DNA of 45,399 nucleotides, from positions 1-45,399 of the forward strand of contig CALLBD010000029.1 of assembly GCA_938001915.1 (NCBI GenBank), written 5' to 3'. Position numbers and translations under genes: made by a program. Shown here one piece after another: positions 1-45,399 of the stretch. How positions within the stretch are numbered: position 1 is the stretch's first letter; every line of letters starts with the position of its first letter. The notes under the pieces are model-generated. The model ran no database searches. It saw only the letters and a program-made list of their open reading frames with translations, and was not told the DNA's origin. The DNA comes from an uncultured Caulobacterales bacterium (lineage in GTDB: Bacteria; Pseudomonadota; Alphaproteobacteria; Caulobacterales; Maricaulaceae).

Positions 1-2
1 AA

Positions 3-1541
3 ATTGCGACCTTCGGCCTAGCTAAACCTGCCTTAATGCACCAAGCTGTAAAAATATTCCGACACGATGCTTTTGGCCTTGAGCCAGAAACAGATGTTGA
101 ATTTCGTAACCCTACAGACGGAACCCTATTTTCGGAACAACTTGGGCAATTTAACGCCATAGCCAGTAACTTGCCTTTTGTGGCGCAGGCGGGGCGAAAA
201 CAATACGGCAACGCTATCGAGGGCGTAAATGAGGCCCTAGGTGACGAACTTGGTAAGTTGCCCGGAAAGTCTGATATAGCAGCTTATCTACCATTCGCTT
301 TTCACCCAATGCTTAGAGAAGGCGGGCGCCTTGGAATAGTAATAACTAATGCGTGGCTCGGCACGGATTGGGGAGATGCCTTTTTCAGCAAGCTCTCACA
401 TTTCTATAGACTAAAATTCGTTGTGACTTCGGGTGCGGGCCGTTGGTTTCAAAATGCGGCGGTGGTCACAAATTTACTTGTCTTTGAAAAGTTGACCGAG
501 GCGCAGGAGAACGATGAACCCGAGCCTATTGATTACGTGGTTCTTATGCGACCCTTACAGGAGCTTTTGGAGCCTGATGCCAGTGAGCAAGCAGCCGCGC
601 AAATTGAAATGGGACAGTCGCATGGAGACACCATGACCATTCGGTCAGTCTCTCATACAGACCTTGCTCGTTTCAGAGTTCTTGGGTTAGCTGGGAACGC
701 ACAATTCGTAAATTGTGATTGGGTGCTAGACCTGCCCCTTACGCCGCTTAAAGACCACTTTAGGATTACAAGAGGTATGCGCCGTGGATGGAATGATTTA
801 TTTTATCCCGCAGACGGGCATGATATTGAGGATGACTACATCGAAGCTGTGCTCAAAAGTCCAACGGAAATTGATGGACTTATATCATCACCAAAAACTG
901 ATGCGTTTTGCTGTTCTCGAACTATAGAAGAGTTGCGAAATTTAGGTCATACAGGCGCACTTAATTGGATTGCCCGATTTGAAGATGCGGTAAACACTGA
1001 CGGCAAACCCTTACCCGAAGTTCTCGCTAAATCTGGCCAGATGTGGTATGAAATGAGCGCCTCTTCTATGGCTGAAATCGTCATGTCTTTAGGTTTTGGA
1101 GATAGACTCTTCATCTCTAAACTTGCAGAGCCAGCCTTCGTTGACCAGCGTCTAATCCGTATTAACTCTAATGATGGAGTAGATCTCGACCTATGCCATG
1201 CTTTACTAAACAGCGCCGTTGGAATGTTCATAATTGAGGGAATGGGGTTTGGTAGAGGTCAAGGAGTTCTAGATCTCAACAAAGACCGAATGGGTAAATT
1301 TATGCACATGCTCGACCCAGCCGCGCTAAATGAAACACAAATACAAAGTATCAAAGACGCCTTTTCCCCATTGTTAGAACGAGAAATTTTAGACGTTGCA
1401 GACGAGTTAGAAGAGGAAGACAGACAGAGTTTTGATGATGCTGTCCTTCAAGCCTTTGGTTTAAACGTTGCGCGAGAGACCATTTACGATAGCTTGTTGG
1501 CACTTCTAGCGATTAGGCAAACTGCTACTGTTGAAGTTTAA
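3..1541 (+). CDS. DNA N6-adenine methyltransferase, 5' end outside window
   Basis: The reading frame stays open to the left edge, so the gene is cut by the window; the first in-window ATG (36) is probably internal and the SAM-binding motif I should lie upstream. The motif IV position reads SNLPF (about 128-180 of the window) where this family usually has NPPF/NPPY. A following stretch with GKSDIAAYLPFAF and GGRLGIVITNAWL is typical of type I/IIG-like N6-adenine methylases, in which the catalytic loop is followed by a conserved strand before the target-recognition half. It lies outside the left attachment core, so it belongs to the neighbouring chromosome or to a neighbouring element. Family call is fairly safe; whether it is a solitary methylase, part of a restriction system, or inactive because of the Leu substitution cannot be told. 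Confidence 0.7.
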   Translation: MATFGLAKPALMHQAVKIFRHDAFGLEPETDVEFRNPTDGTLFSEQLGQFNAIASNLPFVAQAGRKQYGNAIEGVNEALGDELGKLPGKSDIAAYLPFAFHPMLREGGRLGIVITNAWLGTDWGDAFFSKLSHFYRLKFVVTSGAGRWFQNAAVVTNLLVFEKLTEAQENDEPEPIDYVVLMRPLQELLEPDASEQAAAQIEMGQSHGDTMTIRSVSHTDLARFRVLGLAGNAQFVNCDWVLDLPLTPLKDHFRITRGMRRGWNDLFYPADGHDIEDDYIEAVLKSPTEIDGLISSPKTDAFCCSRTIEELRNLGHTGALNWIARFEDAVNTDGKPLPEVLAKSGQMWYEMSASSMAEIVMSLGFGDRLFISKLAEPAFVDQRLIRINSNDGVDLDLCHALLNSAVGMFIIEGMGFGRGQGVLDLNKDRMGKFMHMLDPAALNETQIQSIKDAFSPLLEREILDVADELEEEDRQSFDDAVLQAFGLNVARETIYDSLLALLAIRQTATVEV

Positions 1542-1644
1542 ACTAAGTTTATTTATCTCAGATAAGCAGCCCTGACACTTTATCGAAGGGCCATCGACCC
1601 AGCATCCAACCGCCACCTATGCCCCGCGTCTTCGCCAGACGGGC

Positions 1645-1680
1645 AGGCTATTCGCTTTGCGCTTACGCTACGAATAGCCT
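1645..1680. terminator. 10-bp inverted repeat after methyltransferase gene
   Basis: AGGCTATTCG at 1645-1654 pairs perfectly with CGAATAGCCT at 1671-1680 across a 16-base loop. It lies about 100 bases after the methyltransferase stop. There is no T-run, so a factor-independent terminator is uncertain; it may be another structured element. Confidence 0.35.
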
Positions 1681-1782
1681 AGAGCTTGGCGAGTAGAAGA
1701 TCCTTTAGAGCTGGTTTTCCCAAACGCCAGTCTGGTTACATTTCTGGTGACAAATTACAGTCTATTGACATTTTCATGCTCT

Positions 1783-1958
1783 TTAAGTAATTGAAATACA
1801 TAACTTAATTAAGTTAAGGTCACCGCGTCCCCGGTGCGCCATTATCTTCAAAGTCCAACCACATAAGTCGTTGAAAAGACAGCATATTTCTTTTAGAAAC
1901 CTGTAGTCTCCTGAAATTTCTTCGATTTTTGTGCCACTTTTTGTGCTACAAATTGGGC
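1783..1958 (+). other. attL flanking repeats and putative arm sites
   Basis: Copies of a TTAAGTCATTGA-like motif lie 40 bases before (1783-1794) and 40 bases after (1863-1874) the core start. Further inward, TGTGCCAC (1930-1937), TGTGCTAC (1942-1949) and GGGCTAC (1955-1961 region) form a short series. The same two kinds of repeat surround the right core. They are candidates for integrase arm sites or sites of accessory bending proteins; roles are inferred from position. Confidence 0.5.
1823..1843 (+). repeat. Left attachment core (attL)
   Basis: A GC-rich 21-mer containing tccccggtgcgccatt in an AT-rich setting. The same sequence, with one change (G to A at the fifth base), recurs in the same orientation at 45260-45280. 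The GCGCCA ending resembles the 3' end of a tRNA gene, but no tRNA can be folded here. Confidence 0.75.
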
Positions 1959-1969
1959 TACAATGAACC

Positions 1970-3307
1970 GTGACTAGGAAATCGAACCATTACCTCAAAC
2001 GGCGCGGAGAGCGCTGGCATTATTATCGCCGCGTGCCGAAAAAATATGAAGCTATTGATACGCGCGGAACCATAAGGATCGCGCTGGATACAGACTGTCT
2101 GACCATAGCGCGTGAGAAACGCAACAGGCTGGTGGAAGCTGATGAAGCCTTATGGCAATCAAGCCTGATGAGTTTAAACGGTCAAGACGATGAGATTTGC
2201 GCTCTAAAGCAACGTCATAAGTTTGCGCAGAAACGTGCTCTCGCCTTGGGTTTTACATTTAAGCCGATTGATCAGCTCGTCACGTCTGACAATTTAATGG
2301 AGATTGTCGAGCGTGTTGAAGCGGTGGCGAAAGCCGATGACCAAGTCACCGAGGCTGAAGTTTTATTGGGGACAATAAAGGCCCCCAAGACGACACTCAG
2401 AGAGGCCCTGGACTTATACCTGAAAACACTCTCAATCGGTGAGCAGAAAGGTAAATCGCCTGATCAACTGCGTAAATGGCGACTTCCTCGGCAGAGAGCT
2501 ATTGAACACTTTATTGCAGTGTGTGGTAACCTTCCCATGGAAGAGATTGAACGGTCTCATGCGCGCCGCTTCTATGAATGGTGGGGTAAACGTCTTTCTC
2601 CTGACGATGGGTCAAAGGGTTTGAAGCCCAACAGCGCCAATCGTGATCTTGGGAATCTGAGAAAGCTCTATCGAACTTATTGGACCTATGAAGGCCAAGA
2701 AGAAAGGCAAAACCCCTTCCGTGAATTGCGCTTTTCAGATACTGACAGTGATCCAACACCACCCTTCTCAGATGAGTGGGTGAAGACCAAGATCTTGGCT
2801 CCGGGTGCCTTGGATGGATTGCACCAAGAAGCACAGCTCATCGTCAAAGTCTTGATTGAGACAGGTTGCAGACCAAGTGAGATAGCGAACCTCGAGCCAG
2901 AAGATATACATCTTGAAGCGGAGGTGCCATTTATCTCAATCAGGCCGAAAGCGAACCGGGAGTTAAAGTCGCGGGCTTCTAAGAGAGAAATACCTCTTGT
3001 GGGTATCGCTTTAGAAGCCATGCAAAAGGCTCCGAATGGCTTCCCGCATTACAAGGATAAAAGCTCTTTGCTTTCAGCGAGCTTGATGAAAGCGTTTAAA
3101 ACGCGGGGCCTGTTTGAGCATGAAGGTCAGCGGATTTATTCCTTCAGACATGCTTTTGAAAAGAGGATGCTGGAAGCAGGCCTAGACTATGGGCTGAGAT
3201 GCACATTAATGGGACACAAAAACAATCGTCCTGAATATGGGGATGGCGGCTCTCTAGAATTTAGAAAATCTGAATTGATGAAAATTGTTCATTCAATCGA
3301 TTTTTGA
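1970..3307 (+). CDS. Tyrosine recombinase/integrase 1
   Basis: A 445-residue site-specific recombinase expected to join and excise the element at the attachment cores. The catalytic domain shows Arg301 in GCRPSEIANL, a Lys region near 333-338, box II YSFRHAFEKRM (Arg393, His394, with Tyr390 where many family members have His), MGHK (His416) and the likely nucleophile Tyr423 in PEYGDGG. The N-terminal 25 residues (YLKRRGERWHYYRRVPK) look like the arm/DNA-binding domain. GTG at 1970 is chosen because the start aligns residue for residue with integrase 2; an ATG at 1963 is in another frame and stops after four codons. The gene lies just inside the left core. A related integrase is at 15479-16804. 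Confidence 0.92.
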   Translation: MTRKSNHYLKRRGERWHYYRRVPKKYEAIDTRGTIRIALDTDCLTIAREKRNRLVEADEALWQSSLMSLNGQDDEICALKQRHKFAQKRALALGFTFKPIDQLVTSDNLMEIVERVEAVAKADDQVTEAEVLLGTIKAPKTTLREALDLYLKTLSIGEQKGKSPDQLRKWRLPRQRAIEHFIAVCGNLPMEEIERSHARRFYEWWGKRLSPDDGSKGLKPNSANRDLGNLRKLYRTYWTYEGQEERQNPFRELRFSDTDSDPTPPFSDEWVKTKILAPGALDGLHQEAQLIVKVLIETGCRPSEIANLEPEDIHLEAEVPFISIRPKANRELKSRASKREIPLVGIALEAMQKAPNGFPHYKDKSSLLSASLMKAFKTRGLFEHEGQRIYSFRHAFEKRMLEAGLDYGLRCTLMGHKNNRPEYGDGGSLEFRKSELMKIVHSIDF

Positions 3308-3339
3308 GATAAAGTGACTATGCCCCTGAATAGAGTCAG

Positions 3340-6300
3340 TTAACGAACCACATCAATCAGCTTATCGAAACTATCTACCACATCGTACCGGACATTCGGT
3401 GATTGCATCTTTTCAAAGAACTTCCGGGCGCAATCAATCTTGCCGAGTTCTTTACCGCGCAAGTCCATAGACCGCATGGAGCCTTTGGTCTCGGCGACAA
3501 AATAGATATGCTTCACGCTGTCCTCTTCAAAAGCAATGGCCCAGTCCGGGTTATAGTTTCCGACTGGCGTCGGAATGTAGAAGCCTCCGGGCAGCTTGGC
3601 GTAGACGGCTACATCGCCACTGGCATCCAGCTCGCCGGAAAACTTACGCTCAATGCCGGAGTCGCTTACGACATAGTCATAAATATGTTTCTCGGCGGCA
3701 CGGGCGCGCTTCAGGCCATCCGGAATGATTGTAGATTTGGTGAAGATATCGGCGTCACTGAAAGTCTCGTCGAGCAGGTTGTAGCTGATATGTTCAACGA
3801 CAGCGGTCGCTTTTTCATCATCAATAACTTTAGAGACTTCAGAGATAAACATTTCCGGATTATCCCGATAGGTACTGAAGACGGCAGAGCTAATGCCTTG
3901 CAAAATTCGGCCCACGGTTTTGCGGGTCAAAGCCGTATGCTTGGCTATGTCTCCAACCAAATCATAGCGTACACTGGAAGGACCCAACGCCCGCTCCCCA
4001 AATGCTTTTTGATCTTCCCTCACTTCATTGCCAAAGCTCTCACCGCCCTGAAGATCATCGGCGCTGATTTGGGCGTTTTGTTCGCCACGTTTGACTGTAT
4101 AGGTCGTCGCTACGACCCGGACATTTTTGTCAATAGCTTTGATGCAATTGACTACCAATTCATCCGTATCAAAGTCGACCAGATAAACCGCCTTGCGGTT
4201 GATGGCCTTCCAAAGCGTTTGAAACTCTTTCTTAGCAAAATTGACTTCATGAAGCTTATTCTCAAGCTTGGCCAAATCGTCATCAATTTCCGGCAGGCTG
4301 GCATCCGATAAAACACTATCGATCAGTGCGAAGGCTTGCGCCGAATAGGGTTTCAACGCTTCGGGCAGATCTGCCAGCACGCCATTGTCTTTGTCCAATT
4401 GATAGGTCTCATTGAGATGATCATTATCATCCGTATAATCGTTCTTGATAAGGTAGCGATAAAGCGCGCGGGCCATCGCCTCATCAACCAGAACATTCTC
4501 TCCGCCTTCGACTTCGAATATCTTGCCGTTGAAATAGGCTTCATTGGCTTGTTTGGGGCGCGCTTTCAGGCTCTCACGCGTTTCCTTCTGAAAGCCGTCG
4601 ACAAAGTCCTCATAGCTCTCACTGGCGATAACGGTCAGGACATTGATATTGTGGACGATGGCGGGATCATCCATACGGTCGCCATATTTGTTCACGCAAA
4701 TCCGTAGGCCCCGCCCGACCTCTTGACGCCTGGAGATGTCATTACTGCTTTGTTTAAGCGTACAGATCTGGAAGACATTAGGATTATCCCAGCCTTCGCG
4801 TAGAGCCGAGTGGGAAAAGATGAACCGCACGGGTTCTTCAATGGATAAAAGCCGCGCCTTGTCCTTCAGGATAAGCTCATAAGCATCAGAGGCGTCTTCG
4901 CCCATGGCATGACCTGCAAAATCCCCGCGAGCGGTTTCCTTGGGATCCTTAAGCTTGCCTTTCTTGTCAACTGAGAAGTAGCCCTGATGAATTTGTGTCG
5001 CCTCATCACGGGCCAAATAAGCCATATAATCCGGATCATCTAAAACGCCGAGCTCATCGACGGCGCGACTATATTCTTCTTCAAAAATTCGCGCATATTC
5101 TCCTCCGGACGCGCCTTCGTCGTCGTAAACACGATATTTGGCAACGCTATCAATGAAAAACAGCGAGAGCACCTTAATGCCTTGAGAAAAGAGCCGTTTC
5201 TCTTTCTCCAAATGGGCACGTACGGTTTCCCGGATTTGGATACGGCGCAGTGTATCTTCGGTGACATCACCGTAAACCTGTCCAACTTTTATTGGGTCTT
5301 TGGCCGTGAAATGTACCTCGTTTCGATCTGCGCGAATATCTGAAATGATATAGTCCTCATAAGCGCCAATGCCCCCAGACGCATCAGCTAGGTTTGTCCC
5401 CTTATCAGCCCAGATAGATTTTCGTTTAACTGTTCCGCTGGCCGCTTTGCTCTCAATTCGCAGGCGTACTTGCGGTGGCCTGGTTGTGGAAACGCGAATT
5501 TGTTCGGCGTAAAGATAATCACTCGTCCCCGGCAAGTGACGGACCGTAATCCCGCGCACGGCAATCTTTTTGACCAGTTTCTTGTTGTAGGCATCCAGCG
5601 CATCTAAGCGGTGGACCAGATTGTGAACCGTTTTATGGGTCGCTGAATAGCGCAGCGTAAAAAGCGGATTAAACTTTGCCAGACTCTCAACCGTCTTCTT
5701 GCCCTCCATCTTCTGAGGCTCGTCCAGAATAAGAATGGGGCGATTGGCTGCAATCACATCTATCGGTCGGCGAGACTGAAACTCATCAAGCTCCATAAAG
5801 ATACGACGGGCATCTTTACCGGTCGCGTTAAAAGCCTGAGTATTGATAACCATGACCTGAATGCCAGCATTAGAACTAAAGCTCTCCAGCTTATCCAGAT
5901 GTTTGGAATTATAGATAAAGACATTGGCTTTAGTCTCATAATCGCTCTGAAAGTGGTCAGCCGTTTCAGAGAAAGTTTTATAGACGCCCTCGCGAATGGC
6001 GATGCTCGGCACCATGACGATGAACTTGCTCCAGCCATATCGCTTATTCAGCTCAAAGATGGTCTTGATATAGACATAGGTTTTACCCGTGCCCGTCTCC
6101 ATCTCCACGTCCAGATTAATCCCGCAGATTTTAGGCGCACCCAGCTTCCCGCCGTTAAACCAGTCCTTACCATAGGCGTCACGCAGGGCGCCCTCTCGAG
6201 TCATAGCGCGGTTCTTGGCAATACCTCGTTGTTGCACCCCATTGATATTCTTTAAAAAATCGCCTTCGGTGAGGCGGATTTCTGTATTGCGCAGGGCCTC

Positions 6301-6459
6301 AAGCTCATAATCTTGACGGATTTGCTCGTCTTTTTTGATAATGCCCGGGTCCATACGATAGCGAAACCCGCTCTCGCGTGGCTGGCCTTCAAAGCAATCG
6401 ACGACGGCGTCCACCGCCTCGCCCTGATAGGCCATATGTTTGAATATCTGACGGGTCAT
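3340..6459 (-). CDS. res: Type III restriction enzyme, Res subunit
   Basis: A 1039-residue ATP-dependent endonuclease subunit that works in the cytoplasm with Mod: Mod recognises an asymmetric site, Res translocates or slides and cuts. Helicase motifs are clear: Walker A GTGKT at 123-127, DEPQ box at 246-249, SATHK (motif III), and the motif V/VI stretch SHALREGWDNPN followed by QEVGRGLRI. The C-terminal part holds a PD-(D/E)XK nuclease core, NPDWAIAF followed by ETKG. Length is in the usual range for Res proteins. It is the last gene of the minus-strand defence operon, starting 5 bases after the mod stop, so it is translated last, after the protecting methylase. It ends tail to tail with integrase 1 with about 30 bases between. 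Confidence 0.95.
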   Translation of the reverse strand: MTRQIFKHMAYQGEAVDAVVDCFEGQPRESGFRYRMDPGIIKKDEQIRQDYELEALRNTEIRLTEGDFLKNINGVQQRGIAKNRAMTREGALRDAYGKDWFNGGKLGAPKICGINLDVEMETGTGKTYVYIKTIFELNKRYGWSKFIVMVPSIAIREGVYKTFSETADHFQSDYETKANVFIYNSKHLDKLESFSSNAGIQVMVINTQAFNATGKDARRIFMELDEFQSRRPIDVIAANRPILILDEPQKMEGKKTVESLAKFNPLFTLRYSATHKTVHNLVHRLDALDAYNKKLVKKIAVRGITVRHLPGTSDYLYAEQIRVSTTRPPQVRLRIESKAASGTVKRKSIWADKGTNLADASGGIGAYEDYIISDIRADRNEVHFTAKDPIKVGQVYGDVTEDTLRRIQIRETVRAHLEKEKRLFSQGIKVLSLFFIDSVAKYRVYDDEGASGGEYARIFEEEYSRAVDELGVLDDPDYMAYLARDEATQIHQGYFSVDKKGKLKDPKETARGDFAGHAMGEDASDAYELILKDKARLLSIEEPVRFIFSHSALREGWDNPNVFQICTLKQSSNDISRRQEVGRGLRICVNKYGDRMDDPAIVHNINVLTVIASESYEDFVDGFQKETRESLKARPKQANEAYFNGKIFEVEGGENVLVDEAMARALYRYLIKNDYTDDNDHLNETYQLDKDNGVLADLPEALKPYSAQAFALIDSVLSDASLPEIDDDLAKLENKLHEVNFAKKEFQTLWKAINRKAVYLVDFDTDELVVNCIKAIDKNVRVVATTYTVKRGEQNAQISADDLQGGESFGNEVREDQKAFGERALGPSSVRYDLVGDIAKHTALTRKTVGRILQGISSAVFSTYRDNPEMFISEVSKVIDDEKATAVVEHISYNLLDETFSDADIFTKSTIIPDGLKRARAAEKHIYDYVVSDSGIERKFSGELDASGDVAVYAKLPGGFYIPTPVGNYNPDWAIAFEEDSVKHIYFVAETKGSMRSMDLRGKELGKIDCARKFFEKMQSPNVRYDVVDSFDKLIDVVR

Positions 6460-6464
6460 AAAGC

Positions 6465-8495
6465 TTAGATAACTTTCATATCCGTATGACCATCTGTCAT
6501 TTGGGCGAAAAGCTGTCCGGCATTGATTTTCATATCATCAGAACCAAACCCATCGTCTCTGAACACAGCCCTGAGAGGCTTGCGCTCGGCCATAACTTTG
6601 ACGACGTCCTCAGATATATTCAGATCAAAACAGGCGGCCAGATCATCCTCCCCGACCCAGAACACAGTTTTATCGCCAATCTCTTCGCGAACAATAGGCA
6701 GCGATAAATCAACGCCCCAATCGAGCATAACCTGAAACAACAGATCTTCGGCTGTTCTGTCAGGTTTAATATGGTCTACGGCATCTAGCAGGCTGCCTTG
6801 CTCGAGCTCCCCTGGCGTATAATAGACATCATTCATATTGGAATTGTCGATTTTTAAGACGCGGAAACCTACGTCGAGTTTACCGATCTGATCTGGATTT
6901 TCGTCCAATATTTCATTGCCTGCTCGTCGTATCCTTTCCATTGAAAGCTTGGAAATATCCTCATAGCCAGACTTAAATGCTTCAGATGTAGGAGCAGTTT
7001 TTTGAGGCAGCTGAACCATAATAAAACAGCGCTTAACTCCATCTTCAGAACTGCACCTAAGAACAGCATCTGCGGAGGTCGATGAGCCCGCATAAAAATC
7101 TAGAACTATATCATTGTCTGACATATTGACCGACGAAATGAGTGCTTTCATCAGTTTAGTAGGTTTAGGATTTGAAAAGAAACTCTTACCATCGAAGTAT
7201 CTTTCTAACTCAACTCCGCCATCGCTTTTAAAGGACAATATTGAACGCAGTAAAAAGTAGTTGACGTCATCCAAAAATGTTATCGAACTAGGCTGAGTAT
7301 TCTCATCTGCCGCGAACCATATCTTGCCACAAATATAAGAACCATCATGTAGCTCTTCGATAGACGTATAATGCCCATTCGTTAGTCCCGCCGCCTGATC
7401 AAATGTTTCTTTCTTCCATCTCCACCCTCTATCAGGTATTTTGACTTCTTTTAAGGTTTTTGGGTGTAAAACAGCGTACCTCGGCCCATTCGTATCAGAA
7501 TTGGGCCAGCTCATATTAATCTTCCCCCACAACTCATATTTAGAATTCACCGAATTATAGAGAGTAATGCCCCTGTCAAAATTACGCTTTTTATAGAGTT
7601 TCTTTATTTCTGCTTCGGTCTCTTTCTGTGACTTATTCTTGCGTTTCGATTTGCTTAGTAGGTCATAAACCTCATCAAGGCCATCTTTTCTCATCCGCAG
7701 TTCAACTCTAATTTCAGTCGATTTAGTGTAAACAAGAACGAAATCGTGAATATTGCCGACGCCTTTATCATTCTTAGGAATTCTTTTGTTCCAAGTTATA
7801 CACTCGACAAAATTATCGCGCCCAAAAATTGCATCGCAAGATTTACGTAGATTTGTAAATTCCTGATTCCCAATACTAATAAAAATGATTCCATCATCGC
7901 GCAGCAAATTGCGTGCGAGCTTCAAGCGCGGATACATCATAGTCAGCCAGTCCGAATGATAGCGACCATTGCTTTCGGGGTTCGCGACTAGCTTACCGCC
8001 CTCTTCATCAACCTGTCCGCTATCTTCAAGATAGTCCTGCTTATCGCCCGTGAAATTATCCTTATAGATAAAATCCTTGCCCGTATTATAAGGCGGGTCG
8101 ATGTAGATCATTTTGACCTTGCCCAGATAGGTTTCCTGCAAAAGCTTGAGCGCGTCCAGATTATCGCCTTCGATGAACAGGTTTTTGGTTGTGTCAAAAT
8201 CAACACTTTCTTCGCGCACGGGGCGCAAGGTTTTCGTAATTGGTGTGTTCGCCGCCAGCATAGCTTCGCGCTTACCCGGCCAATCCAGCCGATACCGCTC
8301 CTGTGGCCCTTCGACGATAGAGTCTGAGAGCTCTTGCTTCAGCGCATCGAAATCTATGACATGGGTGAGCTTGCCATTTTCATCCCGCCCTTCGGTGACG
8401 ACATTCGGAAAAAGCTCCGCAATTCGGGCGACATTCTCATCCGTGATATTGGGCGTCGTCATGTCTAGTTTTTCGATATTTTGTTGATTGTCCAC
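6465..8495 (-). CDS. mod: Type III DNA-methyltransferase, Mod subunit
   Basis: A 676-residue beta-class N6-adenine methyltransferase: the catalytic DPPY (133-136, in YIDPPYNTGK) precedes the SAM-binding motif DFYAGS (466-471). The region between, about 230-400, is the target-recognition domain that sets the site for both modification and cleavage. That central part (about 7150-7850) is markedly more AT-rich than the two ends, as if the recognition domain had been swapped. Start is taken at GTG 8495, with an AGGA stretch upstream; an ATG 11 codons later (MTTPNITDEN) is the alternative. It begins 9 bases after the upstream gene's stop and is followed by res. Confidence 0.95.
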   Translation of the reverse strand: MDNQQNIEKLDMTTPNITDENVARIAELFPNVVTEGRDENGKLTHVIDFDALKQELSDSIVEGPQERYRLDWPGKREAMLAANTPITKTLRPVREESVDFDTTKNLFIEGDNLDALKLLQETYLGKVKMIYIDPPYNTGKDFIYKDNFTGDKQDYLEDSGQVDEEGGKLVANPESNGRYHSDWLTMMYPRLKLARNLLRDDGIIFISIGNQEFTNLRKSCDAIFGRDNFVECITWNKRIPKNDKGVGNIHDFVLVYTKSTEIRVELRMRKDGLDEVYDLLSKSKRKNKSQKETEAEIKKLYKKRNFDRGITLYNSVNSKYELWGKINMSWPNSDTNGPRYAVLHPKTLKEVKIPDRGWRWKKETFDQAAGLTNGHYTSIEELHDGSYICGKIWFAADENTQPSSITFLDDVNYFLLRSILSFKSDGGVELERYFDGKSFFSNPKPTKLMKALISSVNMSDNDIVLDFYAGSSTSADAVLRCSSEDGVKRCFIMVQLPQKTAPTSEAFKSGYEDISKLSMERIRRAGNEILDENPDQIGKLDVGFRVLKIDNSNMNDVYYTPGELEQGSLLDAVDHIKPDRTAEDLLFQVMLDWGVDLSLPIVREEIGDKTVFWVGEDDLAACFDLNISEDVVKVMAERKPLRAVFRDDGFGSDDMKINAGQLFAQMTDGHTDMKVI

Positions 8496-8504
8496 GGAAG
8501 CGTC

Positions 8505-9446
8505 CTACATTCGTCTTATATCATGATATTCTATTTCAGCTTCAATTGGCAAAAGGCTGTGAAGCGAAAGAAATTTGATTTGATTCTCTTTAAGATACAC
8601 GAAATTCAAACCATTTATCTGATTTTCTAAAAACCGACCAAAAATTACGAGGTCTACTTTTGGGAGAGCCAGAGGGTTTAGACGTATACGGAAACCTTTC
8701 TGGTAACGCGTAATATTCAGCACCTTACATAAAACATAAGGAAGTTCGCGCTCGGCACTATCTTCTCTGTTTGATATAATCTCTGGGGAGAGGCCGGGCT
8801 TTTCAAAAATGCCCTTTAAATCGGCTAGTTTTAGATTCGTTTGTCGTGACGATGCTGCTGCTGGCTCCGTATTAGAAGCAAGGCAAGTGTGCTTTGACCA
8901 AGTTGGTTCCAAAGTATCAAATAGCGCTTCTCCACCATAGGAAGACTGAAACTTATAAACCGCGTTGTTGCAGTCAAGACAAATATGGTTGGTCTGAATC
9001 GGGTTGCGTTTTTGTTCTTCAATGACTTTCAAATCTTGGGTTATTTGGGTGTTTTTCTTCTTACGCACTAAAACTAAAGGACGTCTCTCAGATACAGTTT
9101 TGGGGACGTGTCTCTGTGCCGCTTTTGCGGGCTGGCATTCCGTAATGATATCCGACATGCATTTATGGGTGACCCATTTATACCCGACCCTATCAAACCA
9201 CGCGTGCTCATGCTTCTCACGTGAATAATAATAGGTTGGCCTTGCACATTGTGGGCAAGGCGCATGACGTGTTAGGAATTGATCGCCCCAATTTATTCCT
9301 TTTTCAGCAACTAGCTTTGCAAAATCATAACGCTTTCGGATATCAGGAAGAGCATGCTGCAAACCTTTGAAATGGCCCCGAACAGTCGTCAAAACACCTG
9401 AAGCGCAAAGTCGTTCATGTTCGTTCCACCATACGTATCTAACCAC
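8505..9446 (-). CDS. Unrecognised protein with duplicated Cys/His zinc module
   Basis: I do not recognise this 313-residue protein. It contains two copies of one module with identical spacing: C64-x2-C67-x26-H94-x-C96 and C156-x2-C159-x26-H186-x-C188. Both also carry an FD pair exactly seven residues before a Trp that precedes HxC. This is an internal duplication with a 92-residue period and is most simply two zinc-binding folds. A basic stretch (VLVRKKK, about 125-131) links them; the C-terminal third (about 210-313) has no motif I know. It starts with GTG at 9446, overlapping the DUF4391 stop by 8 bases, and lies 9 bases before mod, so it is translated as part of the defence operon. DNA or RNA binding is a guess from the zinc modules. 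Confidence 0.85.
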   Translation of the reverse strand: MVRYVWWNEHERLCASGVLTTVRGHFKGLQHALPDIRKRYDFAKLVAEKGINWGDQFLTRHAPCPQCARPTYYYSREKHEHAWFDRVGYKWVTHKCMSDIITECQPAKAAQRHVPKTVSERRPLVLVRKKKNTQITQDLKVIEEQKRNPIQTNHICLDCNNAVYKFQSSYGGEALFDTLEPTWSKHTCLASNTEPAAASSRQTNLKLADLKGIFEKPGLSPEIISNREDSAERELPYVLCKVLNITRYQKGFRIRLNPLALPKVDLVIFGRFLENQINGLNFVYLKENQIKFLSLHSLLPIEAEIEYHDIRRM

Positions 9447-10089
9447 GGGTCAACTCCGTAAGATATTCGGAAGTTTTCTTAAGTTCCCGATTGAATTCCA
9501 CTCGCCGGTTAAATTGCTTTTCTTTGCGTATCTTGGTTTGCAAAGCTTCGCATCTCTGTTCCAGAGATTTGATCTCCTCAATGCGAGCGTTGAGCTCAAA
9601 TAGAGTCTCACCATCGATGGCTTCAATCGGCATCAAGCTTTGTAATATCTGGCTGTAAAGCCCCTGAAGATTAGTCGCGACAGGTAAGGCTTGCCTCTCG
9701 CTCTGTTCTGGGACCCACATAGACGCATAATAATGTTTGCTAGGCTTGCCGCACTGCCATTTGGGTGTCGCCATGGCTTTTTGTTTGTCGCCGTGTGCCA
9801 ATTCAAAAATAATTGGAAACGCAATTGCCTTATCGATGTGCCTGAGAACGTCATCGTCTAAGTGTGCGCTTTTGAGCCGGATGTTGAAGATTTGAATTTC
9901 CGGGACATTTTCGGACGCCGATAGATTTATGGTCTCAGGAGCTAGTTTATAAGTCCAGCGTACTTGCTCTACTTGTGCCGAAAATAGGTCTCGAATACGA
10001 GGCGTCGCTTTGTGATAGGAAAACAGCTTGGTTTTGGAGACCATACGGTCAAAACGCGCCCGCTTTGGATATGCGAAGAGTGACGACAA
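9439..10089 (-). CDS. DUF4391 domain protein
   Basis: A 216-residue protein matching the DUF4391 family as I know it: an opening LFAYPKRARFDR, the core WTYKLAPETINL, then EIQIFNIRLK, AIAFPIIFEL, and a C-terminal coiled-coil-like basic segment ending in KEKQFNRRVEFNRELK. The family has no assigned chemistry but is commonly found beside PLD-like SNF2 helicases and type III Mod/Res genes, which is exactly this setting. The start is TTG at 10089, directly after the stop of the DUF262 gene with no gap, and its end overlaps the next gene, so translation is coupled on both sides. A structural or adaptor role is plausible; it is not demonstrated. Confidence 0.8.
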   Translation of the reverse strand: MSSLFAYPKRARFDRMVSKTKLFSYHKATPRIRDLFSAQVEQVRWTYKLAPETINLSASENVPEIQIFNIRLKSAHLDDDVLRHIDKAIAFPIIFELAHGDKQKAMATPKWQCGKPSKHYYASMWVPEQSERQALPVATNLQGLYSQILQSLMPIEAIDGETLFELNARIEEIKSLEQRCEALQTKIRKEKQFNRRVEFNRELKKTSEYLTELTRG

Positions 10090-11952
10090 CTAATCTTCCT
10101 CATCATATTTCTGAACTGGCGGTCCTTTCCATATATTATTTGCTCTAGTAAAGAGTACGGCGCTTCGTTGGGTTATCGTCGCTTCGTCCCAATCGTCAAA
10201 ATTCTGAAGTTCCCGATTTAATGCTAAACTACTATGTGATTTTACCTCAGGCATTCGTTTGGAATAACCTGCGTTTTTCAACTTCGAATTTAGCGGCTGT
10301 GTGAGCAAGGTAAGGTTTCCAATCCGATGGATTTTTTCGGAACGCTTGTTTTCTCGTTGGATTCTCTCCAGAGAAGGTTGGTTTTCATCTTCGTTTTCAA
10401 AACCTGGAACAGGCCAATGGATCTTCCACTTTTGCGGCATGATATGTTCAATAGTTAGGGCGCTTTTAATCTCTATATCTTCACTGAGTGAGCTCCTCAT
10501 GGAGACTTCAATGGCTTGAAGTAGGTAATTTAAACGCTTCGCACGTGCCGGCTTATATTGATCCCTGTTGACGAATCCATCTTCAAACTCTTGATCAGTG
10601 GGCCATCGATTTATGTCGGACTGCCCAGACCCCAAGAGGTTTTTAAAACGATCGAAGTTTATGGGCTCTAAATTTTCCCGCTCTCTCAGCTTCTTGATAA
10701 GATCTACAAAGGTATTATTGTAATTTTTAGTGGTTAAACCACATATATCCCGTCTCAAAATAAAGCTTTTCAGTACATCAAGAGAAAGTTGAAGATCATT
10801 ATCAGTCATTAATGCTTCGGTCGCCAAAAATACTACAAGTGGCATCGCTGTCGATACATCAAATGCGTCTGCAAATATTCCAAACTCCCCAACTGAATCA
10901 TCGGAATTCTTGGTGAACAATCTCTCTACGACCTGAGAGCTAGTCCTTAGTGATTTCAATTCGTATTCAACATCGGTGAATGGGGTTTCCAAAATGATCC
11001 ATTCTTTATACTCATCGTAAAGTCTGTCCACCGATACATTCTTTGCTGTTTTCATGGACAAATGATCAACAAATAGCCAATCGACGCGCTCTTCTTTTCT
11101 TCGACCTCGTGGTTCAGATTGCCCCCAATATCCGCTATCCAAATCAAGCCAATATTTCTCGTATAGCCGATCCGAATTCAACTTCGCTTTATTTGCTGAT
11201 TGTCCTGCAGCGCGCTGAAAAATAAAGTTTCTCATCAGATCGCTAGCCTTTAAATCTACTCCTCGGGAATTAAGGGTTTCAAAAATCACTTGCGGGTCAT
11301 CATTATCTTCTAGTTCAATCGAAACTATGGCTAGCCCAGACCTTAAGGCCTCAAAAACTTTTTCAACGACAAACTCCGCCTCCTCGACCCTTTCTTCCAC
11401 AAAGGATTCAAGTTCAGATTTTAGATACTCATAAGCTAAAATGGATTTTCGTACATAACCATCTATTTCAGGAGATTGTAGCCCCAGTTCGGAGATATCG
11501 GTCCCAGGGGCTATTATTTTGACAAAAGCCTTTCGGTCCATATATGATGGCCAGAGTTTATATCTCTCAATTCTTTCATTCTCCATGATGCCTGTATTTA
11601 AAAGGTACTTATCGATTTCTGAAGTGTAGACCGTTTCATGTAGTTGCGAGACACTACGTAAGGCAGCTAAAAAAAGTTGGAATGTTGTCAGTCTTTGTTG
11701 ACCGTCAATTACCTCCCAAGTTGAAACTTCGCGACCATATGTTTTGATTTGAGCAATAACAGCTGCACCCAAAAAATGAGGAGCTTCGAGTTGGCTTTCA
11801 GCGAGAAGTTTTTGTGCGATACGTTTAATATCTTTCCATAACATCTCTATCTGCGGTTTGACTGGCCAAGCATATTGTCTTTGGTAAAGAGGAACGACAT
11901 ATCTTTTCTTTCCGTCGAAAAGCTCGATAATAGATCTTTTAAAAGGTTTCAA
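10090..11952 (-). CDS. DUF262-DUF1524 (GmrSD-like) restriction protein
   Basis: A 620-residue single-chain protein. The N-terminal DUF262 half shows VPLYQRQYAWP, the DGQQRLTT motif and FETLNSRGVDLKASDL; the C-terminal DUF1524 half shows the HNH-like IEHIMPQ and the conserved IGNLTLLTQPLNSKL. In the GmrSD family (type IV restriction, attack on modified phage DNA) the DUF262 part supplies nucleotide-dependent control and the DUF1524 part cuts DNA. Both catalytic signatures are present, so it looks active. It starts at TTG 11952, two bases after the helicase stop, and abuts the DUF4391 gene. Base composition is visibly more AT-rich than the conjugation genes. Its insertion into a type III cassette is the odd feature. 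Confidence 0.92.
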   Translation of the reverse strand: MKPFKRSIIELFDGKKRYVVPLYQRQYAWPVKPQIEMLWKDIKRIAQKLLAESQLEAPHFLGAAVIAQIKTYGREVSTWEVIDGQQRLTTFQLFLAALRSVSQLHETVYTSEIDKYLLNTGIMENERIERYKLWPSYMDRKAFVKIIAPGTDISELGLQSPEIDGYVRKSILAYEYLKSELESFVEERVEEAEFVVEKVFEALRSGLAIVSIELEDNDDPQVIFETLNSRGVDLKASDLMRNFIFQRAAGQSANKAKLNSDRLYEKYWLDLDSGYWGQSEPRGRRKEERVDWLFVDHLSMKTAKNVSVDRLYDEYKEWIILETPFTDVEYELKSLRTSSQVVERLFTKNSDDSVGEFGIFADAFDVSTAMPLVVFLATEALMTDNDLQLSLDVLKSFILRRDICGLTTKNYNNTFVDLIKKLRERENLEPINFDRFKNLLGSGQSDINRWPTDQEFEDGFVNRDQYKPARAKRLNYLLQAIEVSMRSSLSEDIEIKSALTIEHIMPQKWKIHWPVPGFENEDENQPSLERIQRENKRSEKIHRIGNLTLLTQPLNSKLKNAGYSKRMPEVKSHSSLALNRELQNFDDWDEATITQRSAVLFTRANNIWKGPPVQKYDEED

Positions 11953-11954
11953 TT

Positions 11955-14900
11955 TTACCCCCCGTATTCATAAACAACGACAAACCCCAAAAGCTCAAAA
12001 TCATCTAGCCCTGCAATAGAGTCGAGGAGAGCCGTTGTGCGTTCTCCGGTGAACAAGCTATCGATGTCTTTATCTTCTTTGACGTCAATCATAGACCGAA
12101 TGGCCTGATCCAGAAGATCAGAATAGGCCTGCATGTTTCGGCCATCTTTGGTGTCTTTGTTGAAAGGCTCCACGACATCTGCGACCGGCTCTGAATAGGG
12201 TTTGCAGGCCGCTCTGGCCAAATCAAGCAAATGCTTGGCCCGAGAGTGCTCGGCGATGATGTCGCCGTCCTGCCCGATATAAACCAGATAAAAGGGATGG
12301 AGCCTGTTATGGCCGCCAATGTCAGGTGTCGAGGCCTTTATGTTTCTCATCGCGAATATCACGCCCGGGACGAGGCCTTTCTCAGGGGCTGCCGGAACCA
12401 CCGTGTGAATACCATTTGGTAGCTTGGGGATGTCAGGGTGGTCTTTGAGGAAACGAACAAGGTCCATGCAGAAATCATTCAAGCCAAGGTCCGTGATTGA
12501 CACGCCGGTCTTTAGATCTTCAAGCTCAATCACTTCTTCCTGTAGGCGGCGGAGCTGTTCTTTGCGGTATTCAGTATCATTAGCTTTGGCAGAAAGGACG
12601 TTATCGTCTCCGGTGGCCGACACGTCTGCAATGACCATCCGCGACTCAACACGGTCTTTCAGGTTAATATATTCATCTAGCGAAATATCTGGCCAGTAAT
12701 TGACCAGTTGTATGTCCGTGTTGGTTGAGCCTATTCGGTCGACACGGCCAAAGCGCTGGATGATGCGCACCGGGTTCCAGTGAATGTCGTAATTAATGAC
12801 GATATCGCAGTCCTGAAGGTTTTGACCCTCAGAGATACAATCCGTCCCAACTAGCACGTCAATCTCACGAGGCTCATTTTCCAAGATCAGGTCTTTCTTT
12901 TTGGAGCGGGGCGAGAACAGCGTCATCACTTCCTGAAAGTCATAGGATGTTCCCAGTGTCGATTTCGGGTTGCCCGACCCGCCCGTTACGGAGGCCGAAT
13001 GGAGCTGAAATTGATCCGTCACTTCAGCCGAGAGATTTTTGTAAAGATAATCCGCCGTATCGGAGAAGGCCGTGAATATAAGTGCTTTTTTATTGCCCGG
13101 ATTAAAGGGGTCTAGAATTTTGTCTTTTACGCTTTGGATCAGGTGTTGAAGTTTGAAGTCATCTTCAGGGCTGATCTTTTCCATTTCGTGCAAAAGGTGT
13201 GACAAAAGGTGTTGGTCGCCCTGGAGCTCATGCTTCCAGCTTGGTAAGTCGATATCGGCAAGATCAATTTTAATCTTTCCACCAATCATTTGTTCCTCAG
13301 ATGTTGGCAGCTCATCATCATCGGGATCGAGGTCATCAATTATATTGTCGATAGACTCTATTTTTCCTGTTGTCTCAAAGGCAGCAATTTTCTCAAGCGT
13401 TGAAAGATAAAGGTTATTGAGCTTTTCAAGCGTTAGTCGAAAAGCATGGACAGAACTCTCAAGACGCTTCAGCAAGTTAACAGTCATTAGACTCTGCAGA
13501 GCCTTTTCGCGGTCCATTTGCGTAAGGCGGCCTTTGCCTTCGCGAACTTCAGTATCGTACATCTCTTCATATTTTTTGAGACGGCTTGGTAGAACATAAC
13601 TGATTGGCGCGTAGACTGACATTTTGACTTGGCTAAGGTCAGTGTAGATTTCGTTGAAGCTCATCACATCTGGGCGATTGGTCAGCTTACACCGATGTGA
13701 AACCGGCTGTCGTCTTTTTGGGAAATTGCCAATATCCGCCGTATCGTAATAGGTTGTGATGTGTTTACGCGATCGGGCAATGGTTACGCTATCCAAGAGT
13801 TTAAAGAAATCAAAGTCCAGACGCTCAAGAATGAGCTCCGCTGTGCGCTCTTCCGTAGGGAGTTTGGACCAGTCATTGAACACAGCTTGCGCGCGTTTGA
13901 ATATTTCTTCGATTGGCCGTTCCGTGCCGAGCTTTTTGGAAAGCGTGGAAGACTCACCTTCATAGGCGAGCGCCAATTGATTGCGTAGATCAGTGAAACG
14001 ATTATTCACCGGTGTGGCTGAGAGCATAAGGACTTTGGTCTTGACGCCTTCTCGAATGACCATGCGCATAAGCTTTTCGTAGCGGGTCTCACGATCGTTA
14101 ACCGCCTCATTATTTCTGAAGTTATGCGACTCATCGATAACGACCAGATCGTAATTGCCCCAATTGACCTGATTAAGCGGGAGGCCGAGGCTTTCCCCGC
14201 TCGTCCGGCTGAGGTCCGTGTGGCAAAGTATGTCGTAATTCAGGCGGTCTTTGGCGAGAATATTTGTTTTCAGATTGCTGTTATAGGTCTGCCAATTTCC
14301 CGCGAGTTTTTTTGGGCAAAGGACAAGCACAGCCTTGTTACGTAGCTCGTAATATTTGATAACGCCCAGAGCGGTAAAGGTTTTACCCAGACCAACACTG
14401 TCGGCAAGTATACAGCCATTATAGGTCTCGAGCTTGTTGATGAGACCAACAGCCGCGTCTTTCTGGAAATTATATAGTGTATTCCAAACGACGCTATCCT
14501 GATATCCTGTCAAATCATTCGGTAAGACGTCTTCATTGAGGTCCTCAAGAAACTCATTGAAAATATTATAAAGGATCAGGAAATAAACTTTGTCTGGCGC
14601 GTTTTCCTTATAGATATTTTCAATGTGGGCGCAAAGTTGTTCTGTGACATCCTGGAGCTTTGTCGGATCACGCCAAATATTTTCAAACAAGTCTAAATAG
14701 CTTTTAGACATTGTTGGTTCGTCAAGGCAATTTACCATATTGGAAACCGCGTTGCCCTGTTCGTAGCCAAGGTCTACCGCTGTGAATCCTTGTATGGGCA
14801 TATAAGCAGTCGCATCGCTACCTGGGATGCATGCAAATTGCTGCATCGGAGCTTGCGTTGTGTTCGATTTAAACCGTGCCTTTCTCCTGATCCAATCTGC

Positions 14901-15224
14901 ACATTCTTTAGCGATGGCTTTTTGAGTAAGTTGGTTCTTTAACCGAACTTCAAATTCAGTTCCGTAAAGTCCACGCTCTCTATCCCTCTTCGGGATTGTA
15001 AATTCTCTACGCTCTTTTCTGAGTTTGTCGGATTGTTCATTTGGAACAAAGGTCGGAGCCGTGAAAATAAATTCAAGGGATTCGACCTTTTCTAATTCTT
15101 TCTTGAGTTCTTCAAAGGCATAAATCGAAAAACAAGATGCCGCAATTTGCAACTTCGAACCTTTTCGAAGCCGGTTTTTGAGATCATCTCCAAAGAGAAT
15201 GTTGATGTTATCAAGCGTCTTCAA
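11955..15224 (-). CDS. SNF2-family helicase with N-terminal PLD-like domain
   Basis: A 1089-residue protein. The first 165 residues form the PLD-like domain of this helicase family (IAASCFSIYAFEEL, GTEFEVRLKNQLTQ, AYMPIQGFTAVDLGY); I see no clear HxK(x4)D catalytic pair, which seems usual for the family. The helicase follows: Walker A GLGKT (278-282), DESHNF (from 364), SATPVNN, and the C-terminal lobe with GTDCISEGQNLQ and IIQRFGRVDRIG. Such proteins are nucleic-acid translocases in restriction-like operons. It is the first gene of the six-gene defence operon; the start is TTG at 15224 because no ATG or GTG lies upstream in frame before a stop nearby, and the family N-terminus fits. About 250 bases separate it from integrase 2. 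Confidence 0.92.
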   Translation of the reverse strand: MKTLDNINILFGDDLKNRLRKGSKLQIAASCFSIYAFEELKKELEKVESLEFIFTAPTFVPNEQSDKLRKERREFTIPKRDRERGLYGTEFEVRLKNQLTQKAIAKECADWIRRKARFKSNTTQAPMQQFACIPGSDATAYMPIQGFTAVDLGYEQGNAVSNMVNCLDEPTMSKSYLDLFENIWRDPTKLQDVTEQLCAHIENIYKENAPDKVYFLILYNIFNEFLEDLNEDVLPNDLTGYQDSVVWNTLYNFQKDAAVGLINKLETYNGCILADSVGLGKTFTALGVIKYYELRNKAVLVLCPKKLAGNWQTYNSNLKTNILAKDRLNYDILCHTDLSRTSGESLGLPLNQVNWGNYDLVVIDESHNFRNNEAVNDRETRYEKLMRMVIREGVKTKVLMLSATPVNNRFTDLRNQLALAYEGESSTLSKKLGTERPIEEIFKRAQAVFNDWSKLPTEERTAELILERLDFDFFKLLDSVTIARSRKHITTYYDTADIGNFPKRRQPVSHRCKLTNRPDVMSFNEIYTDLSQVKMSVYAPISYVLPSRLKKYEEMYDTEVREGKGRLTQMDREKALQSLMTVNLLKRLESSVHAFRLTLEKLNNLYLSTLEKIAAFETTGKIESIDNIIDDLDPDDDELPTSEEQMIGGKIKIDLADIDLPSWKHELQGDQHLLSHLLHEMEKISPEDDFKLQHLIQSVKDKILDPFNPGNKKALIFTAFSDTADYLYKNLSAEVTDQFQLHSASVTGGSGNPKSTLGTSYDFQEVMTLFSPRSKKKDLILENEPREIDVLVGTDCISEGQNLQDCDIVINYDIHWNPVRIIQRFGRVDRIGSTNTDIQLVNYWPDISLDEYINLKDRVESRMVIADVSATGDDNVLSAKANDTEYRKEQLRRLQEEVIELEDLKTGVSITDLGLNDFCMDLVRFLKDHPDIPKLPNGIHTVVPAAPEKGLVPGVIFAMRNIKASTPDIGGHNRLHPFYLVYIGQDGDIIAEHSRAKHLLDLARAACKPYSEPVADVVEPFNKDTKDGRNMQAYSDLLDQAIRSMIDVKEDKDIDSLFTGERTTALLDSIAGLDDFELLGFVVVYEYGG

Positions 15225-15478
15225 TTTAATGGCCTAATTTAATTCATTAGATATTTTGCAAGAGTCTTTACCACGTAGCCATACTGACATGAGACGTGAA
15301 GTTAAGTCTGAACGATTTCACAATAATAGCCAACCCTTCAATCCTTCAGTGGTGCGTTGCAGTAAAACAAGATACACAGATATGATCTATAGGCCACTGC
15401 AAACTCGCTTAAAAGAGATATGGCGGCAATTAACCCTAAATGATTGTGTTTGGTCGTCTTGTATGATTGTCGGTGAAA
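15225..15478. other. Intergenic gap upstream of defence operon
   Basis: This gap should hold the promoter of the minus-strand defence operon. I see no convincing promoter boxes, hairpin or gene; the AT-rich stretch just upstream of 15224 (taaattaaattag-like on the minus strand) is the likeliest place for the -10 region. Confidence 0.3.
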
Positions 15479-16804
15479 TCATCTCAATCGGTGAATTATT
15501 TTAAGGAGTTCATCTCTACGAAACTCTAGTGACCCGCCATCGCCATATTGAGGTCTGTCGTTTTTATGGCCCATGAGGGTACATCTGAGACCATAGTCCA
15601 GCCCGGCTTCGAGCATGCGTTTTTCAAAGCTGTGGCGGAAGCTATAGATGCGGTGTTTTGGGGTGGGGAACAAGCCGCGCCGTTTGAACGCCGCTCCGAG
15701 CAGATTTGAGAGGACTGTCGCATTATCAGCATATTTCGGAAATCCTCCGGGAGCCCGCTTCATGGCCTCTAGCGCGACACCGATCAGTGGGATGTCGCGT
15801 TTTGAGGATGGAGTTTTGAGTTCTCTCTTTTGGGTGGGCCGAATCTTGATATGCGGGACTTCGTGGTTGAGGCAAATATGTTCGGGCTGGAGGTTGACTA
15901 TCTCGCTAAGGCGGCAGCCTGTTTCGATTAGGATGGGCACGACAAGTTGAGCTTCTTTGTTGAGGCCGTCTAGAGCGCCTTTTGCTAGAATTTTGGTTCT
16001 GACCCATTCATCCGTGAAGACGGGCGTTGTTGGCTCATATCGTGACTGGAAGCGCAGATTACGGAAAGGATTGGGGCGGTCTTCTTGTCCGTAATAGGTC
16101 CAGTAGAGGCGAAATATCTTTCTTAAATGCCCAATCTTCTTATTCGCGGTATTCGGTTTGTAAGGTGAATTGTCAGGAATGATCTGGTCACGCCAATGCT
16201 GATGAAAGCTCACTGCATGGTGGCGTGTGATTTCATCTAGGCTCAAGGAGCCGCAAACGTCTTCAAAGGCTTCGATGGATCGTTCGCGTTCCTCAATCCA
16301 TTTTCTGCGCTGTTCTTTTGATTTGGAGGTAATCTCATGCGGCGCGATGGTATCGACATAAAGTCTCAGTGCATCCCTAAAGTCGTGTTCTGGTGCTGCG
16401 ATTAGGCCGAAAACCGCTTGGACGTAGGATTTGTCGTTTGTGAACTCTCTTATGCTGTCCAGCCTTGCGAGCATATCTGGCAAATCTTGGTCCTCGATCA
16501 GGCCTGCCAGGGGTTTATAGCTATATCCTAGCATCCCGCAGCGCGCTCGCGCCAACTGATAATCATCTTCAGCTGATTGATGCTGCTTCGCACTTTTACC
16601 GTAAAAGGCCAGCTTGCCCCATTCAGTTTCGAGTTCCTTATTGAGCAGATCACGACGGAGCCGGGCTTCATCAATATTTTTTGTTTTAAGCGCTTTGCGG
16701 ATTCTTCGTCTAGGATATACGTGCCAAACGCCTTTGGGCACACGCCGAAAATAATACCAAAGGTCCCCACGTCTTTCGAGATATTGATTTTTATTTTTTG
16801 GCAT
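15479..16804 (-). CDS. Tyrosine recombinase/integrase 2
   Basis: A 441-residue integrase clearly paralogous to integrase 1: both share the N-terminus (QYLERRGDLWYYFRRVPK here), ETGCRLSEIVNLQPE, YSFRHSFEKRMLEAGLDYG, LMGHKNDRPQYGDGG and the end SLEFRRDELLKI. The catalytic set (Arg in GCRLSE, Arg in SFRHSF, His in MGHK, Tyr in PQYGDGG) is complete. ATG at 16804 is chosen because it aligns exactly with the start of integrase 1 and has a GAAAGG ribosome site upstream; a longer frame from 16849 exists. No copy of the attachment core lies near it. It may be the integrase of an older element that carried the defence genes, or a second functional recombinase. Confidence 0.92.
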   Translation of the reverse strand: MPKNKNQYLERRGDLWYYFRRVPKGVWHVYPRRRIRKALKTKNIDEARLRRDLLNKELETEWGKLAFYGKSAKQHQSAEDDYQLARARCGMLGYSYKPLAGLIEDQDLPDMLARLDSIREFTNDKSYVQAVFGLIAAPEHDFRDALRLYVDTIAPHEITSKSKEQRRKWIEERERSIEAFEDVCGSLSLDEITRHHAVSFHQHWRDQIIPDNSPYKPNTANKKIGHLRKIFRLYWTYYGQEDRPNPFRNLRFQSRYEPTTPVFTDEWVRTKILAKGALDGLNKEAQLVVPILIETGCRLSEIVNLQPEHICLNHEVPHIKIRPTQKRELKTPSSKRDIPLIGVALEAMKRAPGGFPKYADNATVLSNLLGAAFKRRGLFPTPKHRIYSFRHSFEKRMLEAGLDYGLRCTLMGHKNDRPQYGDGGSLEFRRDELLKIIHRLR

Positions 16805-16837
16805 TTGCAACCTTTCTTTTATGCTTAAACTGGATGT

Positions 16838-17080
16838 TTGATTGTCCATAGGAAGAGCCGAAACTTGCGCTATTTAAAAACTATAAAAAACAGCACGGTG
16901 ACACTCCCCGATCTTTATCGGGGAATGGAAACCGCTGTGGCTTTGATCGATAAATATGGTGAAGCCTACTGGCCTATCTTTGAATGGCTGGAAGCTGAAA
17001 TTGATGACCGTGAAAGCCGTGCGGCTAGGCTGGAAAAGTTTCGTCAATCTCCACATGCGGCAAAGGCGTCTCAGTCGTGA
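16838..17080 (+). CDS. Small WPIFE-motif protein, copy 1
   Basis: An unassigned protein of at most 80 residues. Its core (VALIDKYGEAYWPIFEWLEAEI) matches that of the small protein at 43015-43227 (ASLINAGNDNLWPIFEKIEKEL), so these are two members of one small family in the same element. The start is uncertain: TTG at 16838 gives the full frame, while GTG at 16909 would keep only the shared part. It overlaps the phosphoesterase gene by GTGA, which supports it being translated. An 8-bp hairpin (16905-16924) lies within or just before it. Function unknown. Confidence 0.6.
   Translation: MIVHRKSRNLRYLKTIKNSTVTLPDLYRGMETAVALIDKYGEAYWPIFEWLEAEIDDRESRAARLEKFRQSPHAAKASQS
16897..16924. repeat. GGTGACAC motif followed by perfect 8-bp hairpin
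   Basis: GGTGACAC (16897-16904) is followed by TCCCCGAT (16905-16912), a CTTT loop and ATCGGGGA (16917-16924). Related sequence (TTTATCGGGG, GGTGTCACC) occurs in the oriT-like region at 27884-27900. It lies between the divergent integrase 2 and WPIFE genes. Confidence 0.45.
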
Positions 17081-17862
17081 AATTCTGGGTGTTCTCAGAC
17101 CTGCATCTGGAAGGGTGTGATTGGAAGCCTGAGCGCGTGCCTGATTGCGACGCAATCATAGCGGCAGGTGATATTCATGACCCAGGTCATAAAGCCGTTG
17201 AATGGCTGGACAGAATTTCAGATAGCAAACCGGTGATTTATGTGCCGGGCAATCATGAATGGTATGCCCATAATGAGCGCTTTACGGTCAAAGATGAAAT
17301 CAAGCGCATGCGAAAGGCGGCTAAAGGAACCTCAGTTCAACTCTTAATGGATGAGAGCCTCATCATTGATGACGTGCGCATATTAGGCTCCACACTCTGG
17401 ACCGATTTTGCTTATTTTGGCGATGAGCGGCGGTCCATGGCTGTGGCGGCTATGGGTATGAATGATCACCGGGTTATCTATCCCAAAGTTGTCGGCATGC
17501 CTTTACATCCTGGCGAGAGCCGCGACTGGCACAGGCAAAGCCGCGCTTGGTTAGAAGATGAGTTTTCTAAAGAAGGAGATTGGCGAGCGACAATCGTTGT
17601 GACCCATCATTTGCCGCATCCTAATTCTGTGTCTGAGAAATATAAAGACAGCGCTTTGAACCCTGCCTTCGTGTCTGATCTTAGCGCGCTAGTGGAGAGT
17701 TGTGGTGCTGAATTATGGGTACATGGCCACACGCATAGCAGCTGTGATTATATGGCTGGAAAAACGCGCGTTCTGTGTAATCCAAAGGGATACGGGCCTC
17801 GGCGCGGGTCGTCCAATTATGAAAATAGTGGTTTTGATCCAATGATGGTCGTGACCGTTTGA
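17077..17862 (+). CDS. Calcineurin-like metallophosphoesterase
   Basis: A 261-residue cytoplasmic protein with the complete metal-binding set of the metallophosphoesterase superfamily, in order: DLHLEG (near residue 8), GDIHD, GNHEWY, VTHHLPH and HGHTH. These bind two metal ions and hydrolyse phosphomonoesters or phosphodiesters; the substrate cannot be told from sequence. There is no signal peptide. It starts at GTG 17077, overlapping the WPIFE stop as GTGA, and is followed after about 12 bases by a thermonuclease-like gene, so three plus-strand genes likely form one operon. Being cargo next to a nuclease, nucleic-acid or nucleotide turnover is plausible. Confidence 0.9.
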   Translation: MKFWVFSDLHLEGCDWKPERVPDCDAIIAAGDIHDPGHKAVEWLDRISDSKPVIYVPGNHEWYAHNERFTVKDEIKRMRKAAKGTSVQLLMDESLIIDDVRILGSTLWTDFAYFGDERRSMAVAAMGMNDHRVIYPKVVGMPLHPGESRDWHRQSRAWLEDEFSKEGDWRATIVVTHHLPHPNSVSEKYKDSALNPAFVSDLSALVESCGAELWVHGHTHSSCDYMAGKTRVLCNPKGYGPRRGSSNYENSGFDPMMVVTV

Positions 17863-17874
17863 GACTGAGATTTG

Positions 17875-18354
17875 ATGTTCAGATCATTTATGAAATTTAT
17901 AACTCTTGCTTTGCTCATTGCCTTTGCGCCTTTGGGCTGTAGTCACAGTGTTGCAGCTGACAATCAAGACGCCCGTTCTGATCTTTCAGAGAGGTCTTAC
18001 AGCTCCATATATTGGTCAGATGGGGATAGTGGGAAAATTGGCGATATCAAGTTTCGGCTGGCCAATATTGATGCGCCTGAAACCGGCTCGATGAAACAAC
18101 GTGGCGGGGCCAAATGTGAGCTTGAGCGTGAATTAGGGTATGAAGCGAAAGCGTTTATTGTCGATTTTACCAAGGGCAAATCTATACGCATTGTGCGGGA
18201 TTATGGGAAAGATCGCTATGGGCGGCTTGTGGTTGATCTTGTAGCAGATGGGGAAGATGTTGGGGCTGCAGGCGTAGATGCTGGACATCTAAGAGATTGG
18301 CTTCACATAAAAGGGCGAGCTCAATCGCCTAAGCCAGATTGGTGTCAGCCGTAA
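17875..18354 (+). CDS. Thermonuclease-like (SNase) secreted protein
   Basis: About 159 residues with an N-terminal export signal (MKFITLALLIAFAPLGC) and an SNase-family domain: DGDSG, FRLANIDAPETG (with the conserved Arg and the metal-binding DAPE region) and DRYGRLVVDL (second conserved Arg). The family hydrolyses DNA and RNA with Ca2+. The Cys after the hydrophobic segment hints at a lipoprotein, but the box PLGC is a poor match. ATG at 17875 follows TTG 17872; a third choice, ATG 17890, gives the cleanest signal peptide. It is the last gene of the WPIFE-phosphoesterase group. A periplasmic or surface nuclease on a conjugative element could act on incoming or external DNA; that is inference. 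Confidence 0.8.
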   Translation: MFRSFMKFITLALLIAFAPLGCSHSVAADNQDARSDLSERSYSSIYWSDGDSGKIGDIKFRLANIDAPETGSMKQRGGAKCELERELGYEAKAFIVDFTKGKSIRIVRDYGKDRYGRLVVDLVADGEDVGAAGVDAGHLRDWLHIKGRAQSPKPDWCQP

Positions 18355-18357
18355 CGT

Positions 18358-18657
18358 TCAGAACGGATGTTTTGAAAGATATACAGAAATGATCACGGCT
18401 GGCACGCCAAAATATATAGCCCTGCCAATCCATCTTTCTTTGCTTGTGACTTTGCTGGCGCGATGAGCGCTTTCCATAAGCTCAGCCCGTTCGTAATTTG
18501 AAACGCCTTTTATGTCAGGCGCTGTTTCTCCTTGAGCAATGGCTTGAATACGACGTGTTTCAGCAAGGGCATAAATATGTCGAGACCAGCTGATCATGAG
18601 GCCGATAGAGGCCATGAGAGCGCCTATTAGGTAGATATAGGGCGGAATTGATATCAT
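18358..18657 (-). CDS. Small two-helix membrane protein
   Basis: An unrecognised 99-residue protein with two hydrophobic segments, one at about residues 5-24 (PYIYLIGALMASIGLMIS) and one at about 80-97 (AIYFGVPAVIISVYL), separated by a charged middle rich in Ala, Arg and Glu. An inner-membrane protein with the loop in the cytoplasm or periplasm is likely. It is convergent with the thermonuclease gene, with three bases between the stops, and no terminator is seen between them. Confidence 0.6.
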   Translation of the reverse strand: MISIPPYIYLIGALMASIGLMISWSRHIYALAETRRIQAIAQGETAPDIKGVSNYERAELMESAHRASKVTSKERWIGRAIYFGVPAVIISVYLSKHPF

Positions 18658-19144
18658 ATCTCTTATGTAACGAGTCCAGGATTATAATCCATAGAGAGAT
18701 TATAATTTTAGGATATTTGAGACTTTGGGCGTCTCCCTTCGCTTTCGCTTCGGGCCGGGCTGTTGTGAACCAAGCCAGCTATGCCGTCTTGGCCATCCGG
18801 CATCCATCCCTGACGCATCCCGCTAACCGCGGGGTTATGTCAGGCGTTCGCCTTCCGGCGAACTGTTCTGCAACCCGTCACATATTTGCCCCTTCAATTC
18901 CGCATTGGCGGAAGTGAAGCGTGCCAATCACGGTCCAGTCATCCCGACAGCTGCCGGGGCTGACACGTCCCGCGCTCTAAATAGCGACGAGATTTCAGGC
19001 CTGCGCAGACTTTGAGCCTTCGCCCAAGGTCAGCTTGGCGCCTGAAACGCTCGCGCTTCCCACTGCAAGCAGAGGGGTCGCTCGCTTAATTTTTTAGTTA
19101 TCAATCTTCATCTATCTGGTTTTGAGAGGAGTGGGTTCTGTTTG
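18658..19144. other. Non-coding GC-rich structured region
   Basis: I see no gene I can support here. The stretch is GC-rich and holds short inverted repeats, the clearest being GTTCGCC (18846-18852) with GGCGAAC (18857-18863) around TTCC. The 19080-19110 part is AT-rich. It may carry regulatory or replication/transfer structure. Confidence 0.35.
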
Positions 19145-19402
19145 TCATGCAAGTCCGCCCTGAAAGCCTTCGGTCTCCACATTTGACGGCAGGAATATTC
19201 TGACAGGCTTTCCGCAGCCCCATTTATGACAGCTGAGGCTGGCTTCGAATTCATCGAGAAAAAGTTGACGTGATTGGCTGTCTTCTTGCCAATGAGCAGC
19301 CTCTTCATAACGGAAAAACCCACACGTCTTGCATTCCACCTCGATACGGGCATCAGCCGCTAAGTCGAGAATTTGCAGGCGTGTTTTCCACGGCACGCTC
19401 AT
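19145..19402 (-). CDS. Small Cys-rich (zinc ribbon-like) protein
   Basis: An 85-residue protein with ECKTCGFF (CxxC) near residue 24 and CHKWGCGKP (CxxxxC) near residue 58, plus nearby His residues, which together suggest one zinc site. No family is recognised. Its ATG overlaps the stop of the polymerase gene as ATGA, so the two are translationally coupled and probably induced together from the LexA-controlled promoter. A helper role in the same damage-tolerance pathway is reasonable but only inferred from this coupling. A shorter frame at 19108-19353 is a shadow. Confidence 0.7.
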   Translation of the reverse strand: MSVPWKTRLQILDLAADARIEVECKTCGFFRYEEAAHWQEDSQSRQLFLDEFEASLSCHKWGCGKPVRIFLPSNVETEGFQGGLA

Positions 19403-20655
19403 AGGGCGTCTTCACGGCGGGGAATGCGCGTAAAGGCAATCTTGGTCCCAAGATGATTGCCATATTTGAGGTTCCAAGGGCCGATGGAGACAGCCGTCTT
19501 GCCATAGCGCCAGTTCAAATGATCAATGCTTTGGGTGAGGTCATCCCATTTTTCAGACGTGTCGATTTCAAACAGGTCTCTTTGTCGATCATTGGCTTTG
19601 ACCAATGAGCCAAACCAGACGCCGACACGGATAATCTTGTGATACTTTTGAATATGGGGACGGGATTGTCGCCAGAGTGTGTCCAAGGCGTCTAGCGCAG
19701 CATGGTCATTCGCCGCGTGATACATTTTGACTTTGCCCGCCCAGCTCCTGTTATCCTTATACCCAATCCTATAGCCCGCCCAGAGATGGAGCATGCCGGG
19801 ATAAAACCCTTCACGGCGCATTCGCCGTGCGGCTTTGACGAGGAGTATGCGGGAGCAATAATAGGCATCTCTGATGGTCCGCATTTCGGGCGGTAATACG
19901 CGGCCATGTCCAAACATGCCGCGCTGGGAAGGCTGAGCTTTTACATCATAACCATGCAGCGCATACCAGAGCCGCTCACCCGTCACATTGCCCCAGAGCC
20001 TTCGCATTTCTTTGGGCTGGCGCGCCATAAGCTCTGACATGCTGTGGATACCCGCTTTCCAGAGCCGCATCTGCATATTCGCGCCAATTCCCGGGATGTC
20101 ATCAAAGGGGAGATCGGCAAGACGGTTATAATTGGACTGCGGATGCCAGACAGTATGACCGTCCGGCTTGTCCATCTTACACGCAATCTTGGCCAGATGC
20201 CGATTGGCGGCATAGCCGATCGAACAGCTGATATAGTCTCCGACATTCTCGCGAATGGCCGATTTGATCCGGCGCGTCAGACCTGCCGGATCGGCAATGT
20301 CATTTTTATCAAGGCGGCAGGTCAGCTCATCAATGCTTTTGGAGACATCAATCGGAATGACAGACTCAATGGCTGCGCACAGCGCGTTATTGGCGCGCCG
20401 ATAATAATCGGGCTTTTGCGTCACAAGGATAAGCTCGGGACAGACTTTGAGTGCGTCCTTAACTGGCATGATATTTTTCACGCCGCGCGCTTTGGCTTCT
20501 TTGGAGCATGCAATCAGAATGGTGAAGTCCGTCCCGCGAAAGGGCGTCACGCCAATCGGCTTGCCGCGTAGCGCGGGCTGGATCTGTTGCTCAACACTGG
20601 CAAAGAAGCCGTCAAAATCGAGATATAGCCATTCTATCGTGTCCGGTTTTCGCAT
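19399..20655 (-). CDS. Y-family DNA polymerase (DinB/ImuB-like)
   Basis: A 418-residue translesion polymerase. Palm motifs are present: YLDFDGFFASVEQ (metal-binding Asp13) and SIDEL (Asp109, Glu110), followed by CSIGYAANRHLAKIACKMDKP and the helix-hairpin-helix stretch LPFDDIPGIGANM. The steric-gate Phe follows the usual DFDGFF pattern. All three catalytic acids are present, so it looks active, unlike true ImuB proteins that lack them. It acts on damaged DNA at stalled forks. A LexA box lies 35-49 bases upstream of the ATG (20655). Element-borne polymerases of this kind raise mutation rates or help repair single-stranded transferred DNA. It forms an operon with the Cys-rich protein. Confidence 0.92.
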   Translation of the reverse strand: MRKPDTIEWLYLDFDGFFASVEQQIQPALRGKPIGVTPFRGTDFTILIACSKEAKARGVKNIMPVKDALKVCPELILVTQKPDYYRRANNALCAAIESVIPIDVSKSIDELTCRLDKNDIADPAGLTRRIKSAIRENVGDYISCSIGYAANRHLAKIACKMDKPDGHTVWHPQSNYNRLADLPFDDIPGIGANMQMRLWKAGIHSMSELMARQPKEMRRLWGNVTGERLWYALHGYDVKAQPSQRGMFGHGRVLPPEMRTIRDAYYCSRILLVKAARRMRREGFYPGMLHLWAGYRIGYKDNRSWAGKVKMYHAANDHAALDALDTLWRQSRPHIQKYHKIIRVGVWFGSLVKANDRQRDLFEIDTSEKWDDLTQSIDHLNWRYGKTAVSIGPWNLKYGNHLGTKIAFTRIPRREDAL

Positions 20656-20689
20656 GTCCTGTCCGTTAAAAGTGCGGACGTATTAAAAA

Positions 20690-20704
20690 GAACGAACATA
20701 GAAC
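20690..20704 (-). promoter_or_regulatory. LexA box upstream of polymerase gene
   Basis: GAAC at 20690-20693 and GAAC at 20701-20704 are separated by seven bases, which on the minus strand reads GTTC-N7-GTTC, the alphaproteobacterial SOS box. It lies 35 to 49 bases upstream of the polymerase start, where it would cover the promoter. Confidence 0.7.
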
Positions 20705-20721
20705 ATTCGTCAAGCAAAAAC

Positions 20722-20740
20722 GGATTATATTCCTATTATT
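20722..20740. promoter_or_regulatory. GGATTATATTCC operator-like dyad, copy 1
   Basis: GGATTATATTCCTATTATT resembles the dyads at 25583-25596 and 26489-26502 (GGAATATRTTCC followed by a T/A-rich tail). It lies upstream of both the polymerase and ardA. Confidence 0.4.
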
Positions 20741-21144
20741 GTGGGGATAAGTAGGTTTCAGGGGACCTTTGGCGTTTGAAGGGGCACAGTTTTTAAGGTT
20801 TAGGCTTGGGCATAAGTTGAATGGTTTTTGAGTAAGAGGGCGGCCCTAACCGGGCCGGCTTCGTTTATTTTGTTCCCTCCTCGGGGGCGGCGGGAAGCGG
20901 TCGGCCAGACTGGCGCCGGGCAGGCCCGCCGCAAGGCCTTTGGCCAATGTCGCCAAAGTTCGTTTAAGTGATCCTACCAAAGACCTTGCGGCCCGAAACC
21001 AGTTTCTGGGCCTTTTTACCCGTCACCTGACTGGCCTCTTGCCGCTTCCCCCCGCCCCCTGCGGGGGGAACGTGCCGCGTCCCATTCTTACGTCAAGGGG
21101 GCGCTTCGCGCCGCATCCTGCGGACGGCATTGGAGACCAGACCG

Positions 21145-21747
21145 ATGACCTTTTGCCAAACCGAGAGCCAGACCCCATTTGACCACGAGCCGCCACGGCT
21201 ACCCCCGCCAGACTCCGACATAGCGAGAACGCCAGACCCTGACCCTATCCGCATCTATGTCGCCTGTTTAGCCGCCTATAATAACGGCATATTGCACGGC
21301 GCGTGGATTGAGGTCACCGATGAGGACACAATCTGGCAAGCCGTGCAATCCATGCTTGCCGCCTCGCCCATAGAGGAGGACGCCGAGGAATGGGCCATCC
21401 ATGACTATGAAGGTTTTGAAGGCGCAGAGGTCGGCGAATATTACAGCTTTGAAAATATCGTAGAGCTGGCCGATTATATTCGCGAACGCGGCGAGCTTGG
21501 CGCAAAACTGCTCAACTATTATGGCGGCAATATCGAGGACGCCAAAGCCCGATTTGAAGACTATGCGGGCGAATATGACAGCCTTGCCGATTATGCCCGC
21601 GAGTTGACCGAACAGACGGGCGAAACCATCCCCCAGCGCCTTGCGCCCTATATCGACTATGAGGCCATGGCGCATGACTTTGAGCAGTCAGGCGACTTTC
21701 TGACCTTCGAGGTCGGCGGCTCCGTTCACATTTTCTGGGCGCACTGA
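21145..21747 (+). CDS. ardA: Antirestriction protein ArdA
   Basis: A 200-residue acidic protein with the ArdA signature IYVACLAAYNNGILHGAWIEV followed by an acidic run (EEDAEEWAIHDYEGF) and further acidic repeats. ArdA folds as a DNA mimic that occupies type I restriction enzymes and so protects an incoming plasmid or ICE. ATG at 21145 is chosen over TTG at 21130 because the GGAG of the latter codon pair sits about ten bases before the ATG, where a ribosome site should be. It heads a plus-strand operon with three small genes and the ParB-like gene. Its presence next to a restriction-type defence operon makes the element both shield and weapon. Confidence 0.93.
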   Translation: MTFCQTESQTPFDHEPPRLPPPDSDIARTPDPDPIRIYVACLAAYNNGILHGAWIEVTDEDTIWQAVQSMLAASPIEEDAEEWAIHDYEGFEGAEVGEYYSFENIVELADYIRERGELGAKLLNYYGGNIEDAKARFEDYAGEYDSLADYARELTEQTGETIPQRLAPYIDYEAMAHDFEQSGDFLTFEVGGSVHIFWAH

Positions 21748-21748
21748 G

Positions 21749-21943
21749 ATGGCTCGTTACCAAGTAAAACCCCGTGAGGACGGACATGGCCCCTATCGCT
21801 GGAGCCATGTCGTGCGGCGTCATGGCCATCTCCGCCAAGGCACAATTTACACCCAGATGGGCGACGATCTGGACTCAGATGACGCGGCCATATTGCGCGG
21901 CCTTTGTGACAAGGCCGGATTCGAATTGCGGAGGGTGGCATGA
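21749..21943 (+). CDS. Small conserved-looking protein
   Basis: A 64-residue basic-then-acidic protein (MARYQVKPREDGHGPYRW to CDKAGFELRRVA). I do not recognise a family. It starts one base after the ardA stop and its own stop overlaps the next ATG as ATGA, which is strong evidence that it is translated. Likely an accessory of the early-expressed antirestriction operon. Confidence 0.65.
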   Translation: MARYQVKPREDGHGPYRWSHVVRRHGHLRQGTIYTQMGDDLDSDDAAILRGLCDKAGFELRRVA

Positions 21944-22416
21944 CCTTCTCGCAGACCTTCGACAGCTTCGTTTGTATTGGCGATACCATCACATGCGAAG
22001 TGGACGGCTACACCATCACCGCCCGTATTGCCCATGATGATACGCCAGACGCGCCCGACCAAAGACAGGACGGATTCTGGCCGAGCCTATACCCTGATGA
22101 CGCGGGCTTCATTGGCGCGGGCAATGGCTGGCGCGAGCGCTTTGCCAAAGCGCAAGCCCGCGCCGAGCGCGTCATGGCCGCGTGGAAGAATGACGAATGG
22201 TTTTATTGCGGCATTATTTTGTCCGTGAGTGTGGACGGGCTGGAGCTGACCGACCATGCGGCCAGCCTCTGGGGCATTGAGGCCAATTATCCAAATAGCG
22301 ATAACGCCTATCTGACCGAAACTGCCAATGAGCTTCTGGCAGAAGCCGTGAAGGCCGCAAAAGCGGAACGGGCGAGGCAATGCGCAATCCTTTGCCAAGT
22401 AGGCAGCGCGGCATGA
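21940..22416 (+). CDS. Hypothetical protein of ardA operon
   Basis: A 158-residue protein of unknown function. The N-terminal half (FVCIGDTITCEVDGYTITARI) looks like a beta-rich barrel, the middle has many aromatic residues (WKNDEWFYCGIILSV), and the C-terminus is an Ala-rich helix. It overlaps the preceding gene as ATGA and the following gene as ATGA. I know such proteins from ardA-parB segments of other alphaproteobacterial elements but can give no function. Confidence 0.7.
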   Translation: MTFSQTFDSFVCIGDTITCEVDGYTITARIAHDDTPDAPDQRQDGFWPSLYPDDAGFIGAGNGWRERFAKAQARAERVMAAWKNDEWFYCGIILSVSVDGLELTDHAASLWGIEANYPNSDNAYLTETANELLAEAVKAAKAERARQCAILCQVGSAA

Positions 22417-22631
22417 GTCGCGATTATGAGCCGACAGAGGTCGGAGCGCAGAGCCTGATTGACGGGGTGCGCCCCGTCAGTCTGGGCGAGAGACTGACCT
22501 TTCAGACAACACAGCCCCCACGGCCCAAGCGCAATCCTAATGTTCTCCAGAAACCCTGTGACCACGGCTTATTCGATAGGGTCGGTCGTGCGCAGATTGA
22601 CCTTTTAGATCTTATCCAAACCCATAAATAG
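22413..22631 (+). CDS. Small hypothetical protein of ardA operon
   Basis: A 72-residue protein (MSRDYEPTEVGAQSL to LLDLIQTHK) of unknown function. The start at ATG 22413 overlaps the preceding stop as ATGA; a longer frame from 22380 would run deeper into the upstream gene and is less likely. It ends nine bases before the ParB-like gene. Confidence 0.6.
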   Translation: MSRDYEPTEVGAQSLIDGVRPVSLGERLTFQTTQPPRPKRNPNVLQKPCDHGLFDRVGRAQIDLLDLIQTHK

Positions 22632-22640
22632 GAGGCTCAA

Positions 22641-24386
22641 ATGAGCAAACCCATAGACCTGAAATTTATCCCCTTCGCCCAGCTTCATATCTCAAAGCTG
22701 AATATGCGCCATGGCGACACCCCACCCGATATAGAGGACATTCTGCCGAGCGTAAAAAGCCGAGGGATTAGTCAGCCCCTGATTGTGCGCCGCGAGGGCG
22801 GCACAGCCAAAAAACCTAAATACGGAATTGTCGCAGGACGCCGCCGCTATTTCTGTTTGAGCGCTATAGCTGAAACAGGCACTGAAATCCCCAATGTACC
22901 CTGTTGCGTCATGGACGCCAAGGATGATGCGCTGGCCATTGAAACCAGCCTCATTGAGAATGTTGCGCGATTAGCCCCGACCGAGATGGAGCAATATGAG
23001 GCGTTCAAAGTTCTGGCAGATAAAGGTCAGAGCGTGGATGAGATTGCCGCCGTGTTCGGGATTACGCCAAATTCTGTCAAACGCCGTTTGGCGTTAGGCG
23101 CGCTCATTCCCGATGTGCGCGAGGCCTATACCAATCAGCAAATCGATGCGGCCTCAATTCGGGTTTTGACCATGGCCACCGAAGACCAACAAGCAGCATG
23201 GCTCGCCCTTTTTAACTCGGACGATTATTGCCCGACAGGGCAGCAGCTTAAAGCGTGGCTCACAGGCGGCGGGGTCATCACGACAGATAAAGCCCTCTTT
23301 GATGTGAGCGAATATAGCGGCACCATTCTGACGGATTTATTTGGCGAGCATGGCCAATTCGCGGATATCGAGCATTTCTGGGAAGCCCAAAACGCCGCCA
23401 TTGCCGAGGCTGTTGAGGCCTACAAAGCCGAGGGCTGGAAAGAGGTCATTCTGGGTGAGCGGGGGCATTACTTTCCCCGCTATAATCACGTCCACCATCC
23501 CAAAGACCAAGGCGGACGGGTCTATGTGGAAATCCGCGACAGCGGCGAGGTCACTTTCCATGAAGGCTATATCACCGATACTGAAGCGCAGAAAATCCGC
23601 CGCGCTCTATCCAATGGCGAGGCTGAGGGCGCGCAAGCGTCAAAAACGACCCGCCCTGAAATGTCAGGGCCAATGGCCGACTATATGAACCTGCACCGCC
23701 ACAGCATTGCGCGGGCAGAGCTAATAAAGCGGCCAGACCTCGCCTTGCGATTGACAGTCGCCCATATGATTTGCGGGGCGCAGAATTGGAAGGTTGACGG
23801 GACGGGGACGCGCAGTCGCAAAGAGTCGACACAGGCCAGCGTCCAGACAAGTTCCGCCGAAAGCCAATTAGCGGAGGAGCGCCGCGAGGTCTTTAAGCTG
23901 TTGGGCCTGAAAGGCGAGCATCCACAAATCTATCACCGCTATGCGAGCCCCTTTGATCTGTGCGAGATATTTGCGCGGCTGCTCACTTTAAGCGATGAAG
24001 ATGTGCTGCGCATTCAGGCCTTTTGTCTGGCCGAGACTTTGGCCGTAGATAGTCCCGAAGTCGAGGCCATTGGCATGCTAACACAGCCCGACTTTGCCGC
24101 CTATTGGTCACCTGATGAGGCGTTCTTTGACCTCTTGCGAGATAAGCCGACCATAAACGCCATGGTCAAAGAGATTGCGGGCAAGGCGGTGGCGGATGGC
24201 TGCGTGAGCGATACCGCCAAACAGCAAAAGCAGATTATCAAGAACCGCATGGCGGGACACGGCGTGAGCGAGGCCCGCCCCGATTGGCGACCTAAATGGG
24301 CGGCCTTTCCTGCTAAGGCCTATAAATCGGTCGACGGTTGCCCGCCCGCCCAAAGGGCCAAGCGGATTGTGAAGCTTTTCACCTAA
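22641..24386 (+). CDS. ParB/RepB/Spo0J-family protein
   Basis: A 581-residue DNA-binding protein. The N-terminal ParB domain includes GISQPLIVRR, GRRRYFCL (the CTP/arginine-patch box) and ETSLIENVARLAPTEMEQYEAF, followed by an HTH (VDEIAAVFGITPNSVKRRLALG). The long C-terminal part is typical of element-borne ParB-like proteins rather than chromosomal ParB, and there is no ParA gene in the window. It may bind sites on the element to stabilise it or regulate early genes. A strong AGGAGG lies seven bases before the ATG. A hairpin terminator follows the stop. Confidence 0.9.
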   Translation: MSKPIDLKFIPFAQLHISKLNMRHGDTPPDIEDILPSVKSRGISQPLIVRREGGTAKKPKYGIVAGRRRYFCLSAIAETGTEIPNVPCCVMDAKDDALAIETSLIENVARLAPTEMEQYEAFKVLADKGQSVDEIAAVFGITPNSVKRRLALGALIPDVREAYTNQQIDAASIRVLTMATEDQQAAWLALFNSDDYCPTGQQLKAWLTGGGVITTDKALFDVSEYSGTILTDLFGEHGQFADIEHFWEAQNAAIAEAVEAYKAEGWKEVILGERGHYFPRYNHVHHPKDQGGRVYVEIRDSGEVTFHEGYITDTEAQKIRRALSNGEAEGAQASKTTRPEMSGPMADYMNLHRHSIARAELIKRPDLALRLTVAHMICGAQNWKVDGTGTRSRKESTQASVQTSSAESQLAEERREVFKLLGLKGEHPQIYHRYASPFDLCEIFARLLTLSDEDVLRIQAFCLAETLAVDSPEVEAIGMLTQPDFAAYWSPDEAFFDLLRDKPTINAMVKEIAGKAVADGCVSDTAKQQKQIIKNRMAGHGVSEARPDWRPKWAAFPAKAYKSVDGCPPAQRAKRIVKLFT

Positions 24387-24396
24387 AGCGCTTATG

Positions 24397-24416
24397 ACCC
24401 CGCTGCGAAGCGGGGT
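24397..24416. terminator. Hairpin terminator after ParB-like gene
   Basis: ACCCCGCT (24397-24404) pairs perfectly with AGCGGGGT (24409-24416) around GCGA. It lies ten bases after the ParB-like stop. The T-tract is short, and the symmetric position suits a bidirectional terminator. Confidence 0.6.
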
Positions 24417-24694
24417 TATCTTTGGGCTATCGAAACGCACGGCCAGTAAACCCGCTTCAGCTTGAAGCCAATGCAGGGGGCTGAGTAGCTGAAAGGCCAA
24501 GGCGCATAGCGGGTAAGCATAAGGAGAAACGTCATCCCGCCTTTGCCGCATGTCTGTTCAAGAGTGGTGACAGTTTTGCGAGGGGCTTTCGGGAAAGTGG
24601 AGCCAAGGTCAGGACGAAACATTGTCCAGTCACTGATCTGCACCGTCATGACGAAGCCGCGCCGAGACTCTGCCAGCGGCTCCTCAATCCGCAT
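24416..24694 (-). CDS. Doubtful small protein
   Basis: A 92-residue frame (MRIEEPLAESRRGFVM to VYWPCVSIAQR) with GC-rich third positions like the neighbouring genes and a GAGG upstream of its ATG. It ends exactly at the bidirectional hairpin. I recognise no family, and no neighbour is coupled to it. It may be a real small gene or chance; I list it because nothing else explains this part of the gap. Confidence 0.3.
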   Translation of the reverse strand: MRIEEPLAESRRGFVMTVQISDWTMFRPDLGSTFPKAPRKTVTTLEQTCGKGGMTFLLMLTRYAPWPFSYSAPCIGFKLKRVYWPCVSIAQR

Positions 24695-25127
24695 CTTATT
24701 GCCAGCCTCTAGGTTTCTTTCCCGTCAGTCGCGACAAGGGAATAGATGACAGGCAGCGCCAATTCCAAGACTGCCAGATAAGGTTAGCCTCGTTATTTTC
24801 TTGGTGCATCCAAGGGCATGCCGCCATGTTCCGGCGTCTCAAAATATGGTCATCAAGGTTTAGGGGGAGACCGATCTCACTGCTTCATTCACAAAACCTG
24901 CCTCAAAACCTGCTCTGGCCGAATAGGCGTCAGGTCACTCTTTTCCTCCCAGCGTTTGCTGCGCAAACGCAGGTTCATCGCGAAACAAAAGAGCGCCCTT
25001 TTGGCCTATCTCCACTGGCGTTTCGGGGGCGTTGCCCCTCTGCCCAGCAGAACTTGTGGCGGACGGTTTGTGTCAGCAGGGAGATTGGCTCCCACAATTT
25101 CGCTGACAGAATTTGGAGACTGAAACC
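24695..25127. other. Structured leader region upstream of DUF736 gene
   Basis: No supportable gene. Two perfect hairpins stand out: GCGTTTGC (24952-24959) with GCAAACGC (24963-24970), and GGGGC (25026-25030) with GCCCC (25034-25038). Frames at 24818-25152 cross these structures and look like chance. Confidence 0.35.
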
Positions 25128-25454
25128 ATGGCACAAGCACTTGGATATGTAACGAAAAACGACGCTGGCAACTTTACCGGCACTCTCAATCTTGGCGATG
25201 CTTCCCGCATCAATATTGTCGCCAATGATAATAAAGAGACCGAGAAACAGCCCGACTTCCGCATTGTGGATAGCCGCGGACAAGAACTCGGCGGCGGCTG
25301 GATCAAGACGGGTCAGGTCAGCGGTAAGGAATATATTTCGCTGACATTCGCCCATCCCACCCTGGGCGCACGCAAAGTCTACGCCAATCTCGGACAGGCT
25401 TACGGTAAGGCTGAGGATGAATTTGCGATCCTCTGGAACCCACAAAACGACTAG
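25128..25454 (+). CDS. DUF736 family protein
   Basis: A 108-residue protein of the DUF736 family, widespread on alphaproteobacterial plasmids and ICEs. Family marks are the opening MAQALGYVTKN, GTLNLGD, the central IVDSRGQELGGGWIK and the end VYANLGQAYGKAEDEFAILWNP. Function is unknown. ATG at 25128 is preferred over TTG at 25113 because the GGAG in front of it serves as ribosome site. It is a single-gene transcript closed by a strong terminator. Confidence 0.9.
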   Translation: MAQALGYVTKNDAGNFTGTLNLGDASRINIVANDNKETEKQPDFRIVDSRGQELGGGWIKTGQVSGKEYISLTFAHPTLGARKVYANLGQAYGKAEDEFAILWNPQND

Positions 25455-25471
25455 GCCCAAAGCCTCAAACC

Positions 25472-25506
25472 ACCCGCATCGGCTCCAGGCTGATGCGGGT
25501 TTTTTC
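25472..25506 (+). terminator. Rho-independent terminator after DUF736 gene
   Basis: ACCCGCATC (25472-25480) pairs perfectly with GATGCGGGT (25492-25500) and is followed by six T residues (25501-25506), 18 bases after the DUF736 stop. Confidence 0.9.
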
Positions 25507-25582
25507 ATGCCCTGCATTTCTCTTTTGAGGCGAGACGGGACAGAGTCATTTAAAAATTAAGGATTCAGGTCTTTACTTTTCT

Positions 25583-25596
25583 GGGAATATGTTCCT
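25583..25596. promoter_or_regulatory. GGAATATGTTCC operator-like dyad, copy 2
   Basis: GGGAATATGTTCCT is a near-palindrome 42 bases upstream of the DUF2285 start and matches the perfect dyad before the excisionase gene. It overlaps a possible LexA box. Confidence 0.45.
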
Positions 25597-25605
25597 ATTT
25601 TGTTC
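25591..25605 (+). promoter_or_regulatory. Possible LexA box upstream of DUF2285 gene
   Basis: GTTC (25591-25594), seven bases, GTTC (25602-25605): a perfect match to the alphaproteobacterial SOS box, 33 to 47 bases before the DUF2285 ATG. Roughly one chance match is expected per window of this size, so position is the main support. Confidence 0.5.
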
Positions 25606-25637
25606 TGCTCGGTCAATCTGGCCGTGTGGAGGCTGAC

Positions 25638-26438
25638 ATGCAGAACAATGAAAGGGTGATTATATCAGATGCGGCCTGGGCTTGGGAGGGTCTGCGCCGC
25701 AATCCTGCCTATCGCAAGGCATGGGAACGCTATGAGGCCTCCGACTATCGGCCTCGCATTTGTGACGCGCGGGCCAGTCTAAGATATATGCGGCTCGATC
25801 GTCCCTATCTGGAAGCCGAAGTCTTCGGGCTTCTCGCCTTTGCCGATCCGGATCTTTCGGCCAGTGAAATTCCGGTCTTCTGGCGACCCGGCCTGTTGCG
25901 ACGCACGCTCTCTGTTTCGCTTGCCGTCAAGCAGGGGACGCCCGGAAAAGGCTTTTCTCTGTCGTCCCTGAAATGCTGTCCTACTGTGCTCGATACCGCA
26001 GATGGGGAGCGTCATATTCGGCTGGGCGGTCATCATTTCTGGATACAAATGGTGAGCCCCGACATCACCCGGCTAGATGATGATACGGCGATTGAAGTCA
26101 ATCTGACGGGCACAGATCATCTGCCGCAACGTATCTCCACCATTGAACAGCTCTTCTCTTTGCACCGTTCACAAGGCGGCGCGCCGTCTCCCGTGAAGCG
26201 TCCGCCAAATCGCGATAAGCTGCTGGAGGGCTTGCTGGCTTGGGATATTTATGAGGGCGTAGACGGTCAGAAAGGCACGCTGCGTGATGTGGCGATTGCC
26301 CTGTTTGGTGAGACCCGCGTGCACCATGAGTGGGGCCATAACCGTTCGCTTAAAGACCGCGCTATACGCGCCCGGGACAGAGGCCGCGCCTTCATTCAAG
26401 GCGGATATTGTGAGCTATTAAGGCGCGCTGCCTTTTAG
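25638..26438 (+). CDS. DUF6499-DUF2285 regulator (FseA-like)
   Basis: A 266-residue protein with an N-terminal DUF6499-type segment (WAWEGLRRNPAYRKAWERYEA) and a C-terminal DUF2285 domain with an HTH-like region (LAWDIYEGVDGQKGTLRDVAIALFG, then LKDRAIRARDRGRAFIQGGY). In Mesorhizobium ICEs a protein of this make-up, FseA, activates the excisionase gene; there it needs a frameshift to join the halves, here both are in one frame. ATG 25638 has GGAGG five bases upstream. The next gene is an excisionase-like HTH, which fits the same circuit. A LexA box and a dyad operator lie upstream. The role is inferred by analogy. Confidence 0.85.
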   Translation: MQNNERVIISDAAWAWEGLRRNPAYRKAWERYEASDYRPRICDARASLRYMRLDRPYLEAEVFGLLAFADPDLSASEIPVFWRPGLLRRTLSVSLAVKQGTPGKGFSLSSLKCCPTVLDTADGERHIRLGGHHFWIQMVSPDITRLDDDTAIEVNLTGTDHLPQRISTIEQLFSLHRSQGGAPSPVKRPPNRDKLLEGLLAWDIYEGVDGQKGTLRDVAIALFGETRVHHEWGHNRSLKDRAIRARDRGRAFIQGGYCELLRRAAF

Positions 26439-26488
26439 GGGTGTCGGAATCGCGAGTCCAAGATTCGACACTCCCCCATCCTCAAAAT

Positions 26489-26502
26489 AGGAATATATTC
26501 CT
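26489..26502. promoter_or_regulatory. AGGAATATATTCCT perfect palindrome, copy 3
   Basis: A 14-base perfect palindrome 55 bases upstream of the excisionase-like gene, followed by TTTATT. Related dyads lie at 20722 and 25583. It is a good operator candidate for the DUF2285 or HTH protein. Confidence 0.55.
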
Positions 26503-26556
26503 TTTATTAACCGCGTTTCCCTGTGTGGAATACGCAGAATTTGAAAGGAACACCTT

Positions 26557-26781
26557 ATGTATGATCACCCGAAAAGCCCTTTTCTGACCAGCAAGGAAGC
26601 GGCAGACTATCTTCGTCTCGACGTTAAAACGCTTAATAATATGCGCTGGCGCGGCGAAGGCCCGAACTACCGCAAACATGGCGGCAAGGTCGTCTATCAC
26701 AAGTCCGACTTAGATTATTGGTCATCGGACCGTGATGCGCGTGACCACCGCGTTCCGCCCAAAGATAAGGCCGCTTCATGA
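26557..26781 (+). CDS. Excisionase/AlpA-type HTH protein
   Basis: A 74-residue winged-helix protein of the HTH_17 type: FLTSKEAADYLRLDVKTLNNMRWRGEGPNYRKHGGKVVYHKSDLDYW. Such proteins act as recombination directionality factors or as regulators on mobile elements; here it is the best excisionase candidate for integrase 1 or 2, comparable in position to RdfS behind FseA. A ribosome site (AAAGGAA) precedes the ATG. Its stop overlaps the DUF2840 ATG as ATGA, so it heads the operon leading to traF and the relaxase. Confidence 0.85.
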   Translation: MYDHPKSPFLTSKEAADYLRLDVKTLNNMRWRGEGPNYRKHGGKVVYHKSDLDYWSSDRDARDHRVPPKDKAAS

Positions 26782-27212
26782 GTGCGCGGCTCACGGCGGT
26801 TCATGAGCATTACCGTAAAAACCGCTATAACCATCGCGTCGTTTTTGGGTCTCCTTTGCGGCATGTTCGGCGCGGCTGGCGCTCGCGTTTGGCCTTATTC
26901 GAAGCCGGACAGGTCTTTGGTTATGAACGTTGGTTTGCCGATAAATATGGGACGCAGCACTGGATGATGGTCATTGGCCGCGCCGTTCAGGGCGGCAATT
27001 TTACCATGCTATCTGGCATTAAACCTGGCCTTGATGTCTGGCTTAGGGTCACTGGAAAGTCCAAAGTAAAAAGGCTTTTTGCGATCATTGATGCGCTTAA
27101 AGCGGCGGGCCATGACCCTAAAAATATCTCGGAACATCGCTGGCGGCATCTCGGATTGATGCTTGGGCCAAAGGATGATCCTGCGCAGTTTATCGCGAGC
27201 TGGTCATGCTGA
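26778..27212 (+). CDS. DUF2840 family protein
   Basis: A 144-residue protein matching DUF2840, a family found almost only between the excisionase-like gene and traF in alphaproteobacterial conjugative elements. Recognisable stretches are RVVFGSPLRHVRRGWRSRLALFEAG with YERW, GRAVQGGNFTMLSGIKPG and the C-terminal HRWRHLGLML. Function unknown. It overlaps both neighbours (4 bases upstream, 7 bases downstream). Confidence 0.85.
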   Translation: MSARLTAVHEHYRKNRYNHRVVFGSPLRHVRRGWRSRLALFEAGQVFGYERWFADKYGTQHWMMVIGRAVQGGNFTMLSGIKPGLDVWLRVTGKSKVKRLFAIIDALKAAGHDPKNISEHRWRHLGLMLGPKDDPAQFIASWSC

Positions 27213-27748
27213 TCCGCTCTCTCGGCGCGCTGGCTGTCGCCTCGCTTTGCGCCGCCTCGCTTTGGCAGATTGTCCGTCCATCGGTGCCGCGATTACTCTA
27301 TAATCCGAGCCCTAGCGCGCCCATTGGATGGTATCGTTTGCATCCTGATACACCGATCAATCGAGGGGATTTGGTAGCCGCATGGCCATCCCAAAACGCG
27401 CTCGATATCGCCCTGGAACGTCAATATTTTCCCGAAAATATCCCTTTGATTAAGACGGTCTGGGCCGTCTTGGGCGAGCAAATTTGCCATAAAAACGGGC
27501 GGGTTTTAGTGCAGGGGCGAGCTCCATTGAGGGTCTTAAAACAGGACGGGTTAGGCCGTCCTTTGCCGTCAAAAGACGGCTGTTATGTCATCTCGAAAGA
27601 CGAGGTCTTTCTCATTTCAAACGATGTGCAGACCTCTTTTGACAGCCGCTATTTTGGTCCGGTTTCTCGAGATAACATCCTCGGACGTGTCGAATATTTG
27701 GGGAGATGGAAGAGCCGATCCGAGCGGCTGGAGGCGGGGCGCGGGTGA
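27206..27748 (+). CDS. traF: Conjugative transfer signal peptidase TraF
   Basis: A 180-residue S26-family serine protease with an N-terminal membrane anchor (about 5-25). The catalytic Ser lies in NPSPSAPIGWYRL and the Lys in PLIKTVWAVLGE; DSRYFGPV is the conserved end of the family. In IncP-type systems TraF processes and cyclises the TrbC pilin, so trbC (34586) is its expected substrate; it acts at the periplasmic face of the inner membrane. In many relatives a lytic transglycosylase gene follows; none is present here, and the next 190 bases hold hairpins instead. Confidence 0.92.
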   Translation: MLIRSLGALAVASLCAASLWQIVRPSVPRLLYNPSPSAPIGWYRLHPDTPINRGDLVAAWPSQNALDIALERQYFPENIPLIKTVWAVLGEQICHKNGRVLVQGRAPLRVLKQDGLGRPLPSKDGCYVISKDEVFLISNDVQTSFDSRYFGPVSRDNILGRVEYLGRWKSRSERLEAGRG

Positions 27749-27770
27749 TGGGCGCGGAGGGCCAGATAAA

Positions 27771-27900
27771 GCGGGGTGACACCACCCCAAGGCTAACGCC
27801 TTGTCTGCACATCGATTTTTATAACTCTACGCCAAAAGGGCGTGGAGTTACCGGTTTGGCGATAATCCCTGCTATCTCTGAGGTTTATCGGGGTGTCACC
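27771..27900 (+). other. Candidate origin of transfer (oriT)
   Basis: Three hairpins are packed upstream of the relaxase gene: GGGGTG/CACCCC (27773-27788), CAAGGC/GCCTTG (27788-27803), and a 12-bp stem with one G-T pair, TAACTCTACGCC (27822-27833) and GGCGTGGAGTTA (27839-27850). AATCCCTGC at 27864-27872 is close to the ATCCTGC nick core of IncP-like origins. A GGGGTGACACC copy (27773) recurs as GGGGTGTCACC (27890). Position and structure suit an oriT; the nick site is a guess. Confidence 0.45.
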
Positions 27901-27937
27901 TTCTATTTGACCCACGCATTGTCCCGGTAACTTCGTG

Positions 27938-29911
27938 ATGGCGGATTTTGACGAAAACAGGTTTGAAGTCTCTTTGGGGCGATTGCGATCACCATCAGGC
28001 CGTCGTCGGGCCGTTGGCATGTTCGAACGGGTGACAAGAGGCGCGAGACGTCACCGGCTGCGCTCGGGACCGAGCGGCGCTTCCCGTTCATCCGTCAAAG
28101 CTATGACCTTCCACCGACGCGTTATTGTGAAAGCGTCAATCAAGAAGATGGCGGGACACGGCTTTGCCGCCTTCCAAAAACATCTCGACTATATCCAGCG
28201 CGACGGGACGGATGAGAGAGGTGACAGGGCCGAAGCCTATGGACGGGCTGTCGACTCTTTTGAACAAGAGCATTTCGACCAAACGCCTTCAGAGAATAAC
28301 GGCGTACAGAAGAATGCGGTCAAGGCCTTTGCGGAGAATTGCAAAGTAGACCGTCATCATTTTCGGATAATCATATCGCCCGAAGATGCGCGGCAGCTTC
28401 AAGACCTGACCGCCTATACACGCGACCTGGTCACGCGGATGGAACGTGATCTTGGCACCGAGCTCGAATGGGTCGCGACCAATCACTATGACACCGGACA
28501 GCCGCATGCCCATTTGATTATTCGAGGTAAGGATGAGCATGGTCATGACCTGGTCATTCCCAAGAAATATATCTCTTATGGATTGCGCGAACGGGCCCAG
28601 GAATTAGTGCATGAGGAATTGGGGCCAGTTTCACAAAAGGAGGGGCGCATTCGCCTTGCCCAAAGTGTCAACGCCAAAGGCGCAACGGCGCTCGATACTT
28701 CCCTCGCGCAAAACATAAATGAAGGCGTGATCGATATGGGAGAGCCCGTCCCAAAAGGGCGGGTCTGGCATCGGCAATTACAAGTCAGACGTTTGTGCGT
28801 TCTGGAAAAGCTAGGACTGGCAGAACGGCTCGGCTCCGGGCGCTGGTCTCTTGATCCCTCTTTCACGCAAACCTTGCGCGACATGAATGAGCGCACCCAA
28901 ATGGTGAAAGCCATTCATCGAAGCCTTGAATATGACCATCAGGCGAGAGTGCTCATCACAGAGCGAAACCGCTTCGACCCGAACGCCCCAAATGGAACGC
29001 CCGTTACAGGCATCGTGAAAAGTTTCGGGCGCGCGGACGATACACGAGAAGGCGGCTTCGTTGTGGTAAGCTCGCTTGAGGGACAGCCGATCTATGCCAA
29101 GGTTGCCGAGGATGAAACCTTCGAGAGCTTGAAGACGGGTCAGATCGTGACTTTCCAACCGCATGAGATTGGCCCGAAGAAAATGGATGATTCTATTTCA
29201 GAATTTGCCAAAAAACATGACGGCATTTACAGCGAGGCGCTTCATGTCACCGAAGGCGGAAATATATCGCAGGAATATGCGCGCGCGCATGTCAGGCGGC
29301 TTGAAGCCCTCCGGCGAAAGAAACTTGTCACCTTAAACCGAGACAAGACGTGGAGAATACCAGATGATTATCTGGCGCGTGCAGAACGCTATGAAGCAGA
29401 GAAAGCTCTACGCAGGCCTGCGGCGGTGTCGCGGCAGAGCACACTCACTTTGAACCAAATGGAAAATGCGCGAGGTGTAACCTGGTTGGATCGTGAGCTG
29501 TCCAGTGAAGGCATCCGAGAGTTTGGGAACAGGTCTGTCCAGGCGTCTCTTTTAAAGCGCAGAGCTTTCTTGAAGACACTGGGTTTTGAGTTTTCGAAAG
29601 ATGGGCAATTGCAGAGCCAGGCTATGGACAACTTAATGGAAATGGACTTAGGGGATGCAGCGGGAGAGATTTCGAAAGCAACGCAGAAGCCTTTCTCAGC
29701 ATTGGGACATAGTAAGAAGGTTGAGGGAGTCTATCGCGAGGCCATAGAACGCCCGAGCGGAAAGTTTGCTGTCATCGAACGAGCTAGAGACTTTACGCTT
29801 GTGCCGTGGCGACCGATAATGGATCGGCGATTGGGGCGGAGTATTTCGGGGCGGGTTTCGGCGGGCGGTATTAGCTGGGATGTCAGTAAGCAGAGAGGGA
29901 TTTCGAGATAA
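27938..29911 (+). CDS. Relaxase (VirD2-like, DUF3363)
   Basis: A 657-residue mobilisation nuclease that nicks oriT and leads the strand into the recipient. The HUH metal motif is HYDTGQPHAHLIIRG (about residues 188-202), preceded by HHFRIIISPEDA and the MAGHGFAAFQKHLDYIQRDG motif; this order is that of the VirD2-like DUF3363 relaxases paired with IncP-type trb systems. The likely nicking Tyr is the Tyr in the HLDYIQRDG stretch. ATG 27938 is used (GTG 27935 precedes it directly); the ribosome site is weak. It follows the oriT-like hairpins. The C-terminal half should carry the secretion signal for TraG. Confidence 0.93.
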   Translation: MADFDENRFEVSLGRLRSPSGRRRAVGMFERVTRGARRHRLRSGPSGASRSSVKAMTFHRRVIVKASIKKMAGHGFAAFQKHLDYIQRDGTDERGDRAEAYGRAVDSFEQEHFDQTPSENNGVQKNAVKAFAENCKVDRHHFRIIISPEDARQLQDLTAYTRDLVTRMERDLGTELEWVATNHYDTGQPHAHLIIRGKDEHGHDLVIPKKYISYGLRERAQELVHEELGPVSQKEGRIRLAQSVNAKGATALDTSLAQNINEGVIDMGEPVPKGRVWHRQLQVRRLCVLEKLGLAERLGSGRWSLDPSFTQTLRDMNERTQMVKAIHRSLEYDHQARVLITERNRFDPNAPNGTPVTGIVKSFGRADDTREGGFVVVSSLEGQPIYAKVAEDETFESLKTGQIVTFQPHEIGPKKMDDSISEFAKKHDGIYSEALHVTEGGNISQEYARAHVRRLEALRRKKLVTLNRDKTWRIPDDYLARAERYEAEKALRRPAAVSRQSTLTLNQMENARGVTWLDRELSSEGIREFGNRSVQASLLKRRAFLKTLGFEFSKDGQLQSQAMDNLMEMDLGDAAGEISKATQKPFSALGHSKKVEGVYREAIERPSGKFAVIERARDFTLVPWRPIMDRRLGRSISGRVSAGGISWDVSKQRGISR

Positions 29912-29994
29912 ATATAATCTAAAAATAATCTGCGCTAAGCTCGCAATTGTAAGTATACTTGCTCAAATTCACGAATAATGCGCATAGTCATCAT

Positions 29995-30894
29995 ATGACA
30001 GTGACTGAGGAATCAATTAGCAAGAAAATGATCAAGCATCTGCTTGGTCAGGACGCTTCAAATCTACTGAATAGTCATAGATATGAATCGTCTTTAGGGT
30101 TTTCGAGCAAACCGAGCCACACGATTACAAGCTATAGAATAGTCATTGACGCTTGTGTTATGCGCAATGAGATCCGTAGATATATTTCATTGGAAGGTCG
30201 ACCTACATTTATCCAAGAAGTCAACAGGTCAGGTGTCGGTCAGGTTCATGCTCCGAGATGGATTGAGACCGAACTTGAAGCCTCAACCTTACCCAGCTTA
30301 TACAAGAGCGAGCGGATTTCACCTCGCATACTTTCTCGCATTGCAGAAACTCTTCTTGAAGAAATCACTATTCCAACCGGATATGATTCACCCATCGACG
30401 CAAATCTTCCTGAGAATGTCGATTTAAAGGACGAGCCATACGTAAGGCTGGCAAATGATATCGATGCTTTAGGGATACTCAGTTGGGACAAGGGTTTTGA
30501 TAAATATTTTGTCCAGACCTTTCGAGAAGATGTTATCAAGCAGATGCAACATTTAGCCCGACTATTGAATGCTGCGGTTCAAGTCCGAACGGCTGGTGAA
30601 ATTACAACGATTGTAAGCGCCAATGCCATTGACGAGCTTTACCAAGCTTCCGTGAAGGCTTTTAAGAAGCTGCCGAAAGAAGCAATTATCGTTGGGGGCT
30701 TAGTCGGTGGTGCTGCCGCACTATTCTATTTTACTCAGACTGAGCATGGGCGCAGAAACCGTCATCGATATCTCGAATTAGGCAAGTTGGGCGTCGGAAA
30801 AGCTTTTACGGCTCTAATCAGTATGCAAAATGAGCTTCAGCTTATCGAAGAAGAGAAAGCGGCTTTAATTAAATGTATAGAAGAAAATCTCTAA
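29995..30894 (+). CDS. PIN-domain protein with C-terminal membrane segment
   Basis: A 299-residue protein, AT-rich against its neighbours. Residues 45-175 look like a PIN ribonuclease fold: IVIDACVM (Asp52), a following Glu pair in WIETELE (Glu91/93), and LANDIDALGILSWDKGFD (Asp155/157 and Asp165). A hydrophobic Gly-rich segment at about 230-246 (AIIVGGLVGGAAALFYF) suggests a membrane anchor or pore, followed by basic and helical sequence. ATG 29995 is preferred to TTG 29959. It sits alone between the relaxase and traG, breaking the usual order, and has no antitoxin-like partner. An RNase effector is plausible; a plain VapC toxin is unlikely given its size and the membrane segment. Confidence 0.7.
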   Translation: MTVTEESISKKMIKHLLGQDASNLLNSHRYESSLGFSSKPSHTITSYRIVIDACVMRNEIRRYISLEGRPTFIQEVNRSGVGQVHAPRWIETELEASTLPSLYKSERISPRILSRIAETLLEEITIPTGYDSPIDANLPENVDLKDEPYVRLANDIDALGILSWDKGFDKYFVQTFREDVIKQMQHLARLLNAAVQVRTAGEITTIVSANAIDELYQASVKAFKKLPKEAIIVGGLVGGAAALFYFTQTEHGRRNRHRYLELGKLGVGKAFTALISMQNELQLIEEEKAALIKCIEENL

Positions 30895-30993
30895 AAATCA
30901 TTCGCCAACCCTTGTAACAACTCGACATATCTCGATCCGTTAATTTACACTCGCTTTCCGACCTAGATTATTTTTTGGTTTGCCCTGACCTTA

Positions 30994-31020
30994 AGCCTCG
31001 AAATCAACACGAGGCTTTTC
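30994..31020 (+). promoter_or_regulatory. Hairpin covering the traG ribosome site
   Basis: AGCCTCG (30994-31000) pairs with CGAGGCT (31010-31016) and is followed by TTTC and the traG ATG. The GAGG that should bind the ribosome lies in the 3' arm. It is either the terminator of the PIN gene or a translational lock on the transfer operon. Confidence 0.5.
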
Positions 31021-33063
31021 ATGTCACCCAATTCAATTCTCATCGGCCAAGTTGGCGTTGTCTTTACGACGATCGGCACGGGCGTGTGGGCTGCAACCCA
31101 ATGGGTGGCGGCTGAACTGGATCATGACCCTTACCTTGGCGAACCTTGGTTTATCGCGAGCGATACCCCCATCTACTATCCATGGCGGCTCTTCGAATGG
31201 TGGTATGCGTTCGAGCCCTACGCGCCCGACGTTTTTGCGCAAGGAAGTCAGATCGCTATTGGCGCGTCTTTCCTTGGCGTCGCGTTTTCTGTCATCGGCT
31301 CGGTCTGGCGCGGACGGCAGGCTAAAAAGCTCACGACCTTCGGATCATCACGCTGGGCCGATGACAAAGACATCAAGAGCTCAGGTCTGTTCGGGCAAGA
31401 AGGCGTTTTTATCGGACAGACCGATAAAAACTATCTCCGTCATTCAGGCCCGGAACATGTGATGACATTCGCTCCAACCCGCTCGGGAAAGGGTGTAGGT
31501 CTTGTTATTCCAACGCTTCTATCTTGGCCGCATTCTGCCGTTATCCACGATATTAAAGGCGAGAACTGGCAGGTGACGTCGGGTTATCGCTCAGAGTTTT
31601 CTCACTGCATTCTGTTCGATCCAACCAATCCCTCATCGGCTAAATATAACCCACTTCTGGAAGTCCGCAAAGGCCGTCACGAGGTCCGCGATGTCCAAAA
31701 CATCGCCGATATTCTGGTTGATCCCGAAGGCGCGTTAGAGCGCCGCTCCCATTGGGAGAAGACAGGCCATGCCCTGCTCGTCGGCGCAATCCTTCATATT
31801 CTCTACGCGGAGGAAGAGAAAACACTCGCCCGCGTAGCTTCCTTTCTATCTGACCCTGCGCGCTCCTTTAAGGAGACGCTGCTGGCGATGATGTCCACCA
31901 ATCACCTTGGCTGCGGTGATGCAGTCACTCCAGATTCTTCTGGGCCTAAAGTTCATCCTGTTGTCGCGCAGGCGGCACGAGAACTCCTGAATAAATCTGA
32001 GAATGAACGCTCTGGCGTGCTTTCAACAGCGATGAGTTTTCTGGGACTGTATCGAGACCCGACCGTGGCCGAGGTGACTTCATCTTGTGACTGGCGCATC
32101 GAAGACTTGGTCAGCGCCGAGAAACCCGTCTCGCTCTATCTGGTCGTCCCGCCTTCTGACATCTCGCGGACAAAACCTCTAGTCCGGCTTATCCTGAACC
32201 AGATCGGTCGCCGTCTGACCGAAAAACTTGACGGCGATATTGACGGCAATGCGCGCCGCAAAGTTTTGCTCATGCTGGACGAGTTTCCGGCGCTGGGACG
32301 GCTGGAGTTTTTTGAGAGCGCTCTTGCCTTTATGGCGGGCTACGGTCTTCGTGCTTTTCTCATCACGCAAAGCTTGAACCAGATCGAAAAAGCTTACGGG
32401 CCGAACAATTCTATTCTCGATAACTGCCATGTCCGCGTGGCCTTTGCGACCAATGACGAGCGTACGGCCAAGCGGATTAGTGACGCCTTGGGCACGACAA
32501 CCGAAATGCGGGCCATGAAGAATTATGCGGGTCACCGCCTCGCGCCCTGGCTTGCTCATGTCATGGTCTCACGTCAGGAAACAGCCCGCCAGTTGCTAAC
32601 GCCCGGCGAGGTCATGCAATTGCCACAAGAGGATGAGCTTGTGCTTGTCTCGGGCATCCCGCCCATTCGCGCGCGCAAAATTCGCTACTTCAAAGACAAG
32701 AATTTCAAGACCCGCGTTTCCCCTCCGCCGGTCTTGACCAGTCCCGATCATCCTTACGGCGATTGTCCTCCTCCGCGCCGGGATGATTGGGGCTGCCTGA
32801 CTGCCAAGGTCAATCAAGAAATTTATGAGGCCTTTTCAGAGGATGTGACGCCCAAGAGCGAAGACAGCTCCGGCGGAAAAGAACGCAAACCGGAAATCGA
32901 AACCCCGCCCAAACCCAAGCCAAAGCTCGAACCGGAAATCGCGATTAGCGGCGTTGATCTGGAGGGACAAAGTACAGCGATCTCTGCGAGCACATTGGCA
33001 CGCAATACGGATACGCTGGACCGCGCCACACCCGGCCAGGACATGATGGGGATGGGCCGATGA
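31021..33063 (+). CDS. traG: Type IV coupling protein TraG/VirD4
   Basis: A 680-residue inner-membrane ATPase that brings the relaxase-DNA complex to the secretion channel. Two N-terminal membrane helices (about 5-30 and 75-95) precede Walker A APTRSGKGVG (151-160) and Walker B VLLMLDEFPALGRL; ITQSLNQIEKAYG and the arginine-finger region follow. The last 70 residues are a Pro/Glu/Lys-rich tail. It is the first gene of the transfer operon and its stop overlaps the next ATG. Confidence 0.95.
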   Translation: MSPNSILIGQVGVVFTTIGTGVWAATQWVAAELDHDPYLGEPWFIASDTPIYYPWRLFEWWYAFEPYAPDVFAQGSQIAIGASFLGVAFSVIGSVWRGRQAKKLTTFGSSRWADDKDIKSSGLFGQEGVFIGQTDKNYLRHSGPEHVMTFAPTRSGKGVGLVIPTLLSWPHSAVIHDIKGENWQVTSGYRSEFSHCILFDPTNPSSAKYNPLLEVRKGRHEVRDVQNIADILVDPEGALERRSHWEKTGHALLVGAILHILYAEEEKTLARVASFLSDPARSFKETLLAMMSTNHLGCGDAVTPDSSGPKVHPVVAQAARELLNKSENERSGVLSTAMSFLGLYRDPTVAEVTSSCDWRIEDLVSAEKPVSLYLVVPPSDISRTKPLVRLILNQIGRRLTEKLDGDIDGNARRKVLLMLDEFPALGRLEFFESALAFMAGYGLRAFLITQSLNQIEKAYGPNNSILDNCHVRVAFATNDERTAKRISDALGTTTEMRAMKNYAGHRLAPWLAHVMVSRQETARQLLTPGEVMQLPQEDELVLVSGIPPIRARKIRYFKDKNFKTRVSPPPVLTSPDHPYGDCPPPRRDDWGCLTAKVNQEIYEAFSEDVTPKSEDSSGGKERKPEIETPPKPKPKLEPEIAISGVDLEGQSTAISASTLARNTDTLDRATPGQDMMGMGR

Positions 33064-33554
33064 GTACGAAACTCAAACGCATACAGGCATATGCACCGGA
33101 TCATCTTCATAAGCGTCTGGAGATTGCAGCATCGCGCCCAAAGACCAGTAAATCCGAGATCGTCAATAAGGCTCTAGAGCTTTACCTCTCTGCCGAGTCT
33201 GTGGCCGCGCGCAATAACCCACTTTTGCGGCGTCTCGACCAGATGAATCGCGAGATGGAAAATCTGCGGCAGAGAATGATCGTCATGTCAGAAGGACATG
33301 CGCTATTCGTGCGATATTTCCTGACATCGGTGCCTCCAGCCCCAGAGGAGAAGAGAGCGGCGGCCCGCGCTGAAGGCGAAATACGCTATGAGGGATATGT
33401 CGGGGCCCTGAAGGTCCTTCTCTCCCATAAGACCCGTCACCTTTTTAACGGGATAGAGGATGCCTTTCTGGCAGAGAGTGATTTCTTCACCCAGGCCCAG
33501 CTCGACGCGCTCGAAGTCGCGCCTCCCAAAGAGAATAATGGAGGCGGATCATGA
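33060..33554 (+). CDS. Ribbon-helix-helix (CopG-type) protein
   Basis: A 164-residue protein with an N-terminal RHH domain (KRIQAYAPDHLHKRLEIAA then SKSEIVNKALELYL), a coiled-coil-like middle (LLRRLDQMNREMENLRQRM) and an unassigned C-terminal part. It is regularly placed between traG and trbB in these elements and is usually called a CopG-family regulator. It overlaps both neighbours as ATGA. It may regulate the operon or help build the relaxosome. Confidence 0.85.
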   Translation: MSTKLKRIQAYAPDHLHKRLEIAASRPKTSKSEIVNKALELYLSAESVAARNNPLLRRLDQMNREMENLRQRMIVMSEGHALFVRYFLTSVPPAPEEKRAAARAEGEIRYEGYVGALKVLLSHKTRHLFNGIEDAFLAESDFFTQAQLDALEVAPPKENNGGGS

Positions 33555-34516
33555 GCCAAAGACATGCTCAAAGTCAGGCCCGCACGGATACCATGCTGCG
33601 CAGCGCCTTCGGTCCCTTTATTTGCGAGGCGCTGACAGATTCTTCCGTTGTCGAGATTATGCAAAATCCGGATGGCGAGCTCTGGATTGAGCGATCCGGT
33701 ATTGGACGCGCCTCTCAAGGACAGGTTCTTTCGTCCGAGCAATCCGAGCGTATCATCCGCCTCATTGCGTCTCTGTCAGACTTTGATGTGACGCGGGAGC
33801 AGCCGATTGTCAGCGCAGAACTCCCGATTGGTGGACAGCGTTTTGAAGGGATTATGCCGCCCGTGGCGCTCAAGCCCTCATTTGCTATTCGCGTGCCTGC
33901 TGCGCAGCTCTTCACATTAGATGACTATGTGGAGACAGGCACCATGTGCGATGTGGATGCAATTGCTTTGCGTCAGGCCGTCCGGTCGCGTCAGAATATC
34001 CTCGTCGTGGGCGGCACCGCGTCTGGTAAAACGACACTGACCAATGCGCTGCTTGCGGAAATTGCGCGCGAAGAGCACCGCCTTCTCATTCTGGAAGATA
34101 CGCGCGAGCTGCAATGCGTGGCCAAGGATTGCGTATCGCTACGCACGCAGGACTGCGTCACTATGCGAGACCTCGTCCGCTCTTCTCTAAGGCTACGGCC
34201 TGACCGCATTATTGTTGGCGAGGTGCGCGGCGGTGAAGCGCTCGATCTCTTGAAAGCCTGGTCGACAGGTCATCCGGGCGGTGTCGCGACCGTTCACGCC
34301 AATAGTGCCGCAGATGGACTTGACCGGCTCGAACAGCTGGTTGGCGAGGTCACCGCCAATGTGCCGCGCAAACTTATCTCCACGGCAGTCAATGTCGTTG
34401 TCGGGATCGAGAATAGAGGGGGCGTCCGTCGGGTCACGGATATTCTCGATGTTCTTGGATATGATGGAGAAACGGGAAGCTATCAGCTTCGGCCCAAGGT
34501 TCCTGACCCTCCCTAA
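33551..34516 (+). CDS. trbB: Conjugal transfer ATPase TrbB (VirB11-like)
   Basis: A 321-residue hexameric secretion ATPase of the VirB11/GspE family acting at the cytoplasmic face of the inner membrane. It has Walker A GGTASGKT (154-161), the Asp box LILEDTRELQC, the His-rich SLRLRPDRIIVGEVRGGEALDLL (Walker B region) and GHPGGVATVHANSA. The start overlaps the RHH stop as ATGA. Confidence 0.95.
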   Translation: MSQRHAQSQARTDTMLRSAFGPFICEALTDSSVVEIMQNPDGELWIERSGIGRASQGQVLSSEQSERIIRLIASLSDFDVTREQPIVSAELPIGGQRFEGIMPPVALKPSFAIRVPAAQLFTLDDYVETGTMCDVDAIALRQAVRSRQNILVVGGTASGKTTLTNALLAEIAREEHRLLILEDTRELQCVAKDCVSLRTQDCVTMRDLVRSSLRLRPDRIIVGEVRGGEALDLLKAWSTGHPGGVATVHANSAADGLDRLEQLVGEVTANVPRKLISTAVNVVVGIENRGGVRRVTDILDVLGYDGETGSYQLRPKVPDPP

Positions 34517-34585
34517 ACCAAAGCCCGGAGCATAAGCGCCGGACTTTTCACCACTTCCTTTCAACACTCAAAAAAGGAGTCTGTT

Positions 34586-34960
34586 TTGACCCTGTTCTCT
34601 CCCCATGCCTTAAGCTTTCATGTTTCGGGCAATCCACATTTTCGTCAAATGGCCATAGGAGCTGCAATCGGTTTTGCGATCTTTGCCCTCGCTAGTCCCG
34701 CCCATGCTGCCGGTTCTGGCATGCCCTGGGAAGGACCACTGACACAAATCCTATCTTCTGTCGAAGGGCCGATTGCCAAGATTGTCGGCACTATGGCCAT
34801 CATCCTTGCCGGTCTGGCCTTAGCCTTTGGCGATACGGGCGGCGGTTTCCGTAAGCTTATCCAGATCGTCTTCGGACTATCGATTGCCTTTACGGCAACG
34901 AGCTTCTTCCTGTCCTTCTTCAGCTTTGGCGGCGGCGCCGTTCTGGCCGGAGGTCTCTAA
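34586..34960 (+). CDS. trbC: Pilin TrbC (VirB2-like)
   Basis: A 124-residue pilin precursor: a leader with cleavage expected after SPAHA, then mature SGMPWEGPLTQ and two hydrophobic helices separated by a short basic loop (DTGGGFRKL). TraF is the probable maturation peptidase. The start is TTG 34586, backed by a strong AAGGAG eight bases upstream and no better ATG until residue 22. Its stop shares one base with the trbD ATG. Confidence 0.93.
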   Translation: MTLFSPHALSFHVSGNPHFRQMAIGAAIGFAIFALASPAHAAGSGMPWEGPLTQILSSVEGPIAKIVGTMAIILAGLALAFGDTGGGFRKLIQIVFGLSIAFTATSFFLSFFSFGGGAVLAGGL

Positions 34961-35226
34961 TGGAGACGGCGCAGCACATAGAAGGTCTGAGTATCCCGGT
35001 TCATCGTTCGTTGACCCAGCCCATTATGATGGCAGGCGCGCCGCGCGCGGCCACCATTTTGAACGGCACGCTGGCAGCTGCGCTTGGACTGGGGCTTCAG
35101 CTCTGGCCTGTGGGCCTCATTGTCTGGGCGATTAGTCAGACCGCTTGCGTCTTTGCGGCCAAGCGGGACCCGCAATTTCTGGACGTGCTGCGCCGTCATC
35201 TCCGTCAAAAATCTTATCTTTCCTAG
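34960..35226 (+). CDS. trbD: TrbD (VirB3-like)
   Basis: An 88-residue inner-membrane protein with the typical opening IPVHRSLTQPIMMAGAPR, two close hydrophobic helices (about 33-62) and the basic end RDPQFLDVLRRHLRQ. VirB3-like proteins assemble with the TrbE ATPase, encoded directly downstream. The ATG overlaps the trbC stop by one base (TAATG). Confidence 0.93.
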   Translation: METAQHIEGLSIPVHRSLTQPIMMAGAPRAATILNGTLAAALGLGLQLWPVGLIVWAISQTACVFAAKRDPQFLDVLRRHLRQKSYLS

Positions 35227-35236
35227 GACACCTATC

Positions 35237-37702
35237 ATGTTCAGTCTCAAAGAATATCGTGACAAGCCCGCATCGCTGGCCGATTATCTGCCATGGGCCG
35301 CGCTCATCGCGCCGGGCGTCATCCTGAATAAGGACGGCAGCTTCCAGCGGACTTTGCGTTTTCGCGGTCCCGATCTGGATAGCTCCACACCCAGCGAACT
35401 CGTCGCAATTTGCGCGCGGGTCAATAATGCGCTGCGCCGTTTCGGCTCAGGCTGGGCGCTGCATTTCGAAGCCACGCGGCGTGAGGCTGACGCCTGTATT
35501 CCGTCTGACTTTGAAGACCCGGTGGCCTGGCTCATTGAGCAGGAACGCTGCGGGGCATTCGATCAAGTCGGTGCGCTCTATGAATCCGACTACCACCTCA
35601 CATTCACCTTTATTCCGCCTGCCGACAAAACCGCGAAAGTGGAAAACCTCTTTCTTGAGAGCGGGACTTCAGACGAGGTGGGCGGCGCGAGCGCAACCCA
35701 TCTCGCGCTTTCGAATTTCATTCGGGATACGGATGCGGCGCAGGATTTATTCACCAGCCTCTTTCCAACTGCGCAGTTTTTGGATGACAGCGAAACGCTC
35801 ACCTTTCTGCAAAGCTGTCTGACGCCGGACACACGTCAATGCGTTCTGGTGCCGGATATTCCGATGCATCTGGATGCAGTGCTGGGCGGAACACAGCTCA
35901 CGGGAGGTTTGGAGCCAAAACTCGGCGAGACTCATTTACGCACGCTCACCATCATGGGCTTTCCGGGGGGCACCCAGCCGGGCGTGCTCGATGATTTGAA
36001 CGCACTCGGCTTTCCCTATCGCTGGACGACTCGGTTTCTCCCGCTGGATAAGCCGGACGCGACGAAAGTCCTGGGACGTTATCGCCGTCAATGGTTTGCC
36101 AAACGCAAGAACGTCATGGCCATTCTCAAAGAGGTTATGACGAATGAGGCTTCCGCGCTTGTTGATACGGATGCGGATAATCAGGCCGCAGATGCTGACG
36201 GGGCGCTTCAGCTTCTGGGACAGGATCATGTCTCATTCGGATATGTCACCCAGACGCTTGTCATTTGGGGAGAGACGCCAGCCCTCGCAGAAGAACGGCT
36301 CAAAGCCGTTCAGCAGATCATTCATGGTCAGGGCTTTGTAACGATCCGTGAGACCGTCAATGCGGTAGAAGCTTGGCTGGGAACCTTGCCGGGACAGGCT
36401 TATGCCAATGTCCGTCAGCCGCTCATCCATACGCTCAACCTATCCCATATGATGCCGCTTTCAGCGATCTGGGCCGGGCCGAAAGAAAACAAGCATCTGG
36501 GCGGTCCGCCGCTCTTGCAGGCCACCACCCAAGGCTACACGCCATTCCGGCTTGTGACCCATCAAGGCGATGTCGGGCATATGATGGTCGTCGGTCCGAC
36601 GGGCGCAGGTAAATCTGTTCTGCTCAATCTGCTCACGCTTCAGTTTCGCCGCTATGCGGGCGCGCAAGTTTTTCTCTTCGATAAGGGCCGCAGCGCCAAA
36701 ATCTCAACGCTGGCGATGCAAGGCGAGCATTACGAGTTGGGCCTAGAGACCGGACTTTGCTTTCAGCCCTTACGTTATATCGATAAGCCGTCTGAGCTCA
36801 GCTGGGCCGAAGGCTGGGTGCTTGATCTTTTCCGGCAGGAAGGCGTGGACATCACGCCCGAGAATAAAGAGGCCGTCTGGTCGGCTCTGTCTTCTCTGTC
36901 ATCGGCCCCAGAAGCCGAGCGCACACTGACAGGCCTGAGCGCGCTTCTGCAGTCTTCAAAGCTGCGTCAAGCGATCCAGCCCTACACGCTGGAAGGCCCG
37001 CATGGCTTTGTGTTGGACGCGGAGACGGACAGCCTTTCAGAGGCCGATTGGCAGTGCTTCGAGATGGAAGAACTCATGCAGAGCAAGGCGCTTGCCTTGC
37101 CTGTGCTGACCTATCTCTTTCATAAGCTTGAGTCTCGTTTCGACGGACGGCCCACATTTCTCGTGCTGGATGAAGCCTGGGTCTTTCTGGATGATCCTAT
37201 CTTCGCCGAGCGTATTCGTGAATGGCTCAAAGTTCTGCGCAAGAAGAATGTCTCGGTCATCTTTGCGACCCAGTCTCTGGCCGATGTGGCGGGTTCGAGC
37301 ATTGCGCCAGCGCTCATTGAGAGCTGCCCGTCTCGTATCTTTCTGCCGAACCCGCGCGCCACAGAGCCCCAACAAATCGAGGCCTATCGCCGCTTTGGCC
37401 TTAATGACCGACAGGTCCAGCTCATCGCCTATGCCACGCCCAAGAGGGATTATTATTTTCAGAGCCGCGCTGGCAACCGGGTCTTTGATCTGGGGCTTGG
37501 CCCCATAGCGCTCAGTATTTGCGGCGCGTCTTCCGTGTTTGATCTCGAAGAGGCTGACCGCATTCGCGCCGAGACCGGCAAAGAAGAGTTTGCCGCAAGC
37601 TGGCTTAAATCTTGTGATTTGGGCTGGGCCGCTGACCTGCTTCGTTCACATCCTAAATTTTCTAACTCATCAAAGGAGGTGCCTAATGCGCCGCACATTT
37701 AA
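35237..37702 (+). CDS. trbE: Conjugal transfer ATPase TrbE (VirB4-like)
   Basis: An 821-residue ATPase, the largest motor of the mating channel. Walker A GPTGAGKS is at 453-460, Walker B FLVLDEAWVFLDDP near 655, followed by IFATQSLADV. ATG 35237 is chosen; an open frame runs upstream to 35084 but inside trbD, and MFSLKEYRDKPASLADYLPW is the normal TrbE start. Its last 17 bases overlap trbJ and contain the trbJ ribosome site. Confidence 0.95.
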   Translation: MFSLKEYRDKPASLADYLPWAALIAPGVILNKDGSFQRTLRFRGPDLDSSTPSELVAICARVNNALRRFGSGWALHFEATRREADACIPSDFEDPVAWLIEQERCGAFDQVGALYESDYHLTFTFIPPADKTAKVENLFLESGTSDEVGGASATHLALSNFIRDTDAAQDLFTSLFPTAQFLDDSETLTFLQSCLTPDTRQCVLVPDIPMHLDAVLGGTQLTGGLEPKLGETHLRTLTIMGFPGGTQPGVLDDLNALGFPYRWTTRFLPLDKPDATKVLGRYRRQWFAKRKNVMAILKEVMTNEASALVDTDADNQAADADGALQLLGQDHVSFGYVTQTLVIWGETPALAEERLKAVQQIIHGQGFVTIRETVNAVEAWLGTLPGQAYANVRQPLIHTLNLSHMMPLSAIWAGPKENKHLGGPPLLQATTQGYTPFRLVTHQGDVGHMMVVGPTGAGKSVLLNLLTLQFRRYAGAQVFLFDKGRSAKISTLAMQGEHYELGLETGLCFQPLRYIDKPSELSWAEGWVLDLFRQEGVDITPENKEAVWSALSSLSSAPEAERTLTGLSALLQSSKLRQAIQPYTLEGPHGFVLDAETDSLSEADWQCFEMEELMQSKALALPVLTYLFHKLESRFDGRPTFLVLDEAWVFLDDPIFAERIREWLKVLRKKNVSVIFATQSLADVAGSSIAPALIESCPSRIFLPNPRATEPQQIEAYRRFGLNDRQVQLIAYATPKRDYYFQSRAGNRVFDLGLGPIALSICGASSVFDLEEADRIRAETGKEEFAASWLKSCDLGWAADLLRSHPKFSNSSKEVPNAPHI

Positions 37703-38396
37703 AAAACTTCGTTCCCTCGCCGTTACAGCCGCCATCCTTCCCATGGTCTTTGCAGCACCTGCCCACGCCATTTTCGGCCTTGGCGATATTGTGCTGGACC
37801 CCACAAATCTCATCCAGAACGCACTTACGGCGACACGCACACTCCAACAAGTGACGGATCAGGCGCAGATGCTACGCAACCAGATTACGCAAATGACGCG
37901 TCTTGGCATTTATGTCGGTGATGATTTTGAACGCACACTGTCCGAGCTTAATCGCCTGACCCATCAGGCGCGCGGGCTGACCTACCGGATTGACGAGATC
38001 GAACGCGTCTTCGAGCTTCATTTCCCGGACGCCTATGCTAATTGGTCAAAGACCGAACAGGCACAGATTGCAGACGCCCAACAGGAGGCCGCGATCATGG
38101 CCTTTCGCGACAGCATCCAGATGCAAGCTCAAATCACCCATGCCATTGAGCAGGATAGTCGTCAGCTGGGTGTTCTGATGAATGCGTCGCAGACTTCCGC
38201 CGGAGAGCTGTCCGCCGTTCAGGCCGGAAACCAGATCGAGGCGTTGACCGCAAAGCAGACCATGCAGATGCAGACGCTCATGGCGGCGCAATATCGCGCC
38301 GAGTCTATTGACCGCTCCCGCGCCCTTTATGTCGAAAAGGTCGGTGCGGCCCGTCACGACGCCTTTATGGGCCGACGCTCTGGCACGGGAGGTTAG
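37686..38396 (+). CDS. trbJ: TrbJ (VirB5-like)
   Basis: A 236-residue exported protein: basic n-region, hydrophobic core and cleavage after APAHA, then a mostly helical body (LQQVTDQAQMLRNQITQM, ALTAKQTMQMQTLMAAQYRA). VirB5-like proteins sit at the pilus tip or in the periplasm. ATG 37686 has a near-perfect AAAGGAGGTG ribosome site inside the end of trbE. Confidence 0.92.
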   Translation: MRRTFKKLRSLAVTAAILPMVFAAPAHAIFGLGDIVLDPTNLIQNALTATRTLQQVTDQAQMLRNQITQMTRLGIYVGDDFERTLSELNRLTHQARGLTYRIDEIERVFELHFPDAYANWSKTEQAQIADAQQEAAIMAFRDSIQMQAQITHAIEQDSRQLGVLMNASQTSAGELSAVQAGNQIEALTAKQTMQMQTLMAAQYRAESIDRSRALYVEKVGAARHDAFMGRRSGTGG

Positions 38397-38397
38397 C

Positions 38398-39768
38398 ATG
38401 ATACCCGTTCGCCAAGTCGCACCACCGTCAGACATGTCGGTCATCGACACATTTATGGAGACATTCTCCAATTATATCGATTCAGGCTTTGGTCTGCTTG
38501 GTTCAGAAGTTGATTTTCTGGTTGCGACTTTGATTGTCATCGACCTTGTCTTGGCAGGCGTTTTCTGGGCGATGAGCTCGGACGGGACGATTATGGCGCG
38601 CTTCATCAAGAAGGTGCTCTATATCGGCGTCTTTGCCTATATCATCGGTAATTTCGCCTTTCTGGCAGCCATCATCTTTGACAGCTTTTCCGGTCTTGGC
38701 CTGCAAGCCACGGGTACGAGCCTGACACCCGCTGATCTCATGCGGCCGGGCTATATTGCCAGTACGGGCTTTGATGCGGCTGCGCCCATTCTTGACACCA
38801 TCAAAGAACTGACAGGTCCGGTCGCATTCTTTGTCAATATCGTCCTGATCGCCGTGCTCTTTCTGTCCTGGCTGATCACGATTTTTGCCTTCTTCTTTTT
38901 ATCTATCCAGCTCTTTGTCACGATCATCGAGTTCAAGCTGACGACACTGGCGGGCTTTGTCCTCGTGCCGTTTGCGCTCTGGAACAAAACATCCTTCCTG
39001 GCAGAGCGCGTGCTCGGCAATGTAGTCTCATCCGGCATTAAGGTCATGGTGCTCGCCATCATTATCGGCATTGGCTCGACCTTATTTTCCGAAGTGACTT
39101 CAGGTCTTGCTGGCGATGTCACGCTGGAAGATGCGGGCGGCGTTATTCTGGCGAGCCTTGCACTTTTAGCGCTCGGTCTCTTCGGTCCCGGTATTGCGAC
39201 AGGGCTCGTCACAGGTGCACCGCAGCTTGGCGCAGGCGCTGCCGTAGGCACAGTCGCAGCGGCAGGGGCCGCTGGCGCGGCAGGCGTAGCGGGCTCAATT
39301 GGAGCGACCCGCATGGCGGGCACCGGGGCGATCCGAGCAACCAAGGCCGGCGCGGCCCTGAGCGGTGGGGCCAATATGGCCTTCGCCATGGGCAAGGCTG
39401 CGAGCGGGGCCAGTGGCCTCAAAGGCACGGCAGCCGGTTTCGGTGCTGTCGCGCAAGCGGGAGCCGGTAGCGTCGCCAATGCCGCCAAGTCGCAGGCCGC
39501 AAAGGTCACAGGTGGCGTGAAGCAGGCGTCGACCCAAGGTGCGCGCGGCGCGATTACGGGCACAGGCGGACAAATAAGTTCAAGTAGCGGAGGCATTGCG
39601 GGCGAGACAGCCAAGTCGGGCAGTCAGGCCAGCCAAGTCCCGGACTGGGCCAAGAAAGCCAAATCAAATTCAAATTCGCACCGGGCGGAAAGCGCGGCGT
39701 TTCACGCTTTGCGAGGCGGCGATAGCGGCGGCGCTTCCTCCGGTCCCAAACTTAAAGACGACGAATAA
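38398..39768 (+). CDS. trbL: TrbL (VirB6-like)
   Basis: A 456-residue inner-membrane channel protein with about six hydrophobic segments in the first 300 residues (for example FLVATLIVIDLVLAGVFW and VNIVLIAVLFLSWLITIF) and a long Gly/Ala/Ser-rich C-terminal tail. ATG 38398 follows a GGGAGG ribosome site; an upstream extension lies inside trbJ. The low-complexity tail is usual for the family. Confidence 0.93.
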   Translation: MIPVRQVAPPSDMSVIDTFMETFSNYIDSGFGLLGSEVDFLVATLIVIDLVLAGVFWAMSSDGTIMARFIKKVLYIGVFAYIIGNFAFLAAIIFDSFSGLGLQATGTSLTPADLMRPGYIASTGFDAAAPILDTIKELTGPVAFFVNIVLIAVLFLSWLITIFAFFFLSIQLFVTIIEFKLTTLAGFVLVPFALWNKTSFLAERVLGNVVSSGIKVMVLAIIIGIGSTLFSEVTSGLAGDVTLEDAGGVILASLALLALGLFGPGIATGLVTGAPQLGAGAAVGTVAAAGAAGAAGVAGSIGATRMAGTGAIRATKAGAALSGGANMAFAMGKAASGASGLKGTAAGFGAVAQAGAGSVANAAKSQAAKVTGGVKQASTQGARGAITGTGGQISSSSGGIAGETAKSGSQASQVPDWAKKAKSNSNSHRAESAAFHALRGGDSGGASSGPKLKDDE

Positions 39769-39783
39769 ATCAAGGAGACAATT

Positions 39784-40497
39784 ATGGTCTGGAAAAGACA
39801 AGAACAGGCTTATGGGAAAACACCGACTCCCGTTACGCCTTATCAAAAAGCGGCGCAGCTCTGGGATGAGCGTATCGGCTCGGCCCGCGTGCAAGCAAAG
39901 AACTGGCGACTAGCCACGCTCATCTCACTCGGCATCTCGGCTATCTTGTCAGGCGGTATGCTCTGGCAGGCCAGCCAAAGTCTTGTCACGCCCTATGTGG
40001 TGGAGATCGATACATCCGGCGAAGTGCGAAGCGTCACGCCGACCATCAAAGCTTACGAGCCAACGGACGCGCAGATTGCGTTTCAGCTCGCTAATTTTAT
40101 ACGCAAGACGCGCGGCGTATCTTCGGATGCTGTCGTCCTGCGTCAGAACTGGCTGGATGCATATGATTTTGCGACGAGCCGTGCTGCCGTAACGCTGTCT
40201 GACTATGCCGCTGCCAATGACCCCTTTGCCGAGGTCGGGGTGCGTTCTGTCTCAATTGATATTGAGAGCGTTGTGCGCTCCTCAGACTCGACCTTCGAGC
40301 TACGGTGGCGCGAGACGGAATATCGCTCGGGCGTCAAACAGGACGTTTCCTCCCATACAGCCCAGCTCACCATAGTTATCGATCCGCCGCGTGATGAAGC
40401 CATGCTCCAGCGCAACCCGCTCGGTCTCTATGTTCACGCGATCAACTGGTCGCGCGACCACTCCTCCTCAATTCCAACAGAAAGCCCCAAACCATGA
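39784..40497 (+). CDS. trbF: TrbF (VirB8-like)
   Basis: A 237-residue bitopic inner-membrane protein: cytoplasmic N-terminus (PVTPYQKAAQLWDERIGSA), one membrane helix (about 41-62), and a periplasmic VirB8-like domain with VVEIDTSGEV and the C-terminal NPLGLYVHAINWSRD. It bridges channel parts in the periplasm. GGAG precedes the ATG; the stop overlaps trbG. Confidence 0.95.
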   Translation: MVWKRQEQAYGKTPTPVTPYQKAAQLWDERIGSARVQAKNWRLATLISLGISAILSGGMLWQASQSLVTPYVVEIDTSGEVRSVTPTIKAYEPTDAQIAFQLANFIRKTRGVSSDAVVLRQNWLDAYDFATSRAAVTLSDYAAANDPFAEVGVRSVSIDIESVVRSSDSTFELRWRETEYRSGVKQDVSSHTAQLTIVIDPPRDEAMLQRNPLGLYVHAINWSRDHSSSIPTESPKP

Positions 40498-41528
40498 AAA
40501 TCCTCACTATAACCCTATGTCTCTCAACCGCCTTGCTAACTGGGTGTTCGCATCTCTCGAAATCTACAGTCCCAGATTTTACACTGGATGAGGTCGTCTA
40601 TGAACCGGCCAGCCTCATGCCGGATATAGCGGAAGCCCCTCAAAAGGACGAAGCATCCAAGACCGTTATTGTCGAACGGTTTACAGCCGTCCCTATGCCA
40701 GGACAACTGAAACGCCGTGAAGGCTTTGTGCCATATCGTGCTGCCCCCGGTAAACCGCATGAGACGATTGACGCTGCCCATGCGGGCGCGAAGGTCGGAC
40801 CTGACCCAAAAGACTATGTGAATGCCATACAGCTTTATCCTTATGCCAAGGGCGCGCTCTATCAGATCTTCACCGCGCCCGAACAAGTAACAGATATTGG
40901 CCTTGCGCGGGGTGAACGGCTCATCTCGGTGTCTGCGGGCGATACAGAAAACTGGATTTTGGGAGATACCTTATCCGGTGAAGGCAATTCCGAACGCGTC
41001 CATATTCTCGTCAAACCTGTCAAAAGCGGTCTGAAAACAAATCTGGTCATCACCACCTCGCAACGTGTCTATCACGCAGAACTCACTTCCTATCGCGAAA
41101 CCTATATGGCGGCGGTGTCCTGGCGCTATCCGCAAGAGAGTTTGATATCGTTATCAAAGTCGCGGCCCGCCAAACCGGCCGTCACAGGTCGCGCATCGAA
41201 AGCCAATACAACACGTCAGAGCGAATTACCCAAAGGTCTAGCGGTCGATGATTTGAAGTTCCGTTATCAGATCAAAGGTGACACGCCGCATTGGCGGCCC
41301 TTACGCGCCTTTGATGATGGCCATAAGGTCTACATTCAATTTCCGGCGCGGATTGATCAGGGCGAAGCGCCGCCGCTTTTTGTGGTCAGTAGCGAAGGCC
41401 AAACCCAGCTTGTCAATTATCGCATCAAAGGCCGCTATTATATCGTCGACCGACTCTTTGCGCGGGCAGAGCTCCGCCTTGGTGAAAAAGACCAGCAGGT
41501 CGTACGTATTGATCGGACGCCATCATGA
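40494..41528 (+). CDS. trbG: TrbG (VirB9-like)
   Basis: A 344-residue outer-membrane-complex protein. The N-terminus has a lipoprotein-type signal with LLTGC, so it should be lipidated at Cys18. The middle carries IQLYPYAKGALYQIFTAPEQVTDI, and the C-terminal domain has FDDGHKVYIQFP and the end VNYRIKGRYYIVDRLFARAEL. It partners TrbI. ATGA overlaps link it to trbF and trbI. Confidence 0.95.
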   Translation: MKILTITLCLSTALLTGCSHLSKSTVPDFTLDEVVYEPASLMPDIAEAPQKDEASKTVIVERFTAVPMPGQLKRREGFVPYRAAPGKPHETIDAAHAGAKVGPDPKDYVNAIQLYPYAKGALYQIFTAPEQVTDIGLARGERLISVSAGDTENWILGDTLSGEGNSERVHILVKPVKSGLKTNLVITTSQRVYHAELTSYRETYMAAVSWRYPQESLISLSKSRPAKPAVTGRASKANTTRQSELPKGLAVDDLKFRYQIKGDTPHWRPLRAFDDGHKVYIQFPARIDQGEAPPLFVVSSEGQTQLVNYRIKGRYYIVDRLFARAELRLGEKDQQVVRIDRTPS

Positions 41529-42784
41529 GCGGCGCGAAGACAACATCAGAAGCGGCGATCCAGATCAAAGGCAACCCGCCGCCCGTGAAGCGCTTTAACA
41601 AGCGTGTGATTGGCGGATTCGTAGGCGTATCCGCCTTGGCAATTCTGTTATCGGCGGGCTTTGCCTTACGCTCGCCTGAAGACACATCTCAGGCGCCGCA
41701 AGAGCTGTTCAACACAACAAGCAAAGCCTTGCCGGACGCGTTGTCTGAATTGCCCAAGAGCTATAGCGAGGTCAGGCCAGAACCAAAAACGCGCGTGCTA
41801 GGTCCGCCTTTGCCGGGTGATATTGGAGCCGGGCTATATGCCAAGCCCAAGGACATACCGACGGATAATCCTTTTCGCTATCAGCCACCGCCAGCTTATT
41901 CGCAAAGCTATGGTCATAGCGGCGCGAGACCAACGGCCAGCTTGCCGTCCTCACGAACATCGAAGCTCTTCTTCATTGAAGAGACGGGACGTGCGGGAGC
42001 TAAGTTGGAAGTCCAGCCAGCGTCTGTGCCTTTTACCGATCCCGGCATAGCGGCTTTGACTGCGGCATTCTCGCAACGTCCGTCAGCTAATCCGTCTTCG
42101 CTTGAAGCGTTAGAGACTGCGGTTGGCTCCTTAGCTCGCAAGCAAAACTCGCAACATCAATTCGGGTCGCAAACGGATATTTATAATCCGCATAGCCTGC
42201 GCATGCCAGTCTCTCCTTTTCAAATCATGGCGGGCACAATCATTTCCGCCAGCCTCATCACTGAGCTGAATTCGGATCTTCCTGGACAGGTCATCGCGCA
42301 AGTCACAGAGAATATATATGATTCGGCGACAGGTCAGCATTTGCTCATCCCGCAGGGCAGTCGTCTTCTTGGCGAGTATGATAGCGACATTGAAAGTGGC
42401 CAATCTCGTGCACTTGTCATCTGGAACCGCTTGATCAGACCTGACGGCTCATCCCTCGTCATTGAAAACTCGTCCGGTGTGGATTTATCAGGGCAATCAG
42501 GACTTACCGACCGTGTGGATCGTCATACGGGAAGTCTGGTGCGTGCGGCTTTGCTGTCCACCGTCTTATCTGCGGCGGCTGAACTGGGCACAGATAGTGA
42601 TGATAGCTTGACCCTAGCCCTGCGTGACGGCGGACAGCGGACCATCAATCAGGCGGGACAGAAAATCGTTACACGATCCCTGTCCCGAAAGCCCACAATC
42701 CGTGTCCGGCCTGGATGGCGATTAGGCGTCATCGTCAATCGCGATCTTGTCCTGACGCCCTATGAAAATCAAATTGGAGAATAA
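41525..42784 (+). CDS. trbI: TrbI (VirB10-like)
   Basis: A 419-residue protein spanning both membranes: one N-terminal helix (about 28-46), a Pro-rich linker (ANPFRYQPPPAY region), and the C-terminal VirB10 beta-barrel domain (MAGTIISASLITELNSDLPGQVIAQVTENIYDS, LIPQGSRLLGEYDS, IVNRDLVLTPY). It forms the outer-membrane core with TrbG. The gene ends two bases before the DUF2274 ATG. Confidence 0.95.
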   Translation: MSGAKTTSEAAIQIKGNPPPVKRFNKRVIGGFVGVSALAILLSAGFALRSPEDTSQAPQELFNTTSKALPDALSELPKSYSEVRPEPKTRVLGPPLPGDIGAGLYAKPKDIPTDNPFRYQPPPAYSQSYGHSGARPTASLPSSRTSKLFFIEETGRAGAKLEVQPASVPFTDPGIAALTAAFSQRPSANPSSLEALETAVGSLARKQNSQHQFGSQTDIYNPHSLRMPVSPFQIMAGTIISASLITELNSDLPGQVIAQVTENIYDSATGQHLLIPQGSRLLGEYDSDIESGQSRALVIWNRLIRPDGSSLVIENSSGVDLSGQSGLTDRVDRHTGSLVRAALLSTVLSAAAELGTDSDDSLTLALRDGGQRTINQAGQKIVTRSLSRKPTIRVRPGWRLGVIVNRDLVLTPYENQIGE

Positions 42785-42785
42785 A

Positions 42786-43028
42786 ATGGCCGAAACAAAG
42801 ACTCCGAAGCTTCGGATAGGGAAGCTGCCTGACCTAACGCCCGTCAAACTTTCTATCAGACTCGACCCGGACACTCATGCATGTCTAGAGGACTACGCTG
42901 CAATCTATGCTGAGCGTTATGGTGAGAAAGTGAAGCCCGCCGAGCTAGTGCCAAGCATGATCGTGGGATTTTTAGCAACTGACGCCGGTTTTAAGAAAGC
43001 GAGAAAGGATCTTAATGGTGGGCGGTAA
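42786..43028 (+). CDS. DUF2274 family protein
   Basis: An 80-residue protein of the DUF2274 family, found directly after trbI in alphaproteobacterial trb operons: LRIGKLPDLTPVKLSIRLDP, LEDYAAIYAERYGE, and PSMIVGFLATDAGFKKAR. ATG 42786 follows GGAG; the longer frame from 42762 lies in trbI. Function is unknown; an RHH-like fold is possible. Confidence 0.88.
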   Translation: MAETKTPKLRIGKLPDLTPVKLSIRLDPDTHACLEDYAAIYAERYGEKVKPAELVPSMIVGFLATDAGFKKARKDLNGGR

Positions 43029-43227
43029 TAGTCGGGCGAACCCTAAAAACACCAATTCAAGGGATCAATTATCGAAGATATACAGAAGACGTTTGACTGA
43101 TTGTCTGAGCGTAACCGCTTCCCTGATTAATGCAGGGAACGACAACTTATGGCCTATTTTTGAGAAAATTGAGAAAGAGCTTCTCGCTATTGATAAGCAA
43201 AATGAACGCTTATCAAAGTACTTGTGA
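43015..43227 (+). CDS. Small WPIFE-motif protein, copy 2
   Basis: A 70-residue protein whose core ASLINAGNDNLWPIFEKIEKELLAID matches the small protein at 16838. It overlaps the DUF2274 gene by 14 bases, so it is probably the last gene of the transfer operon. Function unknown. The two copies lie near opposite ends of the conjugation module. Confidence 0.65.
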   Translation: MVGGNSRANPKNTNSRDQLSKIYRRRLTDCLSVTASLINAGNDNLWPIFEKIEKELLAIDKQNERLSKYL

Positions 43228-43270
43228 AAACGTGAGCCTTTTATAGTAACGCTGAATTTTGACTTCTGAT

Positions 43271-44575
43271 TTAAATGTTCGTCAGGTTTGCTTTGAGTGC
43301 ATCGCCGATCGGTCCTGATATAGATTGAGGAAAGTTACTAGGCATAGCCTTTAGCGTGGTTTCATAAGCGATTTCCCAATTGGATGTCAGTTGCTCAAAT
43401 ATTTCATCAACTTGACCGGCGGCCATGCCTACGGCTTTTGCATCCTGATAGAAGTGGCGTGGTAGAATTTGATTGATCCTGTAATAGCGGTTGTTTCCGA
43501 CGGCCATGGCGAGACGAAACTCTTTACGCTGTAGCTCTTTAGCGACGAAGTTAGGCTGTAGGGATATGATGTCATAAAGTGGCGTCATGCGGTAACGTCC
43601 ACCCGGCGTGAGAAAAAGACTAAAATTCTTCGCGTGTCCATCGGTTGCCCCGATCAACCAGAATATGATTTGAGCCTTTAGGAAAGCTTGGCGATCTTTC
43701 TCAGCATAGTCACTCCCATTTAAAAGTTCGAGACACTCGCGAATGCCTGGGCCGCCTTCATTGTTGTATTTCCGTGTTGGCGGAACCGATAATGCTTGGC
43801 AAAAATCCTCCTGCGGTATGCGTAAGAGGCGTCCATCTCTTGTTCGCAGCCGATCAAAGCGTTCCACACTCAGAACGGGCACACCATTGGGCCTGATAAT
43901 ATCCGTTTCGGCTACATCGAGCCCTAGGGCCCCGCACAGTGTCATGCAAAAGTGCTCATTCTCTACGCTCTGCCACATATCAAGGCCATTGGGAAGTTTG
44001 CCCAGCGCCGGTTTGAGAATGTGCGTGGTTGGAGTTGTGCCTTGAGGTAAGGCCCAACCTTTTTCCCAGAGCAAGGCTGTCTTCTCTTGAGCGCCGGCAA
44101 TCGAGATGCGTAATTCCCGTTCCCCATTAGGCCTCACACCTAAGGGAGCCGTCGCCAAGTCACGAATAATGTCGGCAATATCCTTTTCGCTTAAAGCGGT
44201 ATATTCTGGCTGGCTTGGTGCCGTAATCTCTTCCCCATCAGGCACAAATTGAAGGGCTCCGACACAGTCGCGCCCGATCTGACCCAAGAGATTAAAAGCA
44301 TCTGCGCCCTCTGCTCCCACGCGCTCGGCGACTTTGCGTCTAATCTGGTCATTGTCCGGGAGAAGATTGTCAAAAAAGGAGAGAACCTCCGCACCACTAT
44401 AGCGCTGCTCTCGCAAAGGAAGAGAGAGGGAGACAGGGATGGCTCTATCCTTCGCCGCTAACCAATCCTTGTCATAACCGAAAGATATAGCCCCATTGGG
44501 AGCACGTTCGAGATCACCGAGTTTGCGTCCATTTAAGGCAATGCTCAGCGTGGACGTCCGTCTCTGCCTAGGCAT
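43271..44575 (-). CDS. hipA: HipA-family kinase toxin
   Basis: A 434-residue Ser/Thr kinase of the HipA family. Motifs in order: N-terminal subdomain with VSLSLPLRE and FFDNLLPDN, the P-loop-like SIAGAQEKTALL, ATP-binding Lys in THILKPA, catalytic ATDGHAKNFSLF (Asp and Asn) and the metal-binding TPLYDIIS. Family members phosphorylate an aminoacyl-tRNA synthetase (GltX in E. coli HipA) and slow growth; the target here is unknown. ATG 44575 shares one base with the hipB stop. It is cargo at the right end of the element, convergent with the trb operon, and likely stabilises it. Confidence 0.93.
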   Translation of the reverse strand: MPRQRRTSTLSIALNGRKLGDLERAPNGAISFGYDKDWLAAKDRAIPVSLSLPLREQRYSGAEVLSFFDNLLPDNDQIRRKVAERVGAEGADAFNLLGQIGRDCVGALQFVPDGEEITAPSQPEYTALSEKDIADIIRDLATAPLGVRPNGERELRISIAGAQEKTALLWEKGWALPQGTTPTTHILKPALGKLPNGLDMWQSVENEHFCMTLCGALGLDVAETDIIRPNGVPVLSVERFDRLRTRDGRLLRIPQEDFCQALSVPPTRKYNNEGGPGIRECLELLNGSDYAEKDRQAFLKAQIIFWLIGATDGHAKNFSLFLTPGGRYRMTPLYDIISLQPNFVAKELQRKEFRLAMAVGNNRYYRINQILPRHFYQDAKAVGMAAGQVDEIFEQLTSNWEIAYETTLKAMPSNFPQSISGPIGDALKANLTNI

Positions 44576-44844
44576 TAGAACATATCCTCAATATCGCTAT
44601 GTGAACCTTTTGTGCGGGGTTGAAGGGTAAGCTCCAAATCGAGGGCACGCAGCAAATCCATAATTGTGCTTAGCTTGACAGTCTCAAGACCGTTCTCAAT
44701 CTGTGATATTGTTCCCTGACGCAAACCCGCTCGTTTCGCGAGCGCGCTTTGCGTCAAGTCCTCTGCTCTTCGATAGCGCTGCAAGACCACCCCTAGTGTC
44801 TTGGAGGAGCGGATTAATTCAGATGTGTTGCTCTTGTTCTTCAT
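44575..44844 (-). CDS. hipB: HipB-family antitoxin (XRE-type HTH)
   Basis: An 89-residue protein with the XRE-family HTH LGVVLQRYRRAEDLTQSALAKRAGLRQGTISQIENG, ending in DIEDMF. It should bind HipA and repress the operon. ATG 44844 is chosen over an upstream start at 44880, because the upstream codons cover the first operator. The stop overlaps the hipA ATG by one base. Confidence 0.92.
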   Translation of the reverse strand: MKNKSNTSELIRSSKTLGVVLQRYRRAEDLTQSALAKRAGLRQGTISQIENGLETVKLSTIMDLLRALDLELTLQPRTKGSHSDIEDMF

Positions 44845-44853
44845 GCGTATGTA

Positions 44854-44920
44854 TATACGCCATAACGTATAAATTGTCAATATACGCTATAGCAGATAAA
44901 AATTATTTATACGCTGTAAC
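44854..44920 (-). promoter_or_regulatory. Three evenly spaced HipB operators
   Basis: TATACGCCATAAC (44854-44866), TATACGCTATAGC (44881-44893) and TATACGCTGTAAC (44908-44920) lie exactly 27 bases apart in one orientation, just upstream of hipB. The first also forms the dyad GCGTAT/ATACGC (44845-44860). They fit cooperative autorepression. Confidence 0.75.
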
Positions 44921-45168
44921 GGATTAGAGTGCATATCGTTATAGATAGATACAGTAGCGAAAAACTTTGGTCTTAATATGCCCAGCTTTCTAAAAGTCTT
45001 GTGATCTCACTCTTGAGGAGCCAATCACCCTCAGAAGGGCTTGCGAGATAGTGAGGCAAAAACCGTCGTATTGGCACGCAAAGTAAATCAATATAATAGA
45101 GCGTTTAAACTGACCTGCTGAGAACTAGGCTTAGAGTGCCGATTTAGCTTAATTTTAGTTTCGGATAT

Positions 45169-45311
45169 TGTGCTACAAAAGCAATCTTCTTTTGTGCTAC
45201 TTTTTAGATTTGACAACTGGTTAAGTCATTGATAATAAACATATATTGGCCTTTGTTTGCCGCATCCCCGGTGCGCCATTTCTCTCATCCTTAAGACCGT
45301 TAAGTCATTGG
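45169..45311 (+). other. attR flanking repeats and putative arm sites
   Basis: TGTGCTAC occurs at 45169-45176 and 45193-45200, on the inner side of the core. TTAAGTCATTGA (45221-45232) and TTAAGTCATTGG (45300-45311) lie 39 and 40 bases from the core start, mirroring the left end. Confidence 0.5.
45260..45280 (+). repeat. Right attachment core (attR)
   Basis: Same 21-mer as 1823-1843 with one change, same orientation. Sequence to its right (TAAGTCATTGGAAAGAC, later TACAATGGA) also resembles what follows the left core (TAAGTCGTTGAAAAGAC, TACAATGAA), which argues for a second integrase unit. Confidence 0.75.
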
Positions 45312-45382
45312 AAAGACTACGTTTTTCCAACGTTATCTCGTAAACCCCCCCATTTGGGGGCAAGACTGGGGTACAATGGATT

Positions 45383-45399
45383 ATGACCATTCGCCAAAA
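45383..45399 (+). CDS. Possible start of a third integrase gene, cut by window
   Basis: ATG 45383 begins M-T-I-R-Q at the same distance class from a core as integrase 1 (about 123 versus 147 bases) and behind the same TACAATG-like sequence. Only five codons are visible, so the call rests on position and flanking similarity. Confidence 0.4.

What the first reader, a model, noticed from the sequence alone, without database searches (positions are those of the whole stretch)
3340..15224. Six-gene composite defence operon: type III R-M fused with a GmrSD-like nuclease and a zinc-module protein
Seen: six minus-strand genes with gaps of 2, 0, -8, 9 and 5 bases, so they are one translationally coupled unit. 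Known: PLD-SNF2 helicase, DUF4391 and type III Mod/Res form a recurring cassette; DUF262-DUF1524 proteins are type IV (modification-dependent) nucleases. Inference: building a modification-dependent nuclease and a double zinc-module protein into the cassette would let one operon attack both unmodified and foreign-modified DNA, with the helicase as a shared motor or sensor. I know no named system with this exact gene set.
Basis: partly seen in the sequence, partly recalled or inferred. Interest (0 to 1): 0.85.

Follow-up and report, generated by a model that had tools for sequence, protein, structure and literature searches.

The report
Restriction operon carrying two passenger genes
A common but little-described four-gene bacterial DNA-defence cassette has, in this mobile element, picked up two extra genes: a nuclease of a family known to cut chemically modified phage DNA, and a rare zinc-module protein.

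Summary
In detail: six tightly packed minus-strand genes, 3340-15224. Reading them as one six-gene system does not. Across 105 loci the constant unit is four genes: SNF2 helicase, DUF4391, Mod, Res; 84 loci (window included) show all four, always in this order. The other two look like passengers. None of the other 104 loci holds the zinc gene. Gaps over 250 bases between core genes occur in 44 of 84 loci, filled by changing families: Fic, RhuM, Schlafen-type, YhcG nuclease, Abi_2, SIR2/HerA, GmrSD. GmrSD relatives occur in 10 other loci, mostly elsewhere in or near the cassette; seven compared are 21-29% identical to the window's. Passenger GC3 is 0.37-0.38, core 0.46-0.55. The two-layer idea (unmodified plus modified DNA) is plausible but has precedents, TgvAB and BrxU. 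New leads: the helicase's supposed PLD part lacks HKD; DUF4391 is near-constant, confidently modelled and without significant structural match; the zinc family also occurs beside Mod in a second type III-like operon.

The parts
11955..15224 (-). core gene 1: SNF2-type helicase, 1089 aa; N-terminal part possibly a degenerate PLD domain, no HKD motif
   Evidence: (PADLOC C3a139 'HKD+Snf2' matches residues 178-1085 only)
10090..11952 (-). passenger 1: GmrSD-family (DUF262 + DUF1524) nuclease, 620 aa, motifs DGQQR and EHIMP present
9439..10089 (-). core gene 2: DUF4391 protein, 216 aa
8505..9446 (-). passenger 2: zinc-module protein, 313 aa, two Cys/His modules, member of a family without a Pfam entry
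6465..8495 (-). core gene 3: type III Mod methyltransferase, 676 aa, DPPY motif
   Evidence: (EcoP15I Mod E 1.8e-61)
3340..6459 (-). core gene 4: type III Res, 1039 aa, GTGKT, DEPQ, PDW...ETK
   Evidence: (EcoP15I Res E 6e-67)
1970..3307 (+). flanking tyrosine recombinase (left), converging with Res
15479..16849 (-). flanking tyrosine recombinase (right), 50% identical to the left one

Best explanation
It is an extended type III restriction-modification operon with two embedded passenger genes, carried by a conjugative element. Core: helicase, DUF4391, Mod, Res. Mod marks an adenine in a host site; Mod-Res moves along and cuts DNA that lacks the mark (established for EcoP15I-type enzymes, recalled; inferred here). 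The helicase plus DUF4391 is a near-constant extra part of this branch, most likely an ATP-driven motor or sensor working with Mod-Res on foreign DNA; it is probably not a nuclease itself, because no HKD motif is present (inferred). The GmrSD-family gene between helicase and DUF4391 is an independent modification-dependent nuclease that catches phages whose modified bases escape Res (inferred from relatives). The zinc-module protein beside Mod is a second passenger, probably a nucleic-acid-binding or protein adaptor (weakest step). Shown: gene content, order, constancy of the core, changing identity of the inserts, different composition. Not shown: any activity.
For: Core order in 84 of 84 loci with all four genes; in the phylum sample 22 of 23 DUF4391 genomes also hold a Res relative at E 1e-60. 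Gaps over 250 bases in 44 of 84 loci, 13 of them at two or more slots; with a limit of 600 bases 38 and 11. Inner-slot ORFs of 140 aa or more form 26 clusters, of which 23 were examined; many match defence or toxin families. Passengers have GC3 0.370 and 0.379, core genes 0.462-0.551. Outside the window a single-sequence search finds 7 GmrSD relatives, 6 of them downstream of the helicase (length-corrected p 0.0045). EcoP15I is the best match by sequence among solved structures for both Mod and Res.
Against: No functional data. The GmrSD enrichment rests on few cases: two of the six are 88% identical to each other (L095, L097), one is antisense about 1.7 kb past Res (L103), and one relative lies upstream (L113). 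The passengers are packed as tightly as the core (gaps -8 to 9), so coupling with the core complex cannot be excluded. In G327, which has the cassette, a zinc-family gene lies about 14 kb from the helicase gene, so the two are not wholly strangers. The motor/sensor role of helicase and DUF4391 is a guess; DUF4391 has no significant structural match. The model of the helicase N-terminus is poor (pLDDT 56). L036 has DUF4391 without Mod or Res in the 9.6 kb downstream.
Confidence: 0.7

Rival explanations
1. One six-gene composite system: all six proteins work together, with the helicase as shared motor for both Res and GmrSD.
For: Gaps of 2, 0, -8, 9 and 5 bases on one strand; L075 also has a DUF262 protein in the helicase/DUF4391 slot.
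Against: 0 of 104 other loci have the zinc gene; most GmrSD relatives sit in other positions; different GC3; [quoted passage not shown]
Confidence: 0.1
2. Passengers are guard or back-up effectors: kept quiet by the restriction complex and set free when a phage inhibits it, as PrrC in the EcoprrI operon.
For: Many inserts beside Mod and Res are toxin-like families: Fic, RhuM, Schlafen/AlbA, Abi_2, zeta-like kinase. PrrC precedent (passage); Fic/RhuM genes in R-M neighbourhoods with PrrC-like genes (passages).
Confidence: 0.12
3. Passengers are chance insertions of mobile defence genes with no selected link to the core.
For: The window lies on a conjugative element with two tyrosine recombinases and part of another restriction gene; passengers differ in composition.
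Against: The listed inner-slot ORFs of 140 aa or more are all on the operon strand (the picker favoured that strand 1.3-fold), clusters recur in several loci, and gaps are commoner at the second and third slot (20 and 35 of 84) than at the first (6 of 84).
Confidence: 0.08

Closest known systems
Type III R-M (EcoP15I, EcoP1I)
   Same: Mod and Res subunits and motifs; EcoP15I is the best match by sequence among solved structures for both.
   Different: EcoP15I/EcoP1I have no helicase or DUF4391 partner (recalled); here these two precede Mod in 84 of 84 loci with all four genes.
TgvAB embedded in the VPI-2 type I R-M operon of Vibrio cholerae (PMC11411939; abstract and passages seen)
   Same: DUF262/DUF1524 modification-dependent genes inside an R-M operon; complementarity for modified and unmodified phage proposed by its authors.
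   Different: Two-protein system inside a type I operon; here one chain with both domains inside an extended type III operon.
BrxU in the pEFER BREX island (PMC8565348; abstract seen)
   Same: GmrSD-family enzyme beside a methylation-based system; complementary protection shown there.
   Different: Host system is BREX; a PDB sequence search with the window protein at E 0.01 returned only 9jfl, a DUF262 protein, and not BrxU.
Hma-embedded HEC-05/HEC-06 and PDC candidates ('guilt by embedding', Payne et al.; original not seen, known through passages)
   Same: Window GmrSD matches HEC-06 models (best 215 bits); several inserts match PDC or HEC models.
   Different: HEC genes were found in Hma operons; the best PADLOC match of the window protein is 'Orf5' (305 bits), then mREase_IV (281), then HEC-06.
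BREX-related Type-2 systems with HKD helicase (PMC12839542; passages seen)
   Same: Helicase with an N-terminal HKD region beside a DNA methyltransferase.
   Different: DUF3780 and a DUF499-type set-up, HKD part named as the primary effector; here no HKD motif, and Res is present.

Membership tests
Type III R-M | Mod and Res subunits with N6-methylase, DEAD-type helicase and PD-ExK nuclease motifs, adjacent genes | tested here: met
Type III R-M | asymmetric site, one-strand methylation, ATP-dependent cleavage | not testable with these tools
   needs methylome sequencing and biochemistry
GmrSD type IV enzymes | DUF262 (DGQQR) plus DUF1524 (EHxxP) in one chain | tested here: met
   both domains above Pfam cut-off; motifs at residues 83 and 502
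GmrSD type IV enzymes | cuts only modified DNA | not testable with these tools
   no biochemistry
PLD/HKD nuclease-helicase | H-x-K-x4-D catalytic motif | tested here: not met
   absent from the window helicase; of 100 helicases 7 hold a loose H-x-K match in their first 300 residues, none at the strand where I expect it by alignment (position inferred)
PLD/HKD nuclease-helicase | PLD fold of the N-terminal part | tested here: inconclusive
   pLDDT 56; no Foldseek match at E 0.001, NgoAVII R protein ranked 3 and SauUSI ranked 6; no PLD family in Pfam at E 10 for 8 N-termini
DISARM (DrmD) | NCBIfam DrmD equivalog score | tested here: not met
   144.5 bits against a cut-off of 610
BREX / BREX-related | PglZ, BrxC or DUF499 partners in the operon | tested here: not met
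   no such Pfam match among the six genes
Hma | HmaA helicase, methylase and ATPase together | not tested
   helicase scores 78 bits with an HmaA model in a PADLOC scan; no full test made
Six-gene composite system | the same six genes recur together | tested here: not met
   0 of 104 other loci hold the zinc gene; some loci are cut by contig ends

The most novel reading that the evidence does not exclude
Helicase-DUF4391-Mod-Res is an unrecognised, widespread class of type III defence in which a nuclease-dead PLD-SNF2 motor and a new-fold protein are obligate partners, and which acts as a docking operon whose slots collect interchangeable second-line effectors, including a zinc-module adaptor shared with a second type III-like operon.
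Probability: 0.4. Interest if true: 0.65.

Novelty: new variant of a known kind. Interest (0 to 1): 0.45.

Why it matters
Mod and Res are recognised as type III R-M, but PADLOC gave no model match for DUF4391 and lists the helicase under another label. The counts here suggest that helicase and DUF4391 are about as constant as Mod and Res in this branch, so the working unit is probably four genes. The slots beside Mod and Res are a place to look for new defence genes: 44 of 84 loci have a gap over 250 bases there or in the first slot, and 2 of 20 insert clusters scanned had no Pfam match at all. The zinc-module family is one such lead. If GmrSD works alone here, the operon is a natural two-layer defence against unmodified and modified phage.

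Tried and rejected
Rejected: a fused R-M/nuclease protein (separate ORFs). Rejected: DISARM or BREX membership. Rejected: PLD nuclease as effector of the helicase. Tried without result: the window zinc protein in Pfam, PADLOC, NCBIfam, PHROGs and PDB sequences and in viral contigs; PDB profile search with the helicase N-terminus (no PLD protein up to E 5); PDB search with DUF4391 (one match at E 0.76); Foldseek of DUF4391 against PDB and viral models (nothing at E 0.001). No repeat that looks like an attachment site was found in 1500-17200.

Zinc-protein contexts: 13 of 34 plasmid records were opened. Beside or near defence-type genes: BREX in L028 and L142, DUF499/DUF1156 set in L143, Shedu about 7 kb off in L144, methyltransferases in L145, a restriction endonuclease in L147, PD-ExK and UvrD genes in L150. 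No clear link: L146, L148, L149 (mal operon), L151, L152, L153. So the defence link is a tendency without a control. In the second type III-like operon the zinc gene is present in G382 (L138 = L166) and G504 (L154, found through the zinc gene itself), but in only 1 of the 22 genomes, 28 loci, sampled by that Mod (several of these loci are cut short). Three of 26 inner insert clusters were not run through a family library.

Papers: nine searches. 'DUF4391' gave 1 paper, seen as a listing only. I recognised none in the listings that describes the four-gene core; nearly all were seen as listings, and the library lacks most subscription papers.
Full report
WHAT IS THERE. Six minus-strand ORFs occupy 3340-15224 with gaps of 2, 0, -8, 9 and 5 bases. 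Pfam and PADLOC name five of them: SNF2-type helicase, GmrSD (DUF262 + DUF1524), DUF4391 (Pfam only), type III Mod, type III Res; the 313-aa protein at 8505-9446 has no family in Pfam, PADLOC, NCBIfam or PHROGs. Expected motifs are present in Mod (DPPY), Res (GTGKT, DEPQ, PDW...ETK) and GmrSD (DGQQR, EHIMP); which residues matter is recalled, except EHxxP, which states. EcoP15I is the best match by sequence among solved structures for Mod and Res.

SETTING. The operon lies between two tyrosine recombinases that are 50% identical, in a stretch of 40-49% GC, while 18001-45399 has 53.7%. That rest carries a relaxase-like protein, a TraG-type coupling protein and several Trb/VirB proteins, so the island rides on a conjugative element (plasmid or integrated, not decided).

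THE CONSTANT UNIT IS FOUR GENES. With the window this makes 105 loci, of which 100 hold the helicase and 84, window included, all four core genes (a gene in pieces counted as one). In 84 of 84 the order is helicase, DUF4391, Mod, Res. The 21 others mostly end at a contig edge or at the edge of the fetched stretch; L036 (DUF4391 without Mod or Res in 9.6 kb) and L121 (a fragment of Mod, no Res in 2.8 kb) may be true exceptions. Of 23 DUF4391 genomes 22 also hold a Res relative at E 1e-60, and 15 further genomes hold such a Res without DUF4391, mostly more distant ones. The 80 loci were chosen by likeness to the window's helicase family, so they are not a random sample.

THE OTHER TWO GENES LOOK LIKE PASSENGERS. 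Among the 84 loci, gaps over 250 bases occur between helicase and DUF4391 in 6, DUF4391 and Mod in 20, Mod and Res in 35; 44 loci have at least one, 13 at two or more slots. A gap over 600 bases in the first slot is found only in the window and L075, and both hold a DUF262 protein there. The inner slots of all loci hold 67 operon-strand ORFs of 140 aa or more in 46 loci, in 26 clusters. Representatives of 20 clusters went through Pfam and 10 proteins through PADLOC: Schlafen/AlbA with HATPase (a cluster of 13), RhuM, YhcG nuclease, zeta-like kinase, Fic, Bro-N, KilA-N, Abi_2, SIR2 with HerA, UvrD, an AAA_15/AAA_21 ATPase, DUF2130, DUF2779, DUF3800, and PADLOC candidates of PDC and HEC type. 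L103 and L111 had no Pfam match, and L068 only matches below cut-off. GC3 of the window's passengers is 0.370 and 0.379, of the core genes 0.462-0.551.

GMRSD. A single-sequence search over both strands finds seven relatives outside the window: six downstream of the helicase (L039 between DUF4391 and Mod; L051, L093, L095, L097 right after Res; L103 antisense further on) and one upstream (L113); corrected for the length searched p is 0.0045. A profile, trained on operon-strand hits, adds L059, L075 and L102. Seven of these proteins compared with the window's are 21-29% identical over the aligned part; L095 and L097 are 88% identical to each other. This fits repeated recruitment. On an Enterobacter asburiae plasmid the same core holds an ATP-dependent endonuclease and a DUF2130 gene inside and two DUF262 genes after Res; E. 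coli and Methylotuvimicrobium plasmids show the bare core; an Acinetobacter plasmid has an IS1-like element between Mod and Res.

ZINC-MODULE PROTEIN. None of the 104 other loci has it (profile search). Relatives: 3 of 397 other phylum genomes (module-level matches), 1 of 384 other class genomes (at most 7 candidates per genome were scored, so misses are possible), 34 plasmid records and 1 viral contig. The four relatives checked by pattern have one module, the window's has two. One relative, in G327, lies about 14 kb from that genome's own helicase cassette, outside the operon. In two genomes (L138, L154) the gene lies between a type III-like Mod and a UvrD-type helicase, with a Res-like gene upstream; yet of 22 genomes sampled by that Mod only one has it. 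Plasmid contexts are mixed. I read it as an accessory of mobile, often defence-rich DNA; its action is unknown.

HELICASE AND DUF4391. The label 'HKD+Snf2' comes from a PADLOC model that matches residues 178-1085, not the N-terminal part. At the strand where H-x-K would be expected (inferred from the alignment), 89 of 100 helicases have Q at one position and 78 of 100 Q at the next; the seven loose H-x-K matches lie elsewhere. A weak model (pLDDT 56) ranks NgoAVII R protein third, phosphatidylserine synthase fourth and SauUSI sixth, none significant; that the first two belong to the PLD superfamily is recalled, for SauUSI says so. A degenerate PLD domain is likely, not proven. DUF4391 is modelled at pLDDT 95 from 51 sequences, an alpha/beta domain followed by two long helices, with no PDB or viral match at E 0.001.

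HOW IT LIKELY WORKS AND WHAT IS KNOWN. Best reading: Mod-Res with helicase and DUF4391 restricts DNA lacking the host mark, GmrSD cuts modified DNA independently, and the zinc protein is an adaptor of unknown use. The two-layer idea was shown for BREX with BrxU (PMC8565348, abstract) and proposed for TgvAB embedded in a type I operon (PMC11411939, abstract and passages), whose authors also cite GmrSD-like genes in Hma operons. DarTG2 inside a type I operon (PMC12255303, passages) and PrrC in ecoprrI (PMC12707154, passage) are further cases. Embedding of defence genes in R-M operons is thus known; its extent in this four-gene type III branch, and the branch itself, I did not find described in nine searches, seen mostly as listings.

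VERDICT. Observation confirmed; interpretation partly supported; a new variant of a known kind, interest 0.45.

Noticed in passing
window 36-1541 (+): Part of a type IIG restriction enzyme-methyltransferase (matches the C-terminal half of the PADLOC model) at the contig edge, beside the island.
   Followed up: no
window 1970-3307 (+) and 15479-16849 (-): Two DUF6538-type tyrosine recombinases, 50% identical, flank the operon; no flanking repeats found. Of 104 other loci only L102 has a relative at E 1e-5.
   Followed up: partly
window 22641-44575: ParB-like, relaxase-like, TraG and Trb/VirB genes, then a HipA-like protein at 43271-44575: the window is part of a conjugative element.
   Followed up: partly
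L138 9607-10254 and L154 9925-10608: Zinc-module gene between a type III-like Mod and a UvrD-type helicase in a second, different operon.
   Followed up: partly
L136 8880-9419 (genome G327): Zinc-family gene about 14 kb from that genome's own helicase-DUF4391-Mod-Res cassette, near a SNF2-type helicase and an RNase_H/AAA nuclease-type gene.
   Followed up: partly
L045 12250-13905 and 12 relatives: Schlafen/AlbA plus HATPase protein of about 551 aa is the commonest insert, 12 of 13 between Mod and Res.
   Followed up: no
window 17077-17862 (+): Metallophosphoesterase matching the PDC-S10 defence candidate model (44 bits), near the island.
   Followed up: no
L111 15453-17174 and L121 15444-17192: Insert family of about 573 aa without a Pfam match (L111 scanned), beside a relative of L068's protein that matches HEC-07; the DUF4391 ORF there is extended to about 720 aa.
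   Followed up: no
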